NCBI RefSeq assembly: GCF_000316605.1
Contig: NC_019683.1
Location: 666,036 to 730,035, forward strand
Direction of reading: 5' to 3'
Length of the DNA stretch: 64,000 bases
Source: [Leptolyngbya] sp. PCC 7376
GTDB taxonomy: Bacteria > Cyanobacteriota > Cyanobacteriia > Cyanobacteriales > MRBY01
The stretch's first letter is position 1; each line of letters starts with the position of its first letter. The position numbers were made by a program, and so were the translations under genes. The notes beneath the pieces are model-generated. The model had not been told where the DNA came from and did no database searches. It was given only the letters and a program-made list of their open reading frames with translations. Shown here piece by piece: positions 1 through 64,000 of this stretch.

Positions 1-50
1 AGGTCTCTGCAAGACTTGCCAGGACTAAAGACTTTAAAAAAGAAAATTAC

Positions 51-90
51 AAAACCCACGCTTGAAAAATATTTTTCAAGCGTGGGTTTT
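51..90. terminator. Bidirectional intrinsic terminator
   Basis: A perfect inverted repeat has 19-base arms (51-69 and 72-90) and a 2-base loop. A-runs precede the stem and T-runs follow it, so it can terminate transcription from either side. It sits just beyond the 3' end of the minus-strand hydrolase gene and would also end a plus-strand gene entering from the left. Bases 1-50 are too few to assign to any gene. Confidence 0.85.
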
Positions 91-117
91 ATTTTGGTTG
101 CGAATGATCTGAGCTGT

Positions 118-1008
118 CTAATTTGGTAGACGGGAAAGCCAATCAGAAATGAGTGAATTGACTAAAGTTGGATTTTCGTCGTGAGGGCAGTGCCCTGCTC
201 CCGGAATGGGATGAAATTCGACACCTTCATTGGCTGCTGCTAGATCCTGATAAATTTGTGAACCTTTAATTGGTGTCCAAGGATCTTGATCACCCCAAAG
301 GACAAGTAGGGGATGTTTGCGTTTGGGGAGAAGTTCAGTTGGGTTTTCTCCTGGTGGTGCTGTAATGACTGATGCAAAAACCTTTTGGGCTCCTTCATCG
401 CAGGATGGTGCATAAAGCATTTCAACAAGCTCATCGGTTACTGCGCGGCGATCGCCATAAACCTGATAAAGAGTTCCTTTAATGCGAAATTTGCGGCGAA
501 TTTCATTGAAAATCAGTTTTCCGGTGAGTGGAGAACTCACCAGTTTTGCAAAAGCACTCATCACCAAACGTAACGGTAAAGCCAGTTCATCAGGGCGATG
601 ATTTAAACCCCCTGCACAATTAATCAAAACTCCACCTGCACAGAGATCTGGATAATTCGCCAACATTGCCAAACTTAATAAGCCACCGATGGAATTACCA
701 ACAAAAATAGTGGGTCGTTGAATTTTGTCTTGCCAGAAATCATGCAGCAGTTCTTGCCATAGTTCTAGGCTGTAATCCCAAGCTGGTTTTGCCGAGCCAC
801 CAAAGCCTAATAAATCAATCGCAAAAATTTGGTAGCCATGTTCGGCTAAGGCTGGAATATTGTGTTTCCAGTGACCAATAGATGCGCCAAAGCCGTGGAT
901 GAGAAGTAAGGGTTGGCCTTCCCCTTGAACGGTATAGCAGATTTTTTGGTCACGCCAACTCCAGTCGAGAGGCATCAGGGCTGTAGAAGCAACGGGAGTC
1001 TGGGTCAT
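118..1008 (-). CDS. Alpha/beta-fold hydrolase
   Basis: A 296-residue serine hydrolase of the alpha/beta superfamily. Visible features are an HGFG oxyanion-hole motif (38-41), the nucleophile elbow GNSIGG with Ser106, the acid Asp242 in GDQDPW, and the catalytic His273 in GAGHCPH. There is no signal peptide, so it is probably cytosolic or stromal-side. Substrate cannot be told from sequence. The overall pattern, including the PNSF/GNSIGG-type elbow and a lid of about 100 residues, resembles the cyanobacterial and plant group that includes pheophytinase and chlorophyll dephytylase, but that is only a family-level hint. It is monocistronic, separated by about 70 bp from the large gene to its right, and ends at a strong terminator. 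Confidence 0.8.
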   Translation of the reverse strand: MTQTPVASTALMPLDWSWRDQKICYTVQGEGQPLLLIHGFGASIGHWKHNIPALAEHGYQIFAIDLLGFGGSAKPAWDYSLELWQELLHDFWQDKIQRPTIFVGNSIGGLLSLAMLANYPDLCAGGVLINCAGGLNHRPDELALPLRLVMSAFAKLVSSPLTGKLIFNEIRRKFRIKGTLYQVYGDRRAVTDELVEMLYAPSCDEGAQKVFASVITAPPGENPTELLPKRKHPLLVLWGDQDPWTPIKGSQIYQDLAAANEGVEFHPIPGAGHCPHDENPTLVNSLISDWLSRLPN

Positions 1009-1077
1009 CAGCGAAACAGGCAGAGTAGAGATCGTCTAGTTAGTATAGCGTTCTCGATTTGGGGAAGTCTGTCTGTC

Positions 1078-4000
1078 TTATTGGCTATTTTCAGAGCGGT
1101 TTGATGACGCCGAATTGAATGGTTCTAGGGGGTCACAAAGCTGGCGATCGCCGTCCCGAACTTTGGGGTTATGGCGCAGATAAAACTGCAACCAATCACA
1201 GCTTTTTGCTAGGAGTCGGTCGAGATCTAGCTCCCAGATAATTGCGGTGTTGTCATTACTCGCTGTGGCGATCGCCCCACCATCTGGACTCCAATCCAAA
1301 CCTGTAATGAGATCAGTATGACCATCTAAACTTTTGAGCAACGTATCGTCTAATGTCCAGAGTTGGAGCTGATTATTCCAAGTGCTCGTGGCGAGGAGCG
1401 GCACAATTGGACTAAACCGGAGGTTCGCAATACTGTCGCTGTGACCTTTGAGAGTAATGGGTTCATCAAACTGGGGATTGTTGTTTTGATAGCGCATCTG
1501 CTGGACTTGAATGATATTGTCATAGCCCGAAAACGCTAAATATTCGCCGCCTCCCGAAAAAGTGACATCGGTAACCCAACTACTGTGTGGTTCAAATTGT
1601 GACACAAGGAAAAAGCTATTATCAGCGCGCCGTTGCCACACTTTAACCGTGCGATCATCGCTGGCTGATGCTAGCAATTTGCTGTCGGGGCTGAAATTAA
1701 TGCTGTTAACGCGATCTTCATGCTCTGCCAAGGTTTGAAGTAAGGTGCCATCCGCTGACCAAATATTTATGACCCCATCTAAATCTGAGGACGCAAACAA
1801 GCTACCGTCAGGACTATATTCCACGTCTAAAACTCGATTCTTGTGAGCTGTCAGAGTCTCTAGTGGTTGACCGTTGCGTGACCAGAGTCGAACGGTTTGA
1901 TCATCACTACCGCTAATGATTTTTTCGCCATTGGGATGCCAAGCCACTGCATTAATCCAATCTGTGTGACCTTGTAACGTGTGGAGAAGTTTGCCGCTTT
2001 GGCGCTCCCAAAGTTTGATCGTTGTATCGAGGCTGGCGGTAGCGATATGGTTACCATCTTTGGCGAAGCGCAGGTCACGGATGGGCAACTCATGTCGGAG
2101 GGTAATGCGCCTATCTGGTACGGCTTCCCAGAGGCGCATGCTTTTATCCATGCTGGCGGAAATAACTTGTTTTGTATCTGGATGGAAAATAGCGGTGCGA
2201 ATGTCATCGCGGTGGCCAGAAAAAGTATTGAGCAGATTGAAATTTTTGTCCCAAATTTTGACGAGATTATCGGCGCTGGCTGTCGCGAATTGACTGCCAT
2301 CTTGGTTAAAGCTCACAAAGAAAATAGGCTCGGTGTGAGCTGCTAATAAATTCAGGCTCTCCGCAGTAAATAATTCTTGGCGATCGCCCCGCTGCCAGAA
2401 ATTGAGATTGCCGTTGGTGTCGCTGCCAATTAGAGTGTTGCCGTCTGGACTAAAGGTTGCAAATAAAAGTTGGGTGGCGTCAATACTTTCGATGCGGAGA
2501 GTTTGGCGGACATTTCCGTCTTGATCCCAGAGAGTGATTTGATTGTTGTCATCAAGGGTGAGAATTTCGGTGTTGTCAGGACTAAAGTTTATCCAATAGA
2601 TCACGCGGTCACTAACTAACCTTTTAATCAGTGAGCCATCCACATTGTAGAGTGCCGCTCCAGACCCACCGGCGATCGCCAAGCGTTGACCATCATTGCT
2701 GAGATTAATGGCTGTCAGTGTCTCCAGATCTACATCTAAAGTGCGTAACTCCTTGCCAGAGATCGACCATTCTTTGACTGTGTTGTCCCAGCTACTCGAA
2801 AAGATCGATTGACTATCTGGCGCAAATACCACCCTTGTGACTCGCTCCTCATGGCCAATCATTGTTTGGAGAAGTTCGCCCTCCATATTCCACAGGCGCA
2901 CCGTATTATCGAGTCCTGCTGAGGCAAGATATTGACCATCAGGGGAGAGATTAATGTCAAATACCGAATCGCTATGACCCTCAAAACGATTATTTTCCTG
3001 TAGCCCAAAATATGATTGTTCGAGGGTGCTTAACACTTTCAGTTTGGTTGCTGGGGCGATCGCCTCAGGATTGGAATTAAGGAGAGCGCGTAGCCTAACT
3101 GTTGCCCGTAAACTTTCGAGTAACGCTTCAAATTGCTGATCGCTATAAAACAATGCTTCTGAGGCATTGCTGAGGGCCATTAGTTCGGCATTTTGGGTAA
3201 CTTGCCACTGACGATACCGCTGACGATTGGCTCGTTGCGCTAAAAATACCATCGATGCAACCACTGCGAGGAGAGCTCCAATTGTTGCTATAGACTGCCC
3301 CCAATGGCGACGAATACGACTAATTTCTCGATCCTGCGAGGCGAGACGCTCAGCTAGTTCCTGCGATTGCACATTACTCTGGCGATTGCGGATGGGCTGA
3401 ACCAAATAGTCATGGACGAGCTGGTAGGTATCCTGAACGCCATAACGATGGCGAATGACTAATCCTGTCCCCACAAAAATATGCAAAATCAGATCGGCGA
3501 TCGCCCGGCAACTTGGAATACTCCCTTTTTGACTACGACAAAGCCGAATAAATTCATCGTAGGTAACCTCTGGACGAGTTTGGCGAGGGCTGGTGAGATG
3601 ATACAAAAACTGCCAGGCGAGATGATGATGTTCTGAGCCACATTGATCGACGATTTGAGACAAAAATTTTTCGAGAACCGTCTGTTTTGGATCCCGCCCT
3701 AGCTCCAAATACCGACCTAGGGTGGTGATATTATCCTGCTGGAGCTGGAAGCCAATGACCTGTAATTCAATCGGACGAACTGTACCCAAATCATCACTGA
3801 GATCTCCAATTAAGCGATCAACAAAAGCTGCTTCCAAAGGGCGAGGTGCCCGCTCTGACAAAAATGTCAGTAAATTGTGGGCGGCTTCTGCCTCAAGATT
3901 GCCGAGGCGATAACGAATATTACGATCGAGTAAATTGTCGTTAACAATGCCCAAGTGACCTGCCGTTTCCCATTCCAGTAGATAGGCCAAATGGTCTTCC

Positions 4001-6150
4001 CGCAGCGACAAAATTATTTTGATAAAAGGCAATTGCAGACATTGCGTTAAAAAGCGAAAAAAGTCTCGTCGTTCAGTCGGTGTCGGGTATTGTTCGAGGA
4101 ATTGCTCAAACTGATCAAAAATTAAAACAGTTAAAAGGTTATTGTTGCCGTTTTCCTGGAGGAGCGTAATCGGTTCAGAGTCAGTACCAGGACTGGGATG
4201 ATGGATAAACTGTAGCCGTTCGGTGGCGATCGCCTTAGCGAGTTGCCTGTGCCATTGCCCATACTTTTTCAGCATGATTGGCAAGGTTTCCCGGGCATTA
4301 ATCAGTTGCCCTCGTAAATTTGGGACTAGCCCCGCTTGCAATAGCGATGTTTTACCTACCCCCGAAAAGCCGTGCAGAATAGTGAGTTTATGTTCGTCTC
4401 GACTTAACCGTTCAAGTAATCGTTTGACATCATCTTGGCGGCGGGATGCGAGCAAAATATTTTTGGTATTTTGGCGAAGTTCTGATGTTGTCGTTGCTAA
4501 TGGGGTTGGTAACGCTGCTGCCCCAAAAAAGACTTGCCAGCCCCATTGCTGCTCACATTGCTGGAGCTCTCGCTGGAGATCAAAAGCCTGCTCATAATGT
4601 CCCATTTCTCGGTGGAGATGTCGGAGCAGTTGCAAGATATCGCGATACAGCCGCAGATACCAGCCTGACCAGGTTTGGCGTTGGGCTTGGCCGAGGTGTC
4701 GCAGGATCAGATCATGGGCAGATTCGAGATAAACGATCGCTGCTTGAGACCCGACTAAATGTTGTTGAGCCTGGGCAATGACGAGGTAGTACCAAGGCAA
4801 ATCATATTCAGAAGTGTCTTCGTCGCAACGCTCGTAGGTTTCGATGGCGCTCTGGGCTAACATCTGAGCTTTTTCCCATTGCTGATTGGCGATCGCCACT
4901 TCTGCGAGCACGCCATAATTCCGCGTGAGCAACATCTGAGAACAATACATGTCTAGATTTTTGGTGGTAGACCAACCCAAATCTTCGAGGGCTTGCCAAC
5001 TTTCGAGCTGCCTTAGCATCAATCCCAATGCTGTGGTGAGATGTGCGACCCATGGCCAATTTTTAAGACGTTTCCAGAGAGCTAAACCTGCCCTTAGATA
5101 AGCTTCGCCTTGTTGCCAATTTTGAACGCCGTCGTATTGTTCCTGAGCCCATTCGTCATAGAGCAAGCTCAGATGAAAACATAACATCGCTAATTTTGGG
5201 AGGCGATCGCCAGATAAACCTTCCGCTTTTGTTAGAAAATCTCCTTGCAAAAACTCAGGCGTAATCTCTGTATCTGGAGCTAGACTGCCATAAATTTTGA
5301 GACAGTCTAAATAATGTTGGTGTGCGGCAGTAAGATCATGTGATCCATAAGCATCTCGACCCTGAATAAATGCCCAAAATCCCTCACTACATTGGGCGAT
5401 CGCCACCTCTTGCTGCTGTAACTCAGCCCTTGCCAGCTCTAACTCTAAACGTCGTCGTCCATCGGCTGCCAAATCAAGATCTTTATTGCTAACAAACTGT
5501 AATCCTCCCGCTTGTTCCAATTGCCGAAAACAGTCTGCTTCAAACTGATGCAAAAGTTTTTGTAAATGTTCGACATCCCAATTGAATTGGATTGAAGTGA
5601 CTGCCCAACTTTTGACATCTGGCGCTAGTCGAAATAACTTGCGAGCCCCACGCTCTGTTAACCACAGCACTAGTGGGCAAGGCAACAGATAACTCAGTTG
5701 ATCTCGCACTTGATTTAGTAATGCGAGGCTGAGTGCCAACCGTCCTACTTGCTCAAGACCAGAAACCATTACACCAGCGGCACAATCTCGCTGTACTCCC
5801 AGCTTCTCTAAATGCTCAAAGACTGAACTTAAAATACTTTCGAGGTTTGTGGAAGCCGCTGTCAGACGGAGGTAGATAACACCCCGATGCTTTTTACCTG
5901 AGACAAGTTGCTCAAATTCGATATTGCCAAAATATTCAAATTGAAATTCTTGTTCCTGCTGCTGCCAAAGTTTATTGAGTTGGTGGGAAGCACATAATTT
6001 TTTCTGAACTTCGGCAGTTAACGCATGGTAGTTACAGCGTACAAGCAAGAGGGAAAATTCCTGGGGCGCAAAAAAAAGTGACCGCTCTAATACAGACTGC
6101 GATCGCCGATTTTGTGCATTGATGAGATCGAAATGATCGGCGCGAACCAT
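1078..6150 (-). CDS. STAND-type ATPase with C-terminal WD40 propeller(s)
   Basis: A 1690-residue multidomain protein. Residues 1-200 form an unassigned N-terminal domain and about 250-540 look like helical TPR-like repeats. A P-loop NTPase follows, with Walker A GFSGVGKTS at 594-602 and a Walker B of the LIFDQFEQF type near 673-681, the signature of STAND/NACHT-like switches. A hydrophobic segment rich in Ile/Ala/Val near 975-995 may be a membrane anchor. From about 1060 to the C-terminus there are roughly 13-14 WD40 repeats, each with a D-x-[TN]-[VI]-[RK]-[LV]-W core, enough for two propellers. STAND proteins are ligand-gated ATPases that oligomerise when their repeat domain senses a partner; many act in signalling or antiphage defence. 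The gene lies 58 bp downstream of an AAA ATPase on the same strand and is probably cotranscribed. No recognisable effector domain (nuclease, TIR, protease) is visible. Confidence 0.85.
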   Translation of the reverse strand: MVRADHFDLINAQNRRSQSVLERSLFFAPQEFSLLLVRCNYHALTAEVQKKLCASHQLNKLWQQQEQEFQFEYFGNIEFEQLVSGKKHRGVIYLRLTAASTNLESILSSVFEHLEKLGVQRDCAAGVMVSGLEQVGRLALSLALLNQVRDQLSYLLPCPLVLWLTERGARKLFRLAPDVKSWAVTSIQFNWDVEHLQKLLHQFEADCFRQLEQAGGLQFVSNKDLDLAADGRRRLELELARAELQQQEVAIAQCSEGFWAFIQGRDAYGSHDLTAAHQHYLDCLKIYGSLAPDTEITPEFLQGDFLTKAEGLSGDRLPKLAMLCFHLSLLYDEWAQEQYDGVQNWQQGEAYLRAGLALWKRLKNWPWVAHLTTALGLMLRQLESWQALEDLGWSTTKNLDMYCSQMLLTRNYGVLAEVAIANQQWEKAQMLAQSAIETYERCDEDTSEYDLPWYYLVIAQAQQHLVGSQAAIVYLESAHDLILRHLGQAQRQTWSGWYLRLYRDILQLLRHLHREMGHYEQAFDLQRELQQCEQQWGWQVFFGAAALPTPLATTTSELRQNTKNILLASRRQDDVKRLLERLSRDEHKLTILHGFSGVGKTSLLQAGLVPNLRGQLINARETLPIMLKKYGQWHRQLAKAIATERLQFIHHPSPGTDSEPITLLQENGNNNLLTVLIFDQFEQFLEQYPTPTERRDFFRFLTQCLQLPFIKIILSLREDHLAYLLEWETAGHLGIVNDNLLDRNIRYRLGNLEAEAAHNLLTFLSERAPRPLEAAFVDRLIGDLSDDLGTVRPIELQVIGFQLQQDNITTLGRYLELGRDPKQTVLEKFLSQIVDQCGSEHHHLAWQFLYHLTSPRQTRPEVTYDEFIRLCRSQKGSIPSCRAIADLILHIFVGTGLVIRHRYGVQDTYQLVHDYLVQPIRNRQSNVQSQELAERLASQDREISRIRRHWGQSIATIGALLAVVASMVFLAQRANRQRYRQWQVTQNAELMALSNASEALFYSDQQFEALLESLRATVRLRALLNSNPEAIAPATKLKVLSTLEQSYFGLQENNRFEGHSDSVFDINLSPDGQYLASAGLDNTVRLWNMEGELLQTMIGHEERVTRVVFAPDSQSIFSSSWDNTVKEWSISGKELRTLDVDLETLTAINLSNDGQRLAIAGGSGAALYNVDGSLIKRLVSDRVIYWINFSPDNTEILTLDDNNQITLWDQDGNVRQTLRIESIDATQLLFATFSPDGNTLIGSDTNGNLNFWQRGDRQELFTAESLNLLAAHTEPIFFVSFNQDGSQFATASADNLVKIWDKNFNLLNTFSGHRDDIRTAIFHPDTKQVISASMDKSMRLWEAVPDRRITLRHELPIRDLRFAKDGNHIATASLDTTIKLWERQSGKLLHTLQGHTDWINAVAWHPNGEKIISGSDDQTVRLWSRNGQPLETLTAHKNRVLDVEYSPDGSLFASSDLDGVINIWSADGTLLQTLAEHEDRVNSINFSPDSKLLASASDDRTVKVWQRRADNSFFLVSQFEPHSSWVTDVTFSGGGEYLAFSGYDNIIQVQQMRYQNNNPQFDEPITLKGHSDSIANLRFSPIVPLLATSTWNNQLQLWTLDDTLLKSLDGHTDLITGLDWSPDGGAIATASNDNTAIIWELDLDRLLAKSCDWLQFYLRHNPKVRDGDRQLCDPLEPFNSASSNRSENSQ

Positions 6151-6208
6151 AGCACTGCCCTGAAACTACCTAACGTCAATCGACGAAAAAAATGGGAAAC
6201 AATCTACT

Positions 6209-7561
6209 TTAGCCGAGGCTTTGGAGCATTTGTTTAAATCGGTTGGTTTCTGCCAAGGCTGGATTAATCCCAAACCAACGACCTTGCTGGTCTTGATATT
6301 CATAGACAAAGAGGCTCCGGAGCAAAATCTGATATTCCTGTTCTCCCCGAATTGTTTGCTGCTGCATCACCTGAGCAAGCATTTTCCACTCATGATCTTC
6401 AACTGCCAATAGAATATCGTCGCGATAGCCCTTGATCACCATTTCAATACAGTCGCGAGTAAATGGTGGATCGGTCTGTTGGAGGCAGTTATACAAGAGC
6501 CCTAGGAGAGTCCGCACATGACCACCACTGATTAGACACAGACGATTCAGAGTGATACTGCTGTCAAACAATTTCGGGATGCACTCAATGCGTTGACGCG
6601 GAGATAGCTTGGGGAAAGCTCTGGCTAAAACCAACTGTTGCAGCAAAATCAAACCTTTTGAATCGAGGCTGCGATCACGTTTTTGGATTGGTACCATCGG
6701 CAGCATTCTTGGAGCAACGCCACCACCTAATCGATTTTTTAGGGCTTGATATTCATTGGAAAAAATGAGGGCTAGCGGAATTGTATAAATCACATGGCAA
6801 TTTAAACGCCGGAGTTGTTGACCACGGTCAATAAATAAATACTCAGGAAGGGAGCGATCGCGAGTCGCTTGGCGAGAGGAAATACGATCAAGATTATCGA
6901 TGATCACAACCAATCCTTTTTTGCCCCGTTGCTTGAGCGCTAGATTTGCCTGTCCTAAAAGCTCTTCATTAATTGATCGCAAAATACCTTCGGTGCGCGG
7001 CTCTAGAGACTGACGAATTTGTTGTCGTAATCGTGGACTTTCTTTTGTGCGAGCAGTGATCTTTGCGAGACCGAGAGATAGTTCTGCTTTTGCGTCGAGC
7101 TGGACTGGTGTTTGTAAAAAATCTTTGATTTCCTCAAAAAGCTGCTGGAAATAGCTGGGTTTGAGGGAAATATCAATACCTTCGAGATGTTCGCTGACTG
7201 AACGTGCCACAGCCAATAAAATGTCGCTAATGCTGACGTCTTCCATATCGAGATCGCGACTGGACTCGAAATAGATTACCTCAAAGTTTTCTTGCTCTAA
7301 GAGGGCTTTAAGTCGCAATAATTCTGTCGATTTTCCGCAGCCGATATGGCCAGTGAAAAGTTGGCAGGTGGGTTCCTCCGGAGAAAGACGGGTAATCGTC
7401 CGGGCTAAGGCTTCGATAATTTTGCCGCCCCGCACCGCCGCAAAGTCAATGTAATACTGGCGATCGCCCGGATTAGCAAGATTAAGCGTTTTACTGGGAT
7501 TACAAGCCCGGAAAAATTCCTGTAGCTGCAATGCCATCGGATCAGAAGGTGAAAACGCCAT
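6209..7561 (-). CDS. AAA-type ATP-binding protein, partner of the STAND protein
   Basis: A 450-residue P-loop ATPase. Walker A is GHIGCGKST at 71-79 and Walker B is VVIIDNLDRI near 218-227, where the aspartate-asparagine pair replaces the usual DE. The middle contains basic helical stretches and the C-terminal 150 residues look like a winged-helix/lid region. There are no transmembrane segments or signal peptide. The architecture resembles ORC/Cdc6-like or KAP-like signalling ATPases in bacteria, but I cannot name the family. It is the first gene of a two-gene minus-strand unit with the WD40 STAND protein, and shares the 143-bp upstream region with the divergent ftsQ. A joint role in a sensing or defence system is inference from pairing only. 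Confidence 0.75.
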   Translation of the reverse strand: MAFSPSDPMALQLQEFFRACNPSKTLNLANPGDRQYYIDFAAVRGGKIIEALARTITRLSPEEPTCQLFTGHIGCGKSTELLRLKALLEQENFEVIYFESSRDLDMEDVSISDILLAVARSVSEHLEGIDISLKPSYFQQLFEEIKDFLQTPVQLDAKAELSLGLAKITARTKESPRLRQQIRQSLEPRTEGILRSINEELLGQANLALKQRGKKGLVVIIDNLDRISSRQATRDRSLPEYLFIDRGQQLRRLNCHVIYTIPLALIFSNEYQALKNRLGGGVAPRMLPMVPIQKRDRSLDSKGLILLQQLVLARAFPKLSPRQRIECIPKLFDSSITLNRLCLISGGHVRTLLGLLYNCLQQTDPPFTRDCIEMVIKGYRDDILLAVEDHEWKMLAQVMQQQTIRGEQEYQILLRSLFVYEYQDQQGRWFGINPALAETNRFKQMLQSLG

Positions 7562-7704
7562 AAACTTTCAATTCAAGCTTTAAATTCAGGTTGGCCGTTG
7601 CTATTGGGGTATTACAAGAAGTTGCCATTCGCTTCCTTAGTATACTGTTCGATTAAGATGAGACATATTTCTTGCTCGAATAGCCTAGAATCTAGGACGC
7701 GCCA

Positions 7705-8529
7705 ATGCCTGACACAGTTTCCGTAATTCGCGATGATCTCCGCAAACGTCGCAAACAAAAGCAACGGCAACGCTCAATTCGTTGGGTTCAAGGACTATGG
7801 CGATCCTTTGCACTGATTGGCATTGCGTCTGGGGCAGTATGGCTAACGACTCGTCCAGAATGGGTTTTATATAGCAGTGAACAGATTGAAATTGAAGGCA
7901 ATACCTCTTTGTCTGTCAGCACTGTGCGGGAGCTGATCCCTTTGGATTATCCCCAATCTCTCCTTTCCTTAAAGCCCCAACGCCTTGAACAGGAAATCGA
8001 AACAGAAGGGCCGATTGCAGAGGCGATCGTTACCCGCCATTTACTGCCCCCCAGTCTTTCTGTCCAAGTGCAAGAACGATTACCTGTGGCGCGATCAGTT
8101 GCACCGATCTCTCCCCAAACTAAAGGGAACGCTTCACAACAGGGTTATCTTGATGAGCAAGGGAACTGGCTACCGGAGACAGCCTATCGCGAAGTAACCG
8201 ATGAAATAACCCTGCCAACTCTTGAAGTAATAGGAATTCGGGCCATTCAGATTGAGCAATGGGAGCAAAGCTATCCAGTGTTGCAGCGATCGCCCGTCAA
8301 AATTTTTAGTGTTGATTGGCAAGACTCAAATAATCTAAAGCTCAATACCGCCAATGGCCAGTTTCATCTTGGTAGCGATCTTGCCCAACTCGAAGAACAA
8401 CTCGTGGCGATCGCCAAACTTGCGACCTTGGACGAAAAGATTATTCCGAATAATATTGATTACGTAGATTTATCAGATCCGAACCAACCTATTATTAAAG
8501 CCCGCATTGCCTCTAAGGAAGCCCCTTAA
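7705..8529 (+). CDS. ftsQ: Cell division protein FtsQ
   Basis: A 274-residue bitopic division protein. It has a very basic cytoplasmic tail (residues 1-30, rich in RKR/KQ), a single transmembrane helix near 31-47, and a POTRA domain near 55-123 that begins with the typical IEIEGNTSLS strand. FtsQ links the early Z-ring to FtsL/FtsB and septal peptidoglycan synthesis in the divisome. AGGA lies 8 bases before the ATG. Its position immediately upstream of ftsZ matches the conserved cyanobacterial ftsQ-ftsZ arrangement. Confidence 0.93.
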   Translation: MPDTVSVIRDDLRKRRKQKQRQRSIRWVQGLWRSFALIGIASGAVWLTTRPEWVLYSSEQIEIEGNTSLSVSTVRELIPLDYPQSLLSLKPQRLEQEIETEGPIAEAIVTRHLLPPSLSVQVQERLPVARSVAPISPQTKGNASQQGYLDEQGNWLPETAYREVTDEITLPTLEVIGIRAIQIEQWEQSYPVLQRSPVKIFSVDWQDSNNLKLNTANGQFHLGSDLAQLEEQLVAIAKLATLDEKIIPNNIDYVDLSDPNQPIIKARIASKEAP

Positions 8530-8701
8530 AGTGAAAAAATAATGTTATCCCTCGTACAAAAGAAGGATTTTTTTCCCGCCAATGGTGATTCCCTTTACAA
8601 TGGCACTAGAATTTAGCTCAAACCCAATTGAGTAAAGATCCGAAACTTCTTCATAAAAAGAAGGATCGTTTCATACCTAAACCCATCGCACATTTTCTTT
8701 T
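8530..8701 (+). promoter_or_regulatory. ftsQ-ftsZ intergenic region with a possible hairpin
   Basis: A 172-bp non-coding stretch between ftsQ and ftsZ. A small inverted repeat (arms 8646-8651 and 8658-8663, extended by GAAA/TTTC outside) could form a hairpin in the ftsZ leader. It probably holds an ftsZ promoter or a 5' untranslated leader; I cannot identify -35/-10 boxes with confidence. Confidence 0.35.
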
Positions 8702-9979
8702 GTGACCGTGAGCCAAAACCACCCTTTTCAACCCAACGCCGTTTCCTACGATGCGAACATGAGTAACCTGACGACAGCCGCAGACAACAACAAGTCAGAA
8801 TTTCAGATCACACCCAGCAGTGTTGCTCAGATTAAGGTGATTGGTGTTGGCGGTGGCGGCGGTAACGCAGTTAACCGGATGCTCGAAAGTGGCGTTTCTG
8901 GGATTGATTTTTGGTCAATTAATACTGATGCTCAAGCATTAACTAACGCCCTCGCTCCAAATCGTTTACAGATTGGGCAAAAAATCACCCGTGGTCTCGG
9001 AGCTGGTGGTAACCCTGCCATTGGTCAAAAAGCAGCTGAAGAATCCCGTGATGAAATCGCCCAAGCTTTAGAAGGTGCTGATTTAGTCTTCATTACCGCT
9101 GGTATGGGTGGTGGTACAGGTACTGGAGCCGCACCTGTTGTGGCAGAGATCGCTAAAGACTTAGGTTGTCTGACTGTGGGCGTAGTGACCCGTCCGTTTA
9201 AGTTTGAAGGTCGTCGTCGAACAAATCAGGCAGAAGAAGGTATTACTGCTCTTCAAAGTCGTGTTGATACATTACTTGTCATTCCCAACAATCAATTGCT
9301 GAATGTTATCGCGCCAGAAACGCCGATGCAGGAAGCCTTTCGGATTGCTGACGATATCCTCAGACAGGGTGTCCAAGGTATTTCAGACATCATTACTATC
9401 CCTGGTCTAGTGAACGTTGACTTCGCTGATGTTCGTGCGGTAATGGCTGATGCCGGTTCTGCGCTAATGGGTATTGGCGTGGGTTCTGGGAAGTCTCGCG
9501 CAAGGGAAGCGGCGATCGCCGCTATTTCTTCGCCGTTAATGGAGTCTTCTGTTGAAGGAGCGAAAGGTGTTGTCCTGAATATTACAGGTGGCCATGATTT
9601 AACCTTGCATGAAGTAAATGCTGCTGCTGAAGCCATTTATGAAGTGGTTGATCCCAATGCCAATATTATTTTTGGTGCGGTGATCGATGAGCAACTACAG
9701 GGTGAAATTCGCATTACTGTAATTGCCACTGGTTTTGTTGCTGATGCTCCGCAAGAAGAAACCTCTGTCCCATCACCATTGCGCCGTGGTTTTCCACCAA
9801 TGCCTCAGAAATCTGCGCGGCCAACTGAGCAGCCACCCACCCAGCAGCAACCTCCTAATAATCCGCGACCTTTGCGTTCTGAGCCTAAGCAACCGCAGCA
9901 ACAGCCTCCACAGCGCCCGAATTCTACTGGTTTAGATATCCCTGAATTCTTACAACGTCGTCGTTCTCCTCGCCGTTAA
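8702..9979 (+). CDS. ftsZ: Cell division GTPase FtsZ
   Basis: A 425-residue tubulin homologue that polymerises into the Z-ring. The GTPase domain contains the glycine-rich entry [13 protein letters not shown] (about 48-60), the tubulin signature GGGTGTG (136-142) and the T7 region with NVDFADV. After residue 350 comes a disordered Pro/Gln-rich linker and then the conserved C-terminal peptide [12 protein letters not shown], which docks membrane tethers and regulators. The start is uncertain: the GTG at 8702 gives the full length, while an ATG at 8759 would remove 19 residues of a poorly conserved N-terminal extension. Neither has a clear ribosome-binding site. thiD follows after 18 bp. Confidence 0.97.
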
Positions 9980-9997
9980 GTTTTTGGTTGTTACGCC

Positions 9998-10825
9998 ATG
10001 ACTTTGAAGCCTAATATTGCGCTTACGATTGCCGGTTCTGATAGTGGTGGTGGTGCTGGGATTCAGGCAGATTTACGGACGTTTGCGTTCCATAAGGTGC
10101 ATGGTACTAGTGCGATTACTTGTGTCACAGCTCAGAATACCGTTGGGGTGACGGACGTTGTCGCGATTAATCCCGCGCAAGTTGTCGCTCAGGTTGATGC
10201 CGTGGTGAGTGATATTGGCGTGCAAGCAGTTAAAACGGGCATGCTTCTCAATGAATGTATTATTGTGGCGATCGCTGCGCAAGCTGAGGCAGGAAAGTTG
10301 CCCAATTTAGTCGTTGATCCGGTGATGGTGTCGCGTACTGGAGTGGAATTGATTGATGATGCAGCGATCGCCTGCCTACGTAAAAAATTAGTTCCCCAAG
10401 CGAAAATTTTGACCCCCAACCGCTATGAAGCCCAGATCTTAAGCGGCATGATGATTAACACTCTGGCAGATATGGAAGTCGCTGCCCAAAAGATTTTGAC
10501 CTTGGGTTGTGAGGCTGTGCTAGTGAAAGGAGGTGCGATGGTCGGCGAAAATCAAGGCGTTGATGTTTGGTTTGATGGCGATCGCCTCGAAGTGCTCCGT
10601 ACTCAAACAGTTGATACGCCCCATACCCACGGCACTGGCTGTACTCTATCCGCAGCCATTACAGCTCAGTTAGCCCTCGGAAAAGAGCCATTAGAGGCCG
10701 TAAAGCTTGCGAAAAAATATGTCACCGAAGCCTTGCGCTTTAGCCTCGCAATTGGGAAAGGTACAGGGCCAGTCGGTCATTTTTATCCCTTGCTCGCCTA
10801 CGAGAGTTTCACGTCTTTTCCTTGA
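9998..10825 (+). CDS. thiD: Hydroxymethylpyrimidine (phosphate) kinase ThiD
   Basis: A 275-residue ribokinase-family enzyme that phosphorylates HMP and HMP-phosphate to HMP-pyrophosphate for thiamine synthesis. Visible signatures are the substrate-binding GSDSGGGAGIQADL (13-26), the VKTGML and DPVMVS motifs, and the C-terminal anion-hole PHTHGTGCTLS. Length is normal for the family. It lies 18 bp after ftsZ on the same strand and may be read from the ftsZ transcript; there is no functional link between the two that I know of. It is convergent with the next gene. Confidence 0.95.
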   Translation: MTLKPNIALTIAGSDSGGGAGIQADLRTFAFHKVHGTSAITCVTAQNTVGVTDVVAINPAQVVAQVDAVVSDIGVQAVKTGMLLNECIIVAIAAQAEAGKLPNLVVDPVMVSRTGVELIDDAAIACLRKKLVPQAKILTPNRYEAQILSGMMINTLADMEVAAQKILTLGCEAVLVKGGAMVGENQGVDVWFDGDRLEVLRTQTVDTPHTHGTGCTLSAAITAQLALGKEPLEAVKLAKKYVTEALRFSLAIGKGTGPVGHFYPLLAYESFTSFP

Positions 10826-10860
10826 TTGTCACATTGCAAAAAAGGAACCTCGGCTGAAAT

Positions 10861-11283
10861 TTAGTTAGTTGTAGGGATTTGCTGCGTATCCATATTGGGT
10901 TCTGCTGCTGCGTCTTCAGATTCTTCCTTAAAGACTTCTTCAGCGAGGAACATCCGAAAACATTGATCATCCTTTGCCATATTGCTTACCAGTGATTGCG
11001 CCATAGGGAAAAGATAGGGATCATCGAGGAGTTCTTGGGGAGGACGAGAAAATTTAGGGGCTAATTCTAAAAGTAGCAGTGCTGATTCGCTGCCATATTC
11101 AGCAATCAATTTGCCAGCCATTTTTTCATAGCCATCATCGCCAAAAAACTCGCCTGTTTCGAGATAGTCGGCGCACATTTCCCCCGCGAGAAATTCTCCC
11201 ATTTGCTCTGGGGTAGGGGATTGGGCGAAGGCTGAGAAAGGGGCGATCGCCGTGAAGGTTAGGGCAAGCAATAATTTTTTCAT
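10861..11283 (-). CDS. Small secreted protein of unknown function
   Basis: A 140-residue protein with a clear Sec signal peptide (MKK, hydrophobic core, cleavage after AFA-Q near residue 20). The mature part is acidic and has two cysteines (in EMCADYL and DQCFRMF) that could form a disulfide. The tail is disordered and Glu/Ala rich. I recognise no domain. It is probably periplasmic or extracellular. Confidence 0.7.
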   Translation of the reverse strand: MKKLLLALTFTAIAPFSAFAQSPTPEQMGEFLAGEMCADYLETGEFFGDDGYEKMAGKLIAEYGSESALLLLELAPKFSRPPQELLDDPYLFPMAQSLVSNMAKDDQCFRMFLAEEVFKEESEDAAAEPNMDTQQIPTTN

Positions 11284-11332
11284 AGTGCTGGATTATTAAA
11301 GATCTGCTCTCACTGTAGCTTTAGAGTTTGGG

Positions 11333-12688
11333 TTACGGCGTCAGGGAAATTTCGGACTGGAGGCGATAAAGGAGGGTGCGGTGATCGCATTGTTTGAGAA
11401 TTTCGCGGATGGTGGTGCTCGCACCGAGATTGCCCCAGCTACATCCTTGTTGAAGGTAGGTTTTGGTGACTTTCCCGATGATGTAACAGCCGTAAGCCGC
11501 GATGCCGCCCTGGGCTAGAGCCGCTGTGCCATAAACGCCGATAACACTGGGATTTAGGGTGATGGCTCCAAGTCCTGCTGTTCTCCCTAAACCGACGAAA
11601 AAACCGCTACCCAGTTCCATTGCAAATAAAATGCCTGCGCTCATAAGGATATTGCGCCATAGTTTTGTGGCTTCATGGCTGGTCATCGGCAATCCGTAGA
11701 GGCGAGCTAAGGCACGGATTAAGGCGAGGTCGGTAAAGGTTCCGGCAAATACATCGATGACACCGATGGGATTAAGGGCGATCGCCGTGGCTTTGTATTT
11801 GGCGTAGGTCCAGATTAAATCTTCCGCTTCCTGTTGACGGTGATCAAGGGTTTTATCAGCGATGGTTTGCTGGAGATGACGCGCTTGCACGAGAGCGTGA
11901 ATCGCCATTAAAGATTTGCCTTCTTGACTCAAAATCTGAAAAATCTTTTCGCGGAGTGGGTCAATCTGGGCATCGGGAGTCTCCCAAGTTTCCTCGATGC
12001 TGCCATCGGGATGTTCGATGCGGAGGGCGATCGCCTGGGGTTCGGCAGCAACCATCACAATTTCGTCAGTGGTGAGCGGAAGAGTGGTGTCATTTGTTTC
12101 TCGTCCGAGCTGCTGCAATTGCTGAAAAATGGCTTGGCGATCGCAGTCAGGATAGAGGTCAATCTTATTAAAGACAACTAGGATTGGTTTTTGCTGTTGA
12201 CGGAGTTCGTGGAGCGCTTCGTATTCAGTGCGAGTGATGTCCCCAGCCACAATAAACAAAATCAAATCGGACTCAGCAGCGACATCCGCGGCCATTTTAC
12301 TCCGCATTTCCCCCTCAATTTCATCCAATCCTGGTGTGTCAATCAGATCAATTTTGAGCTTATCCGTTGGTAAATCCCAGCGAATGGTCCGAGGATATTG
12401 CGTGACGCCATGCAAAGGACCAGTCTCTAAAATCTTGTTACCAAGCAGGGCATTAATAACTGCCGATTTACCACGGCTCACCAATCCAAATGTTGAAATG
12501 CGCAGGAGTTGGCTATCGAGTTTGGCGATCGCCTGTTGTAGCTTGTGGAGTTCTGGATGAACGGCGGCTTTCAGCTCTGGATCCGGTGGATAGTGCCAAT
12601 GGCGGCGCGTGTTGCCATACCAAGCCAATGCCTGCTGGAGACTCGCTCGGGCCAGACTAAAATGTCGCTCTTGTTGTTGACTATCCAT
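11333..12688 (-). CDS. GTP-binding protein with C-terminal DUF697-like membrane region
   Basis: A 451-residue protein of the Era/TrmE-like dynamin-related GTPase group. G1 is GLVSRGKS (68-75), G3 is DTPGLDE (117-123) and G4 is NKID (about 174-177), preceded by a helical N-terminus. The C-terminal 150 residues are Gly/Ala rich and hydrophobic (AGILFAMELGSGFFVGLG and similar), as in DUF697 proteins that associate with membranes. In cyanobacteria such proteins are commonly thylakoid or envelope associated. The GTPase assignment is firm; the cellular role is unknown. Confidence 0.82.
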   Translation of the reverse strand: MDSQQQERHFSLARASLQQALAWYGNTRRHWHYPPDPELKAAVHPELHKLQQAIAKLDSQLLRISTFGLVSRGKSAVINALLGNKILETGPLHGVTQYPRTIRWDLPTDKLKIDLIDTPGLDEIEGEMRSKMAADVAAESDLILFIVAGDITRTEYEALHELRQQQKPILVVFNKIDLYPDCDRQAIFQQLQQLGRETNDTTLPLTTDEIVMVAAEPQAIALRIEHPDGSIEETWETPDAQIDPLREKIFQILSQEGKSLMAIHALVQARHLQQTIADKTLDHRQQEAEDLIWTYAKYKATAIALNPIGVIDVFAGTFTDLALIRALARLYGLPMTSHEATKLWRNILMSAGILFAMELGSGFFVGLGRTAGLGAITLNPSVIGVYGTAALAQGGIAAYGCYIIGKVTKTYLQQGCSWGNLGASTTIREILKQCDHRTLLYRLQSEISLTP

Positions 12689-13018
12689 AAAGATGCAGTT
12701 TTTGCCGATGCCTCAACTGCCTTTTATTGTGCCTGATTACCGAGTATGTCAATGAAACCGTTTCAAAAGAGATGATTACGATATTGGCTCTCGGTGTCAA
12801 CCTTGAACTCAATGGCTTGTAAGTTTTTCTATTTATGTAGCCCTATGTGTGGGAGTAAGCATATTCCCAATTATCAGTGCCATAGCATAGGTTAAGTGCT
12901 TAAGTATTTTGTTAACTCAAAAGGTCTAAGTTGTAGGCAGGTAGCTTCGTTTTAGAGAATATTTTCTCTTGTTTTGAGTAGCGATAATTCAGAGCTATCA
13001 AAGGATGTCGGCAAACAT
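12689..13018. other. Non-coding stretch at the left edge of the accessory island
   Basis: No convincing gene on either strand. It contains the left copy (12851-12920) of a direct repeat whose second copy lies about 3 kb to the right. Composition becomes more AT-rich from here, consistent with a boundary between core genes and acquired DNA. Confidence 0.5.
12851..12920 (+). repeat. Direct repeat, left copy
   Basis: A 70-bp sequence that recurs at 15874-15935. The two share GGGAGTA, TTCCCAATTATCAG and GGTTAAGTGCTTAAGTATTT in order. The left copy has an 8-base insertion after ATCAG. Together they bracket the integrase remnant and the tRNA fragment. Confidence 0.75.
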
Positions 13019-13363
13019 TTAGAGCAAGTATGAGAGATTTGTCGGATATTGTGTTTGGATACAACGTAAAATTTTTCGGATGTCTTGAAATATCAGAGTT
13101 GCGGCTTTCAGATTATTATCTTGAGCCTCACTATCTAGCTGTAGACACAACTTCTGGATTTCTTCTATACAACAACATTCAGCAATCCCACGTAGTTGGC
13201 AGGAATAGGCAAGTAGCTCTTCCATCTCTTCTCTGTCTAGACTTGTTTGAAGACAATGAGAATAAATCGGCATTCTTTTAATAAATGTGTCAACGATATC
13301 TTGCTGAAAAGTCTCATCTTTCGGATGGCGCTTTTTTAATTCTTGAAAATCTATAAAGTCCAT
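13019..13363 (-). CDS. Hpt-like helical protein lacking the phospho-acceptor histidine
   Basis: A 114-residue all-helical protein. Its spacing resembles a histidine phosphotransfer domain, in which H-x-L-[KR]-G is the phosphorylation motif. Here the corresponding segment reads SCQLRG followed by IAECC, so the histidine is replaced by Ser or Cys. A good ribosome-binding site (GAGGTAAA) precedes the ATG, which supports expression. If the family call is right, it would be a pseudo-Hpt that binds receiver domains without transferring phosphate. No histidine kinase or receiver gene is adjacent. It could equally be a decaying gene in the degraded island. Confidence 0.55.
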   Translation of the reverse strand: MDFIDFQELKKRHPKDETFQQDIVDTFIKRMPIYSHCLQTSLDREEMEELLAYSCQLRGIAECCCIEEIQKLCLQLDSEAQDNNLKAATLIFQDIRKILRCIQTQYPTNLSYLL

Positions 13364-13823
13364 CGATTTTACCTCACTACATTTTTTGATATAAAGATAT
13401 TTGGTAGAAGGAAGAATCTGCTCTTATTGTGTAACATTTCTAGTTGTCTTAGAAACATTAACATGTCAGCCTTGCCCTGAAATATGCTTGACAAAAGCAT
13501 CTATAGTTTTGTTGAAAATTCGTAAAAAATGATTGAACTAAGATAATTGATGCTCTGTGAGTTTACCTATCTAATAGAAATAGATCATTCAGGAAAAATT
13601 ACATGTAGCAAAAAATACTTATTTCTCACTTCTTTGTTAACTCTTTAAATGATAGAGATTCACCTTTGAAAGAGAAAGAATTAAGGCTATTTATGATGAC
13701 AATATAATGTTTTTTTATCGTAAATAGCAAGAAGATCTGCTCGTGTCAACTTGAATCAGAGATTTTAGATAATGTCTGAAAAGTCTAGGGCTGTGTTTTT
13801 TCCGCTAATAGCCCCTTTGCATA
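13364..13823. other. AT-rich non-coding stretch
   Basis: No open frame with coding character on either strand. It holds the upstream region of the Hpt-like gene and otherwise nothing I can name. Confidence 0.45.
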
Positions 13824-14096
13824 TCATTTCCCTTTACTTTTAAATGCTCTAACCCTATGCGCATTAATAAAACGTCTCACCGAATTCTTAGAAAGATGAT
13901 TACGCTTAAAGTAATTACAGTAATCACCTAAACACTCGAACGCTTTACCATCCTCAGGAATGTCTTTACGTCTCCTTTTGTGAGTGATTTTGCCATTGAT
14001 TACTCACTTTCTAATCCTGTACTGCTGTGAAATCTCGGTAAGTTGACCCTGCTCAAACCAATTAGCTTTAGTCGGGATAACATGGATACGTCTTAA
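13824..14096 (-). pseudogene. Remnant of a small basic protein with an internal stop
   Basis: Read on the minus strand, one frame is open from 14096 to 13824 apart from a single in-frame TGA. It encodes segments such as PTKANWFEQGQLTEISQQYRI before the stop, and ITHKRRRKDIPEDGKAFEC then YFKRNHLSKNSVRRF after it. The basic, helical character suggests a phage- or plasmid-type DNA-binding or regulatory protein, but I do not recognise the family. Its position next to the att-like tRNA fragment and integrase supports it being cargo of a decayed integrated element. Confidence 0.35.
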
Positions 14097-14168
14097 TCAG
14101 CATTCGCTTCATCGATGAATGGCTTGTGAGTGACTATGTTTTTCTTTTAATGAGCTTGTTAAGCGGTA

Positions 14169-14210
14169 TGGAGAATAGGGGATTCGAACCCCTGACCTCT
14201 GCAGTGCGAT
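14169..14210 (-). tRNA. 3'-half tRNA-Ala(CGC) fragment, probable attachment site
   Basis: On the minus strand, 42 bases read from an anticodon loop (ATCGCAC) through the 3' anticodon arm (TGCAG), the variable loop, a full T arm (stem AGGGG, loop TTCGAAT, stem CCCCT) and the acceptor end ATTCTCCA. Sequence beyond the anticodon loop is unrelated, so no D arm or 5' acceptor strand is present. This is the signature of an att site left when an element integrates at a tRNA 3' end. The tyrosine recombinase remnant starts 79 bp away. The intact tRNA gene is not in this window. The alanine/CGC reading is inferred from the loop position. Confidence 0.8.
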
Positions 14211-14288
14211 AACTTAAAGATATCTGAAAGCCTTTGGTTAAGTAGTTAACGCCTTAACAACTTACTTCTAGAAATAGAATTCTGATAG

Positions 14289-15353
14289 ATGGCGAATCAA
14301 CTAGTTAGTGTCAGCAAGGACAAAGAAAAACTCAGATTACGGTATCGATACAAAGGAAAAGTTACATTTCTTTATTTGGGATTGACAAATACTCCCCCAA
14401 ACGCGGCGAAAGCTGAGCAATGCAGATATCACTTAGAGCAAGATTTACTTCATAACAGATATGAGCACCACCACCGGGAAAGCTACAGACCTGAATTCAA
14501 TCAAGTAAACGAATTCTTTGCACTTCCGCTTGATGCTCAATTTGAAGAATGGCTAGATACCCTCACCAAAAACAATGACCATCACAAAGCAGTGCTCGAG
14601 ATGCTGCAACGTGATAAGCCTCGCTCATTAGCCAATATCGATATGAGTCGCTATGCGCCAAAGACTTACAACACCAGACTGTCTTATTTGCGCTCTTTCC
14701 AACAGTGGCTGATTGATGAAGGGGTACTAGATAAACCTATCCTCAAACTTGAACCCAAAAAGACCAAGAAAACACTGTCAGGGCAACGCAAGCCACTGAA
14801 CAATCTTGAGATAGAGTCAATCCTTTGTTGGTTTGCCGAAAACTCTGACCAGTATTACGAGTAACTTCCTTGCTTATACTGGATGTCGCCCCGGCGAAGC
14901 TATGGGACTGAAGCGTAAGCATCTAGACTTCAACAAAAGAACAATCACCATCGAAGAATCTCTTAGTAAGGTTGATGCGTTTACGGCTAAACGAGTACAG
15001 AAAAGTACAAAAACAGGCTCAGTAACAATTCTCCCAATGGGTAAGACATACGAGACATTGAGTCAGTTCAAGGACTATGAATCTAATCAACTGTTATTTG
15101 TGAATTCAGAAGGCAACCATATCAATGATGCGAACTTCAGGAACCGCCACTGGAATAGATGCCTGAGGGAATTACACATAGAAAAACGAGTTCTGTACGT
15201 ATTGATCACAGTTTTGCCTCACGAGCTATTGAGCAAGGTATACCAATTACTCAGATTGCTTACATGATGGGGCACTCAGACCTATCGATGGTTACCAAAA
15301 CCTATGGTCATCTGATGAATAAGCCCACTGATTTACCTGACCTGCTTAATTAG
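14289..15353 (+). pseudogene. Tyrosine recombinase (phage/island integrase), two frameshifts
   Basis: Three overlapping frames together encode one integrase. 14289-14864 gives the N-terminal arm-binding and SAM-like core-binding domains. The frame reached near 14866 gives SNFLAYTGCRPGEAMGLK with the box I arginine and the KTGS beta-hairpin lysine. From about 15170 a third frame gives HSFASRAIEQG (box II region) and MGHSDLSMVTKTYGH with the second histidine and the nucleophile tyrosine. Two indels therefore disrupt the gene while all catalytic parts are still recognisable, so inactivation is fairly recent. It lies next to a tRNA 3' fragment, as expected for an integrase adjacent to its att site. 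Confidence 0.88.
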
Positions 15354-15427
15354 ACCTCAGCCTTTACAGTGACTACGTTTCGGAGTACTCCAGGTAGCTA
15401 ATTGCCCTGCGCGAATCTAATCTTAAA

Positions 15428-15595
15428 ATGAAAAATTCCCAATTCTTTGCCCTCGTTGTGTCGGTTTTTCTAGGGACAGCACTTAGAGCTGTGGCTTTAG
15501 AGTGTCTGCGAACAAATCAAGCACTCATCAGGGATGCGCTAATTGAATTAGTTCAGGAAATCGGATGCCCTATCTCACTGACGCTAACTAACTAA
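15428..15595 (+). CDS. Possible 55-residue membrane or secreted microprotein
   Basis: ATG at 15428, stop at 15593-15595. The product starts MKNSQFFALVVSVFLGTALR, a short basic start followed by a hydrophobic stretch, and continues with a mostly helical acidic tail containing two cysteines. It could be a signal-anchored microprotein or the 5' remnant of a larger gene. There is no strong ribosome-binding site and no recognised homologue. It lies inside the decayed island. Confidence 0.3.
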   Translation: MKNSQFFALVVSVFLGTALRAVALECLRTNQALIRDALIELVQEIGCPISLTLTN

Positions 15596-16109
15596 GGTTA
15601 GGTAAACGGTGAACGTACCTCCCCCAACCTTGCAAAGACCTGAAATTGATATCAATGGAGCAATGTCAAGCTTGCGAAGCACCGTAGGCTTGAGCTTTAC
15701 TTTGTGAGATTGATAACGATGATGGGTTAAAAGGTTGGGAAGCGGATAGGCCCTCACCTAACTTGCTGCAATATTTTACGCTCACTCAGCAACCCAGAAA
15801 GGTCAAGCCGCAAGCGGTTCTACGAAACCTTTACTGAACGCTTCATTTACTCCATTAATATCTTGCCAAGTTAGGGAGTAGGAACGTTCCCAATTATCAG
15901 CACAGGTTAAGTGCTTAAGTATTTTGTTAAGTCAAGCCACCTAGGTACTGGAGGGCATAGCGCATCTACCCCGTATTTCATTTGCACTACTTCAACCTAC
16001 ATATCTTGAGTACGTGACCAAATAAGCCTTTAAATCAGTCTGTAAGTACTGCTTTTAGTGATAGGTGCAGTGAGTTAAACGAATTCACGTTGTTTCAGAC
16101 TGAATAATA
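15596..16109. other. Non-coding stretch with right copy of the direct repeat
   Basis: No coding frame that I can support. It holds the right copy (15874-15935) of the repeat first seen at 12851, and ends at the left end of the IS1-family element. Confidence 0.45.
15874..15935 (+). repeat. Direct repeat, right copy
   Basis: A 62-bp match to 12851-12920, with the 8-base insertion of the left copy missing and a few substitutions. It may mark the boundaries of a duplicated or inserted segment. Confidence 0.75.
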
Positions 16110-16908
16110 TTGAGAGTTTCAAGAGAGTAATGTTAAACGCCAATTGCGCAGTAGCTCAATACTTCCATTCACTCTAAATTTCGCAAACAGTGCCATGCTC
16201 AAGTCCACCATGTGTTTTGATTTAGAGACGACCTTCGTCCTGCGATGAAACCGAGCAAACCAATGGCGATTGTCTGAGTTGTTTCTCTCAATTGCTATTG
16301 TCTCTTTCTTGCTAATGACATGAAAAGCATCTGGGTGATTCTCTAATAGCTGTTGATAGGGTTTCCAATTATCGGTGCAATAGACAGTGATTTGCCATTG
16401 CGATAACCGCTCTAGTAAATGACCTAAAGTTCGACTATCACGACTTCCCAATTCCCAGTCAATGAGTCGCCCAGTATTACGGTCATATGCTTTCCAGACC
16501 CAAAGTTTGTTTTTTTCTCTTGGATAAAATGCCATAGCTCATCTAGCTCCACCACGACAGCAGACTCAGGAGTGGGCTTTTCATAATTGGCTTCACCGAA
16601 ATCTCTTACCCAATTGAGCACTGATTGAGCTGATACACCGAGAATCTTGGCTGTCGCATTCATGGACATACCACTCATATACATCAATACAGCTTCTAAT
16701 TTCATCCAGAGAGGCTTGCCCCGCTCTTTAGAAAAGCTTGTAAATTGATAATTGCACTGCTTACACTTAAATCGTTGACGATTTTTAGCGAATCCACTTT
16801 TGATGATGTCTTGAGCATTACATTGGGGACAGTGAATTGTCATAGCGAGACTTCCAAGGAAACGACTCACTCCATTTTGCTATAGCATTACCTACTTGAA
16901 ACTCTCAA
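16110..16908 (-). mobile_element. IS1-family insertion sequence
   Basis: An element of about 800 bp bounded by imperfect inverted repeats of about 23 bp (16110-16132 and 16886-16908), with shared outer sequence TTGAGAGTTTCAAG. It carries overlapping insA/insB'-type frames on the minus strand. I see no target-site duplication (flanks TGAATAATA and GAAAAGAAC), so the flanks have probably been rearranged since insertion. A truncated membrane-protein gene abuts its right end. Confidence 0.85.
16119..16843 (-). CDS. IS1-family transposase (insA/insB' frameshift pair)
   Basis: The first frame (ATG at 16843, open to 16424) encodes a zinc-ribbon CPQCN...CKQC and a helix-turn-helix, the InsA part. 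The second frame (open to 16119) encodes the DDE catalytic part, with WVWKAYD, CTDNWKPYQ, ERNNSDNRHWFARF and a C-terminal helical tail. IS1 transposases are made by -1 frameshifting between two such frames, and the overlap at 16424-16535 fits that. Both frames look intact, so the transposase may still be functional. Confidence 0.85.
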
Positions 16909-17158
16909 GAAAAGAACAGCATTTGAGGACGCTAGACAACAGATCACGTCACTTCCACGCCCCGTCCAAAATTGGATGCTGTGGTTGAACGTCGTTTTCC
17001 TAGCTGGTTTGTTGTTCATTTCCAATCATGGTGCTGTCCGCTGGGCGATCGCCGCATACTTGGTCTGTTTTCCAGTCGCGGTCCCTTTTTATCTCTACAC
17101 CAGAGATATCGCGATGTCGGGTGTGCCTCACATTTTGTTTTGGACTCCGCTCTTGAGC
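16909..17158 (+). pseudogene. Internal fragment of an integral membrane protein gene
   Basis: An open frame between two insertion sequences encodes FEDARQQITSLPRPVQNW followed by at least three hydrophobic segments (WLNVVFLAGLLFISN, WAIAAYLVCFPVAVPFYL, PHILFWTPLL). It has no start codon of its own near the left end and runs into the IS630 terminal repeat at 17159. I read it as the middle of a membrane-protein gene cut by the IS1 element on the left and the IS630 element on the right. The family is not recognised. Confidence 0.6.
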
Positions 17159-17662
17159 TATAGCAGTGGTCAAAAGAGTTAAGACGTAGCAGAACGAAGA
17201 GTCATATCCATCGCATCTCTGAGAGATGGGCAGTGTTTGAGTTGCTTTCGAATGCGGCTTTTCAACCAAGACCAGCACCGCTCAATCTTGTTCAAATCTG
17301 GTGAATAAGGAGGTAGATACCATAGCTCACACTTCGCCTGTGCCAGAATGTCTGCGATTCTTCCCCCCTTATGAAAAGTAGCATTATCCAAAATTAAGAC
17401 CTGATGAGGTTTTAATTCTGGCAGTAAACAAGTCTCTGGCCACAGTTCAAACACATTACGGTTACAGGAGCCTTCTACTGTAAAGGGAGCAAACAGTTTG
17501 CCTTGACTCCATGCCGCAATCATATTGACTCTGCCGCGACGATTTCCGGACTTGAGGTCGTAGAGCCGTTCACCTTCGGGACTATAGCCATAATCGTAGT
17601 TTCCATCTCGCTCATCCAATTCCCGACTCATCGCAATAAATAATTTGTTCTGGTCTTAAGTT
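17159..17662 (-). mobile_element. Truncated IS630-family element
   Basis: The left terminal repeat (17159-17185, beginning TATAGCAG) resembles that of the intact IS630 copy at 18661. The transposase frame covers the DDE core: ILDNATFHKGG (second Asp) and LPPYSPDLNKIERCW (Glu). Upstream, the segment IIYCDESGI with the first catalytic Asp sits in another frame, so a frameshift separates it from the following residues. The element stops abruptly at the IS982 end at 17663 and lacks its N-terminal half, so it is dead. Confidence 0.82.
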
Positions 17663-18627
17663 AACGTGAGTTCTGGATAAGGAATGATAGGTCTAATCAA
17701 GCTGTAAAGAAGGTTTTTTGGGTTGATGGCAGTAAGCAATCAGCCCACACAGCAAGTTCACACAAAAGTTTGTGGGACTGCGATGTCGGGAATGTTCAAT
17801 CTGTGAGATGTTCTTCAGTTGGTCAATAACTGTCTCAATCAAAGCCCGCTTACGAGCAAAAAGTTTATTTTGATAAACCATCAAATGATGCTTCATATTT
17901 CGACGAGGTTTAGCCATTAGGGTCACCTCATGTTCCTCTTGAAGATGCTGGGCTAAAGATTGTGAGACATAGCCTTTATCGGCAAAGACTTTACCCCATA
18001 AGTCTTGCCATAACTCCACTATAGGTTGGCGGTCATCGGTATTTCCGGGCGTCACTTGGACGTTGAGTAATTCTCCTCGCTCATTGATGACCAGGTGTAG
18101 TTTGAAGCCGAAGAACCATCCCACCGAAGTCTTGCCCCTTGCCGCGCAACCTTCAAAAACACGGTGTTGAGAGATACGGCGATTATGGCAAACCTTGATG
18201 CTGGTGGCATCAATGAAGCTAATACCAGTGTATTGTCCGAAGCATCGTCGCAGATATGTACAGAGAGGAATCAAGCTCGAAAGTATCCATGTCACAAAGC
18301 GTTGATAGCTCACAGCTAGAGGAAACTCTTGTTGCCAATCGCATTTCACCTTGATGAGATAGAAATGCTTGAAATTTCGATAGTGAGATTGATGGAAAGC
18401 AATGAGAATAGTCATCACCTCACTCAGACTGAGGCTTCTCTGACGGCGACGGTATTTTTTGCCAGAGCTGAGTAACGCTTGATGCCATAAGGGTTCAAAG
18501 ACTTGGCAGAAATCATCAACATGGCAAAACAGAGCCTCTAGACTGGACATGGGAGAAAGCCGTGGATTCGTTACAACTTCCACGATATGGGCTTTCTCCT
18601 TTTCTTTCCTTATCCAGAGCTCACGTT
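17663..18627 (-). mobile_element. IS982-family insertion sequence, apparently intact
   Basis: A 965-bp element with 22-bp inverted repeats at 17663-17684 and 18606-18627 that differ at one position (outer sequence AACGTGAG, inner GGATAAGGAA). It carries one full transposase gene on the minus strand. Its left flank is the truncated IS630 and its right flank is the middle of a second IS982 transposase gene. No target duplication is visible, so the flanks were joined by deletion or recombination. Confidence 0.9.
17693..18550 (-). CDS. IS982-family transposase
   Basis: A transposase of about 285 residues from the ATG at 18550; an upstream GTG at 18583 is less likely. The DDE core is visible in ISFIDATSIKVCHNRR, SVGWFFGFKLHLVIN, VTPGNTDDR, FADKGYVS and a C-terminal ALIETVIDQLKNISQIEHSRHR, all characteristic of IS982 enzymes. 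The frame is uninterrupted, so this copy is probably active. Confidence 0.9.
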   Translation of the reverse strand: MSSLEALFCHVDDFCQVFEPLWHQALLSSGKKYRRRQRSLSLSEVMTILIAFHQSHYRNFKHFYLIKVKCDWQQEFPLAVSYQRFVTWILSSLIPLCTYLRRCFGQYTGISFIDATSIKVCHNRRISQHRVFEGCAARGKTSVGWFFGFKLHLVINERGELLNVQVTPGNTDDRQPIVELWQDLWGKVFADKGYVSQSLAQHLQEEHEVTLMAKPRRNMKHHLMVYQNKLFARKRALIETVIDQLKNISQIEHSRHRSPTNFCVNLLCGLIAYCHQPKKPSLQLD

Positions 18628-18660
18628 ACCAACGTTTTGTGGAGTGGATGCCTTCGACGT

Positions 18661-19611
18661 TATAGCAGAGAAGGAGAAGGTTAGGACATAGAACAGAAGG
18701 CTATTCTGATGGCATCGAACAAATCCTCAGTCTTCTTGATGAGCTTACTTACCTCCTTCTTTAACCTCCCCCAAAACTTCTCTATCTTGTTCAGGTGTGG
18801 TGAGTAGGGTGGCAAAAATATCACTTCACATCCTGCCTTCGCCACCAATGTTTGTATTCTTTCCTTTGGATGAACACTGGCATTATCCAGAATAATAATT
18901 TGACCCGGAATCAACTCTGGCACTAAGCAATCCTCTACCCATTGGCAAACTAAGGCGCTGTTGGCATAGCCCTCAAATACCATCGGTGCTATCTGCTCTC
19001 CCTCTCGCCATCCTCCAATCACGCTAACTCGTTCTGTACGATGACCTAACTTCTCTGCGATAAACCTCTCTGACTTATGGCAGTAGCCATACCCATAATC
19101 TAAGGTATTATCAAATCCACTTTCATCGATATATACGAGTCGTTCTTGGCCATACTGCTTCAGTTGTGCCACAAATGCTTTTTCTAATTCTTTATCTCTC
19201 TCTTGATATCGATAGGTCTTTTTTTTCGAGTAAATTCAATTTTCCGTAGAGCTTCACGTCTGGATGCATCACTAATAGACTCTGGCCATTTCTCCGCCAT
19301 TTCCTTCTGGGTTAGATGCCCATATTTCTCTGCAAAAGCACGAAAAGCATCTAGATCATTAATCTTCGGTTGAGGGCCTCGACGGTAATCTGTCTTCGGA
19401 GCGACTGAACCGATTTTCTCTCGTCGTTTCAGCCACAGGTCTAGCGTATTTCGGCTAATACCAAAGAAGCGACAGATATCACTTTTTCGTTCACCTTTAT
19501 CGAAGGCGGCAACAGCTTTTAGGCGTAAATCAAGACTATGGGGAGCAGGCATGGCATCTATGTTTATTGCTTCTATCCTATTCTGTCTTAACCCACTCCT
19601 TGCCTGCTATA
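18661..19611 (-). mobile_element. IS630-family insertion sequence inside the IS982 remnant
   Basis: A 951-bp element with matching terminal repeats of about 27 bp (18661-18687 and 19585-19611). Both ends read TATAGCAG from outside in, consistent with the TA target duplication used by IS630/Tc1-mariner enzymes. It interrupts the plus-strand IS982 transposase remnant. Confidence 0.9.
18681..19552 (-). CDS. IS630-family transposase in two frames
   Basis: ORF-A (19552-19184) encodes paired helix-turn-helix DNA-binding domains (SLDLRLKAVAAFDKGERKS and FFGISRNTLDLWLKRR). ORF-B (19172-18681) encodes the DDE domain: VYIDESGFD (Asp), IILDNASVHPKE (Asp), LPPYSPHLNKIEKFW (Glu). A frame change is needed between them, as in many cyanobacterial IS630 relatives that use programmed frameshifting. 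No other damage is visible. Confidence 0.87.
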
Positions 19612-20311
19612 GTACCTCTCTCTCTGTGTCTACCTACAGCACTGTTATGGTCAATGCATAGGTATCAGCTTCATTGATGCCACCAGTATCAAAGTTTGTC
19701 ACAATCGCCGCATCTCTCAACATCGCGTTTTTGAAGGTCATGCCGCTCGAGGTAAAACCTCTGTGGGTTGGTTCTTTGGCTTCAAACTACATCTGGTTAT
19801 CAATGACTGTGGCGAATTACTCAATGTGAAAGTCACACCCGGCAACACCGATGATAGAAAACCGGTAGTGGAGCTTTTGAAAGGGTTATACGGCAAAGTC
19901 TTTGCTGATCAAGGTTACGTCTCTCAACCTCTGGCACAGTATTTACAAGAAGAATATGATGTGAGGCTTCTAGCTAAGCCTCGTCGCAATATGAAGAATC
20001 ACCGGATGCTTTGGCGTGACAAAGTGCTGGCTCGTAAGCGAGCTTTGATTGAAACAGTCATTGACCAACTGAAGAATATTTCACAGATTGGACATTCCCG
20101 CCATCGCAGTCCAGCTAATTTCTGTGTGGTCTCATTGCCTATTGTCATCAGCCCAAGAAACCCTCTCTTCAGCTTGATTAGAACCTTGATTCCTTATCCC
20201 GAACTCACGTTGTGTTATGGTAAATGTCCTTCGCAGGCATTGGTATTATAGATATTAAACTTCATCATTGTTGTCGATCATATTCAATACTAGCTTTCCT
20301 CAATCATCTGA

Positions 20312-22066
20312 CTAGACCAATAAAGATAATAGGGAGTCTTTTGAGAGATTATTTGGGGAAAGATCAATTTCGGCTTGGTCTTTCGGGACTGCGGGCAAGA
20401 CATCCGATAACTTTAAAGCTGTTCGAGCTTGCTGGATAAAATAAGCCCGAGTGGTTTGCGATCGCCAAGTTTCCCCAGCGACACGACAATTGCCCATACC
20501 TTGATCGATTAAATAAAACTCTGTCGCAGTTTCGGTGGGAATAATCATGCCCACCACCATCTGTTTTTGAATGATTTTTGAGTCTGCTTCGAACTGTACT
20601 TTTGCCGGGTCAATAACGTAATCAAGCTCAATATCAGAGCCATAACCACACAGAATTTTGTAGGGCTGATTGAGTTCACCTGAATACAAATTCACAGTTA
20701 AAAGAAAAGGTTCATCGACTTTTTGGGCATATATCCATTCCGTTGCTCCGGTCGGCGCTGAGGTGACATCGCCCGAAAACATTATTTCGTTGTTTTCATT
20801 GCGCCACTTCGCATTCCAGCCAATAGACTCCCCGGCGGCGATCGCCTTTAGATCGAGATCGACAAATTCCCCTTTCCAGTAAATCCCAAACAACGAAAAT
20901 TCTTCAGTGTTTGGCAGCAAAAATCGCGACCCTTTCGGCACTGCACCCGCAAACTGTTTTTCACTGGTGGGCAGCGCATAATCCACCGTCTCGGGATAGT
21001 AGACTGCGACATCTTTAATGCGGGTTTTCAACTCTGCGAACAAGATCTCTTCAGTTGCTTTGTTATCTGACCGCACCTTATCTTTTCGCACCCAGCCTTT
21101 GCCATTACGAATTCGATAAAATCTGGCATCCGTTTCTTTATAAACTCGCAGCGCATTAATTGCCTTAATCAGTTGAAAAGGATTGGCTCGTTTAGCTGCT
21201 TTGGCGATCGCCTCTTCTGTGAAATTGGAAGCTGTCACCTCTCCTAAAACATTGGTTGGGAGTGGTCGATGATATTTTTTGCTCAGTTTCGCAATACGAT
21301 TGATGATCGCTCGATTACTATCACTCGCAGATTTAAAGGCGAGCCATAGGGGTTTGCGACGATTAAATCCTTGGGCTAAAAGTTTAAATTGGTCAGGAGT
21401 GAACTGAGGTAACTTGTACCCAGAATCTTGAATAGCTTCATTGCTCTCCTTATTTTTGATGACCAAAGTGGATTTCGTAGCTTTGTAAAAGAGATAGCGA
21501 AATAGACTTTCCTCAGTTTTGGGAAGAATGCCAGATTTATCCGCAAAGATTACTGCGGCTTCCTTGTTGCGAATGACTTCTTCGCCCGTAAATTGATATT
21601 GCAGTTCTTCTAGAAGCTCAAAAATATCGGCGATCGTCTCTTGTTTGAGCGCGACTCCAGAGGCCAATAAACCTAAAGCTTTTTCGACTAAGTCTTCTGC
21701 GGGCAAACCCTGAAGGACTCGAATTGGCATTTTCGAGTTTGGTAAATCCAGCGCTTCAACGGGCAAATAAACCCATTCCGTTGGTGGTTTTATTCCCAGC
21801 GATCGCCAACCGTAGGTCGTTAGATAATGAGCAAATTGTTGGGCGGCAAGTTTAATGATCGAAGTATCTCGAACCGTTTTCCATGACTTATGAAATGCTG
21901 CATTTAGCTGAGTGCCATTCAGGGTTTTTGCGTTGAGATAAGCTTTGATTTCGGGAATGGCATAGGCCGCATTGGGCGCAACAAAAACCAGATATTCTTC
22001 CAGAAACACATAATCTGTTTCTTCCCGAGCAGGAACACAATCAAATAAGCGTAACGCAGCAGTCAT
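20312..22066 (-). CDS. Unknown 584-residue protein with TerD-like C-terminal region
   Basis: The first 380 residues are mostly helical with no motif I recognise. The segment 395-470 (LFGIYWKGEFVDLDL, then WNAKWRNENNEIMFSGD and SAPTGATEWIY) resembles the beta-sandwich of TerD/tellurium-resistance proteins, which bind calcium through acidic loops. The protein has no signal peptide or membrane segment. It stands alone on the minus strand, 100 bp from the IS remnants and upstream of a repeat-rich spacer. The TerD likeness is tentative. Confidence 0.55.
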   Translation of the reverse strand: MTAALRLFDCVPAREETDYVFLEEYLVFVAPNAAYAIPEIKAYLNAKTLNGTQLNAAFHKSWKTVRDTSIIKLAAQQFAHYLTTYGWRSLGIKPPTEWVYLPVEALDLPNSKMPIRVLQGLPAEDLVEKALGLLASGVALKQETIADIFELLEELQYQFTGEEVIRNKEAAVIFADKSGILPKTEESLFRYLFYKATKSTLVIKNKESNEAIQDSGYKLPQFTPDQFKLLAQGFNRRKPLWLAFKSASDSNRAIINRIAKLSKKYHRPLPTNVLGEVTASNFTEEAIAKAAKRANPFQLIKAINALRVYKETDARFYRIRNGKGWVRKDKVRSDNKATEEILFAELKTRIKDVAVYYPETVDYALPTSEKQFAGAVPKGSRFLLPNTEEFSLFGIYWKGEFVDLDLKAIAAGESIGWNAKWRNENNEIMFSGDVTSAPTGATEWIYAQKVDEPFLLTVNLYSGELNQPYKILCGYGSDIELDYVIDPAKVQFEADSKIIQKQMVVGMIIPTETATEFYLIDQGMGNCRVAGETWRSQTTRAYFIQQARTALKLSDVLPAVPKDQAEIDLSPNNLSKDSLLSLLV

Positions 22067-22539
22067 CGTGATTCGTGGGTAAAAAGAACTGGCGGAGGGT
22101 AGAGATTAAGAGTCTATGAAAGGAACCCTCTTTGCCAAAGGTTACGAGTCCAACTTGAGAGCGGCGGGAAGTAAGGGTGGGACGGATGGCGAAAAAAGAG
22201 GAACTTCCTTTGCCTAATCTCTAAGTCGGAAAATTTTGGTGATTACACATTAAGTCTTAGGCGAGAGGTAATCTGTTTTGTTCGGAAACAATCAAGGAAC
22301 CTCTTTTGCCTAATCAGATCATAGCGAAAAATCTAATGGTCGCAGTCTAGGCTGTCCCACTAACAGCTGTTGTGGTGATTGTAGATATGGCTTAAGTCAA
22401 AATTGGGAGGCGAGAGGTAATACCATCGAACCCGCTTTTACACGGGAAAAAGGAACCTCTTTTGCCTAGCCAGATCATAGCAACGAATTCTGCGAGTGAA
22501 TTAGGCTGTTTTTTACGATCATTTTTAATGCGTTTAAAT
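22067..22539. repeat. Spacer with four related hairpin repeats
   Basis: A 470-bp non-coding stretch holding four related units. Units at 22259-22325 and 22408-22481 are nearly complete: each starts AGGCGAGAGGTAAT, has a variable middle, and ends AAGGAACCTCTTTTGCCTA followed by CAGATCATAGC. The ends are mutually complementary (AGGC-GAGAGGT with ACCTC-TTTT-GCCT), so each unit can fold into a hairpin. Partial units occur near 22120-22140 and 22191-22220. This looks like a small dispersed palindromic repeat or MITE family. Confidence 0.7.
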
Positions 22540-23052
22540 TTAGCAGCGTACTTGTTCTACAGGGATGAGCTCTAGTTGTTTTGTCTCTTGGTTAGCACGC
22601 CAGATTTGCTGAGAATCAAATGGGTCTGAGAGTTCAACTATTGCCAGGGTCTCTGCCTCTTCTTGTTGATGAATTCGACATGGAGGAGTTAGCCATGTAT
22701 GGTTTTCAGGCAGAGTAACGGAGTCTAGAATCTGTATTTTGCCGTCGCTTATATGTTCAGCAGTTCGAATGTCTGTTGTGGGTGGGCTTAATATTTGTTC
22801 AAAACTGAGTATCTTTTGTCCGTGATAGTCATAGATGGTCAGGCTATAGGGTTGAGGGGCGGAAAGATCACCGATCAGCGCGCCCTCTCTCATTTCTAAT
22901 CCTTCTGGGAATCCGTCGTGACCATCCGCAGTGATGTAATACACTTCCCCTTCCAGGGTTTCGAGGGGATTGGCGAGGGTTATGGCAGGGGTAAATAACA
23001 AAGATGTGATCGCCAACGCCATAATTCGAGGAAAGTTATTGTGAAACGACAT
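22540..23052 (-). CDS. Small secreted protein, tandem family member A
   Basis: About 170 residues from the ATG at 23052, chosen because AAGGAG lies 7 bases upstream and the product then starts with a standard signal peptide (MALAITSLLFTPAITLANP). The mature protein has a cysteine in PPCRIH and a C-terminal IWRANQETKQLELI...VRC. The NPLE-LEGEVYY, SLTIYDYHGQKILSFEQIL and WRAN segments are shared with the genes at 23110 and 23334, so the three are tandem paralogues. Function is unknown; export is likely. Confidence 0.7.
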   Translation of the reverse strand: MSFHNNFPRIMALAITSLLFTPAITLANPLETLEGEVYYITADGHDGFPEGLEMREGALIGDLSAPQPYSLTIYDYHGQKILSFEQILSPPTTDIRTAEHISDGKIQILDSVTLPENHTWLTPPCRIHQQEEAETLAIVELSDPFDSQQIWRANQETKQLELIPVEQVRC

Positions 23053-23109
23053 GATGGGGCTCCTTAAGTTAGGAATTGAGCAAAGATAATCTTGGATTTG
23101 CACAATAGT

Positions 23110-23307
23110 TTAGCCGTCGTATCCAAAGTCGATGTTGTAGCAATGGACAGTATTAGTATTGGCATCAATGGGTTCCAGTTTCTGTGTTTCATGATTAGCT
23201 CGCCATACACCCTGAAATTCTGTAAACCACTCGGTATCGAAGTTTGACTCTTTATAGGGTGGGGCGATCACCACCCCTATTATCCGAAACCAGTTGCTCA
23301 ATAACAT
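23110..23307 (-). pseudogene. Internally deleted paralogue of the secreted family
   Basis: A 65-codon frame in which the first 15 residues (MLLSNWFRIIGVVIAPP) match the start of the signal peptide of the neighbouring paralogue and the rest (FDTEWFTEFQGVWRANHETQKLEPI...CYNIDFGYDG) matches its C-terminus. The central 110 residues are missing. It arose from tandem duplication followed by an in-frame internal deletion. It might still be translated as a mini-protein. Confidence 0.65.
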
Positions 23308-23333
23308 GGAAAATATCCTGTTACTGCAATAAC

Positions 23334-23903
23334 TTAGCCATCATATTGATAGCCAATGTTGTAACAACGAATATTATCAGGAGAGAGTGCTTCTAATTGT
23401 TTGGTTGTGCGATTAGCGCGCCATATACCTTGAAAATCAGTGACCCATTCTGTCTCAAAAGTAATGTTTGCTGTTGGACTCGCAATCCCAATAATCTCCT
23501 CATCTGGTTGCTCATTAATCTGACACTCAAATAATGTCTCACCATTTTGAGGTACTGCTGCTGAGTCTAAAATTTCTCGGAACTGTTCATTGGTAGCAAC
23601 ACCTTCTTGATTGATTTTGCGTTGAAGTAAAATCTGCTCAAAGCTCACCACCGTTTGTCCGCTGTAATCATATAAAGAGATGACATAGGGTCGCTCAATA
23701 TTGACATCACCTAAAACAAATCCACCTTGATCGACGAGTCCTTCTGGTAAGCCATATTCATTGACCCCTGTTACGGAAGAAGAAGCTGTTGTATAAACCC
23801 AGCCCTCCATCATTTCGAGGGGATTTGCGATAGCGGCTAATGGACTCGCCAACACAGGGGCGATCGCCAAAGCCAGAATTTTAAAAGATGTGTTCGATAA
23901 CAT
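23334..23903 (-). CDS. Small secreted protein, tandem family member B
   Basis: About 189 residues from the ATG at 23903. GAGGAG lies 8 bases upstream and overlaps the stop of the preceding anti-sigma kinase gene, so the two are translationally linked. A signal peptide (ILALAIAPVLASPLAAIANP) is followed by a domain with the family segments MEGWVYTT, VISLYDYSGQTVVSFEQIL, TEWVTDFQGIWRAN and a C-terminal CYNIGYQYDG. Two cysteines remain. Probably extracytoplasmic; function unknown. Confidence 0.72.
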   Translation of the reverse strand: MLSNTSFKILALAIAPVLASPLAAIANPLEMMEGWVYTTASSSVTGVNEYGLPEGLVDQGGFVLGDVNIERPYVISLYDYSGQTVVSFEQILLQRKINQEGVATNEQFREILDSAAVPQNGETLFECQINEQPDEEIIGIASPTANITFETEWVTDFQGIWRANRTTKQLEALSPDNIRCYNIGYQYDG

Positions 23904-23905
23904 AA

Positions 23906-24364
23906 TCAATTCTCCTCAGAATCATGGTCAGTGAGATGTAGGGTGAGAATATTTTTGCTGTCCTGGCGCATATATTCCTGTTGATCAGAATATGAGTGGA
24001 CGAGCTGTAGTCCGATGCCACCAATTTGCACCTCTTCCAACCCAGAGATAGGCGCTTTTTCAGGCACGATAGTTTGGTCAAACGCGACGCCGTCATCTTC
24101 AATACGGATTGTTAGTCCTGTATCCCTTGCCATTAGCTGGATATCAATTAGATGTTCGCCGCCATTAGGATAAGCATTTTCAAAAATATTCATTACCACT
24201 TCCTCTAGAAGTAGCTGCAAACGGAATGTTCCTCGGGTAGAGAGACCGATTGTAACTGCACATTCCTCAAGCCAAGGATTTAATCGTTCTAACTCACTCA
24301 GTTGATTGGGCAAGCACAGCTCGAAAATGATGGCTTGGGGGGATTCGATGGGTGAAGCATTCAT
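23906..24364 (-). CDS. Anti-sigma factor-like serine kinase (RsbW-type ATPase)
   Basis: A 152-residue GHKL ATPase. The N-box EEVVMNIFENA (54-64), G1 box EDDGVAFD (89-96) and G2 box GGIGLQL (115-121) are present. RsbW/SpoIIAB-like kinases phosphorylate STAS-domain antagonists and thereby switch their partner. A STAS gene lies 180 bp upstream on the same strand, giving a plausible partner-switching pair. No PP2C phosphatase or sigma factor gene is in the window. The gene abuts the secreted-protein gene downstream. Confidence 0.85.
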   Translation of the reverse strand: MNASPIESPQAIIFELCLPNQLSELERLNPWLEECAVTIGLSTRGTFRLQLLLEEVVMNIFENAYPNGGEHLIDIQLMARDTGLTIRIEDDGVAFDQTIVPEKAPISGLEEVQIGGIGLQLVHSYSDQQEYMRQDSKNILTLHLTDHDSEEN

Positions 24365-24546
24365 ACCAATGTTGGAGTAATGGCCAATCGTGATTCTCTA
24401 GTGCGACACTATTCACCGAATAGTGTCTATATTTTAAATATGGAAATTTCTACAGTAGCGAACTGCGAAGAACAGGATAACGACAGGCAATTTCGGCGAT
24501 CGCCTCATCGAAGAATCACTGTTTCAAAAAGCAACTCAAGGTCTCA

Positions 24547-24900
24547 CTAAGCGTTAATCGGATCTAGGGCCGCCATAGCAAGATATAAGTCGTCATAACT
24601 GGGAATCAAGCTATTCAAACCAGCCACTGTTAATGCTTCTTTCACTAGTGGTTGAGGTTTTAGCAGTACCATTTTTGCATCGTGATTTGCGACGCCCCGT
24701 GCTGCTGACAGTAGGATTCTCATGCCGAGGGATGCAATAAAACTAACCTCTCTCAGATCGACAATTGTTGGAATGCCAGTGCTGCTGATTTTTAGCGCAA
24801 ATTCTTCACCAATTTGATTGACACCTTGGATATCCATCTTGCCAGAGAGTTTAACAAGGCGGACACCATTATCGAGCGTTGAAATATCAAGGTCTATCAT
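24547..24900 (-). CDS. STAS-domain anti-sigma factor antagonist (RsbV-like)
   Basis: A 117-residue single STAS domain. The phosphorylation-loop segment VSFIASLGMR places the acceptor serine at 57, in the position used by RsbV/SpoIIAA proteins, although the loop lacks the usual aspartate just before it. The fold order (strand LVKLSGKMDI, strand PTIVDL, strand KMVLLKP) is normal. It is likely phosphorylated by the kinase encoded just downstream. Confidence 0.85.
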   Translation of the reverse strand: MIDLDISTLDNGVRLVKLSGKMDIQGVNQIGEEFALKISSTGIPTIVDLREVSFIASLGMRILLSAARGVANHDAKMVLLKPQPLVKEALTVAGLNSLIPSYDDLYLAMAALDPINA

Positions 24901-25159
24901 TAGATATTGTCCAAAAATTGTTGTGGAAAGAAATAAAAGTCGCGATTATATTTCGCGTTATTCTCATATTAATAAATAGAAGACTGAAAAGAGAAGATAG
25001 AAATTACTTCGTTATAAAATTTCAATTGTCACGAAAAATCTAAATTTATTCTTAAATATACTGAGGGATTTGATGCTATAGACGTGAGGCGATCACCAAC
25101 ATTGTTCTCTTAAAATCTTATATCGCTAAATTTAGAATATTGGAGAGTAAGAGCTGCCA

Positions 25160-26392
25160 CTAGATTGATGTAGTTGACAATAGCTCATGCACTGCATCCC
25201 GAGCAGCTCGTGCAGCATTATGGACAGCGCCCCAGTCGTCTTCTTTTGTATATGCTTCGCCCGCAAAAAAGACTTTGTTTTGTATTGACTCAGCTAAAAT
25301 AGACGATATTTTTTCGGGCGCGAAATCAGATAAATATGCCATATTAATAAATGCTTCATTCACCCAGTTTTGTTCAATGTGATTGATATAAGCTTTTGAG
25401 GGAATACCATCATAAATCTCATCAAGTTCAGCGAGAATGAAATCTTTTAACTTTTCACCTGATTTTGAAATGTAAGCCTGAGCTTGTTTCCCTACAGCAA
25501 AAAGTCCAAGGATATTTTTTTCTGTATTTTGTCCATAGGCCGCATCATAATAAAGTCTTTGCCCTTCAAGAGTTTCGCTATCTGGAAAGCTTAAAAATGT
25601 TGGATAAAACTTTTCTCCAAACTCGAAAAATACTTTGATTCCGATCCATATCTGCGCAGACGCTATCACATTCTGTTTGTTGCTAGGGAGTTCTGGTATA
25701 AACGTGATTTTTTTATCTTTGAGGACTAGAAGAGGTGCTGTGAAAATCACTTTGTCAGCAGTATACTTATTACCCGTACTATCTTTGAGGATTACTTTTG
25801 GGTCTTGATAATTGATCGAGATAATTTCAGTGTCAAAAACTATCTGATCGATAATGCCAGGAACAATATATTGCTCATAAAAATCTAGCCAGCTCGAATC
25901 AATGAATTTTTTGTCTCTATCTCGGCCTAAGTTCTCGACAAATAATCTGCCATCTTCATAAAATTCGACCTTATCTTGGGAATTATAAGGTTGAGTCTTG
26001 ATATTGATTTTGACGCTGTCGTCATTAACGATTTTGGAAAACTCTGACTCGGTTGCATGCAACCATTCTGCACCTAAAGGAAGAGGGAAATCAGCAAAAG
26101 TTGCATCTCGTTTCATTCGTCCACCATGGGATGAAGACGCCTCGATAATCTGGAAATCTATGCCTTGTTGAGACAATAAATGTCCCGCTGCCATCCCTGC
26201 TGCTCCAGCGCCAATAATGATGACTTTGCCTTTGAAGTTACTCACATCTAATGTTTTAGTTGAGGGACTAAATATGTCACAGCTTGCCGTGGTTAATGCA
26301 GTAGAAGAAGCAATACCCAAAAAGCTGCAAAACTTGATGAATTGTCGTCTTGGTATGGTTTGAAGTCTTCTTTTTTCAGGAGATATTGCCAT
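25160..26392 (-). CDS. Exported FAD-dependent amine oxidase
   Basis: A 410-residue flavoprotein. The N-terminus has a twin-arginine motif RRQFIKF (15-21), a hydrophobic region and a possible lipobox ending at Cys38 (LTTASC), so export by Tat, perhaps as a lipoprotein, is likely. The dinucleotide-binding GAGAAG (61-66), the GGRMK motif (90-94) and the C-terminal FFAGEAYT...HNAARAARDA are those of the flavin-containing amine oxidase family (monoamine/polyamine oxidase). Substrate is unknown. It is transcribed in the same direction as the metallopeptidase gene upstream. Confidence 0.87.
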   Translation of the reverse strand: MAISPEKRRLQTIPRRQFIKFCSFLGIASSTALTTASCDIFSPSTKTLDVSNFKGKVIIIGAGAAGMAAGHLLSQQGIDFQIIEASSSHGGRMKRDATFADFPLPLGAEWLHATESEFSKIVNDDSVKINIKTQPYNSQDKVEFYEDGRLFVENLGRDRDKKFIDSSWLDFYEQYIVPGIIDQIVFDTEIISINYQDPKVILKDSTGNKYTADKVIFTAPLLVLKDKKITFIPELPSNKQNVIASAQIWIGIKVFFEFGEKFYPTFLSFPDSETLEGQRLYYDAAYGQNTEKNILGLFAVGKQAQAYISKSGEKLKDFILAELDEIYDGIPSKAYINHIEQNWVNEAFINMAYLSDFAPEKISSILAESIQNKVFFAGEAYTKEDDWGAVHNAARAARDAVHELLSTTSI

Positions 26393-26481
26393 TGGCCATC
26401 GTCTGATGTGATTGTTTTTAGGTTTGTGAGCAAGTAACAGGGCGATCGCCTATATCTTTCTGAGTAGAAACGTTGTTAATG

Positions 26482-27279
26482 TTATTTCGTAAAATCCGCT
26501 AAAAGTGTTTCCCAACCTTCTATCGCTTGCTCATATTCTTCTGAACAACCCTCTGCCCGTTCTTCTGGTAAAAAGTCATCTCCGATAAAATCGGCATAGC
26601 GATCTGTATCGCTGCCATAGACCAGACAGGCGATATTATAGACTCGCTGAATGCTTAGGCTATGCTCACCCCAAAAAGGCAACTCCTCAAATTCCTCATC
26701 TTCTTCCGCATCGATATCGAACTGTTCAATACCGGCAATAACGGCATCTTCCTCTCCTGTTTGCAGCAATAGAATAGTGGCGAAAGAATCAACAACATCC
26801 TCTTCTTTGACGATGATGGGCAGCTCATATTGATCGACTATCGCATGACCAAACTCATGCAAAAAAGTGAAATAGCCAGCCAAAATTACTTCGTCACTAT
26901 ATTCACCCTGGTATTCCTCAATAAAAATATCTGCATACTTTTGGATTAGTTCATAACACATCTGGATTGTGACAGTTTCAGGATCATAAAATGCATTCTC
27001 TTCGCCACATTCTAGAAAAACAACATCAATATCTTGTGGGAAATTGTATGTATCATTCAGTTTTAGAATTAGGTCGTTATAGAAAGACGTTGTGAGTAAA
27101 ATGTCGTGAATCTCATTGAAACTTTCATCCTCAGGAGTCTCATAATAAAGGATTAAATCACCCTTGTCTGTGCTCTCTACTGAATGAGAAAAGCTGTTCA
27201 TCGGCTGCAACATTGTGCACCCCCATAACGCGGTACAAGAGCTCAGTACACTCAAACAAACTTTATAAAAACCTTTCAT
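26482..27279 (-). CDS. Lipoprotein zinc metallopeptidase (DUF4344-like)
   Basis: A 265-residue protein. It begins with a lipoprotein signal (lipobox ALWGC, Cys21). The zincin motif HEFGH occupies 141-145, and a downstream acidic cluster and ASAF/DSFATILL segment contains the probable third ligand. The arrangement matches DUF4344 putative metallopeptidases. The C-terminal half is strongly acidic (EEDEEFEELP) with paired cysteines. Probably anchored in the periplasm or outer face; substrate unknown. Confidence 0.78.
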   Translation of the reverse strand: MKGFYKVCLSVLSSCTALWGCTMLQPMNSFSHSVESTDKGDLILYYETPEDESFNEIHDILLTTSFYNDLILKLNDTYNFPQDIDVVFLECGEENAFYDPETVTIQMCYELIQKYADIFIEEYQGEYSDEVILAGYFTFLHEFGHAIVDQYELPIIVKEEDVVDSFATILLLQTGEEDAVIAGIEQFDIDAEEDEEFEELPFWGEHSLSIQRVYNIACLVYGSDTDRYADFIGDDFLPEERAEGCSEEYEQAIEGWETLLADFTK

Positions 27280-27635
27280 TTCTTATTGTTTTAACCCACT
27301 TGAAATATTCACCTTATCCCGATGTATAAGCAAAAGAATAAGGTGATCGCTATCTTGTCGAAAAATATCTTTACTGAGAAAGGCTTGAATATTGCTCAAT
27401 TAGTCTTTTTGTTAAGTAATTGTTCTGTGTTGTTATAAAGCGAATATCTCTGTAGAAAAAAGAGACCTAAGTTAATAGTGGCCTGAGGGATAGATGCAGT
27501 AGACTGACTGCGTAAAGGTAGTTGCTTTCGTTATTCTTTCTACATAAAAAAGGCAACGAAATAACTATTCGCAGCGTATTTAATCGTTTCGGCTCACTCT
27601 GCAACATCAACTGTCAGCATTATTAATAGAACGCA
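27280..27635 (+). promoter_or_regulatory. Leader region of the contractile injection system locus
   Basis: A 356-bp AT-rich gap between the divergent metallopeptidase gene and the first CIS gene. It must contain promoters in both directions. A weak stem (GTTGC-TTT near 27520 with AAA-GGCAAC near 27548) could form in the CIS leader. I cannot define -35/-10 elements with confidence. Confidence 0.35.
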
Positions 27636-28223
27636 ATGCTTGAAGATTTGGATGCAACTTTGGAGGCTCTGATTAAGCGGGAATTTCCGGCGGATGTTCC
27701 TTCGTCTTCAACGACAGTTCATATTAGTTTCGAGACGCCTTTTCAGGGTTCTATTCCCCAAAAGCCAGCTCTGAATTTTTTTCTCTATGACGTGCGGGAA
27801 AATTTGGAATTGCGGAACGCTGTCGGTGGTTGGGAGCGGCAGGATAATGGCAGGGCAGTAAAGCAACGTCCTCCAGCTCGGGTTGATTGCTCTTATCTTG
27901 TGACGGCTTGGCCACAGAATGATGATGATATTAAAACGGAACACCAATTGCTGGGTGAATTGACGCGGGTTTTATTGCGATATCGTCGCATTCCAGAAGT
28001 ATTTTGGCAGGATAGTTTGCAGGATCAGCCTGTGCAGATTCGTATGGTGAGTTTGCGTCCGAGTAATCTCAATAGTTTTGGGGAATTTTGGCAGGCTATG
28101 GGTGGTCGTGATGGCACAAGACCCAAGGTTGTTTTGCATTGCACAGTAACTATTGCAGTCGATCTTGGACTCGATGCACCTGAAGCTCCATTAGTGGGTA
28201 TGGTCACTGGGGGGCAAGCCTAA
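27636..28223 (+). CDS. CIS cap / tail-terminator protein (DUF4255, Cis16/Pvc16-like)
   Basis: A 195-residue protein starting the injection-system locus. Its start (MLEDLDATLEALIKREFP) and the segments PALNFFLYDVRENLELRN and RVDCSYLVTAWP...EHQLLGELTRVLLRY are those of DUF4255, the cap protein that ends the tube and sheath in eCIS-type particles. The stop codon directly abuts the next start codon, so coupling is tight. Confidence 0.88.
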   Translation: MLEDLDATLEALIKREFPADVPSSSTTVHISFETPFQGSIPQKPALNFFLYDVRENLELRNAVGGWERQDNGRAVKQRPPARVDCSYLVTAWPQNDDDIKTEHQLLGELTRVLLRYRRIPEVFWQDSLQDQPVQIRMVSLRPSNLNSFGEFWQAMGGRDGTRPKVVLHCTVTIAVDLGLDAPEAPLVGMVTGGQA

Positions 28224-28838
28224 ATGTTGCAGCTCTCTCTCAAAAATGTGCAGGTGGCGATCGCCGGAAAAGTTTTACTGGCAGAGACGGGTGAGCCTTT
28301 AGCCAAGGCCATGGTCGAAATGATTGAAATGCCCGCGAAGTTTCAGCGAATTTTGCAATTAAAAGCAATGCAAGCTGGTGATGAATGGGCGATCGCCACG
28401 GAGAGAATTGATCGCAAATTGACGCGTAATGATGGCAGTTTTTTCTTTACGGATTTGCCACTAGGAAATTATGTAGTTCGAGCTTCTGTTGTTAATGGTG
28501 GTAGTCGATATCAAGCTGTGACTCGTGAATTTCAGGTCAAACAGCAGCAGAGCTCGACAGATTTAGAGACAGCAGTTGGCAATTTAGAGATTTTACCGAC
28601 GGGTATTAAAGGTCAAGTTTTAGCGAATGGACAGGCGATCGCCTACGCCAAGATTCGACAGGTTGATGACAATACAGAAACCCTGAGCGATGCAGATGGA
28701 AATTACCGCTTTGTGGGTTTAGAAGCTGCGACACAACCAACAGTTTTTCAGATTTCGAGTGCTGATTTTCCACCGCAACGGCGATCGGCAATGCTGCAAC
28801 AGGGGGTGATGACGACCGTCGATTTTTCACTGGACTAG
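28224..28838 (+). CDS. CIS-associated protein with two carboxypeptidase-regulatory-like domains
   Basis: A 204-residue protein made of two small beta-sandwich modules of the CarboxypepD_reg type. The first has GKVLLAETGEPLAKAMVEM...DGSFFFTDLPLGNYVVRA and the second GIKGQVLANGQAIAYAKI...DADGNYRFVGL. Such modules are structural. Its location between cap and sheath suggests it decorates or stabilises the distal end or anchors the particle, but this is inference. Confidence 0.75.
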   Translation: MLQLSLKNVQVAIAGKVLLAETGEPLAKAMVEMIEMPAKFQRILQLKAMQAGDEWAIATERIDRKLTRNDGSFFFTDLPLGNYVVRASVVNGGSRYQAVTREFQVKQQQSSTDLETAVGNLEILPTGIKGQVLANGQAIAYAKIRQVDDNTETLSDADGNYRFVGLEAATQPTVFQISSADFPPQRRSAMLQQGVMTTVDFSLD

Positions 28839-28922
28839 ATCTCCATATTCTCCCCTTGCCAAAAGGGATGGCGATCGCCAAATATTCCTACTTTTCAAAT
28901 TCTTTCTGAAGGAGTGATATCC

Positions 28923-30326
28923 ATGCCGAGTTATCTTTCACCGGGCGTTTATGTCGAGGAAGTGCCGTCTGGTTCTGCCCCGATTGCTGGGGTTGGAACG
29001 AGTATTGCCGCCTTTATTGGCACCATTAATCCCAGTGCCTACCAAAGTGATGCCACCACCACCCAAACCGTTGGGTCTAGCGCTGCTCCAGTCGCCATTG
29101 GCACGGGCGAAGGCGGCAATAAAAAAAGCTATATCTTTGCGGATTTATATCCTATTTCTGGTAGTAACTATGGCTTTTTCGCCGATGGTGAAGCCGCTGC
29201 CGTTGAAAGCGTCACCAATAACGATGCTGATAAAACTGTCACAGTGAAATTTGATGCGTCGGTAGCCTCTGGAGCTGCAATCACAGGTTTTTACGATACC
29301 GAAGTCAGCGCGGCCAGCACCTCAACCTACGCAGCAGAAAGCGAAATAAAACTCTGTACTAATTTCACCGAATTTAAGAAATATTTTGGGGATTTTATGG
29401 ATCCCACTGGCGACACTGCGGGACAAAATACCCTTGCCCATTCGGTGTATGGCTTCTTCCGTAATGGTGGTACTCGCTGCTATATCGTGTGGATTTCTGG
29501 TCAGGATAAAATCGCTGGTGTCCTCGAAGATTTTGAGGCAATCGATGAAATTACGCTGGTGCTCGCTCCCGGCAGCCTTGAGCTCCGCGATGATATTTCT
29601 AGCCACTGCTCTAAGATGGGCGATCGCTTTGCCATTCTTGACAGTCAGGAAGAGCAAGATCTAAGCAGCACTTCTCTGGTTGCCGATCTAAAGCCTTTCA
29701 ATTCAGACTATGCGGCGTTATATTTCCCCTGGATTGAGGTGTATGACCCCAACTCTGATAGCAATATTTTTGTCCCTCCCAGTGGGGCGATCGCCGGAGT
29801 ATATGCGCGGGTAGATAGTCAACGCGGTGTCCACAAAGCCCCTGCCAATGAAAGTATTTTAGGTGCGCTTAGTTTGAAGTATGCCATCAGCAAAGCCAAG
29901 CAAGATGGCCTAAATCCCGACGGCATTAATTGCATTCGTCAGCTCAATGGCAACATTCGTATTTGGGGCGCGCGAACCCTCGGCGGTAATGCTAACGGCG
30001 AGTTTAAATACATCAATATCCGCCGGCACTTTAATTACCTCAAAGAATCCATCGACGAAGGAACGCAATGGACAGTCTTTGAGCCTAATACCTCGGAACT
30101 TTGGGCAAAGATTCGCCGTAATGTATCTGCCTTCCTAATGATCGAATGGAGTAATGGCGCATTATTTGGCAGCACACCAGAGCAAGCTTTTTATGTGAAG
30201 TGTGATGCTGAAACTAATCCGCCAGAGATTCGCGATGCGGGGCAGGTGGTCACAGAGATCGGTTTAGCTGTTGTGAAACCTGCTGAATTTGTCATCTTCC
30301 GCATTAGCCAGTGGTCGGGCAATTAA
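28923..30326 (+). CDS. CIS contractile sheath protein 1
   Basis: 467 residues from the ATG at 28923, chosen because AAGGAG lies 8 bases upstream and the product then begins MPSYLSPGVYVEEV, the classic sheath N-terminal motif. Residues about 50-135 form a variable surface domain. The conserved core follows: YGFFRNGG, MGDRFAILDS, AALYFPW, SGAIAGVYAR, NCIRQLNGNIRIWGARTL, and a C-terminal PAEFVIFRISQW strand that invades the neighbouring subunit. This is the main sheath. Hexameric rings of it contract to drive the inner tube. Confidence 0.93.
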   Translation: MPSYLSPGVYVEEVPSGSAPIAGVGTSIAAFIGTINPSAYQSDATTTQTVGSSAAPVAIGTGEGGNKKSYIFADLYPISGSNYGFFADGEAAAVESVTNNDADKTVTVKFDASVASGAAITGFYDTEVSAASTSTYAAESEIKLCTNFTEFKKYFGDFMDPTGDTAGQNTLAHSVYGFFRNGGTRCYIVWISGQDKIAGVLEDFEAIDEITLVLAPGSLELRDDISSHCSKMGDRFAILDSQEEQDLSSTSLVADLKPFNSDYAALYFPWIEVYDPNSDSNIFVPPSGAIAGVYARVDSQRGVHKAPANESILGALSLKYAISKAKQDGLNPDGINCIRQLNGNIRIWGARTLGGNANGEFKYINIRRHFNYLKESIDEGTQWTVFEPNTSELWAKIRRNVSAFLMIEWSNGALFGSTPEQAFYVKCDAETNPPEIRDAGQVVTEIGLAVVKPAEFVIFRISQWSGN

Positions 30327-30445
30327 CTTTGGGAAGGGTTAGGGATTGGTTCTCTGCTAATGGGTGCAACCTACTGAAACCCTTTCCGCCTTCGGCATCT
30401 TTCCCAAGGAAGGAACATCGCTAAATCAATAACTTTTCACCATCT
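30327..30445 (+). repeat. Hairpin-rich intergenic element, copy 1
   Basis: Between sheath 1 and sheath 2, 30351-30413 is related to 32053-32115, which follows the first tube gene. Shared blocks are TTCTC/TGCTAATG, AACCTAC-G-AA, CCGCC-TTCGG and TTCCCAAGGAAG. Pairings GGTT/AACC, GCC-TTC-GGC and TTTCC/GGAAG could give two or three short stems in the mRNA. Confidence 0.65.
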
Positions 30446-31540
30446 ATGCAAGGTTTTGACTTCAAAATTCCGGGAGTAACGCTCGATTTTTCCGCCCCTG
30501 TACCGACGGAAGAATTACTATCGGGCATTCCCACATTTCTTGGCGTTCCGATGGCAAAAGATGGTTCTTGGGATGTCAAACGCTTAACCCTCTGGACACA
30601 ATTTGAACAGGTTTTTGAGGCGACATCCGATAGTTTTCTTGAAGATACAATCCGTGGTTTCTTCGAGAATGGTGGCGAAATTTGCTATGTCGTACCGCTT
30701 CGAGATAAAGGATTTCAAGCGTTACGAGATGGTCTAGAACAAACAGAACTGATCGAAAATTTTGATTTGATCTGTGTGCCTGACGTGGTGCTCCATCCCC
30801 AAGCCGTTCAACTGCAACAAATGGTGGTAGATCATTGCGAACAAATGGGCGATCGCCTCGCGATTTTGGATGCCTTACCAGATATCGATCAACAGCGGGA
30901 TTTCCTGAAAGGTCGCAGTGCCGCCATTTATGCCCCTTGGCTAAAGACAGAATTCAGCGATCGCCCGGTTCCACCCTGTGGTCATATTGCTGGAGTATTT
31001 ACCCGCAATGATCGCACTGTCGGCGTTCATGGCACGCCCGCCAATATTGCCCTCGAAGGCGTTCTTGATCTCACAACCCTATTTACTTCTGCCCAACAAG
31101 CTGACTTTATTGCGGGCGATCGCCCAGCAGTAAATTACATTCGAGCCTTTACCGGACGAGGAATGCGAATTTGGGGCGGACGTACCATTAGCACCGACCC
31201 AGAGTGGTGTTATGTTGGCGTGCGGCGATTGTTTATCCAGTTCAAACGGTGGTGTGATTTCAACTTGGCGGACATCGCCTTTGAGGAAAACAATTTTAAG
31301 TTGTGGCTGAGGATCCAGCGGGAAATTGCCTACTACTGCGAAACCCTCTGGAGCCAAGGCGCATTACAAGGAGCCACTCCCGAGCAAGCTTACTTTGTTC
31401 GTTGTGATGGCAGTACCAATCCCCGCGAAGTGATCGATCAAGGCAAAGTGATTACCGAAGTGGGACTTGCTCCAACCGTTCCTAACGAATTTATCCATCT
31501 CACCCTTGTCCACGGCGAAAACGGAGTGGCCGTTAACTAA
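30446..31540 (+). CDS. CIS sheath protein 2 (shorter variant)
   Basis: A 364-residue sheath paralogue. The core motifs are present (FFENGGEICYVVPL, MGDRLAILDALP, AAIYAPWL, CGHIAGVFTRND, NYIRAFTGRGMRIWGGRT, GALQGATPEQAYFVRCDG). It lacks the variable surface domain of sheath 1, and its N-terminus (MQGFDFKIPGVTLDF) lacks the SPGVYVEE arm. Systems such as Afp and PVC also have several sheath genes, where minor sheaths sit near the baseplate or cap. A terminal position for this one is inference from its altered linker arms. Confidence 0.88.
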   Translation: MQGFDFKIPGVTLDFSAPVPTEELLSGIPTFLGVPMAKDGSWDVKRLTLWTQFEQVFEATSDSFLEDTIRGFFENGGEICYVVPLRDKGFQALRDGLEQTELIENFDLICVPDVVLHPQAVQLQQMVVDHCEQMGDRLAILDALPDIDQQRDFLKGRSAAIYAPWLKTEFSDRPVPPCGHIAGVFTRNDRTVGVHGTPANIALEGVLDLTTLFTSAQQADFIAGDRPAVNYIRAFTGRGMRIWGGRTISTDPEWCYVGVRRLFIQFKRWCDFNLADIAFEENNFKLWLRIQREIAYYCETLWSQGALQGATPEQAYFVRCDGSTNPREVIDQGKVITEVGLAPTVPNEFIHLTLVHGENGVAVN

Positions 31541-31587
31541 TTTATTTCCTTATCAGTTTTTGAATTTTATCTACGGAGAGTAAACCA

Positions 31588-32034
31588 ATGCCTACGATTA
31601 GCAATGACCATGATCCATATTCTGTGTATAACTTTTGGGTTGAGTGGGACAATATCGTCCATGCTGGCTTCCAAGAATGCAGTGGCCTATCTCTCACTCG
31701 AAACGCAGGGACTTACCGCGAAGGAACTGATACCAGTCTCGGGCAGCGTCAAATTCCCGGTTTGAATACAAAGGGGAATATCACCCTTAAACGCGGTATG
31801 ACCAGCAACGACGAAATGTTCAAATGGCATAGTGCAATTTTTGGTGGCGTCACAGAACGGCGCAATCTTTCGATTGTATTGACTGATGATGTGGGTAGCG
31901 AAGTCGTTCGTTGGAACCTCAGCAACTGTTGGCCAACCACTTGGACTGGCCCTGATCTCAATGCAACAGCAGAAGATTTTGCGATTGAATCTCTTGAGTT
32001 GGTTTATGAGGGAATTGCCTTTGAGAAAACCTAA
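31588..32034 (+). CDS. CIS inner tube protein 1
   Basis: A 148-residue gp19-like tube protein. It begins with the sequence DHDPYSVYNFWVEWDNIVHAGFQECSG typical of tube subunits and continues with LTLKRG-type (ITLKRGMT) and FAIESLELVYEG strands. Stacked hexamers form the rigid inner tube. It follows the sheath genes, as in other CIS loci. GGAGAG precedes the ATG. Confidence 0.92.
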   Translation: MPTISNDHDPYSVYNFWVEWDNIVHAGFQECSGLSLTRNAGTYREGTDTSLGQRQIPGLNTKGNITLKRGMTSNDEMFKWHSAIFGGVTERRNLSIVLTDDVGSEVVRWNLSNCWPTTWTGPDLNATAEDFAIESLELVYEGIAFEKT

Positions 32035-32302
32035 ATATTTACTCAGAATGGGTTCTCGTCATTAGCAGAACCTACCGGAATCTCTTCCGCCCTTCGGGCA
32101 CCTTCCCCAAGGAAGATAGTCTTCAAGATTTGAATCAGCTTCTGAAATGCCATCTTTATAAAGGCTTACAGAGGGCAAAGAAAATTCTTGTTTCAGTCAG
32201 CTGTCATAAGTACTGTAACGGAATATCCTAAATGACCTTTGCTTTAGCTGAAATTCGTTAAAAGGTAAGAAAATCAGCGGAATTCTAACGCTCTAAACGG
32301 CT
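32035..32302 (+). repeat. Hairpin-rich intergenic element, copy 2
   Basis: A 268-bp gap after the first tube gene. Bases 32053-32115 are the second copy of the element seen at 30351-30413. Possible stems are GGTTCT/AGAACC (32051-32056 with 32067-32072), GCCC-TTC-GGGC (32089-32099) and CTTCC-CCAA-GGAAG (32102-32115). The rest is non-coding. It may attenuate or process the transcript after the strongly needed tube gene. Confidence 0.65.
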
Positions 32303-32665
32303 ATGCAGCAGACTGAATTTGCCTTTGTACTTCCCCAAGGCTATGTCGACCCAGAAGGGAATATCCACCGCGAAGGGGTAATGCGTTTAGCGACAGCCTA
32401 TGACGAAATTACGCCGATGCGGGATCCACGGGTACAGCGAAATCCAGGCTATCTAGTGATTATTTTGCTCTCACGGGTGATTACGCAGTTGGGGTCTCTG
32501 GAGCAGGTCAACACCAAAATGATCGAAGGATTATTTTCGGGAGATCTACTTTATCTCCAAGATTTTTATCAGCGGATTAATCAGAATGGTCATAGTCGTC
32601 TGCGGGTGGCTTGTCCCCATTGTGAAGGGGAATTTGAGGTGGAGACAGTCCCAGTGGGGGAGTAA
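32303..32665 (+). CDS. CIS assembly-chaperone-like small protein
   Basis: A 120-residue protein in the position of the small tail-assembly/baseplate-hub chaperones found in CIS loci. The sequence FAFVLPQGYVDPEGNIHREGVMRLATAYDEI and PRVQRNPGYLVIILLSRVITQLG is a recurrent pattern there. The C-terminus carries a CPHCEGEFEVE segment with a CxxC. There is no zinc ribbon pair. It ends immediately before, and may translationally couple to, a DUF6760-like frame in the -1 phase. Confidence 0.75.
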   Translation: MQQTEFAFVLPQGYVDPEGNIHREGVMRLATAYDEITPMRDPRVQRNPGYLVIILLSRVITQLGSLEQVNTKMIEGLFSGDLLYLQDFYQRINQNGHSRLRVACPHCEGEFEVETVPVGE

Positions 32666-32820
32666 CGCGCTACCCGCTTGATCGTTTGCAAGAAGAGGTC
32701 GCTTATTTGGCCTATCACTTCCATTGGGACTATGAGCAAATTATGTCCCTAGAGCATCAGGAACGGCGGGATTGGGTAGCGCAAGTGGCTCAGATCAATC
32801 AACGGATTAATGAACAGTAA
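32665..32820 (+). CDS. DUF6760-like CIS microprotein without a canonical start codon
   Basis: A frame ending at the TAA at 32818-32820 encodes RYPLDRLQEEVAYLAYHFHW and continues QIMSLEHQERRDWVAQV to NQRINEQ. This matches small proteins found in many CIS loci (DUF6760; possibly equivalent to Pvc6/Afp6). No ATG or GTG precedes the conserved YPLDRL in frame, and in-frame stops lie at 32623 and 32635. At the expected start the sequence is GTA overlapping the upstream TAA, where GTG overlapping TGA would be the usual form. Translation may start at ACG/GTA or by a -1 slip on the five Gs at 32656-32660. Confidence 0.6.
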   Translation, partial: TRYPLDRLQEEVAYLAYHFHWDYEQIMSLEHQERRDWVAQVAQINQRINEQ

Positions 32821-32846
32821 CCAGTAACTACTAAGGGGCGATCGCC

Positions 32847-33374
32847 ATGGGTCTTGGTTCGGGAATAGCATTAAAAGCGGCTTTGAAAGCAGCTCTAGCG
32901 GGCGGCTCGGTGGCGAGTTTTCTCGGGCATGATCCCCATCTCACTCACAACTTTTTTGTGGAAGTGGGCGGTGTTGTGGTTGGTGGGTTTAGTGAGGTGA
33001 GTGGTCTTAGTAGCACTATTAGTACGGAAAGTTATGACGAAGGCGGTGTAAATGACTTTACTCATAAGTTTCCGACGCGGACGAATGCGGCTGATTTGGT
33101 TCTCAGCCGTGGTTTGGTTAATGTTGATTTTTTCTGGTGGTGGTTTGAGGCGACGAGCCGTGGGGTTGTAGCTCCAATGAACGGCACAATTTTGATGCTC
33201 AATGCTGAGCGATTACCTTGGCCGCCAATGTGGTGGATGTTTAAGCAGGCATACCCTGTGGGATGGGAAGGGCCTAGTTTAAATGCCAGCTCTCAAGCAG
33301 ATATTGCGGTCGAGAGAATTACGCTGACGCACCAAGGTTTGACGAAATTTACAGGCATTAAGGGAGCACTCTAG
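32847..33374 (+). CDS. CIS inner tube protein 2 (tube-initiator-like)
   Basis: A 175-residue second tube-fold protein. After a short Ala-rich start it has DPHLTHNFFVEVGGVVVGGFSEVSG, the same fold signature as tube 1, and the C-terminal IAVERITLTHQGL strand. Its longer N-terminus and different surface fit the Pvc5/gp54-like role of joining tube to the baseplate hub. GGGG precedes the ATG at about 10 bases. Confidence 0.87.
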   Translation: MGLGSGIALKAALKAALAGGSVASFLGHDPHLTHNFFVEVGGVVVGGFSEVSGLSSTISTESYDEGGVNDFTHKFPTRTNAADLVLSRGLVNVDFFWWWFEATSRGVVAPMNGTILMLNAERLPWPPMWWMFKQAYPVGWEGPSLNASSQADIAVERITLTHQGLTKFTGIKGAL

Positions 33375-33383
33375 GAGGGAATA

Positions 33384-35063
33384 ATGACAGAGTGGCAGCA
33401 GGGTTTAGATAAACGATTGGTGCAACGGCTTCAACAACCGCTTAATCGAAAAAATATGGGTCAGGTGCTTGTTGATCGGACGGATAAGTTTTTGACGCGT
33501 TTTTCTCTGGTGGAGCAGCAGTTTCAGCGATGGGGAAAATTTCAGGAAAGTAATCCTAGTGCTGTGCCTGTGGTTTATGCGAAACCTACTGAGGATCCTC
33601 TCGGCTTCGCCACTCCCCTTAGTAAAGCGGACAATGGAAGGCATGAAGGTATGGCAAGTGAGACGATCGCCTTATCCTCTCCTTCAGGTTTATCTTCCGG
33701 GTCTCAATCTGATTTAGTGATTCAACGTCGTTTTGATCCAACGGCTAGTGCAGAAAACACTGGCTTAGTGGAAAAAAATAATGAGGCGATCGTCCTAACA
33801 TCTTTAGTGGATCAACCTGTTTCAGATGGTCAAATCGATCTCATCATTCAACAGCCTAGTGATCCCCCCGGCTTCGCTACCCCCCTTGATCAAGGGGGCA
33901 AAGTGGAGTCTCAATCATCGTATTCAGTTGATTTACCTTTAGTAGAAAATCCAATCAATCTGATTGCCGCAGATAACTTGCAAGTGACGAAGGGAGATGT
34001 TTTGTCTGGAACCGAAAGTGAGAGTTCTCCCTCGCCTCAAGAACCAATAAGTAATCTAATTGCTATTTCTGAAGCTCCCAAGCCGATTGCTGAAAATACG
34101 AGCGAGGTTGTAGTTCTAGAATCTGAACTTTTGGCAAATACTACGCATCTAGATTTGCCTCTAATTCAAAATAATTTAGAGAATTCCGTTGACGCCTCTA
34201 GCCCATCATCTGATGCCCCCGAAAAAATATCTTATGTAGCTTCTCTCCCTGTTTCTGAGCAATCTGTTCCGATGGCAACAGTTGCCCTTGAGCAAGGAGA
34301 AAAACAAACTGATGATCTTGAATTAACCCTTAAGACAACTCCAACATCAGAACAAAATCAGGTTTCAGAAGGCTATAGCGATCGCCCGGCCTCCTCAGAA
34401 AAATTAGTTAGCGCTGCAATCCAGCAAACGATTAATCAACAAGCTCAAAGTTTAGACTTGCCCTTGGTTTTTGCTTTACCGAATGTGTCGAGTACAGAAA
34501 TTTTCAACTCAGAAACTCTACAAAATAACGCTCAGCCAGAACCGTTACCCATCGTCAAAGCGCGTTTAGAGCAATTACTGAAATCACGGCGATCGCCTTC
34601 CAAATTGCCCACTGTTCAACCCCAAGCCTTGTCGCGACAGATCCAAATATCAACCGAAACACCTTTAGTACAGCCGTTGCAACAAGAGATCTCTGTGCCG
34701 ACTCCGGTCACATCTCAAACCATGCCATCGGTGCAACCCCAAAGATCTATCCCTGCAACTCAAGCAGACAGCAGTAGGCTGCCACTCACCCAAGCTCAAA
34801 CCATCCAAACCCAAGGGCGATCGCCAACCTCTCCAAGCACTAATAATCCAATCGCATCAACGAATCCAACCCAAACTCAAGTCGTGACACCCGATATTAT
34901 TGCTGCCCAAAATCCTGTGACGGAAACCTTTCAAGCAGCTATGGAACAGGCTGCTCAAAATCAACCAGTCGATATTCAGGCGATCGCCGCGCAGGTTGAG
35001 AAAAAATTACGCCGAAAAATGGTCATCGAACGTGAACGACGAGGGCAAGGTCGATGGCGCTAG
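33384..35063 (+). CDS. Disordered 559-residue CIS structural protein
   Basis: An excellent ribosome-binding site (AGGAGGG) precedes the ATG. The N-terminal 35 residues (GLDKRLVQRLQQPLNRKN and so on) and the C-terminal 50 (PVDIQAIAAQVEKKLRRKM then VIERERRG) are helical and basic, and I recall similar C-terminal motifs in other CIS loci. The 450 residues between are low-complexity, rich in Ser, Pro, Gln, Glu and Thr. Two in-frame copies of a genomic repeat lie inside (DPLGFATPLSK near 72 and DPPGFATPLDQ near 161). It sits between tube 2 and the LysM adaptor. Roles as a tube-lumen, tape-measure-like or anchoring protein are all possible; none is shown. Confidence 0.65.
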   Translation: MTEWQQGLDKRLVQRLQQPLNRKNMGQVLVDRTDKFLTRFSLVEQQFQRWGKFQESNPSAVPVVYAKPTEDPLGFATPLSKADNGRHEGMASETIALSSPSGLSSGSQSDLVIQRRFDPTASAENTGLVEKNNEAIVLTSLVDQPVSDGQIDLIIQQPSDPPGFATPLDQGGKVESQSSYSVDLPLVENPINLIAADNLQVTKGDVLSGTESESSPSPQEPISNLIAISEAPKPIAENTSEVVVLESELLANTTHLDLPLIQNNLENSVDASSPSSDAPEKISYVASLPVSEQSVPMATVALEQGEKQTDDLELTLKTTPTSEQNQVSEGYSDRPASSEKLVSAAIQQTINQQAQSLDLPLVFALPNVSSTEIFNSETLQNNAQPEPLPIVKARLEQLLKSRRSPSKLPTVQPQALSRQIQISTETPLVQPLQQEISVPTPVTSQTMPSVQPQRSIPATQADSSRLPLTQAQTIQTQGRSPTSPSTNNPIASTNPTQTQVVTPDIIAAQNPVTETFQAAMEQAAQNQPVDIQAIAAQVEKKLRRKMVIERERRGQGRWR

Positions 35064-35776
35064 AAAAACTCACAATCAAAGCTGAAAAAAGCACATCTGG
35101 CAGTTTCACCAATATCATTCCGGTGATGTTCAACCCCCAGAGCATTTCGATGAGTGCGAGCGGTTGGCAGGTGGATCGCAAAGGAAATCTTGTGCCGAGC
35201 ACGCCCACTCCAGATATTCTTACCCTTGATTTGTTTTACGACACCACCCTCTATGCCAACCAATGGCCTAAAAATTTCGTCAGTAATCTCATCTCATTTT
35301 CTGCCAGCAGCATCCCCCCGGAGAATGTTCAGAAATTTACGAGCCAAATTACAGATTTAACGAATCCCAGCATTGGTACCGATTCCAAACGTCCCCCTCT
35401 TTGCAAAATCTACTGGGGCAAATTTAGTGATAGTGGCTTAGTTTTTTCTAGTTGCTTTCTGAAAACTGCCGAGAAAACATTAACCCATTTTTGGGCAGAT
35501 GGCACCCCTGTCCGCGCCACATTAAAATGCACCTTTCAAGCTTGGACTGATCCTGAAAGTGATAAAAAAGTCCAAAACCCCATCGATGACCCAGTGCGCA
35601 TCGTTAAACGTGGTGAAACCCTTAGTAGCATTGCCCAAGAGGAATATGGTGATCCAAATCTATGGCGCATTATTGCCAACGAAAATCGCTTATTAAACCC
35701 CCGTAAACTCAAGCCTGGTTTAGTGTTGACCATTCCGCCGTTGTCGCCGAGTGACTATTTGGGAGGTGGGAATTAG
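35054..35776 (+). CDS. CIS baseplate adaptor with LysM domain (Pvc7/Cis7-like)
   Basis: A 240-residue protein. The N-terminal 170 residues (VMFNPQSISMSASGWQVDRKG, FDTTLYAN-type strands) are those of gp53-like CIS adaptors. The C-terminal LysM domain spans about 188-232 (IVKRGETLSSIAQEEYGDP, LWRIIANENRL). In PVC-type particles this protein ties hub to tube and sheath. The LysM may contact peptidoglycan or simply be structural. Its start overlaps the previous gene by 10 bp. Confidence 0.9.
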   Translation: MALEKLTIKAEKSTSGSFTNIIPVMFNPQSISMSASGWQVDRKGNLVPSTPTPDILTLDLFYDTTLYANQWPKNFVSNLISFSASSIPPENVQKFTSQITDLTNPSIGTDSKRPPLCKIYWGKFSDSGLVFSSCFLKTAEKTLTHFWADGTPVRATLKCTFQAWTDPESDKKVQNPIDDPVRIVKRGETLSSIAQEEYGDPNLWRIIANENRLLNPRKLKPGLVLTIPPLSPSDYLGGGN

Positions 35777-36880
35777 ATGCCAAGTAAACCCACTGCCATT
35801 GAATCTCTCAGTCCAAGGTTTAAGCTGCTGCTCAATGATCAAGCGTTATCTTCTGATGAGCAAAAATCCCTTGAGTCCGATGTGCTGTCCATCAATGTTT
35901 CTGAGGATATCGATGCGATCAGTATGTTCGATGTGACGCTGGAGTCGTGGAATGAAAGTAAGCAGGAATTAACTTGGATTGAGAGCAAATTTTTTGAGCT
36001 GGGTAATGAAGTCGAGATTCAAATGGGCTTCGAAACAAAGCTCAAAACAGTTTTTATTGGGCAAATTACTGGTTTAGAACCGGAGTTTAATTCTACTGAT
36101 AACCCTAAGCTCGTGGTGCGGGGCCATGATCGACGGCATTTACTTCTACGCGGTAAAAAGACAAAATCTTTCGCCAAAATGTCCGACGCGGCGATCGCCA
36201 AAAAGATTGCGGAGACCCATGGTTTAACCCCCAAGGTGGTAGAAACAAAACCGAAAATCACCCTTGAATCGGTGTTGCAACATAATCAAACCGATTTTGA
36301 ATTTTTGCAAGATCGGGCACGTCGGATTGGCTATGAACTGATGGTGGAAGGAAAAGAATTACATTTTCGCCCCCATGCTAATGACGAGAAAGCTGTGCTG
36401 AAACTCAGCGCCAAAAAGGATTTGCTCGATTTTTCGCCACGCCTGAGCACCATGACTCAACTGCCCCAAGTGGAAGTGCGCGGTTGGTCGATGATGGAAA
36501 AAAAAGCAGTGATGGGAGTCGCCAACGCCAGCAAAGAACCCAGCAAAATGGGTGGTAAAGCATTAGGGGTTGACCAAACGAAAAAAGCATTCGGGAAGTC
36601 TGTCGAAAAAGGTAGCCACACCGTTGTGACTAGCCCTGTCTCCACCAAAGCTGAAGCCGATTTACTCGCCATTGGACAGCTCAAAGATATGGCGATCGCC
36701 TATATCACCGCTGAAGGAACGATCCAAGGATTAGGAGATTTGCGGGCAGGTAAGACAATCGAAATTACTGATGCAGGCACTAAATTTAGTGGGCTGTATT
36801 ACTTGACCTCTGTACAACACAGCTTTTCTGAAGACAACGGCTACGCAACCAAATTCACCGCGAGGCGCAACTCGACCTAA
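35777..36880 (+). CDS. CIS baseplate hub protein (gp27/gpD-like, N-terminal half of Pvc8)
   Basis: A 367-residue hub protein. Recognisable segments are ISMFDVTLESWNES, VEIQMGF...TVFIGQITGLEPEF, LVVRGHDRRHLLLRGKK, LQHNQTDFEFLQDRARRIGYE and the terminal LGDLRAGKTIEI and YYLTSVQHSF. These are shared with phage late-control gpD and the first domain of VgrG. In PVC the hub and spike are fused as one VgrG-like protein; here they are two adjacent genes. Confidence 0.9.
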   Translation: MPSKPTAIESLSPRFKLLLNDQALSSDEQKSLESDVLSINVSEDIDAISMFDVTLESWNESKQELTWIESKFFELGNEVEIQMGFETKLKTVFIGQITGLEPEFNSTDNPKLVVRGHDRRHLLLRGKKTKSFAKMSDAAIAKKIAETHGLTPKVVETKPKITLESVLQHNQTDFEFLQDRARRIGYELMVEGKELHFRPHANDEKAVLKLSAKKDLLDFSPRLSTMTQLPQVEVRGWSMMEKKAVMGVANASKEPSKMGGKALGVDQTKKAFGKSVEKGSHTVVTSPVSTKAEADLLAIGQLKDMAIAYITAEGTIQGLGDLRAGKTIEITDAGTKFSGLYYLTSVQHSFSEDNGYATKFTARRNST

Positions 36881-36929
36881 ATCTTATTCTTCATGCTCCT
36901 CTTCCCTGTTCTCTCACTCTTTCCTACCC

Positions 36930-37739
36930 ATGATTGGCCTAGACTTAATCGCCCTCGAACAACCCCAACAAAAGATTTACGGCATGGTCATTGGCATTGT
37001 CACAAACAACCAAGATCCTGAAAAGTTGGGGCGCATTAAGGTGAAATTTCCGTGGCTCACCAACGCGGAAGAAAGTAAGGAAGGGGCAGAAAGTGATTGG
37101 GCAAGGATCGTCACTCCGATGGCTGGAGGCGATCGCGGCATGTTTATTTTGCCGGAGTTGGAGGATGAGGTTTTAGTCGCCTTTGAGCAGGGGGATATCA
37201 GTCAGCCCTATGTGCTTGGGGCATTGTGGAATGGTGTCGATAAACCGCCCATAGAAAAAGATGAAGATGAAAAAAATGACTTGCGTGTTTTTAAATCTCG
37301 TAATGGTAATAAGGTGATTTTTGATGATGCAGAAGGCAAAGAAAGAATCGTCATCCAGGATAAATTAGGCAAAAATAAAATCGTCATTCAAGACACCATT
37401 ATGATCTTTAATGACAAGGCAAAAGAACTTAAAGATTTAGAACCCGATAAAGCACAATTTACCCTTGATGCTTCTGCCACTCCTGTGAAAATTACTGTAG
37501 GTAAGGACCAAGATTTTCTCATCGAAGGAACAGGTAATATTACGTTTCAAAATCCTGATAAAGACTTTGCAATCGAATGTAAAAATTTCACGCTAAAAAC
37601 CAGTGCTAACACTACCATTGAAGCTGGAGGTAATGCTGAGATTACTGGAGATAAAGCTGCCTTTGAAGGAAAATCTGGGATGGATTTGAAATGCTCCTCT
37701 GGCGTGAAAGTAAATAGTAGTTCTTTGGAGGTGAGTTAG
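36930..37739 (+). CDS. CIS spike protein (gp5/VgrG OB-fold and beta-helix)
   Basis: A 269-residue protein. The OB fold (about 15-100) has YGMVIGIVTNNQDPEKLGRIKVKFPWL, AGGDRGMFILPELEDEVLVAFEQGD and PYVLGALWNG, the gp5/gpV signature. The remaining residues alternate short strands with Asp/Lys/Thr (IEAGGNAEITGDKAAFEGKSG), consistent with a trimeric beta-helical needle. It is the puncturing spike below the hub. The PAAR-like tip is encoded near the end of the locus. Confidence 0.92.
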   Translation: MIGLDLIALEQPQQKIYGMVIGIVTNNQDPEKLGRIKVKFPWLTNAEESKEGAESDWARIVTPMAGGDRGMFILPELEDEVLVAFEQGDISQPYVLGALWNGVDKPPIEKDEDEKNDLRVFKSRNGNKVIFDDAEGKERIVIQDKLGKNKIVIQDTIMIFNDKAKELKDLEPDKAQFTLDASATPVKITVGKDQDFLIEGTGNITFQNPDKDFAIECKNFTLKTSANTTIEAGGNAEITGDKAAFEGKSGMDLKCSSGVKVNSSSLEVS

Positions 37740-38123
37740 ATGGATATTGATTTTCTCGGGGTCGGGTGGCGATCGCCTCTTATCCTCGAAAAAGGATCAT
37801 TCCAAACGGCTCGCTACGAAGCAGCTGTACAGCAATCAGTGTGGATGATTCTCAGTACTGCCAAAGGAGAGCGGGTGATGCGTCCCACTTTTGGTTGTGG
37901 CATCCATGACCGCGTTTTCTCGCCTAATAGTTCTGGCACTGTGGGTGAAATTGTTAACGATGTGCGGGAGTCTTTGACGGAATGGGAACCCCGCATTGAT
38001 TTACTGGATGTTGATACGACGGCTGATGAAGAAAACCCTAATGTTTTGTTGATTCGGGTGCATTATCAAGTGCGGACAACCAACAATATTTTTAATCTTG
38101 TTTATCCCTTCTATCTACAATGA
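37740..38123 (+). CDS. CIS baseplate wedge protein gp25-like (Pvc9/Cis9)
   Basis: A 127-residue protein with the gp25/lysozyme-like wedge signature: VQQSVWMILSTAKGERVMRPTFGCGIHDRVF, then ESLTEWEPRI and VHYQVRTTNN. gp25 nucleates sheath polymerisation on the baseplate. The ATG abuts the spike stop, and its stop overlaps the next ATG (ATGA). Confidence 0.93.
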   Translation: MDIDFLGVGWRSPLILEKGSFQTARYEAAVQQSVWMILSTAKGERVMRPTFGCGIHDRVFSPNSSGTVGEIVNDVRESLTEWEPRIDLLDVDTTADEENPNVLLIRVHYQVRTTNNIFNLVYPFYLQ

Positions 38124-41100
38124 CTTCTTCGCCACCAAAAATTGATCAACGGCGTTATGAAGATGTCGTTCAACAGCTCTGTTCTCTCACTGAGAGATAT
38201 ACGGCAGAGTTGCAGATTGTTGACGAATTGTTATTAGGAAAAGTTTTAGCTAAAGATGTTTTTGATAGTGAAGAGAATCTGATTATTTCAGCACATAAAA
38301 CAGTAGTGGAAGTTGCTAATGAAACGACACAAGTTGCACTAGATGATTTGCTAGAAAGCGGCATTGAAGAAGTTTGGATAAAGCGTTGGCATTCAGAGAA
38401 TATAGATGCTGGGAAAGCACTAATTCGGATTTTTGGAAATATGGTTGCGACGGTTAGCGATCGCCTTAATCGTGTGCCAGAGAAAAATTTCCTCAGCTTT
38501 TTAGATCTGATCGGCTCACAACTTAAACCCCCAGAAGCGGCAAGGGTTCCTCTGACATTTCAGTTGGCGGAAGGGACAAAAAGTGATGCTTTCGTACCGG
38601 AAAATACCCCTGTTGCAGCACCTCCCAGCGAAGATCAAGCTGATGAAATTATTTTTGAAACGGATCGTCCCCTCGTGTTGACTCCAGCCCAACTCCAAAC
38701 GGTATGGATGCAAGATCCACGTACCCAAACTTGGAGCGATCGCCTTTCTGCTGCCACTGGAAATACTAGTACTGCCTACGAAGCTTTTGCTGGAGAACAG
38801 AACGTTGCGCACCATCTCTATGTCAGTTGCCCAGAGATTTTTGCGTTAGAGGGATTGAAGGCGATCGCCCTAAAGATTACGAGTAAAAATAACACCCAAG
38901 CGAAACAACTTAAACAACTCAGTCCCACTTGGGAAACCTGGCAGTCAGGGGTGTGGCAAAGTCTCGAACCAACCCGCAATAATGTGCAATCGCGAATTTG
39001 GAATCTTGGCTTTACGGATGTGCCAACGCTAAAAACGACTACCTACCACGGGCAAACGGCACGCTGGTTACGGGCGACATTAACCGGACATCCTCAAAAC
39101 ACACCAATTATTAATGGCATTGACTGCACGGCAGAAATTGTCCGTGAGAATTTAATCCCCACCAAGGCTCTGAGTAATGATGTAGCGGTGGATTTGAGCA
39201 AAGATTTTTATCCGTTTGGGGAAGAGTCTGCCCTCAATGACGCATTTTACGTGCAGCTCCAAACTGAGTCGGTGCATCCTAATGGCAAGGTCACAGTTGA
39301 AATCGATCTCTCGGAGGCAAATGAAGTAACAGCTGCGGATGTGACAGTGCAATGGGAACTCGGTGATGGTTTGCAATGGCAAGCCGTGACCTTTTCGGAA
39401 GGTGATATTCAGTTTTATGGTGGTTTGAAACTCACTGCTACGCTCACCCTCCCTGAGACTTTGCCGGAACTGAGTACGGTCGATGGGGAAACGGGCTATT
39501 GGTTGCGAGCGAGAATTACGGAGGGCTTTTTTGGCATTCTTCCGAAGGCACGACGCTATCCGATTTATGATGAGTTGACTATTGTGGGAACCCAAGCCAA
39601 TATGGGTCGCAATCAAGTGGTGGTCGATAGTGCAGACATCCTTGAAGTGGGCGATATTGTGCGGCTGTATCCCATCACCACAGGGGAAACTTACCAATAT
39701 CCCGAAGAGCATGAAATTACGGCGATCGCCTACGACACGAAAACAATTAGCCTCGACACAAATCTAAAACAGACTTTGGCAGTGGGAACGCGAGTTTTAC
39801 GGAAAACCATTGCGAGTGAAACACCAACCCCGATCCATGAGCCACCCCAAGTGAAATTTATTCGGCTCAGCTATGATTTCGTGCTGACACAAACCGCAAC
39901 CATCGCCGCTGAAAATAATTTTGGGTATGCGATTGGCACGCCTTTTCAAACCCAACTTGCTCGCAGTGCTCAAGTGGGCGATCGCCATCTAGATTTAGAC
40001 AAGATCGATCATTTAGATGTGGGGGAAATTGTCACTACGCCCGACGCGAATTATCAAATTATTGGCATTATGCCCGCCGCGAAACGGCTTTTATTAGGTA
40101 AGGCGATCGCCAAATACACGCCAAAATATAGCGAGATTACAAGAGAATTTCGGCCTTTTGTGGGCATTGCTGAAACTGAACCAACATTGTATTTAGGTTT
40201 TAATCAACCGTTTAGCAACAACACAACGACCCTATATTTCCAGATTGACCCACCCGATCCCGATATGGAACCGGATTTCAGTGGAGATGCGCCACAACTG
40301 GTTTGGGAATATAGTAGTCCGCAGGGTTGGCAACGCCTCGGTGTGCAGGATGAAACGAAAGGATTTTCGCAACGAGGCATCGTTCAATTTATTGCGCCAG
40401 CGGATTTTTCTGTGTGGCGATCGCGGAATCAAGAACAAGCGTGGTTGCGAGTGCGATGGGTATCGGGAGCCTTTCCCATTCCACCTCAGATGCGCCGCAT
40501 TTTAACGAATACCACCTGGGCAAATCAGGCCACAACCCTTACATCTGAAGTGCTTGGTTCCAGTAATAACAACGCCGACCAAATTTTCTATACTCGCCAA
40601 ACTCCAGTGCTGATGGGCGAAACTTTAGGGGTGCAAGAGGATGAAATCCCGGAGCAATTGTTAGGGAAAGATTCTCTAAATATCGTTAAAAATGACCTCG
40701 GTGAAATCGAAGAAATTTGGGTAAAGTGGCAGGAAGTACCGGATTTCTATAGCTCACGATCAGGCGATCGCCATTACACCTTGGATCGACAGAGCGGCAA
40801 AATTCAGTTTGGGGATGGACAAGCGGGTTTAATTCCGCCAGCAGGGCAACAAAATATTAGATTGGCACGCTATCAAACGGGCGGTGGCACACAGGGTAAT
40901 ATTGCTGCCAATACGGTCACCCAACTGAAAACCACCATTCCCTATGTGGCGAGTGTGATCAATCTCGAAGCGGCAGGCGGTGGTGCAGAACAGGAAGCGC
41001 TGACATCATTAAAAGAACGTGCCCCCAAACAATTACGCCATCGTGATCGCGCCGTAACCTTACAGGATGTGGGCGATTTAGCCTATGAAGCCTCTACCGA

Positions 41101-41779
41101 AGTCGCCCGCGTGAAAGTCCTCACACCGGATTTACTCACACCGAATTTCAATGCGATTAATGAACAATTTTGGGTCGATCCTACTGAGGAATTTGCCGAC
41201 TTTGAAACATTGCTCGATAGCCAAGCCAAGAAAATCAATAGCAATGCAGAACGGGATTTATTGACCGCATCTCTACGCAATCTGCAAACCCAATGCGGTT
41301 CTGTGCAACTGATCGTGTTGCCCCAAAGTGGCGATCGCCGACCCACTGCAAGCCTTGGATTATTGGAAGATATTCGTACTCACATCGAAAATCGCGCCGA
41401 AGCGTCGATCAATGTGTTGATGGTTCCACCGCGTTGGCAGGAAGTGAAAGTTCGTGCGGAGTTGGTACCTGTCTCTCTCGATGAAGCTGATCGCATTAGT
41501 CAGGAAGTGTTGGAAAGATTAGACGAATTTCTCCATCCTCTAATGGGCGGAACTGAGGGCACTGGTTGGGAATTTGGTCGTTATCCCCATGATTCAGACC
41601 TCTATGCCCTCTTGCAATCTTTGCCGGAAGTGGACTTTGTGCGATCGCTCAATATCGAGTTAGTAGAGGCTGAAGGCAATGAAAATCAAGCATTGGGAGA
41701 CTTCGACGAAACGACTTTGATTTATTCTGGCCGTCACAATATCACCCTTGTTTCACCCCGAGGAGGACAATCCCGATGA
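38120..41779 (+). CDS. Large CIS baseplate J-family wedge protein (Pvc11/Cis11-like)
   Basis: A 1219-residue baseplate protein. The start [21 protein letters not shown] and the segment [29 protein letters not shown] are the normal N-terminal signature. Between them about 50 residues (approximately 29-80, [13 protein letters not shown]...[14 protein letters not shown]) look like an insertion. Four internal beta-rich domains follow. The baseplate-J core near 880-1190 has [56 protein letters not shown]. It forms the wedge ring that opens on triggering. Confidence 0.9.
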
Positions 41780-42738
41780 GCTTGCCATTACCAAACCTCG
41801 ATGATCGCAACTATGCCCAGCTCGTCGAAGAGGCGATCGCCCAGATTCCGGTGGAATATCCTGAGTGGACGGATCACAACCCCTCCGATACGGGTATTGT
41901 GCTGATCGAAATGTTGGCGTGGCTCACGGAAATGGTGCTGTATCGCGTCAATCAAGTCCCTGACCAAAACATTGCTAGTTTCCTGAGTTTGCTGAAGGGA
42001 GAACCCTATGAGCTACCCATTAATCTGACTCCTGACCAGCAACAGGAACATCTTCAAACCGAAATTCGCACCACCCTATCGCAGCTCCGTCAACGTTATC
42101 GAGCGATCACGACCCCAGATTTTCGTCATTTAATTTTGCATGAATGGACGCGTCAAGCCACTGCGACTGATCTCACAGTGCAACGGGTGAAATGTTTACC
42201 CCAACGTAATCTCACTTCCGTAACGCCCTATGAAACAGCGAAAAGTCATATCAGTTTGGTGATTGTGCCCAAACAAACAGAACAACTCACCGCCAATCCC
42301 CTTTCCCAAAATCCCCGCAAGCTATTTGAGTTTCTCGATGCTCGTCGCTTACTGACTACTCAATTGCATGTCATCACTCCAACCTATGTGGCGATCGCCC
42401 TGGAAACAAAACTGATTTTGCAAGACGGTAGCCAACCCGAAACTGTGAAAAAACGAGCCCAACAGGAACTGAGTTTATTTTTCCATCCCACCCAATCCGG
42501 TCGATATTGGCAAGGGAAAGGCTGGCAGTTTGGTCGTAGTGTCTATATCTCTGAGCTATATAGCCTCTTGGATCAGGTCGAAGGCGTTGATTATGTTAGC
42601 GAATTAATCTTGCGAGATGCTGAGAGCAATGACGTTCAAGAAGTTACCTTGGCACCCGATCAACTAGTCGAATTCACCCTAGAAAGGAGCCAAATTTCAA
42701 CAGTTGTCCAAGTGGGCAATGAAACTCGCGAGATTTAA
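41776..42738 (+). CDS. Second CIS baseplate J-family protein (Pvc12/Cis12-like)
   Basis: A 320-residue protein starting [41 protein letters not shown], the standard gp6/Pvc12-like opening, with [19 protein letters not shown] next. The C-terminal half has [40 protein letters not shown]. It pairs with the larger J protein as the wedge heterodimer. Its ATG overlaps the upstream stop (ATGA). Confidence 0.9.
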
Positions 42739-42759
42739 TACACCACTCATTAAAAACTG

Positions 42760-44349
42760 ATGACGCTCAACTCAAACCAGCCCAATAGCCAATACATTAA
42801 TTATCTACCTCCAGTACTTCAGGAAGATCAATTGCTGTCGCAGTTTCTGTTGAGTTTTGAGCAAGTTCTTACAGGTTTTGAAACAGCACCTCAAGCTGCC
42901 TCAATCATTACATCTGATACCGTTTCACCGCCGGGCTTAGAAAGTATTCTCGATAATATTCATCTGTACTTTAGCCCCCAAGAAACACCTTCAGAATTTC
43001 TGCCATGGCTAGCGGGATGGGTTGGCTTAAGCCTACGAGATGAATGGGATGTAAGAGTTAAACGAGAATTTATTCGGCAGGTTATTTCTCTCTATCAATT
43101 GCGTGGCACAAAAATTGGCTTAGAAAAAGTCTTAGCCTTGTACTTAAAGAACTCTGGCTTTGGCGATAAAGTCAAAGTTTTTGAACATTTTGAACATTTG
43201 CCTCATTATTTCCAAGTTCAGCTAACTTTACCCGACCGCGACCCAGAAAAATATTGGCGGCAAGCTCGCATTGCCAAGGCAATTATTGACCAAGAAAAAC
43301 CAGCTCATACCTATTACACGCTGAAAATTCTTGTGCCGACGATGCAGATCACAAAGGATGTGCAGCAATATTTCAGCTTTACGCTTATTGATCCGCCTCA
43401 AAAACGAGTTTTCAATCTGACTGTGACGATTACGCCCGATGCTAAAAACCCCGAAAAAGATCTGAATTGGATTGCTCAACAATTAAAAATTCACTTCGAT
43501 AATGGAATTGAATCAATTAGATTCCCGACTCGTAAAACCATCATTCAAGATGAATCCTTTGCACTGGAATTTCAAACGACACATCAACAATTCTTGAAAT
43601 CTCTTGATGGTTTTAAATTGACTATTTCCAACCAAACCGATAGTAAATTTATGGGGACGATCGCCGTTGACGTTAGTTACCAACTTAATCGTCAGAATGT
43701 AACCAACCGCATCTATACAGAGCAGCTCAACCTCAATCCAGTCCTACGAATGGTCGATTCTAAAGATGGTCGAGGAAGTAGCGTTATTTATGGCGATCGC
43801 GATCCTGCTGGCCTGATGATTACTGATGCGATAGAAGCTGAGCCGATTCCATTCTACTTATTCGATGATCCTGAAAAGCAAGTTTTTACGATTGATACTC
43901 GTATTATCGTCGAATCCGCTATCGAAACCGTGAACCAAGATGATGAATCCATCGAGCAACCTGTCGAAATTACGCGAGATTTAATGTTTAAACTTGGGGC
44001 GACAATTCGTGAGCAAAACTCTAATAGTTATTTATTAAGTTCTCGCCCAAATATTGAAAATAATATTCTCTCTTTTCAGAAAGTTGTAACTCATGAACAA
44101 TTTCTCAAGACTGTCGAAGGTTATCAACTTAGATTGAAAAATCTTAGCCTTAAACAGCTGTCTGGAGAAGTACAGATTGATGTGTCATTTCAATTGAATA
44201 ACGAAACTGTAACCCATCGGATCCTTACACAATCCTTTAACCTTGCTGCCCTAGGAGAATATGATCGAATGCAAATTTGTCAACGAAATGAAGCTGGTGA
44301 AATCATTGCTGGCAACACTATCCTAGGAACCACGAGTCAAGCTATTTGA
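42760..44349 (+). CDS. CIS tail protein I-like baseplate component with repeated C-terminal domains
   Basis: A 529-residue protein. Residues 1-190 (YINYLPPVLQEDQLLSQFLLSFEQVL, PSEFLPWLAGWVGLSLRDEWD, RQVISLYQLRGTKIGLEKVL) match phage P2 protein I-like tail/baseplate domains. The remainder contains two copies of a related beta-rich module, one near 265-330 (HQQFLKSLDGFKLTISNQT) and one near 445-510 (HEQFLKTVEGYQLRLKNLS), both with DVS-FQLN-type strands. These may be docking sites for the fibre encoded next. Confidence 0.8.
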   Translation: MTLNSNQPNSQYINYLPPVLQEDQLLSQFLLSFEQVLTGFETAPQAASIITSDTVSPPGLESILDNIHLYFSPQETPSEFLPWLAGWVGLSLRDEWDVRVKREFIRQVISLYQLRGTKIGLEKVLALYLKNSGFGDKVKVFEHFEHLPHYFQVQLTLPDRDPEKYWRQARIAKAIIDQEKPAHTYYTLKILVPTMQITKDVQQYFSFTLIDPPQKRVFNLTVTITPDAKNPEKDLNWIAQQLKIHFDNGIESIRFPTRKTIIQDESFALEFQTTHQQFLKSLDGFKLTISNQTDSKFMGTIAVDVSYQLNRQNVTNRIYTEQLNLNPVLRMVDSKDGRGSSVIYGDRDPAGLMITDAIEAEPIPFYLFDDPEKQVFTIDTRIIVESAIETVNQDDESIEQPVEITRDLMFKLGATIREQNSNSYLLSSRPNIENNILSFQKVVTHEQFLKTVEGYQLRLKNLSLKQLSGEVQIDVSFQLNNETVTHRILTQSFNLAALGEYDRMQICQRNEAGEIIAGNTILGTTSQAI

Positions 44350-44399
44350 TCTATCGAATTTATTAATTTCTTTTCTGTTTTTTTAGGAGTACAAAACCA

Positions 44400-46811
44400 A
44401 TGCCTGCTAAGCAAGATTTTACGAACTTTGCCACCGAGCGACCGAATTATTTCCCTGGTCAATTTCTCCTAGAAGATGATTTTGAACTTCAGCATAAATA
44501 CCTCGGCGATCGCCAAACTTATCATAATCAAAGTTTGCAGGTTTCAGGCATCCTTGAAGGCTTGGAAGTTACACCAATCAAAGATAAAAAAGAAGTGGAA
44601 ATTGCTGCTGGTACAGCGATTGATAGTGCAGGTAATCTACTAGTCTTAAAAAATAAACTCAATTTTTCTGGTTTTGGGGAGCTGACCAAAGGCACTTTAT
44701 TTATTCAATTCATTCAAGAGAAAACTAATAAACAACAGGAAGAAATCGCCGAAAGCTTTACTCGCTGGACAGAAAATATTGTTGTCGGCATTGCTGAAAC
44801 GCTAACCGACGAGGCGATCGCCTTATGTAGCTACGAAACTATTGGCGATGACGAAGTCCGAGTAGACAGCGCTATCAGTGAATATTCCGGTGTCTATCTT
44901 CCCAATGCCACTAACCAAAATTTATCGCTACGCTCCGGCGGTACGGCAAACCCTAGCCTCGCTGTTTTAAATGGCAGTCTCAAAGTAACTGGCGATGCTG
45001 AAACTCTTGGGAATCAAGCAATTGGTCAAAATCTGGATGTAGCTGGAAAAGTGGCAATCGCCTATGAAAGCCAAGATGCAGACGGCGATGCTTTGACAAT
45101 TGGTTCCACCTTACGGCTAGGACATAACCTTCAATATGGCTGGGTACAATCTCACGGCGGCAAGCCCTTAGCTGTCAATCCTCTTGGTAACAACGTTGGT
45201 ATCGGCACAACAGATCCACAAGATATTTTAGAAGTTGTCGCCTCAAGTAGTGGTAAAGCATTGACATTACGAGGTAAGCCAGATGCCACATCACCGATGC
45301 TGACATTTGCGAATCCAGACAATCCACAAACTACCGTCATCACCCCAAGAGATAGCGACATTCTCAACATTGAGTATGGCTCTACCACACCTCTAAAAAT
45401 TGAACAGTCAGGCAAAGTCACAATTCCCGGAGAGATTTCCGCAGGCAATAAATTGACAGTTGCTGAAACATTAAACCTTGACGGCGCTAAACAACTTATC
45501 TTTAGCGATGCAGATACCAGTAATAATCTCAAGGTGCAATTGTGGTCTGGCTATGGACTAGGCATTAATAGTGACACATTATTTTATGCTGCTGATGGTA
45601 ACCACTCATGGCGTAATAAAGATGGTGTTACTGAACGCATGAAATTAACGACCGCAGCTGGAGGAGGCCTTGCTGTCTATGGCACTGGAGATTCATCATT
45701 TGCTGGCAACCTAAGCATTAGTAAAACATTAACTGTTTCTGGAAGCACAGCAGTTAACGGAAATTTGACAATTAGTGGCGAGGCCTCCCTTGGCTATGAG
45801 GTTGCGGTGACGAACTTTGGTGCGAAACTTAGTTCCGGTTTTTACGAAAACAGTGGCGATCCTAATGCAGTAGGTGATGTCCCGGATACTAGTCATACTT
45901 GGAGCCATTTAATAAATGCGCGTCATAGTAACCGCAACAATAACAATCAGCTCCAAATTGCAGCTTCCTATGCTGTAAATGATCGCCTATTTTTCCGGAA
46001 AATCTCAGCATCTGGAACCAATAATCCAAGCTGGAATGAAGTTGCGACAAGAGGTACCAATACTTTCACTGGACAACAAATATTTCAAAATACGATAAGT
46101 GGTGCTCCAGAAGGCTACATCAAAGCACAATTTGTTTTGAGTGGCGGTGGAGTCGTTTCTTGGGGGGGGATTAATGGACGCTTGAAATGGACACAAAGGT
46201 TCATTGCGATCACAATGCAAAAGTCGACATTCTTCCCGGCTGGACATATCAATATTACTCAACCCACAACCAGTATCCCGAAGAGTAATGTCCATGATGG
46301 CAAAGCACGGTCAGCGACGGCAGCAGGGGTACTGCTTAAAGATTGGGAAGCTTTATATGCAGTTCACACGGTTAAAGGTGATCAATCAGCCGTTTCCTAT
46401 CGGATTGTTTATTACAACAAAAATTTCAATCCGCCGAGTAACTGGATTCTTGTTGCTGTTGTGAATAATGATAATGGCTCAATTAAGTTAGGTAGTGGTC
46501 AAATTATTCATAAAGCCCAACGAAATGATTTTGTGATTGCTGGTTTTGTGAACTCAACTGGCACTATCGTTGGTGGTAGTGGTTTTACGGCAAGAAGAAG
46601 AAGTAAGGGATTATATGACATTACTTTTACTCGCCCATTTTCGACTCGACCTGCAATTGTTGCTGCACAGCATAATGGGGATGGTTCTAACACCAGAGAT
46701 AATGCCATTGTGACTGTTATTAATGCGGGTAATTGTCGGATTAAAACTGGTGACGGTAATGGGAATGCAAGCGATCGCCACTTCTGTTTCTTCTGTATGG
46801 GAGCGGTTTAA
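44400..46811 (+). CDS. CIS tail fibre with C-terminal H-type lectin domain
   Basis: An 803-residue fibre. The N-terminal 150 residues (RPNYFPGQFLLEDDFELQHKYLGDRQTYH) are the baseplate-attachment domain seen in CIS fibres. The middle is a beta-helical shaft of Gly/Asn/Thr-rich repeats with phage-fibre phrases such as NVGIGTTDPQDILEV. The last 70 residues (GLYDITFTRPFSTRPAIVAAQ...ASDRHFCFFCMG) resemble an H-type lectin, a sugar-binding trimer. This is the likely receptor-binding or surface-contact part. Confidence 0.85.
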   Translation: MPAKQDFTNFATERPNYFPGQFLLEDDFELQHKYLGDRQTYHNQSLQVSGILEGLEVTPIKDKKEVEIAAGTAIDSAGNLLVLKNKLNFSGFGELTKGTLFIQFIQEKTNKQQEEIAESFTRWTENIVVGIAETLTDEAIALCSYETIGDDEVRVDSAISEYSGVYLPNATNQNLSLRSGGTANPSLAVLNGSLKVTGDAETLGNQAIGQNLDVAGKVAIAYESQDADGDALTIGSTLRLGHNLQYGWVQSHGGKPLAVNPLGNNVGIGTTDPQDILEVVASSSGKALTLRGKPDATSPMLTFANPDNPQTTVITPRDSDILNIEYGSTTPLKIEQSGKVTIPGEISAGNKLTVAETLNLDGAKQLIFSDADTSNNLKVQLWSGYGLGINSDTLFYAADGNHSWRNKDGVTERMKLTTAAGGGLAVYGTGDSSFAGNLSISKTLTVSGSTAVNGNLTISGEASLGYEVAVTNFGAKLSSGFYENSGDPNAVGDVPDTSHTWSHLINARHSNRNNNNQLQIAASYAVNDRLFFRKISASGTNNPSWNEVATRGTNTFTGQQIFQNTISGAPEGYIKAQFVLSGGGVVSWGGINGRLKWTQRFIAITMQKSTFFPAGHINITQPTTSIPKSNVHDGKARSATAAGVLLKDWEALYAVHTVKGDQSAVSYRIVYYNKNFNPPSNWILVAVVNNDNGSIKLGSGQIIHKAQRNDFVIAGFVNSTGTIVGGSGFTARRRSKGLYDITFTRPFSTRPAIVAAQHNGDGSNTRDNAIVTVINAGNCRIKTGDGNGNASDRHFCFFCMGAV

Positions 46812-46834
46812 AGCAGTATTCACAACAATAAATT

Positions 46835-47266
46835 ATGGGCGATTTTATTGTCATTACGGGTGATCAGGCAATGTTTGATGGGTCTTCTTTTGGGGATGCG
46901 AAAGTTATCGCACCACCAGGGATTATGTCAGGCAAAGGCAAAGCTAAAATTACAGGGAAGCCTGTCTGTATCGATGGGGATGAACTCATGGTTGTGGTGC
47001 CAGGCTGTGTTTATACAACGTCGAAATGTACGATTCCCGGTAGTGGCACTTTATTTATCAAGTCTTTGGCAGGTGATCAAAAGGCAAAAAAAGTAAAGTC
47101 GGGTGGTAAGCCTGTGATTCTGAAAGGGTCACAATTTGATGCCAAATTTATGGTTCTAGTTCCTGCAATGCAACCATCTGCACCCAGTCCTATTCCCGAT
47201 ACGATGTTGCAGTATATGGGTAAAGGTTCGTTTCAAACGACAAATTCAAAGGTTAAGGGTTCCTAA
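46835..47266 (+). CDS. PAAR-like spike-tip protein (Cis10-like)
   Basis: A 143-residue protein with the segments GDQAMFDGSSFGDAKVIAPPG, ITGKPVCIDGDE, VPGCVYTTSKCTIPGSGTL and GGKPVILKGSQFDAKFMVLVP. Short strands between Gly/Pro turns with conserved cysteines match PAAR-like proteins that cap the spike. It would sharpen the tip encoded at 36930. Its position after the fibre instead of after gp25 is an arrangement found in some CIS loci. Confidence 0.8.
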   Translation: MGDFIVITGDQAMFDGSSFGDAKVIAPPGIMSGKGKAKITGKPVCIDGDELMVVVPGCVYTTSKCTIPGSGTLFIKSLAGDQKAKKVKSGGKPVILKGSQFDAKFMVLVPAMQPSAPSPIPDTMLQYMGKGSFQTTNSKVKGS

Positions 47267-47336
47267 GTTTCGATTCGTGTCCTGAAATTACGCGTTTAGA
47301 ATATTTCCAGTGCTGTTTTATCTTGGACAAAAAGTG

Positions 47337-47555
47337 ATGAAAGAGAAGTTAGAAAAGCGTTTGGCTGAGCTAAAGCAAGAGTATGACTCTGGCCAGAAAA
47401 TGATGGCTGAGCTGGAAACAAAACAAAATAATCTACGCGATACTTTGCTGAGAATTAGCGGTGCAATCCAGATTTTAGAGGAAGAGTTATCGGATGAACC
47501 GAGTGAAGAGAGTAATGGTTCTATGGTAACTTCTTCAGAAGAATTAGTAGGTTAG
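47337..47555 (+). CDS. Small coiled-coil protein at the end of the CIS locus
   Basis: 72 residues from the ATG at 47337; an upstream start at 47310 is possible but gives an unrelated hydrophobic leader. The protein is one predicted coiled coil (MKEKLEKRLAELKQEYDSGQ through IQILEEEL) with an acidic, disordered tail. It follows the PAAR-like gene on the same strand. Unknown role; perhaps a chaperone or a small structural factor. Confidence 0.55.
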   Translation: MKEKLEKRLAELKQEYDSGQKMMAELETKQNNLRDTLLRISGAIQILEEELSDEPSEESNGSMVTSSEELVG

Positions 47556-47597
47556 TTTAGAGGTTGGCGATCGCCACAATTTATCCTGAATATCTAC

Positions 47598-49085
47598 TTA
47601 TAGAACCTTTTGCAATAGCCGATAGATAACTGTAAATAGTAAAAATATCACGACAAGACTAGCTCCTATCATCACAGCGGTGACAATAGCTGTCAGAAAA
47701 TCAATAGTGGCAAGGTATATCGACAACACAATGCTCAGTGGTGCGATCACTAAAACTAATCCACTCGGAAGTGTTTTGCGGATAGTTCCAAAGAGGATTC
47801 CTCCCATGGACGCACCCCAGAGACCAAGACCTAAATTCCAACCAAAGATTCCTGTCGCAATGAAATAGAGCAGCGTCCCTTCAAAACCAATAAAGGCAAC
47901 ACCGAGAAGGGATTTCACGAGTGAATCCCCATTATTGGGTTGAGGTGTTTGAATTGCGCGAGGAGTCGGAGCGACAGTCGGGGCTGTTTGTTTTTGTTTT
48001 TTGGGAGCTGGTGTCTGTGGACGAGTGGGTTTAATCGGTGGTGCTTTAGGTTGGATTGAAGTGGGTTGTGGTGGTAGCTGACTATAGGTTAGGGTCCGTT
48101 TTTTGGTTGCAGGAAAGGGTGGTGGTTTAATCTGTAAAGTCTTTAAGACTTCTTTCGCGGATGGGGGGCGATCGCCGGGGCTTGACTGCAACATATGATC
48201 CAGAATGGCCGTGAGCGACGGACTAATCTTGGCAAATCGCTTCCATTGCCACGTATTACTGTAGGCATCAAAAAGCGTTTCCGGTGACTCATTTGTTAGG
48301 AGCACAATGCAAGTGACCGCAAGGGCATAGAGATCTGTTGCCGGAAACACTTGGGCCCCACGCATCTGTTCTGGCGGCGCATAACCCGGAGAATAAATGC
48401 CCGTTGATCTTTTGGATGATGAACTATTTGCCGCGACACCGACTGCGACTTCCTTAACCGCACCAAAGTCGAGGAGATAGAGCAAACCATCTTTGCGACG
48501 CATAATATTTGACGGTTTAATATCACGGTGAATCGTGCCTTCAGCATGGACAAAATCCAAAACTTCTAGCATCGTCCCCAAAATTTCTAACACCGCTGTT
48601 TCCGAAAATTTGCCTTGTCGTTCCAGCTCCTGCTCTAAATCTTCCCCTTCGATATATTCCTGCACCAGATAAAAATATTGGCTATTTCCTGAACCATTTA
48701 TGGCTGGGACAATTAACGGAAAAAATGCAAATAGATCAGGGATATGTTGATGGCGATTACCGATGCGCTCTAGGACATGGGCTTCCCGTTCAAATAAACC
48801 TTGTGCTAAGGCAAGCTGATCATCATCGAGATTTCCCACTGGCTGGAATTGCTTCACCACACATTTTCGCATCGTCGGTGTATAGCGATCGCGCGCCAAG
48901 AATGCTGCCCCAAAGCCCCCTTGACCTAATAATTTTTCAACGAGATAACGACCCCCCAAAATAAGGTGCATCCCACAAGTCGTGCAATATTTTTGCTGGG
49001 CTGTTTTCAGATGGGTTGGATCATCGAGATCACTGAACTGATTAATGGGTTGACCGCAATTAGGACGGGTACAGAGGATCTCCAT
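47598..49085 (-). CDS. Eukaryotic-type Ser/Thr protein kinase with zinc ribbon and membrane tail
   Basis: A 495-residue kinase. An N-terminal zinc ribbon (Cys5, Cys10, Cys34, Cys37) precedes a full kinase domain: glycine loop GQGGFG (54-59), VVKQF lysine 78, catalytic HRDIKPSN (186-193), DFG (206-208) and PPEQ. A Pro/Thr-rich linker leads to four hydrophobic segments (about 405-490), so the kinase domain is tethered to a membrane. The gene is convergent with the CIS locus and 42 bp from its last gene. A regulatory link with the CIS is possible but not shown. Confidence 0.9.
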   Translation of the reverse strand: MEILCTRPNCGQPINQFSDLDDPTHLKTAQQKYCTTCGMHLILGGRYLVEKLLGQGGFGAAFLARDRYTPTMRKCVVKQFQPVGNLDDDQLALAQGLFEREAHVLERIGNRHQHIPDLFAFFPLIVPAINGSGNSQYFYLVQEYIEGEDLEQELERQGKFSETAVLEILGTMLEVLDFVHAEGTIHRDIKPSNIMRRKDGLLYLLDFGAVKEVAVGVAANSSSSKRSTGIYSPGYAPPEQMRGAQVFPATDLYALAVTCIVLLTNESPETLFDAYSNTWQWKRFAKISPSLTAILDHMLQSSPGDRPPSAKEVLKTLQIKPPPFPATKKRTLTYSQLPPQPTSIQPKAPPIKPTRPQTPAPKKQKQTAPTVAPTPRAIQTPQPNNGDSLVKSLLGVAFIGFEGTLLYFIATGIFGWNLGLGLWGASMGGILFGTIRKTLPSGLVLVIAPLSIVLSIYLATIDFLTAIVTAVMIGASLVVIFLLFTVIYRLLQKVL

Positions 49086-49904
49086 GGGGTTATAGACCGG
49101 GATAGAAGAAATAGCCGCAAATCGTCCATCATCCTAGCAAAGAACTCCTATAAGCACTCAACGGTTGCTGCCACTTAGAGCAATTGTCTGTGATGTCTTT
49201 GCTTAATTTCGCGCGTCTTTTCGGCCATCGCCCCTTATCTAACTGCGGTAATTGTTCTGTGCTCAGGAGAGCTAGCTCAGCTTCGTTTCAGTTTATTCAT
49301 TGTGTTTTATCTATCAAAGTAAAACATTCATCAAGAATACTCAATTTGTCGAAATATTTTTCTCATTTTTATAATTCCTATTTTTTACTTTGGGTAACTA
49401 TAAGTTCTACAAGTAATCACATCTCCAAAAATTATTGCCCAGAGGGTATTTCGGCAAAACAACAAACAATTTTGCCAAGAAAAAACAGAATTCAAAAACA
49501 ATACAAATCTGAATATTTCCCTTGGAAAGATGAATTTATGCTGCAAAAAATATTTTTTATGATCTACAATTAACAGTGTGGTTAAGCAAATAAAACATTT
49601 CGCAAAAATATCTTTGCAGAACAGATTTTGGGATTGAAAATGCTATTTTTGATCCCAATATATTTAGATATTAAAGATAATCACTTGGCTATTTATTTCT
49701 GGTGATTTCATTGATTTTTTGGGACGCTAGAAATTTCTGAAAAGTCCTGAAAGCTTTTTTTTAAAGCTTTTACTTTCAAAAGATATGTCTTGAATTATTC
49801 AAAATATAAAAAGTGATTTATTTATTGTAAGCTCACAATTTTGCAATGTAGAGAAAAGAATTTTCTGGATTTTAGTGTTTATTTAATTACGGAGTGAAAC
49901 TTTC
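49086..49904. other. AT-rich intergenic region
   Basis: An 819-bp AT-rich gap. A 129-codon frame at 49184-49573 has no coding character. Two copies of the palindrome AAAGCTTT around an A/T tract (49750-49770) could form a terminator-like stem. The segment just before 49905 should hold the promoter of the DUF2892-like gene. Confidence 0.4.
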
Positions 49905-50105
49905 ATGTTTAACAATCTTGGTATGGGCGATCACCTAATTCGTATTTTCTTGGCAAGTGTTTTTGGATTTTTGGGTTTATCTATTTATGGTGGCTCTACC
50001 GTAGGTGTTGTTCTCGATTTCGCTGCTGGCATCCTCGCCTTTAGTGCCCTAGTTGGTTCCTGTATGCTCTATGGCTTATTTGGCATTAATACCCGCTCTC
50101 AATAG
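49905..50105 (+). CDS. Small DUF2892-like membrane protein
   Basis: A 66-residue protein with two hydrophobic segments (IRIFLASVFGFLGLSIYG and FAAGILAFSALVGSCMLYGLFGI), starting MFNNLGMGDHLIRI. This is the pattern of DUF2892 (YgaP-like membrane part without rhodanese), including the GSCMLYGLFGI end. It is 74 bp upstream of the Rieske gene and likely cotranscribed. Confidence 0.78.
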   Translation: MFNNLGMGDHLIRIFLASVFGFLGLSIYGGSTVGVVLDFAAGILAFSALVGSCMLYGLFGINTRSQ

Positions 50106-50179
50106 TTGCGATAAACCTCAATTTTTTTTGATCTTTTCAAGTTTGTTATTGTTTATTTCTCCCTACAAGGAGTTAAAAA

Positions 50180-50713
50180 ATGGAAGACAGTTTCTCAATT
50201 GATAGTCCATCACTATCGCGCCGACAACTACTTAACTTTTTAACTGGAGCGGTTGTCGTAAGCACCGTCGCACCTGCTCTATACCCCGCTGCCAAATACT
50301 TTGTTCCTCCCCGTAAAGTTGAGGAAGATGGTTCACTCTTGGCGAAAGATATTAATGGTAATCTCATCCCGGTCAGCCAACTTCTGGCAGAAGAACCGGG
50401 CACAAGAGCTTTGGTAGCAGGACTGGCAGGGGAACCCACCTATGTCACGATTAAGGAAGATGACGCTTTGCACCCTTGGGGCATTGTGGACAATTGCACC
50501 CACCTGGGTTGTACGTTTCCGTGGAACGAAAATGACGCCCAATTTCAGTGCCCTTGCCATGGTTCTCGTTATGACTCTGAAGGTCGTGTTGTGAGAGGGC
50601 CAGCGCCGTTACCGTTGCGTCTTATCCATGTACAAATTGATGGAAAGTATATTCGTCTTGTCCCTTGGACAGAGCTAGATCCGCGCACGGGTGAAAAGCC
50701 TTGGTGGATGTAA
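50180..50713 (+). CDS. petC: Rieske iron-sulfur protein, PetC2-like isoform
   Basis: A 177-residue Rieske protein of the cytochrome b6f complex. It has an N-terminal RRQLLNF signal-anchor (13-38), the flexible hinge and the cluster ligands Cys106/His108 (CTHLGC) and Cys124/His127 (CPCHGS), with the disulfide pair Cys111/Cys126. The N-terminal SLSRRQLLNFLTG and the ILAEEPGTRALVAGLAGEPTY region resemble the alternative isoform PetC2 more than the main PetC, which is normally linked to petA. There is no petA here. AAGGAGTT precedes the ATG. Confidence 0.9.
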   Translation: MEDSFSIDSPSLSRRQLLNFLTGAVVVSTVAPALYPAAKYFVPPRKVEEDGSLLAKDINGNLIPVSQLLAEEPGTRALVAGLAGEPTYVTIKEDDALHPWGIVDNCTHLGCTFPWNENDAQFQCPCHGSRYDSEGRVVRGPAPLPLRLIHVQIDGKYIRLVPWTELDPRTGEKPWWM

Positions 50714-50828
50714 CGTTAACAGGTCTGGAGGTTGGGCGATCGCCCACTAGATAGGTGAGAGTACAGCCTCCTCAGAAGATATCAGTCAACACAAAAGTTT
50801 ATTCGGTCTCCCTTCCCAGCAGCAAATC

Positions 50829-51959
50829 CTAGTACAGTTCGTATTTCAGCAATCGACACTCAATGCCGCCGTTATACACAACAAAACGCCGTGATGCTCG
50901 TAATCCCACTTTTTTTGCGAGGTCTGAATTGCCTGTCAGAATGTATCCTGTCCAGCCTTTAAACTTTTGTTTGAAGACATCACCAATAGTTTTGTAAAGC
51001 AACTCCAAATCCTGATCATGACCGATGCGCATTCCATAGGGAGGGTTACAAATAATCACGCCATGATCCGCTGGCGCTTCAACTTCTTCTAATGAACGAC
51101 AAGTCAATTTGATTTGCTCTGCAACGCCGCAATTCTCTGCATTTGTCCAAGCTTGCTGGACAACCTCTTGATCATTATCTTGCCCAATAATTGGCTGCTG
51201 AAGTTCGTCTTTTGCCGCGTATTCAGCTTCATTAAGTAGATCTTGCCAGAGGTCTGCATCGTAGTCATGCCAATGCTGAAACCCAAAATCTCCCTGAAAT
51301 AATCCCGGTGCAAAGTTCATACTTTTCAATGCACCTTCAATGAGAAATGTCCCCGAACCACATAGCGGATCGACGAGTGGTAAATCCGGCGTCCATTCGG
51401 CAAGGTCAAGTAACGCTGCAGCAAAATTTTCTTTGAGAGGCGCTTTACCCATTGCGGGACGATAACCCCGCCGATGCAAACTATGGCCAGAACTATCGAG
51501 ACTTAAAATGCAACGGTTTTCGTGGATATGTGCATTAATTTGTACGTCTGGATCTTCGACATTAACGCTGGAGCGATCGCCAGTCTGGTCGCGTTGCTGA
51601 TCGATGATGGCATTTTTAATTTGGAGGGCAGTGAAATGAGTGTGATTGAGCTTTTTATTTTTGCCTGTGCAATTGACCGCAATCGTTTGGTCGGGCGAGA
51701 GATATTCTGACCAATCAATACTTTGCACACCGCGATAGAGTTCTTTAACGGTAAACGCTTTGACCCGCTTAATTTGCACCAATACCCGAAAAGCTAAGCG
51801 CGACCATAAATTGACTTTATAAAGCAGACGGCGATCGCCCTGAAAATAGACACCACAATAGTCTGGTCGAATATCCTGCGCGCCCAAATTTTCGAGTTCT
51901 GTGGCTGCAATATCTTCTACACCCCGTGCCACCGTCGCGAAATATTGTTGCATTACCAT
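50829..51959 (-). CDS. THUMP-domain RNA methyltransferase (RlmL/Trm14 group)
   Basis: A 376-residue SAM-dependent enzyme. The THUMP domain spans roughly 50-165. The Rossmann methyltransferase follows with motif I VDPLCGSGTFLIEG (196-209) and the catalytic NPPYG (305-309) typical of N2-guanine or N6-adenine RNA methyltransferases. Length matches the RlmL N-terminal half or the cyanobacterial 23S/tRNA methyltransferases that lack the RlmK domain. The exact target nucleotide is not determined. Convergent with petC. Confidence 0.9.
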   Translation of the reverse strand: MVMQQYFATVARGVEDIAATELENLGAQDIRPDYCGVYFQGDRRLLYKVNLWSRLAFRVLVQIKRVKAFTVKELYRGVQSIDWSEYLSPDQTIAVNCTGKNKKLNHTHFTALQIKNAIIDQQRDQTGDRSSVNVEDPDVQINAHIHENRCILSLDSSGHSLHRRGYRPAMGKAPLKENFAAALLDLAEWTPDLPLVDPLCGSGTFLIEGALKSMNFAPGLFQGDFGFQHWHDYDADLWQDLLNEAEYAAKDELQQPIIGQDNDQEVVQQAWTNAENCGVAEQIKLTCRSLEEVEAPADHGVIICNPPYGMRIGHDQDLELLYKTIGDVFKQKFKGWTGYILTGNSDLAKKVGLRASRRFVVYNGGIECRLLKYELY

Positions 51960-52092
51960 TTATCGTCTGAAAATCCATGATCCAGTGTAGTGGATAAGGG
52001 CGATCGCCTCTCTTTCTGAGAGGTGGTAGTCTTCAGTAATATAGAGTTCGCAGAACCTACTTCTAAGGCAATAATCTCTTATCATTACCGCA

Positions 52093-52662
52093 ATGTCCTG
52101 GTCTTTCACCAAAACCCAAAGATTAGCTTTATCCGGTCGCCACAGTTGGGAAGACTTTAAAGCGATTCAGTCGGTAATGGGCAAACAATTAGGACTGCGA
52201 CTGACTTATTTAGACGGCGAGATTGAGTTGAAAACTAGAGGCGAATATCACGAATACATTAAGAGTATGCTCAATCTCTTTCTTAGCATTCATTTTTGGC
52301 GAGAAAAAATCGACTTTATTCCAGTGGGCAGTGCCACGCGCGAATCTGAAGAGCAATCGGTGTCCTTTGAGCCGGACGAATCGTATTATCTCGCTGAGCA
52401 GAAAGACCATCCTGACCTCGCTATCGAAATCAGTCTCCTTAGTGATGACCCCCAGACACTCGAAAAATATCAACGGCTAGGGATCCAAGAAGTGTGGATG
52501 TGGCAAGATAAGAAATTTTCTCTCTACACCTTAAACTCAGATAATTATCAAGAAATTGCAGCGAGCCAATTATTGCCCAATCTGAATTTTTCATTACTAG
52601 AAGAATGTTTACTGATGCCGTCCCGTTTGCAAGCCATTCAGAGGTTTACCGAAAATCACTAA
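52093..52662 (+). CDS. Uma2-family (DUF820) putative nuclease
   Basis: A 189-residue protein of the PD-(D/E)xK-like Uma2 family, very abundant in cyanobacteria. It contains LTYLDGEIELKTRGEYHEYI, the SVSFEPDESYYL acidic motif, PDLAIEIS, LEKYQRLGIQEVWMW and a C-terminal LLPNLNFSLLEECL. The Asp/Glu-x-Asp arrangement of the fold (DLAIEIS) is kept. Physiological role of the family is unknown. It is alone on this strand before the MarR gene. Confidence 0.85.
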   Translation: MSWSFTKTQRLALSGRHSWEDFKAIQSVMGKQLGLRLTYLDGEIELKTRGEYHEYIKSMLNLFLSIHFWREKIDFIPVGSATRESEEQSVSFEPDESYYLAEQKDHPDLAIEISLLSDDPQTLEKYQRLGIQEVWMWQDKKFSLYTLNSDNYQEIAASQLLPNLNFSLLEECLLMPSRLQAIQRFTENH

Positions 52663-52767
52663 TTCGATTTTTGTTCATGGGCGATCGCCACACTGAGTCA
52701 GAAATTACAGAGATAATGGAGGCCGTAAGATGGGGAATGTGCGGTTCCAAACCTAACCATAACTATA

Positions 52768-53235
52768 ATGTCCGATTCTTCTTCAAATGCTGATTTTATT
52801 GAACAATGGCGCCATGCCCTTGCTCCATACAACCTAGGATATAAACTCAAACTTGTATCCCAGTTGATGTATCGCGATTTTTTAGAGCGGCTAGAACCCT
52901 ATGGACTGACACCATTTCATTACCTTGTCCTCTGTTGCCTCTGGGAAGAAGATGGACTCTCAACTTCCGGCATCGCCGCTAAGCTAAAGCAATTAGGGGC
53001 AACTCTTACAGGGGTAGTAGATCGGATGGAAACTCGCAATTTGGTTTATCGAGAACGGGATCCAGGCGATCGCCGCATTGTTCGTATCTGGCTGACAGAG
53101 GATGGTGTAGCCCTTAAAAATATTCTCCCAGCTATGAGCGCAGAAACGATTAGCCATGCCACCGAAAATATCCCAAAAGCTGAACAGGCAATAGTTTTAG
53201 AGGCTCTAGACCAGATCATCAAAAACTTACTTTAG
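52768..53235 (+). CDS. MarR-family transcriptional regulator
   Basis: A 155-residue winged-helix regulator. The DNA-binding region spans about 45-110: GLTPFHYLVLCCLWEEDGLST, IAAKLKQLGATLTGVVDRMETRNLVYRERD, then the wing DRRIVRIWLTEDG. MarR proteins are dimeric repressors often responsive to small aromatic or oxidative signals. The adjacent small membrane-protein gene downstream is a plausible target. Confidence 0.9.
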   Translation: MSDSSSNADFIEQWRHALAPYNLGYKLKLVSQLMYRDFLERLEPYGLTPFHYLVLCCLWEEDGLSTSGIAAKLKQLGATLTGVVDRMETRNLVYRERDPGDRRIVRIWLTEDGVALKNILPAMSAETISHATENIPKAEQAIVLEALDQIIKNLL

Positions 53236-53380
53236 AAATTTTTTCTATCTAATATTGCTTTTTTGAGAAATAGTCAATATATTAATAGTCAATGTATTAA
53301 GTAATTTGAGGCTTGAAATTTCACCAAGCCGTTTTTGATGATTATGGCCAGTGATTTAGAGAGTCTCTTGGGATGTGATT

Positions 53381-53893
53381 ATGCCGAAGTTAAGCATGAA
53401 GCAAAGACATTGGTTGTTATCTTTCCATATTGGATTTGCGGCACTGTGGACAGGGACAGTGTCAAGTCTGTTTTTGCTGTCATTCCGCAATATGAGCTCA
53501 GACAATGCCGATATTCTGTTTGCATTGAATTCTGCGATTAATTTGCTCGATGAGTATCTTGTGATTCCTGCTGCGATTGGTTCAGTTTTGACTGCGACTT
53601 TACTCTGTTGGACGACAAATTATGGCTTTACTAAATTCTATTGGGTGATCTCGAAATGGTTTTTGACGAGTGGATTAGTGATTTTTGGGACATTTTGGTT
53701 ATTTCCCTGGGGTAACGCGGCAGAGAGAATTTCAGTGACAGAAGGGTCGAATGCTTTTGCAAATTCTGTTTATGCTTTCGATGCAAAAGGAGTATTAATT
53801 GGCTCAATTATTCAGGCTGTTTTTTTACTCATGATTATTGGTATTTCCGTTATCAAGCCTTGGGGGAGAAGACCTATCAAGAAACAGAGTTGA
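53381..53893 (+). CDS. Four-helix membrane protein of unknown family
   Basis: About 170 residues from the ATG at 53381, with an alternative ATG at 53396. Four hydrophobic helices are visible (WLLSFHIGFAALWTGTVSSLFLL, YLVIPAAIGSVLTATLLCW, WFLTSGLVIFGTFWLF, VLIGSIIQAVFLLMIIGISVI). A conserved His in HIGFAALW and the helix layout resemble small heme/DUF2269-like membrane proteins, but this is weak. It follows the MarR gene by 145 bp. Confidence 0.65.
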   Translation: MPKLSMKQRHWLLSFHIGFAALWTGTVSSLFLLSFRNMSSDNADILFALNSAINLLDEYLVIPAAIGSVLTATLLCWTTNYGFTKFYWVISKWFLTSGLVIFGTFWLFPWGNAAERISVTEGSNAFANSVYAFDAKGVLIGSIIQAVFLLMIIGISVIKPWGRRPIKKQS

Positions 53894-53915
53894 GGGTTTG
53901 CGAGTAGAAAAAAAT

Positions 53916-54836
53916 CTAAGGTGTACTGCCAATTTGCTTTAAACCCACAGCAGAGTGAATTGTTTCTAGCAAAGATTCGCGTAATGGTGATGGTTCTGGT
54001 TTATCTAGCCAGGCGATCGCCATTTGTATTTCAGGGACAGGGTCTTGGAGTGGAATGAATTTTACGCCGGGAGTTGCGAGAGTTCGTGAAGATGCAGGCA
54101 AGAGTGATACCCCAAAACCCGCAGCAATGAAACTCAATTTCATTGGGATATCATTAGCTTCCTGGCGAATCTGTGGCGTAAAACCATATTGTTTACAGAT
54201 ATCCAGTAATCGCTTTAACAGACCACAGCTACCATCATGTGGCCCAGTAACCCATAGATCTGTCGCTAAATCTTCTAGGTCGATCGTTTCAGAATTGGCA
54301 AGGGGGTGTTTCTCTGGCAAAACCGCAACTAAAGGATCACTAAATAACACTTGAAACTTTAAATCTGTCGTCGCTATCACTGGATCAAGCAATCCCACAG
54401 TAATTTTCTTTTCCCTCAGTGCTTTGACTTGTTTGCCGGAAGACATTTCTTGCAGGACTAATTCGATGCCGGGATAGCTCTGGTGAAACTGCCGAATAAT
54501 TTTGAGAACAATGTCATGACGAGTCGAACTTTCAATACCCATCACAATGCGGCCAATTTTACCCTGTGCCACTTTTTGGGTGTTCTGAATTGCTTGCTCA
54601 ACAGCTTGTATGATTTGTCGACATTCATCAAAAAAAGTAATTCCTGCCGGTGTCAAAGAGATTTTTCGCTTCGTTCTATCGAGTAACTGAATCCCAATTT
54701 CTTTCTCTAGATTCTGTATTTGGCGACTTAGGAGAGACTGTGCAATCCGAAGTTTTTTGGCGGCTCTTGTGAAGTTAAGTTCTTCCGCTACTGCCACAAA
54801 ATAACGAATTTGTCGAAACTCAATATCATTGTTCAT
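53916..54836 (-). CDS. LysR-family transcriptional regulator
   Basis: A 306-residue LTTR. The N-terminal helix-turn-helix has EFRQIRYFVAVAEELNFTRAAKKLRIAQSLLSRQIQNLEKEIG, and the periplasmic-binding-like effector domain spans about 95-300. The gene starts close to the left end of an IS1 insertion whose removal reconstitutes an upstream region leading to the nitroreductase gene. The LysR protein may regulate that divergent nitroreductase. Confidence 0.92.
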   Translation of the reverse strand: MNNDIEFRQIRYFVAVAEELNFTRAAKKLRIAQSLLSRQIQNLEKEIGIQLLDRTKRKISLTPAGITFFDECRQIIQAVEQAIQNTQKVAQGKIGRIVMGIESSTRHDIVLKIIRQFHQSYPGIELVLQEMSSGKQVKALREKKITVGLLDPVIATTDLKFQVLFSDPLVAVLPEKHPLANSETIDLEDLATDLWVTGPHDGSCGLLKRLLDICKQYGFTPQIRQEANDIPMKLSFIAAGFGVSLLPASSRTLATPGVKFIPLQDPVPEIQMAIAWLDKPEPSPLRESLLETIHSAVGLKQIGSTP

Positions 54837-54940
54837 GTCTGAAGCGTATTATTTCCCATGTGATTCAGTATTGGGTACGATTTTCTGTGATCAATATCCT
54901 AAGTTAAAAAGCTCGTACTCTTTTGTCTATATTCAATTTG

Positions 54941-55701
54941 GGCGTTGGTGAATTGAGGTATGAATCTATGAGGGTCGAGGGATAGGAACATCCCAGAACT
55001 TGAGATAGTGAATCAGCAATCGAATCGAATGCTCTAACATTTCCACAGACTTTGAATAACATAAGGTCTTTCGATGGAGTCGAGCGAGATAATGCCGCAA
55101 TCGAGTGTTCTCTCCTTCGACTCGAGTCATATAGGTCTTACTGATAATCTGGTCCCCATCGGGTACAAAGATGGGATAAACTTTCCAGCCATCTGTGACG
55201 TAAAAGAAGCATCTCCAGAGACTAACGATTGCCCATAGTGGCTTGAATGTCTCTGCACTTCTGTCACCAATAGTCCAAGCAAGAATACCTGGTTGAAAGT
55301 GGTCTACTGCTGTCCAGAGCCAGACCTTGTTTTTTTAGCACCGACGAATGTTTGAAGTTCATCGAGTTCCCCGACCTGAGGCATCTCTTCCGGTTCATAA
55401 GCATCAGGCAGCAATGCACCGACTTGTTTGACCCAAGTGATGACGGTAGTGTGGTGCACTCCTTTCACCCGTTCAATGGCTCGAAAGCCCATACCGTTGA
55501 CATACATTTTGAGGCATTCACGTTTGAAGGCATTTGAGTAGCCGAGCTGACTATAGTGGTCGATAAACTGACGACCGCAATCTACACAGATGTGATTCTG
55601 TTTGCCTTTTTTCTTTCCGTTCTTACGGATATGAGTAGATTGGCATTCTGGACATTCCATTGAGTCAACAACCTCCATTCATACCTCTATTCTGCAACGC
55701 C
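54941..55701 (-). mobile_element. IS1-family insertion sequence with perfect 8-bp target duplication
   Basis: A 761-bp element with imperfect inverted repeats of about 25 bp (54941-54965, 55677-55701; outer sequence GGCGTTG). The octamer TCAATTTG occurs on both sides (54933-54940 and 55702-55709), the size of duplication IS1 makes. Its two transposase frames are intact. It therefore inserted recently, between the LysR gene and the nitroreductase gene. Confidence 0.93.
54966..55678 (-). CDS. IS1-family transposase with A7 slippery site
   Basis: Frame 1 (ATG at 55678, or 55660, to 55304) encodes the InsA zinc-ribbon (CPECQ...CVDCGRQF) and helix-turn-helix with GVHHTTVITWVKQVG. Frame 2 encodes the InsB' DDE domain (VWLWTAVDHFQPGILAW, YVTDGWKVYP, EGENTRLRHYLARLHRKT) and ends at the TAG at 54966-54968. 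The frames overlap at a run of seven A on the coding strand (55330-55336), the expected place for -1 frameshifting. Different from the IS1 at 16110. Confidence 0.88.
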
Positions 55702-55883
55702 TCAATTTGAAGGTATTCTCAGGATATTTGTCTTGTATTCCAACGTAATTTGCCGATCCAATGATGAGCGATCGTCTTTTAATTCGAATAGATGGGTGGT
55801 TTAAAGATTTGTCAAAATTGAGATTGGTTTGTCGTTTTTCTCTGATGATGAAGGCGATCGCCAAACCCATAGGATTAGACAAA

Positions 55884-56486
55884 ATGGAAACGATTGAATC
55901 GATTTATCAACGCCGTGCCGTTAAGCATTACGACCCAGACTATGTGATGCCAGCCGAAGATGAACAAAAGTTGTTGGAGGCGACTATCCAAGCACCAACC
56001 AGTTTTAATATTCAGCATTGGCGCTTGGTGCTGCTGAAAGATCCTGAACTGCGCAAACAAGTCAGAGCATTAGCCTTTGATCAAGCGCAGGTCACTGATG
56101 CGTCGTTGGTAGTGGTGTTCACTGGTGATGTCAAAGCATGGGCAAAGGAACCGGAACGCTATTGGGTAAATGCTCCTGAAGCAGTTGCTGAACAATTGGT
56201 GGGAATGATTGGGCCTTTTCATGATGGTCGGGAATGGTTACAACGAGATGAGGCACAACGCTCAATTGGAATGGCCATGCAAACATTGATGCTGTCGGCT
56301 AAAGCATTGGGTTATGATTCCTGCCCGATGATTGGTTTTGATATTGATAAGGTTGCCGAACTGATTAAGCTGCCAGAGGATCACGTCATGGGACCAATGG
56401 TTGCAATCGGTAAAGGGACAAAAGCGGCTTGGCCAAAACCGGGTCAACTGCCTCTCTCTGACATTGTTAGTGAAAATTCTTTCTAG
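55884..56486 (+). CDS. Nitroreductase-family flavoprotein
   Basis: About 200 residues from the ATG at 55884, chosen because the product then begins METIESIYQRRAVKHYD, the standard nitroreductase start. FMN-site segments are RRAVKHYDPDYVMP, APTSFNIQHWRLVLL and LSAKALGYDSCPMIGFD, and it ends LPLSDIV. It uses NAD(P)H to reduce nitro or quinone substrates; the substrate here is unknown. It is transcribed away from the LysR gene and its promoter region is now interrupted by the IS1 element. Confidence 0.88.
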   Translation: METIESIYQRRAVKHYDPDYVMPAEDEQKLLEATIQAPTSFNIQHWRLVLLKDPELRKQVRALAFDQAQVTDASLVVVFTGDVKAWAKEPERYWVNAPEAVAEQLVGMIGPFHDGREWLQRDEAQRSIGMAMQTLMLSAKALGYDSCPMIGFDIDKVAELIKLPEDHVMGPMVAIGKGTKAAWPKPGQLPLSDIVSENSF

Positions 56487-57042
56487 CCGAATTGTTGCGG
56501 CGATCGCCCCTTGATTTTTGGCGAAGCGACCTTACCATCTGATTTTCTATTTCTTAACCGTTTTGAAATTGCGATGAATTTATCTGACCAAATATCACCA
56601 CCTAAACGGTGCGACCCCGATCAACATGTCACTACTGTGATCACCCATAGCGTTCGGGTCAGTCGAGGAGAGGTAAGAGGATTTCCGCTGCTACTCGGCA
56701 GGTGGAATTTTGTTTTGAGTCATTCCGAGCGTATTGAATAGACCAAAAGGGATTGGGTAGACAAAAAAAATTAGGCAAGTCCCCGACAAAACAGAATTTA
56801 TTCTATTGCCCACTAGCTAAAGTTTTCACGCTCTAAAAAATCGTTTTTTCACTTTCTTCCTATGGCAAATTTTTTCAGTTTTTTTGCTATGGATAGTTTT
56901 TTCTGCAAATTTTTCATTGAAGGCTTTGTCTAATAAAAAGCGAGAACATAACATCGGTTACATCCTCGCTTTTTTGATTTGTTTCTTCAGATAATGCAGT
57001 CGATTAAAGGACCACAATTAAGAATTTTATGGAAGACCTACT
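56487..57042. other. Intergenic region with terminator for the linker gene
   Basis: Non-coding. The stem AAAAAGCGAG / CTCGCTTTTT (56935-56944 and 56965-56974) with T-runs on both sides is a bidirectional terminator serving the minus-strand linker gene. A 76-codon frame at 56511 has no coding support. Pyrimidine/T-rich tracts dominate the middle. Confidence 0.65.
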
Positions 57043-60000
57043 TTACTTCTCTGCAAGTACTCTTCTAAGAAGCGCTCTCACATCGTAAACAGTTGGATTC
57101 CCCGCAGGATCATTTGCCATAAGCTGCTTTTGAAGTTTTGGCTGATTCCGTGTTGCTGTAGAGCGAGTGCTGGCAGAATTACTGTCATATAGCTCAAACA
57201 TATTGGTATAACCCAATAACTGCTGACCTGTTTGGCTCTTGAAGCCACGGCAGTAAGGGACTGTATTTTCTCCAAATACCTCTAGATATTCTGCACTGTT
57301 GGTATAGGAATCAATATCCGCTGCATAACTTTCATTATCAAGGGTATTGCTATGGGCAACAGTCTCGCTATAGTCGGCAGGTGCGCGACCTAACAAGTGT
57401 AAGAAGTTAAGTTCATGGGCACGGTAGCGAGGGCTTGAGGAGATAAAGAGTGATTGATACAGATCGGATTTTGCGAGTGCATTCACAAATTCACGGACTG
57501 TAATCTCATTATTTTTGAGCTTGGACTCTAAAGTCGTCAGGCGCTCACTCTCCATAAGATGAACGTTTCCAAGGACTTGCTTGTAGATCGCGCTAATGAC
57601 GAAGTCAGCTTCTTGAGCTGTGCTATTAGGTGAAAGTGTGACTGGCTCTGTCTTTGCGATAGTGTTTGCCTGATTTTCCCAAATGCTAGCTCGTTGCTCA
57701 GCAGACATGCCTCGGTAAATTGTCGCTTTATAGCTGCTTTCACCTGTATAGGCGCGGAATTGAATACCAGTGTCCTCAACAGGAATGATTGGATCAACTG
57801 CAGGAGGTTGATCCGCACTGTCTCCAGCAAAATAAAGATCGAAGGTCGTTACTTCTCCTTGGTTGACAGAGAGGCCAGAAATATCTTTGATTTCATTTTG
57901 GCGATCGCCCAACAATGCTTGATCGAGTTCTGCATAAGCACCGCGGCTGATCGATTTGTCACTAGCAGAAGCACCACGCATGACTTGATAGGCATGTGTA
58001 TATCCAGTCATGGATTGCCCTGTTTGTGTTTCGTAGCCACGGAAATAAGGCACGATATAAGACCCAAAATTCTCGATATATTCATCGCTATCGAGATAGG
58101 AGTTGATTTCAGCAGTATAGCCATGCTCAACAATTAATTGAACATGGGCTGAAATCTCAGCATAATTCTCTGGGGCGCGACCGAGTAGATGTTTGAAATT
58201 CAACTCAACTGCTTTAACGTTATTGCCTTTTTCGAGGAATAGGGCACGATAACGATCTGATTGAGCTAATGCTCTCACGAAGTCCCGAACAGAGATTTGG
58301 CCACTCGTGAATGCTGACTCTAACTGTGGAGATCGCTCGCTCTCCATTAAATATGCATTGCCGAAGACTTGCTTATAGACCGCTTCAACAACAATACTCG
58401 CTTCCTCTGCTGAGCAACCAGGAATATATTCGAGTGGAGCAATTCCTGCAAACGCTTTGGTGTAAGGATCACTAATCGAAGGGATGCGTGAATCACATTC
58501 AAGCTCAACGACAGTCGATTTAATCGTTTTGGCTAACTCAAAATCTGTGGAGTTGAATGGAATAGGAACATTGATTTTGGGTGTTGCTAATAACGCTTTT
58601 GTGAGAATAGTGCGTTGACTTCCTTTCATTGTTGCGCCGACGGTGCGATCGCTACCAGAAGCGCCACTCATCAAATCGAAGAGACGATTATAGCCCGCGA
58701 CATTTTTGCCAGTTTGGCTGGAATAGCCCACATAATAAGGAACTGTGTCATCACCAAAGTTTTGAAGATATTCTTCGCTATCAAAGTAAGACTTCAATTC
58801 TGCGGCAAGACCTTCCTGTTCCAGAATCGCGAGATGAGCTGCAACTTCTTGGAAATCGTTAGGAGCGCGACCAAGGAAATGCTTGATATTTAGTTCGACA
58901 GCTCTAGCATTGGTGCAGTCATCGAAGAAGAGCGAGCGATAATGCTCAGACTGTGCCAGCTGACCAATGAATTCTCGTACCGTAATATTGCCTTGGGTAA
59001 GTTGGGATTCAGCAGTGAGCGATCGCTGGCTTTCCATGAGATGGACATTACCGAAGACTTGCTTATAAGCCGCACGAATAACAATGTCAACTTCTCCAGT
59101 GCCTGCACCGGAATATAACTTAACTGGTTGGCTCTTGCGGGCTGCAGGGAATGCAGCAGACGCTTCACGAGCTTGATATTGCTGTAACCATGTCGTAGGG
59201 GAAACGCTAGTACTTGCCTGGGCGGACTGTGACGATCCCGCAAAACGCTCAGGATTGTAGCCTAGTGTTGTCAAATCAAGATCCTGAAACTCTGCGTCTA
59301 GATCAACACTCTTTACTGGAGTCGTTAAAGGAACAGAATCAGGAACACTAGATAAAGGCGAGATAGCTGTTGCTTGATTACTCAGAACAGCACTTTGCAA
59401 TTGAGGAGAGGCTGGATCTTCTACCGATTTATCACTACTAGAGGCTCCTCTGAGCATCTGGTAAGAATGGGTATAGCTGGTTAAAGTCTTACCTGTTTGG
59501 CTGGCATAGCCACGGTAATAAGGTACAAACGCCGAGCCAAAATTCTGATAGTATTCATCGCTATCGAGATAAGAATCAATCTCAGCTTCATAGCCCTCTT
59601 CTGCCAAAATTTGGATATGTTCAGAAATCTCAGCAGAATTCTCTGGGGCACGACCTAGTAGGTGTTTGAAATTTAGTTCAATTGCCCGTAGATTTGTGCA
59701 ATTGTCAAAAAATAAAGTCCGATACCGATCAGACTTTGCTAGCACACGAATAAATTCTAAGACGCTGATACTGCCATTGCGGAGCTGTGACTCAGCATAA
59801 GCAGAACGTTCACTGTCCATGACATGGGCATTACCAAAGACCTGTATGTAAGCAGCCCGAATCACTACATCCGCATTATCTCGAGACCTAGGGTTAACGA
59901 GTTCTACCGCCTCAACATCAGCAAAAGCATTGAGATATTTATCACTGACTTCTGTCGGTTGAGGAGGCAACTCACGAATTGGCTCCTTCGCTTTAGTTTT

Positions 60001-60108
60001 CTTCTCTTCTCTAACGACTAGAGTTGCTGCTAAATCAAAACCATCTGGATTGAATTTTGTCCGGTTATTCTTGAGCAGTGCAGGACGAAATAACGCATTA
60101 TTGATCAT
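57043..60108 (-). CDS. Giant phycobilisome rod linker with four PBS-linker domains
   Basis: A 1021-residue linker of about 112 kDa. Four PF00427-type domains are evident near 79-227, 339-490, 567-719 and 832-985, each containing [VI][IV]xAxYxQV[FL]GN-HxMxSER, NF/NIKHLLGRAP and VPYYRGY-SQTGK-like blocks. Separators of about 80-120 residues are disordered. There is no N-terminal allophycocyanin-like domain, so it is not ApcE, and no CpcD-type capping domain at the C-terminus. Ordinary rod linkers have one such domain. Multi-domain linkers of this kind are known from Gloeobacter, where they bundle rods. It is transcribed toward a terminator and lies next to the phycoerythrin bilin genes, so a phycoerythrin-rod role is likely. 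Confidence 0.88.
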   Translation of the reverse strand: MINNALFRPALLKNNRTKFNPDGFDLAATLVVREEKKTKAKEPIRELPPQPTEVSDKYLNAFADVEAVELVNPRSRDNADVVIRAAYIQVFGNAHVMDSERSAYAESQLRNGSISVLEFIRVLAKSDRYRTLFFDNCTNLRAIELNFKHLLGRAPENSAEISEHIQILAEEGYEAEIDSYLDSDEYYQNFGSAFVPYYRGYASQTGKTLTSYTHSYQMLRGASSSDKSVEDPASPQLQSAVLSNQATAISPLSSVPDSVPLTTPVKSVDLDAEFQDLDLTTLGYNPERFAGSSQSAQASTSVSPTTWLQQYQAREASAAFPAARKSQPVKLYSGAGTGEVDIVIRAAYKQVFGNVHLMESQRSLTAESQLTQGNITVREFIGQLAQSEHYRSLFFDDCTNARAVELNIKHFLGRAPNDFQEVAAHLAILEQEGLAAELKSYFDSEEYLQNFGDDTVPYYVGYSSQTGKNVAGYNRLFDLMSGASGSDRTVGATMKGSQRTILTKALLATPKINVPIPFNSTDFELAKTIKSTVVELECDSRIPSISDPYTKAFAGIAPLEYIPGCSAEEASIVVEAVYKQVFGNAYLMESERSPQLESAFTSGQISVRDFVRALAQSDRYRALFLEKGNNVKAVELNFKHLLGRAPENYAEISAHVQLIVEHGYTAEINSYLDSDEYIENFGSYIVPYFRGYETQTGQSMTGYTHAYQVMRGASASDKSISRGAYAELDQALLGDRQNEIKDISGLSVNQGEVTTFDLYFAGDSADQPPAVDPIIPVEDTGIQFRAYTGESSYKATIYRGMSAEQRASIWENQANTIAKTEPVTLSPNSTAQEADFVISAIYKQVLGNVHLMESERLTTLESKLKNNEITVREFVNALAKSDLYQSLFISSSPRYRAHELNFLHLLGRAPADYSETVAHSNTLDNESYAADIDSYTNSAEYLEVFGENTVPYCRGFKSQTGQQLLGYTNMFELYDSNSASTRSTATRNQPKLQKQLMANDPAGNPTVYDVRALLRRVLAEK

Positions 60109-60393
60109 CGGTGACTGTGCTTTCTCTACTAAACGGGTCTTTTAAAAATGACGTTTGTATGTTGAAATGCCTGATGATTCGGGCAGATCTGCCATAAACA
60201 TTCATAGGATTATAGGTAATTGTGAAGCATTTCCTATTAAAAATTCATAAATGTTTTGGTAATGCCTTTCGTGTTTACTTGCTTGGAAAAGCGCTTGATT
60301 TTGATTGTTTTTTGAGCAGACGGATAAGAGCGAGATTTTATCTCACCTATATCTTCGAACAAATTATTGATTCAGTTGGTGGCTCACGTCAAA

Positions 60394-60969
60394 TTAGCGT
60401 CGTGAGAATTGCTGAAGTTGGGTGAGTAAATGATCAAAGGATTGGGCGAACTTAATATCTACATCTTTTTCGACATAGGAGAGGCTAACGGTCTTTAAAC
60501 CTTGTATGCCGCAGAGCATTGCTGGCAGCGGAACCTTTAACTCTTGATAAAGCTGCTCCATAAAACCGAGTCCGGCTTTACTTGTGTAGTCCGTACGATC
60601 TGTGGTGATGCCATAGGTGACACAGCGTAAAAAATGCCAGAAATCCCGCCAGCAGGCATCTGCCCGAAAGGCTGGGTATAACTCACCTCCTTCGTCGGTA
60701 ATTCCTGGAAATTCAGCGAGAACGTTGACCCGAGCCTGAGACACAATGTTTGTGGCGTTGTCCCGTAGTGATTTGGCGATCGCCGCGGACTTTTCCAGAC
60801 TGGGCGCAGCTTGCAAAATCACCTCAAAATCAGCATCAGTTAAATATCGACTTTCATCATCTGCTGCTTGAAACACCGCAATTAGTTCCGGTGGGTAACT
60901 ATCAGTCCATGTTTCAAAACTGACAATGCGCGCTTTGGTAATAAGTTCCTTTACCTTGGGGCTTAGCAT
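60394..60969 (-). CDS. Phycobiliprotein-like protein downstream of pebB
   Basis: A 191-residue globin-like phycobiliprotein homologue. The helical pattern and the segment ADACWRDFWHFLRCVTYGI, with Cys106 in the place of the bilin-binding cysteine-82/84, are those of PF00502. The rest is divergent from CpcA/ApcA/CpeA. A strong ribosome-binding site (CAGGAGG) starts it and it follows pebB after 15 bp. It may hand bilin to apoproteins, act in assembly or be a minor antenna subunit. The operon position with the two bilin reductases favours a bilin-handling role, by inference. Confidence 0.75.
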   Translation of the reverse strand: MLSPKVKELITKARIVSFETWTDSYPPELIAVFQAADDESRYLTDADFEVILQAAPSLEKSAAIAKSLRDNATNIVSQARVNVLAEFPGITDEGGELYPAFRADACWRDFWHFLRCVTYGITTDRTDYTSKAGLGFMEQLYQELKVPLPAMLCGIQGLKTVSLSYVEKDVDIKFAQSFDHLLTQLQQFSRR

Positions 60970-60984
60970 TTTTCCTCCTGAAAT

Positions 60985-61731
60985 CTAGGCGGCGATCGCC
61001 AACTTTCTTTCGAGGTCAAACAAAAAGCCGTGGATATATTCTTCCGTCCACTCAGCACCATAGAATCTAGTCAACATTCCCCGTGCTGGATCCTTCTCTG
61101 CTCGATAATTTACGTAACTGAGTTGTGCCTCTTTGATTTTTTCTAATGACGGTCGATCAGTAACAGGTTCGGCTGCCTCAACCAAATCAAGATAAGCATT
61201 GAGATAATCTTTGAATGCCCCAAATACATGAGTCTCTACCGCATCGGGAGCGGTCGGTCTTGTCCAGAGAAATGCGGGAGAAAAATACGCCTTTGCTTCC
61301 TCCGGGAAATCGCCACCCCAAGGCAAATCCTCTTGGTATTTTTCGAAGATGGGCATTACTGGATCGCTATAACGGGCGCGATACTCATCTGTGTGAAAGA
61401 GTGGCTGCATATCAATTGCAATCAGTGGACCACCAGGTAAGGTCACCAAATCCGCGCCAAAAAAGGGTAAATCATACTTGAGGTCAGGAAAAATCACGAA
61501 ATTCAAGACCTGACAAGCCATGCCACCTTCAACGTGAGCCGCTCGAATTTGCCGTAATTTCTCGGTGCGAAAACCATGGCTCGTGGTGACCACATGGGCT
61601 TCCCGTTTTCCTTTTCCCACCGTTGCTTCATTACGATCAAACCCTTCTGGAATCGGATAAGGCTCTAAATCTGGCAGGCGATCGCCCATCACTTTTTCCG
61701 CATAATCAAGAAAAGGCTGATAAATAGACAT
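60985..61731 (-). CDS. pebB: Phycoerythrobilin:ferredoxin oxidoreductase PebB
   Basis: About 248 residues from the ATG at 61731, which gives [13 protein letters not shown]. An earlier start at 61791 adds a hydrophobic, non-conserved leader. FDBR-family motifs are [59 protein letters not shown] and [25 protein letters not shown]. It reduces 15,16-dihydrobiliverdin to phycoerythrobilin using ferredoxin. It follows pebA in the same direction. Confidence 0.93.
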
Positions 61732-61841
61732 TTTAAAAAATTTTATAAAGTGAAATAGATAATAAAAATTGCCCAAAAATAAAAAGGGCAAGAAGAAAAA
61801 AGTGAAAGCGTTAGCAAATTTTGAAGATAGGGAACCGCAAA

Positions 61842-62624
61842 TTAAACATTAGCTGTTTGTTCTGACTCTGACTCTGATGCTGAATCCGTCTCAATTTCTG
61901 CCTTTGCCGACTCTGATGGAGTGGACTCTTCAAACAAAAACTCATGTAAAAATTGCTCAGACCACTCATGTCCGAAATAGCTATTAAACAAACCAGCTGC
62001 TGGATCTCGATCCGCACTGTACTGGTCATAATCTTTGTGCGCCTGAGTGATTTTGGCAATCCGCTCTGGATCATCTGTGGGCTTCAGATTCTTCAGCATG
62101 GTGCAATACAGATCTAAATACTCTTTAAATGCGGGCAATAAACTGTTCACTACCGTATCCGCATCTGTCTTCGCAAAAAGTAGATAAGGAGAAAAATATT
62201 GTGCCGCATCATAGAAACGCATCGGTAAATCCTGCGCCAACTCGTCATAGCGATCGCGAATTGCCTTAACGGGCTCAATGTACTTCTCCATATAACCTTC
62301 ATCTCGAAAGAGAGGCTGGAAGTCGAGCACCACTAAAATTTTCTTTTGACCAAACGCAAGAAAATCAATCCCAAGCAACGGCATATCGTAACCATAGGAA
62401 GGATAAAGCACACTATTAAAGATCTGTGCCATCTTACCTGCGTTGATATATGTGTAGCGAATCTTGCGAAGCTCCGGCGACTGATAACACCAACTTTCGA
62501 TCATCGCTGGATTTTTGCCGCGCTTGCTCATCTGAAACTCGAGTTCAGGGTCAATTGGACGACTCTTTAGCTCGAAGCGGCTAAATAACTCTTGCTCTAA
62601 ATGTCTAAGAAAAGGCTGAAACAT
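61842..62624 (-). CDS. pebA: 15,16-dihydrobiliverdin:ferredoxin oxidoreductase PebA
   Basis: A 260-residue FDBR-family enzyme. [49 protein letters not shown] and [29 protein letters not shown] distinguish it as PebA. It makes dihydrobiliverdin from biliverdin, the first step before PebB. The C-terminal 25 residues are an acidic Ser/Glu-rich extension beyond the usual end. The gene is the first of the pebA-pebB-phycobiliprotein-like unit and is divergent from cpeB. Confidence 0.93.
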
Positions 62625-63544
<920 letters not shown>

Positions 63545-63550
63545 CAACCC

Positions 63551-63571
63551 CTATAGCCGAATTGGTTATAG
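63551..63571 (+). promoter_or_regulatory. Hairpin in the cpeB-cpeA intergenic region
   Basis: CTATAGCC (63551-63558) and GGTTATAG (63564-63571) pair with one G-U across a GAATT loop, immediately after the cpeB stop. It could stabilise the cpeB end or tune the cpeB:cpeA ratio. Confidence 0.5.
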
Positions 63572-63596
63572 CTCTTCGTTTTAATTTTGGGTCTGA

Positions 63597-64000
<404 letters not shown>

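Follow-up and report, generated by a model that had tools for sequence, protein, structure and literature searches.

A four-domain rod-type phycobilisome linker encoded beside phycoerythrin genes in [Leptolyngbya] sp. PCC 7376

We describe a rod-type phycobilisome linker of 1021 amino acids with four complete PF00427 domains, encoded in a 64,000-nucleotide stretch of [Leptolyngbya] sp. PCC 7376 (contig NC_019683.1; the whole stretch is called the window). Its architecture is conserved in other hosts, its gene lies in a phycoerythrin cluster, and close matches to it are statistically associated with phycoerythrin. Our analysis makes it rather probable that the protein is a phycoerythrin-associated multi-hexamer linker, which would tie four hexamers side by side and would have been fused from rod-linker lineages of crown cyanobacteria.

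Four linker domains in one protein

The open reading frame (57043..60108, minus strand; 1021 amino acids counted from the ATG) matches the Pfam family PF00427 with a whole-protein E-value of 5.4e-186 and 608.6 bits, above the curated cut-off of 28.7. The match divides into four stretches, all on the minus strand: D1 (residues 75-199; 59512..59886), D2 (58732..59097), D3 (58039..58413) and D4 (57247..57618). Taken singly, the domains score 152-169 bits each and cover nearly the whole profile. They are spaced at 261, 230 and 263 residues, with approximately 134, 102 and 136 residues between repeats. Single-domain rod linkers (CpcC, CpeC/D/E) have one PF00427 domain and a CpcD-type end (PF01383), which grips the next hexamer; the window linker has four of the former, and neither PF01383 nor the phycobiliprotein domain PF00502 is found in it at E ≤ 0.1. 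An earlier note, made from the letters of the window, had read the protein in the same way, as four complete domains with no ApcE-like part and no CpcD-type end, and Pfam, which returns no fewer than four domains, agrees with it on each point. None of the NCBIfam models listed in our searches names multi-domain rod linkers. In the AlphaFold model, four folded blocks (pLDDT about 45-82) are separated by low-confidence arms; the model, built from three rows, is of low overall quality (mean pLDDT 45, pTM 0.26), and Foldseek gives Glr1262, ApcE and CpcN as its top matches.

The neighbouring gene (60394..60969, minus strand) encodes an orphan allophycocyanin-like protein (PF00502, 191 amino acids) in which the aligned bilin cysteine is present. 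Beyond it, at higher coordinates, lie pebB (phycoerythrobilin:ferredoxin oxidoreductase; 60985..61791, minus strand), whose true start is probably within this frame, and pebA (15,16-dihydrobiliverdin:ferredoxin oxidoreductase; 61842..62624, minus strand). Divergent from these are cpeB (phycoerythrin beta; 62984..63544, plus strand) and a phycobiliprotein gene that leaves the window edge (63663..64000, plus strand), which we read as cpeA. The host genome further encodes CpcG-, CpcL- (three), CpcC- and CpeC/D/E-type linkers, named by sequence reading, which make up an ordinary-looking set, together with an ApcE-type frame with three repeats. The CpcG-type linker (L016) takes its name from a near-full-length match to the NCBIfam CpcG1 model, with scores below the exception-model cut-offs. 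An ApcE-type gene and further CpeC/D/E-type linkers, which the earlier note had suggested looking for, are thus present. Given this normal set, any altered phycobilisome would be an addition to the normal one.

Relatives of the linker and its proposed role

Among 388 sampled genomes of the order, 28 contain a close match to the linker. CpeB is found in 26 of these, compared with 165 of the 388 overall (Fisher p-value about 1e-8, with genomes treated as independent of kinship). The searches scored single stretches, so the numbers give only a minimum for multi-domain linkers as a whole; a Glr1262-like protein (L033), with a best stretch of 1e-46, fell under the cut-offs used. Six genomes of the window's own genus were searched at E ≤ 1e-62, and the only match is in the window's genome; close relatives can therefore do without the linker. 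Three plasmid records gave partial matches, none of which reached 80% query coverage.

Relatives with all four domains intact are encoded by an uncultured Xenococcaceae cyanobacterium, by Leptothoe kymatousa TAU-MAC 1615 and by several further genomes; two-domain relatives (about 600 amino acids) are more frequent, and two genomes, including Xenococcus sp. PCC 7305, have a related protein of about 2000 amino acids with seven domains. The L. kymatousa gene lies between cpeC/D/E-type linkers (named as above), and this genome also encodes a three-domain linker. In another genome (G593) the gene adjoins a rod linker and cpeBA. One genome (G892) has a shorter, three-domain protein of 751 amino acids that lacks D4; a two-domain linker of 544 amino acids is encoded separately after it. 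The stop behind domain 3 is the ordinary end of the 751-amino-acid protein, and not a break in a four-domain gene. A two-domain linker of 538 amino acids in a further genome (G257) reads as having a CpcD-like end and may be of the MpeD type.

We propose that each PF00427 domain would occupy the hole at the centre of one rod hexamer, most likely of phycoerythrin and possibly of phycocyanin, and that flexible arms of roughly 100-140 residues would join the four hexamers laterally, as a bundle or a staggered chain. CpeC/D/E-type linkers with CpcD ends could extend each hexamer into a rod, and the linker might alter the shape of the phycobilisome.

The arms would presumably also be long enough for the four domains to enter four successive hexamers of a single rod, in which case the protein would replace four linkers and fix the rod length while the hemidiscoidal shape is kept. 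The domains are of the rod type, D4 falls in the CpeC-type group (see below), and the L. kymatousa gene sits inside a run of rod-linker genes, all of which is consistent with such a backbone. However, the PF01383 end that would take hold of the next hexamer is absent. Furthermore, the solved Gloeobacteria linkers of the CpcN and Glr1262 kind, as described in PMC10696076 and PMC12525769, place each domain in a different hexamer and link the hexamers into a staggered chain or a three-rod bundle. We therefore regard the single rod as unlikely, and favor the lateral arrangement.

The partner of the linker could instead be a phycocyanin rod or the photosystem I side, its nearness to phycoerythrin genes being incidental. 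In Xenococcus sp. PCC 7305 a CpeB match is absent although the seven-domain relative is present, so phycoerythrin is not a requirement for the domain family; the host has the three CpcL-type linkers; and one four-domain gene (G780) is away from cpe genes, with no probed cpe, peb or cpcB and no other linker gene in the 19 kb examined around it. Against this stand the CpeB association, uncorrected for kinship as it is, and the cpe neighbourhoods in the window, L. kymatousa and G593, which leave the phycocyanin or photosystem I reading quite improbable and make phycoerythrin the likelier partner.

Domain ancestry and other multi-domain linkers

In a domain tree, D1-D4 are spread over at least three rod-linker lineages. 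D1 and D3 form a group with single-domain linkers that have no recognised CpcD end; D2 groups with the D2 of the other four-domain proteins and with domain 3 of the seven-domain protein; and D4 groups with CpeC-type linkers and the second domains of two-domain linkers. Only D4 is inside the CpeC-type group. All four are among the rod linkers, apart from the ApcE and CpcG-type domains of the host, and outside the Gloeobacteria multi-domain clade (Glr1262, Glr2806, CpcN). AU tests, which used only 132 columns and groups defined post hoc from the first tree, rejected placing all domains of five four-domain proteins with the Gloeobacteria clade (p-value 5e-6), and did the same for the window domains (D1+D3, 0.0125; D2, 0.0181; D4, 0.0099). 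A simple tandem duplication of one domain was also tried as an origin, and the 20 domains of the five proteins as one clade were rejected (p-value 2e-6).

The best-scoring PDB sequences for the linker are CpcN (five domains; 700 bits in total), Glr2806 and Glr1262 (three each). It is natural to ask whether the window linker is a relict of the ancestral, thylakoid-free multi-domain linkers, an orthologue of Glr1262, CpcN or CpcJ. Since its domains fall outside the Gloeobacteria clade and the AU tests (132 columns, groups post hoc) reject a joint grouping, we ruled out orthology to Glr1262 and CpcN, and a relict in general is very improbable. The comparison with Gloeobacter made in the earlier note stands for the best solved sequences and does not extend to the ancestry of the domains. 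ApcE and ApcH are other PF00427 proteins with multiple domains, and a core-type scaffold of their kind, connecting allophycocyanin cylinders, is likewise very improbable: in the tree, which contained the ApcE repeats of the host but not ApcH, D1-D4 stand with the rod linkers and away from those repeats, and the linker has no PF00502 domain, whereas ApcE has a phycobiliprotein domain.

The likenesses to the Gloeobacteria linkers are in architecture: like Glr1262, Glr2806 and CpcN, the window linker has at least three PF00427 domains of the rod type. The two Gloeobacter violaceus proteins, Glr1262 and Glr2806, have similar spacing to the window linker (272 and 265 residues in the Glr1262-like L033, versus 261, 230 and 263). 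CpcN (five domains) and CpcJ (two) of Anthocerotibacter panamensis also have PF00427 in tandem, and the CpcN spacing of about 221-232, in a register that we set, resembles that of the window linker. PMC10696076 describes CpcN as having no CpcD-like domain. However, Glr1262 and Glr2806 have their own domain clade, and Glr1262 takes the place of CpcG (PMC12525769), while the host of the window linker retains a CpcG-type linker. CpcN likewise belongs to a separate domain clade, and works with phycocyanin hexamers, its host having no thylakoids. The window linker would act like Glr1262 (bundle) or CpcN (chain), with a separate origin by fusion of crown-cyanobacterial rod-linker lineages.

Multi-domain linkers are already known in crown cyanobacteria. 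MpeD of marine Synechococcus, a phycoerythrin linker, unites linker domains of the PEII and CpeD types in one protein (PMC2246261); compared by description only, it is a fused linker like ours but has just two domains. The Leptolyngbya CpeC-like linkers U9W1D6 and U9W8A0 are multidomain, with about three domains and a function described as unclear, and such linkers have been attributed to duplication and fusion inside individual hosts (PMC11976284). Like the window linker, they come from a crown cyanobacterium and contain several linker domains, and, judged by description only, they are possibly of one kind with the four- and three-domain linkers of Leptothoe. The window-type linker differs in its four domains, their fixed order across distant hosts and their at least three lineages. 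These precedents go beyond the earlier note, which names multi-domain linkers only for ApcE and Gloeobacter. Our literature search found no close homologues described in ordinary hemidiscoidal phycobilisomes, PMC11976284 mentioning the multidomain CpeC-like linkers.

It is tempting to speculate that crown cyanobacteria re-invented multi-hexamer linkers: two or more rod-linker lineages would have fused once and been passed on vertically or sideways, the product holding hexamers of phycoerythrin (or phycocyanin) in bundles and giving the antenna a shape as yet unseen there. We hold this broader scenario as a tentative one, somewhat short of even chances. If true, chain- or bundle-building linkers are not just relicts limited to Gloeobacteria, and the separate domain ancestry of the four- and seven-domain linkers would imply more than one evolutionary origin of such scaffolds. 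In contrast, PMC12525769 and PMC10696076 treat multi-domain rod linkers as a Gloeobacteria peculiarity, the former calling Glr1262 and Glr2806 unique to Gloeobacter and the latter stating that crown cyanobacteria are without ApcH and CpcN homologues. The four-domain order common to distant hosts also qualifies the remark in PMC11976284 on origins within individual hosts.

Composition, promoter sites and terminal segments

At 0.446, the GC content of the linker gene matches the 0.445 of the window, which gives no argument for transfer from composition. Promoter-like sites around the gene show no excess (11 found; shuffle mean 11.3), and the CcaR-type box, which we take to be CTTTNCNATTT, has no match anywhere in the 64,000-nucleotide window. 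At the C-terminus, a helix is predicted at residues ~1007-1020 (57049..57090, minus strand) with low model confidence, and is partly conserved in relatives. The N-terminal segment (residues 1-30; 60019..60108, minus strand) is conserved, with the pattern INN-LFRP...KFNP-GFDLA, and a similar motif reappears ahead of D3.

A four-domain linker and its likely action

The window linker, a protein of 1021 amino acids, is encoded on the minus strand at 57043-60108. PF00427, the linker domain, is its sole Pfam-A family above the cut-off and occurs in four stretches (E 5.4e-186), with single-domain scores of 152-169 bits, each spanning nearly the whole profile; the repeats, here D1 to D4, start at residues 75, 336, 566 and 829. 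Neither the phycobiliprotein domain (PF00502) nor the CpcD-type end (PF01383) was found at E ≤ 0.1. Pfam-A thus confirms the earlier note's description of four complete linker domains with neither an ApcE-like phycobiliprotein domain nor a CpcD-type end. An AlphaFold2 model from a three-row alignment is weak overall (mean pLDDT 45, pTM 0.26) and shows four folded blocks and low-confidence arms. Its first Foldseek matches are Glr1262, ApcE chains and CpcN, a result that on so weak a model is meaningful for domain-level resemblance only.

In known structures, PF00427 domains fill separate hexamers (PMC12525769, PMC10696076). With its three domains, Glr1262 fixes the bases of three rods in a triangle (PMC12525769); the five domains of CpcN form a staggered chain, each with a CpcD that is thought to block rod growth (PMC10696076). 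As judged from its sequence, the window linker has the anatomy of these Gloeobacteria proteins: several rod-type domains, arms of approximately 100-140 residues and no CpcD end. By analogy, it would most likely tie four hexamers, probably of phycoerythrin, side by side, with ordinary linkers lengthening each rod. That it is instead a backbone inside one rod is the weaker alternative.

Relatives and domain ancestry

A scan of genome contigs gave nine named loci. Two encode intact four-domain proteins, in an uncultured Xenococcaceae (1003 amino acids) and in Leptothoe kymatousa TAU-MAC 1615 (984 amino acids), a third, in Aphanocapsa lilacina, encodes a three-domain protein (824 amino acids), and the remaining six have only single-domain linker ORFs within the stretch fetched. 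Since the Aphanocapsa protein groups with the PDB Glr1262 in our domain tree, this record, despite its taxonomy name, probably comes from a Gloeobacter-like organism. Xenococcus sp. PCC 7305 has a seven-domain protein of 2007 amino acids, and L. kymatousa has, besides its four-domain linker, a second one with three domains (782 amino acids).

The domain tree contains 79 domains over 132 columns, with 24 of its 76 inner branches open; Xenococcaceae 310, Leptothoe 273 and Xenococcus CpcC were left out. D1 and D3, which the tree does not separate from each other, group with single-domain linkers without CpcD (279, 303, 309 and 414 amino acids; support 91/85), as do repeats 1, 2 and 4 of the seven-domain protein. 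D2 groups with the D2 of four other four-domain proteins and with seven-domain repeat 3 (97/85). D4 groups with the D4 of the other four-domain proteins and with repeat 7 (99/91), and this group sits inside a larger one (99/92) that also holds CpeC-type linkers and, from two-domain proteins, second domains as well as two first domains. Because D2 and D4 group by position across distant hosts, the tree favours a single fused ancestor that spread either vertically or sideways over a separate fusion in each host.

The Gloeobacteria domains form a group of their own (100/97). Joining them was rejected for window D1 and D3 together (AU p = 0.0125), D2 (0.0181), D4 (0.0099) and all domains of the five four-domain proteins (5e-6). 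These rejections are good but not final, because the tests were set up with the first tree already seen and the alignment is short. Of the tree comparison proposed in the earlier note, all four domains have now been set against single-domain and Gloeobacteria linkers; a grouping with the latter did not emerge.

PMC11976284 describes multidomain proteins that resemble CpeC in Leptolyngbya, with about three domains, and CpcC in Gloeobacter; it calls their function unclear and infers that they arose in individual hosts by duplication and fusion. According to PMC2246261, MpeD is a chimera of two linker domains. Multi-domain rod linkers are not named in PMC4417701, nor in the passages covered of PMC9415938 and PMC6811547, and a search of titles and abstract beginnings, with subscription journals mostly outside it, gave none devoted to rod linkers of four or seven domains from crown cyanobacteria. 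As far as these searches go, the new features are the conservation of the four-domain order across distant hosts, the existence of a seven-domain form, the mixed domain ancestry apart from Gloeobacteria and a counted link to phycoerythrin.

Several variant linkers were seen among the relatives. G892, a genome of the class sample, carries at L148:4377-8479 (-) a three-domain version of the window linker (751 amino acids, without D4), then a separate two-domain linker (544 amino acids) that begins like the single-domain linkers adjoining other four-domain genes. A C-terminal tail that ends with a variant of LNKWRSR, in some cases preceded by a second LNKW, is common to two-domain linkers of approximately 600 amino acids (L104-L107, L109-L111, L113, L114, L117, L121, L123) and single-domain linkers of approximately 315-357 amino acids (L108, L112, L115, L116, L118, L120, L122, L124, L125); it also occurs in the host's L001 (as LGKWR) and the seven-domain protein. 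In Xenococcus sp. PCC 7305, a 414 amino acid single-domain linker (L098:7613-8857, -) has an ApcG-like C-terminal tail, weakly matching the PDB ApcG-like chain LPP2 (E 0.011), and may be a fusion of a rod linker with an ApcG-type anchor. A separate 186 amino acid protein (L034:7854-8414) gives a stronger match to ApcG-like chains (E 1.8e-7, LPP2) and by eye also has the N-terminal stretch; a similar-looking tail in G585 has no PDB match.

Distribution and association with phycoerythrin

With the window protein as query (E ≤ 1e-62), 28 of the 388 genomes in the order sample match, the window's included. Four have four domains (the window, G519, G585, G593), two have seven (G426, with match coordinates identical to those of Xenococcus PCC 7305, and G572, 2009 amino acids), 12 have two, and 10 have one domain in the matched ORF, the frame in G424 running beyond the stretch. 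The class sample gave 11 matches in 388, again including the window's. Seven belong to one family (six in the genus of G901, whose coordinates are those of L. kymatousa, plus G892), and five of the seven have four complete domains; in G905 two are in view and the frame runs beyond the stretch. The other three matches have one domain (G190) or two (G257, G865). At E ≤ 1e-90, a cut-off that recovers four- and seven-domain relatives as a positive control, only the window's genome matches among 386 in an evenly drawn phylum sample. Both cut-offs miss a Glr1262-like protein (best stretch 1e-46), and one genome may appear in more than one sample.

Is the linker associated with phycoerythrin? Of the 388 order genomes, 165 carry CpeB (NF058508 over its cut-off); among the 28 with a close linker match, the count is 26 (Fisher p about 1e-8, kinship ignored), and among multi-domain genomes, with the window left out, CpeB is present in 15 of 17 (p = 9e-5, kinship ignored). 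The association is strong, though not strict, since G584 (76% complete) and G426 (99% complete, with a seven-domain protein) are exceptions; G572, the other seven-domain genome, has CpeB.

Gene context agrees in part. In L. kymatousa, by our own reading, cpeC/D/E-type linkers stand on either side of the gene, and CpeS/T/R-like genes and cpeBA follow downstream. The G593 gene has as neighbours a rod linker, cpeBA and a small ORF that reads as CpcD-like. Two rod linkers flank the gene in G785, and single-domain linkers adjoin it in the Xenococcaceae genome and G585. For G780, the 19 kb fetched contained none of the probed cpe, peb or cpcB genes and no other linkers.

The host locus and its other linkers

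Upstream of the window linker, also on the minus strand, lie an orphan allophycocyanin-like gene (60394-60969), pebB (60985-61791) and pebA (61842-62624); cpeB and then cpeA, the latter by reading of the sequence, run divergently from 62984. G005, of the window's genus, shares the order of cpeA, cpeB, pebA, pebB and the allophycocyanin-like gene, with a cytochrome-like gene (by eye) in place of the four-domain linker, and none of the five members of the genus searched besides the window's host has a match at E ≤ 1e-62. The linker is therefore either a gain in this species or a loss in the others, between which GC content does not discriminate.

The host's single-contig genome has 18 PF00427 domains: four in the window linker, three in an ApcE-type frame of 896 amino acids and 11 single. 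By length, tails and context, we read the 11 as three CpeC/D/E-type, one CpcC-type, one CpcG-type, three CpcL-type and three without a CpcD end (342, 279 and 303 amino acids). The NCBIfam CpcD model backs the CpcD end in all three CpeC/D/E-type linkers, one weakly; that of the CpcC-type linker was read by eye and is not among the model's matches, and the exception-type CpcG models fall below cut-off on the host linkers. The apcE and cpe linkers that the earlier note suggested looking for elsewhere in the genome are thus present, as typed here, and we infer from this set that the host holds the parts of an ordinary phycobilisome, with a three-cylinder core by repeat count. The three CpcL-like linkers (L003, L015, L018) have hydrophobic C-terminal tails by eye, and one sits within a cpe-type linker cluster.

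The orphan allophycocyanin-like protein adjoining pebB has the bilin cysteine aligned (CWRD) and no NCBIfam equivalog over cut-off. Such a protein occurs in 11 genomes, counting the window's, out of 40 searched, and also in the phycoerythrin regions of the fetched stretches L039 and L033. Near each of the genome's two phycoerythrin-related loci is a short transposase-like ORF, and the two ORFs resemble each other closely (window 55304-55678, -; L093:14962-15336, +). Elsewhere in the window, a row of large plus-strand ORFs occupies 33384-47266, and the small plus-strand ORF at 46835-47266 gives the impression of a PAAR-type spike-tip protein.
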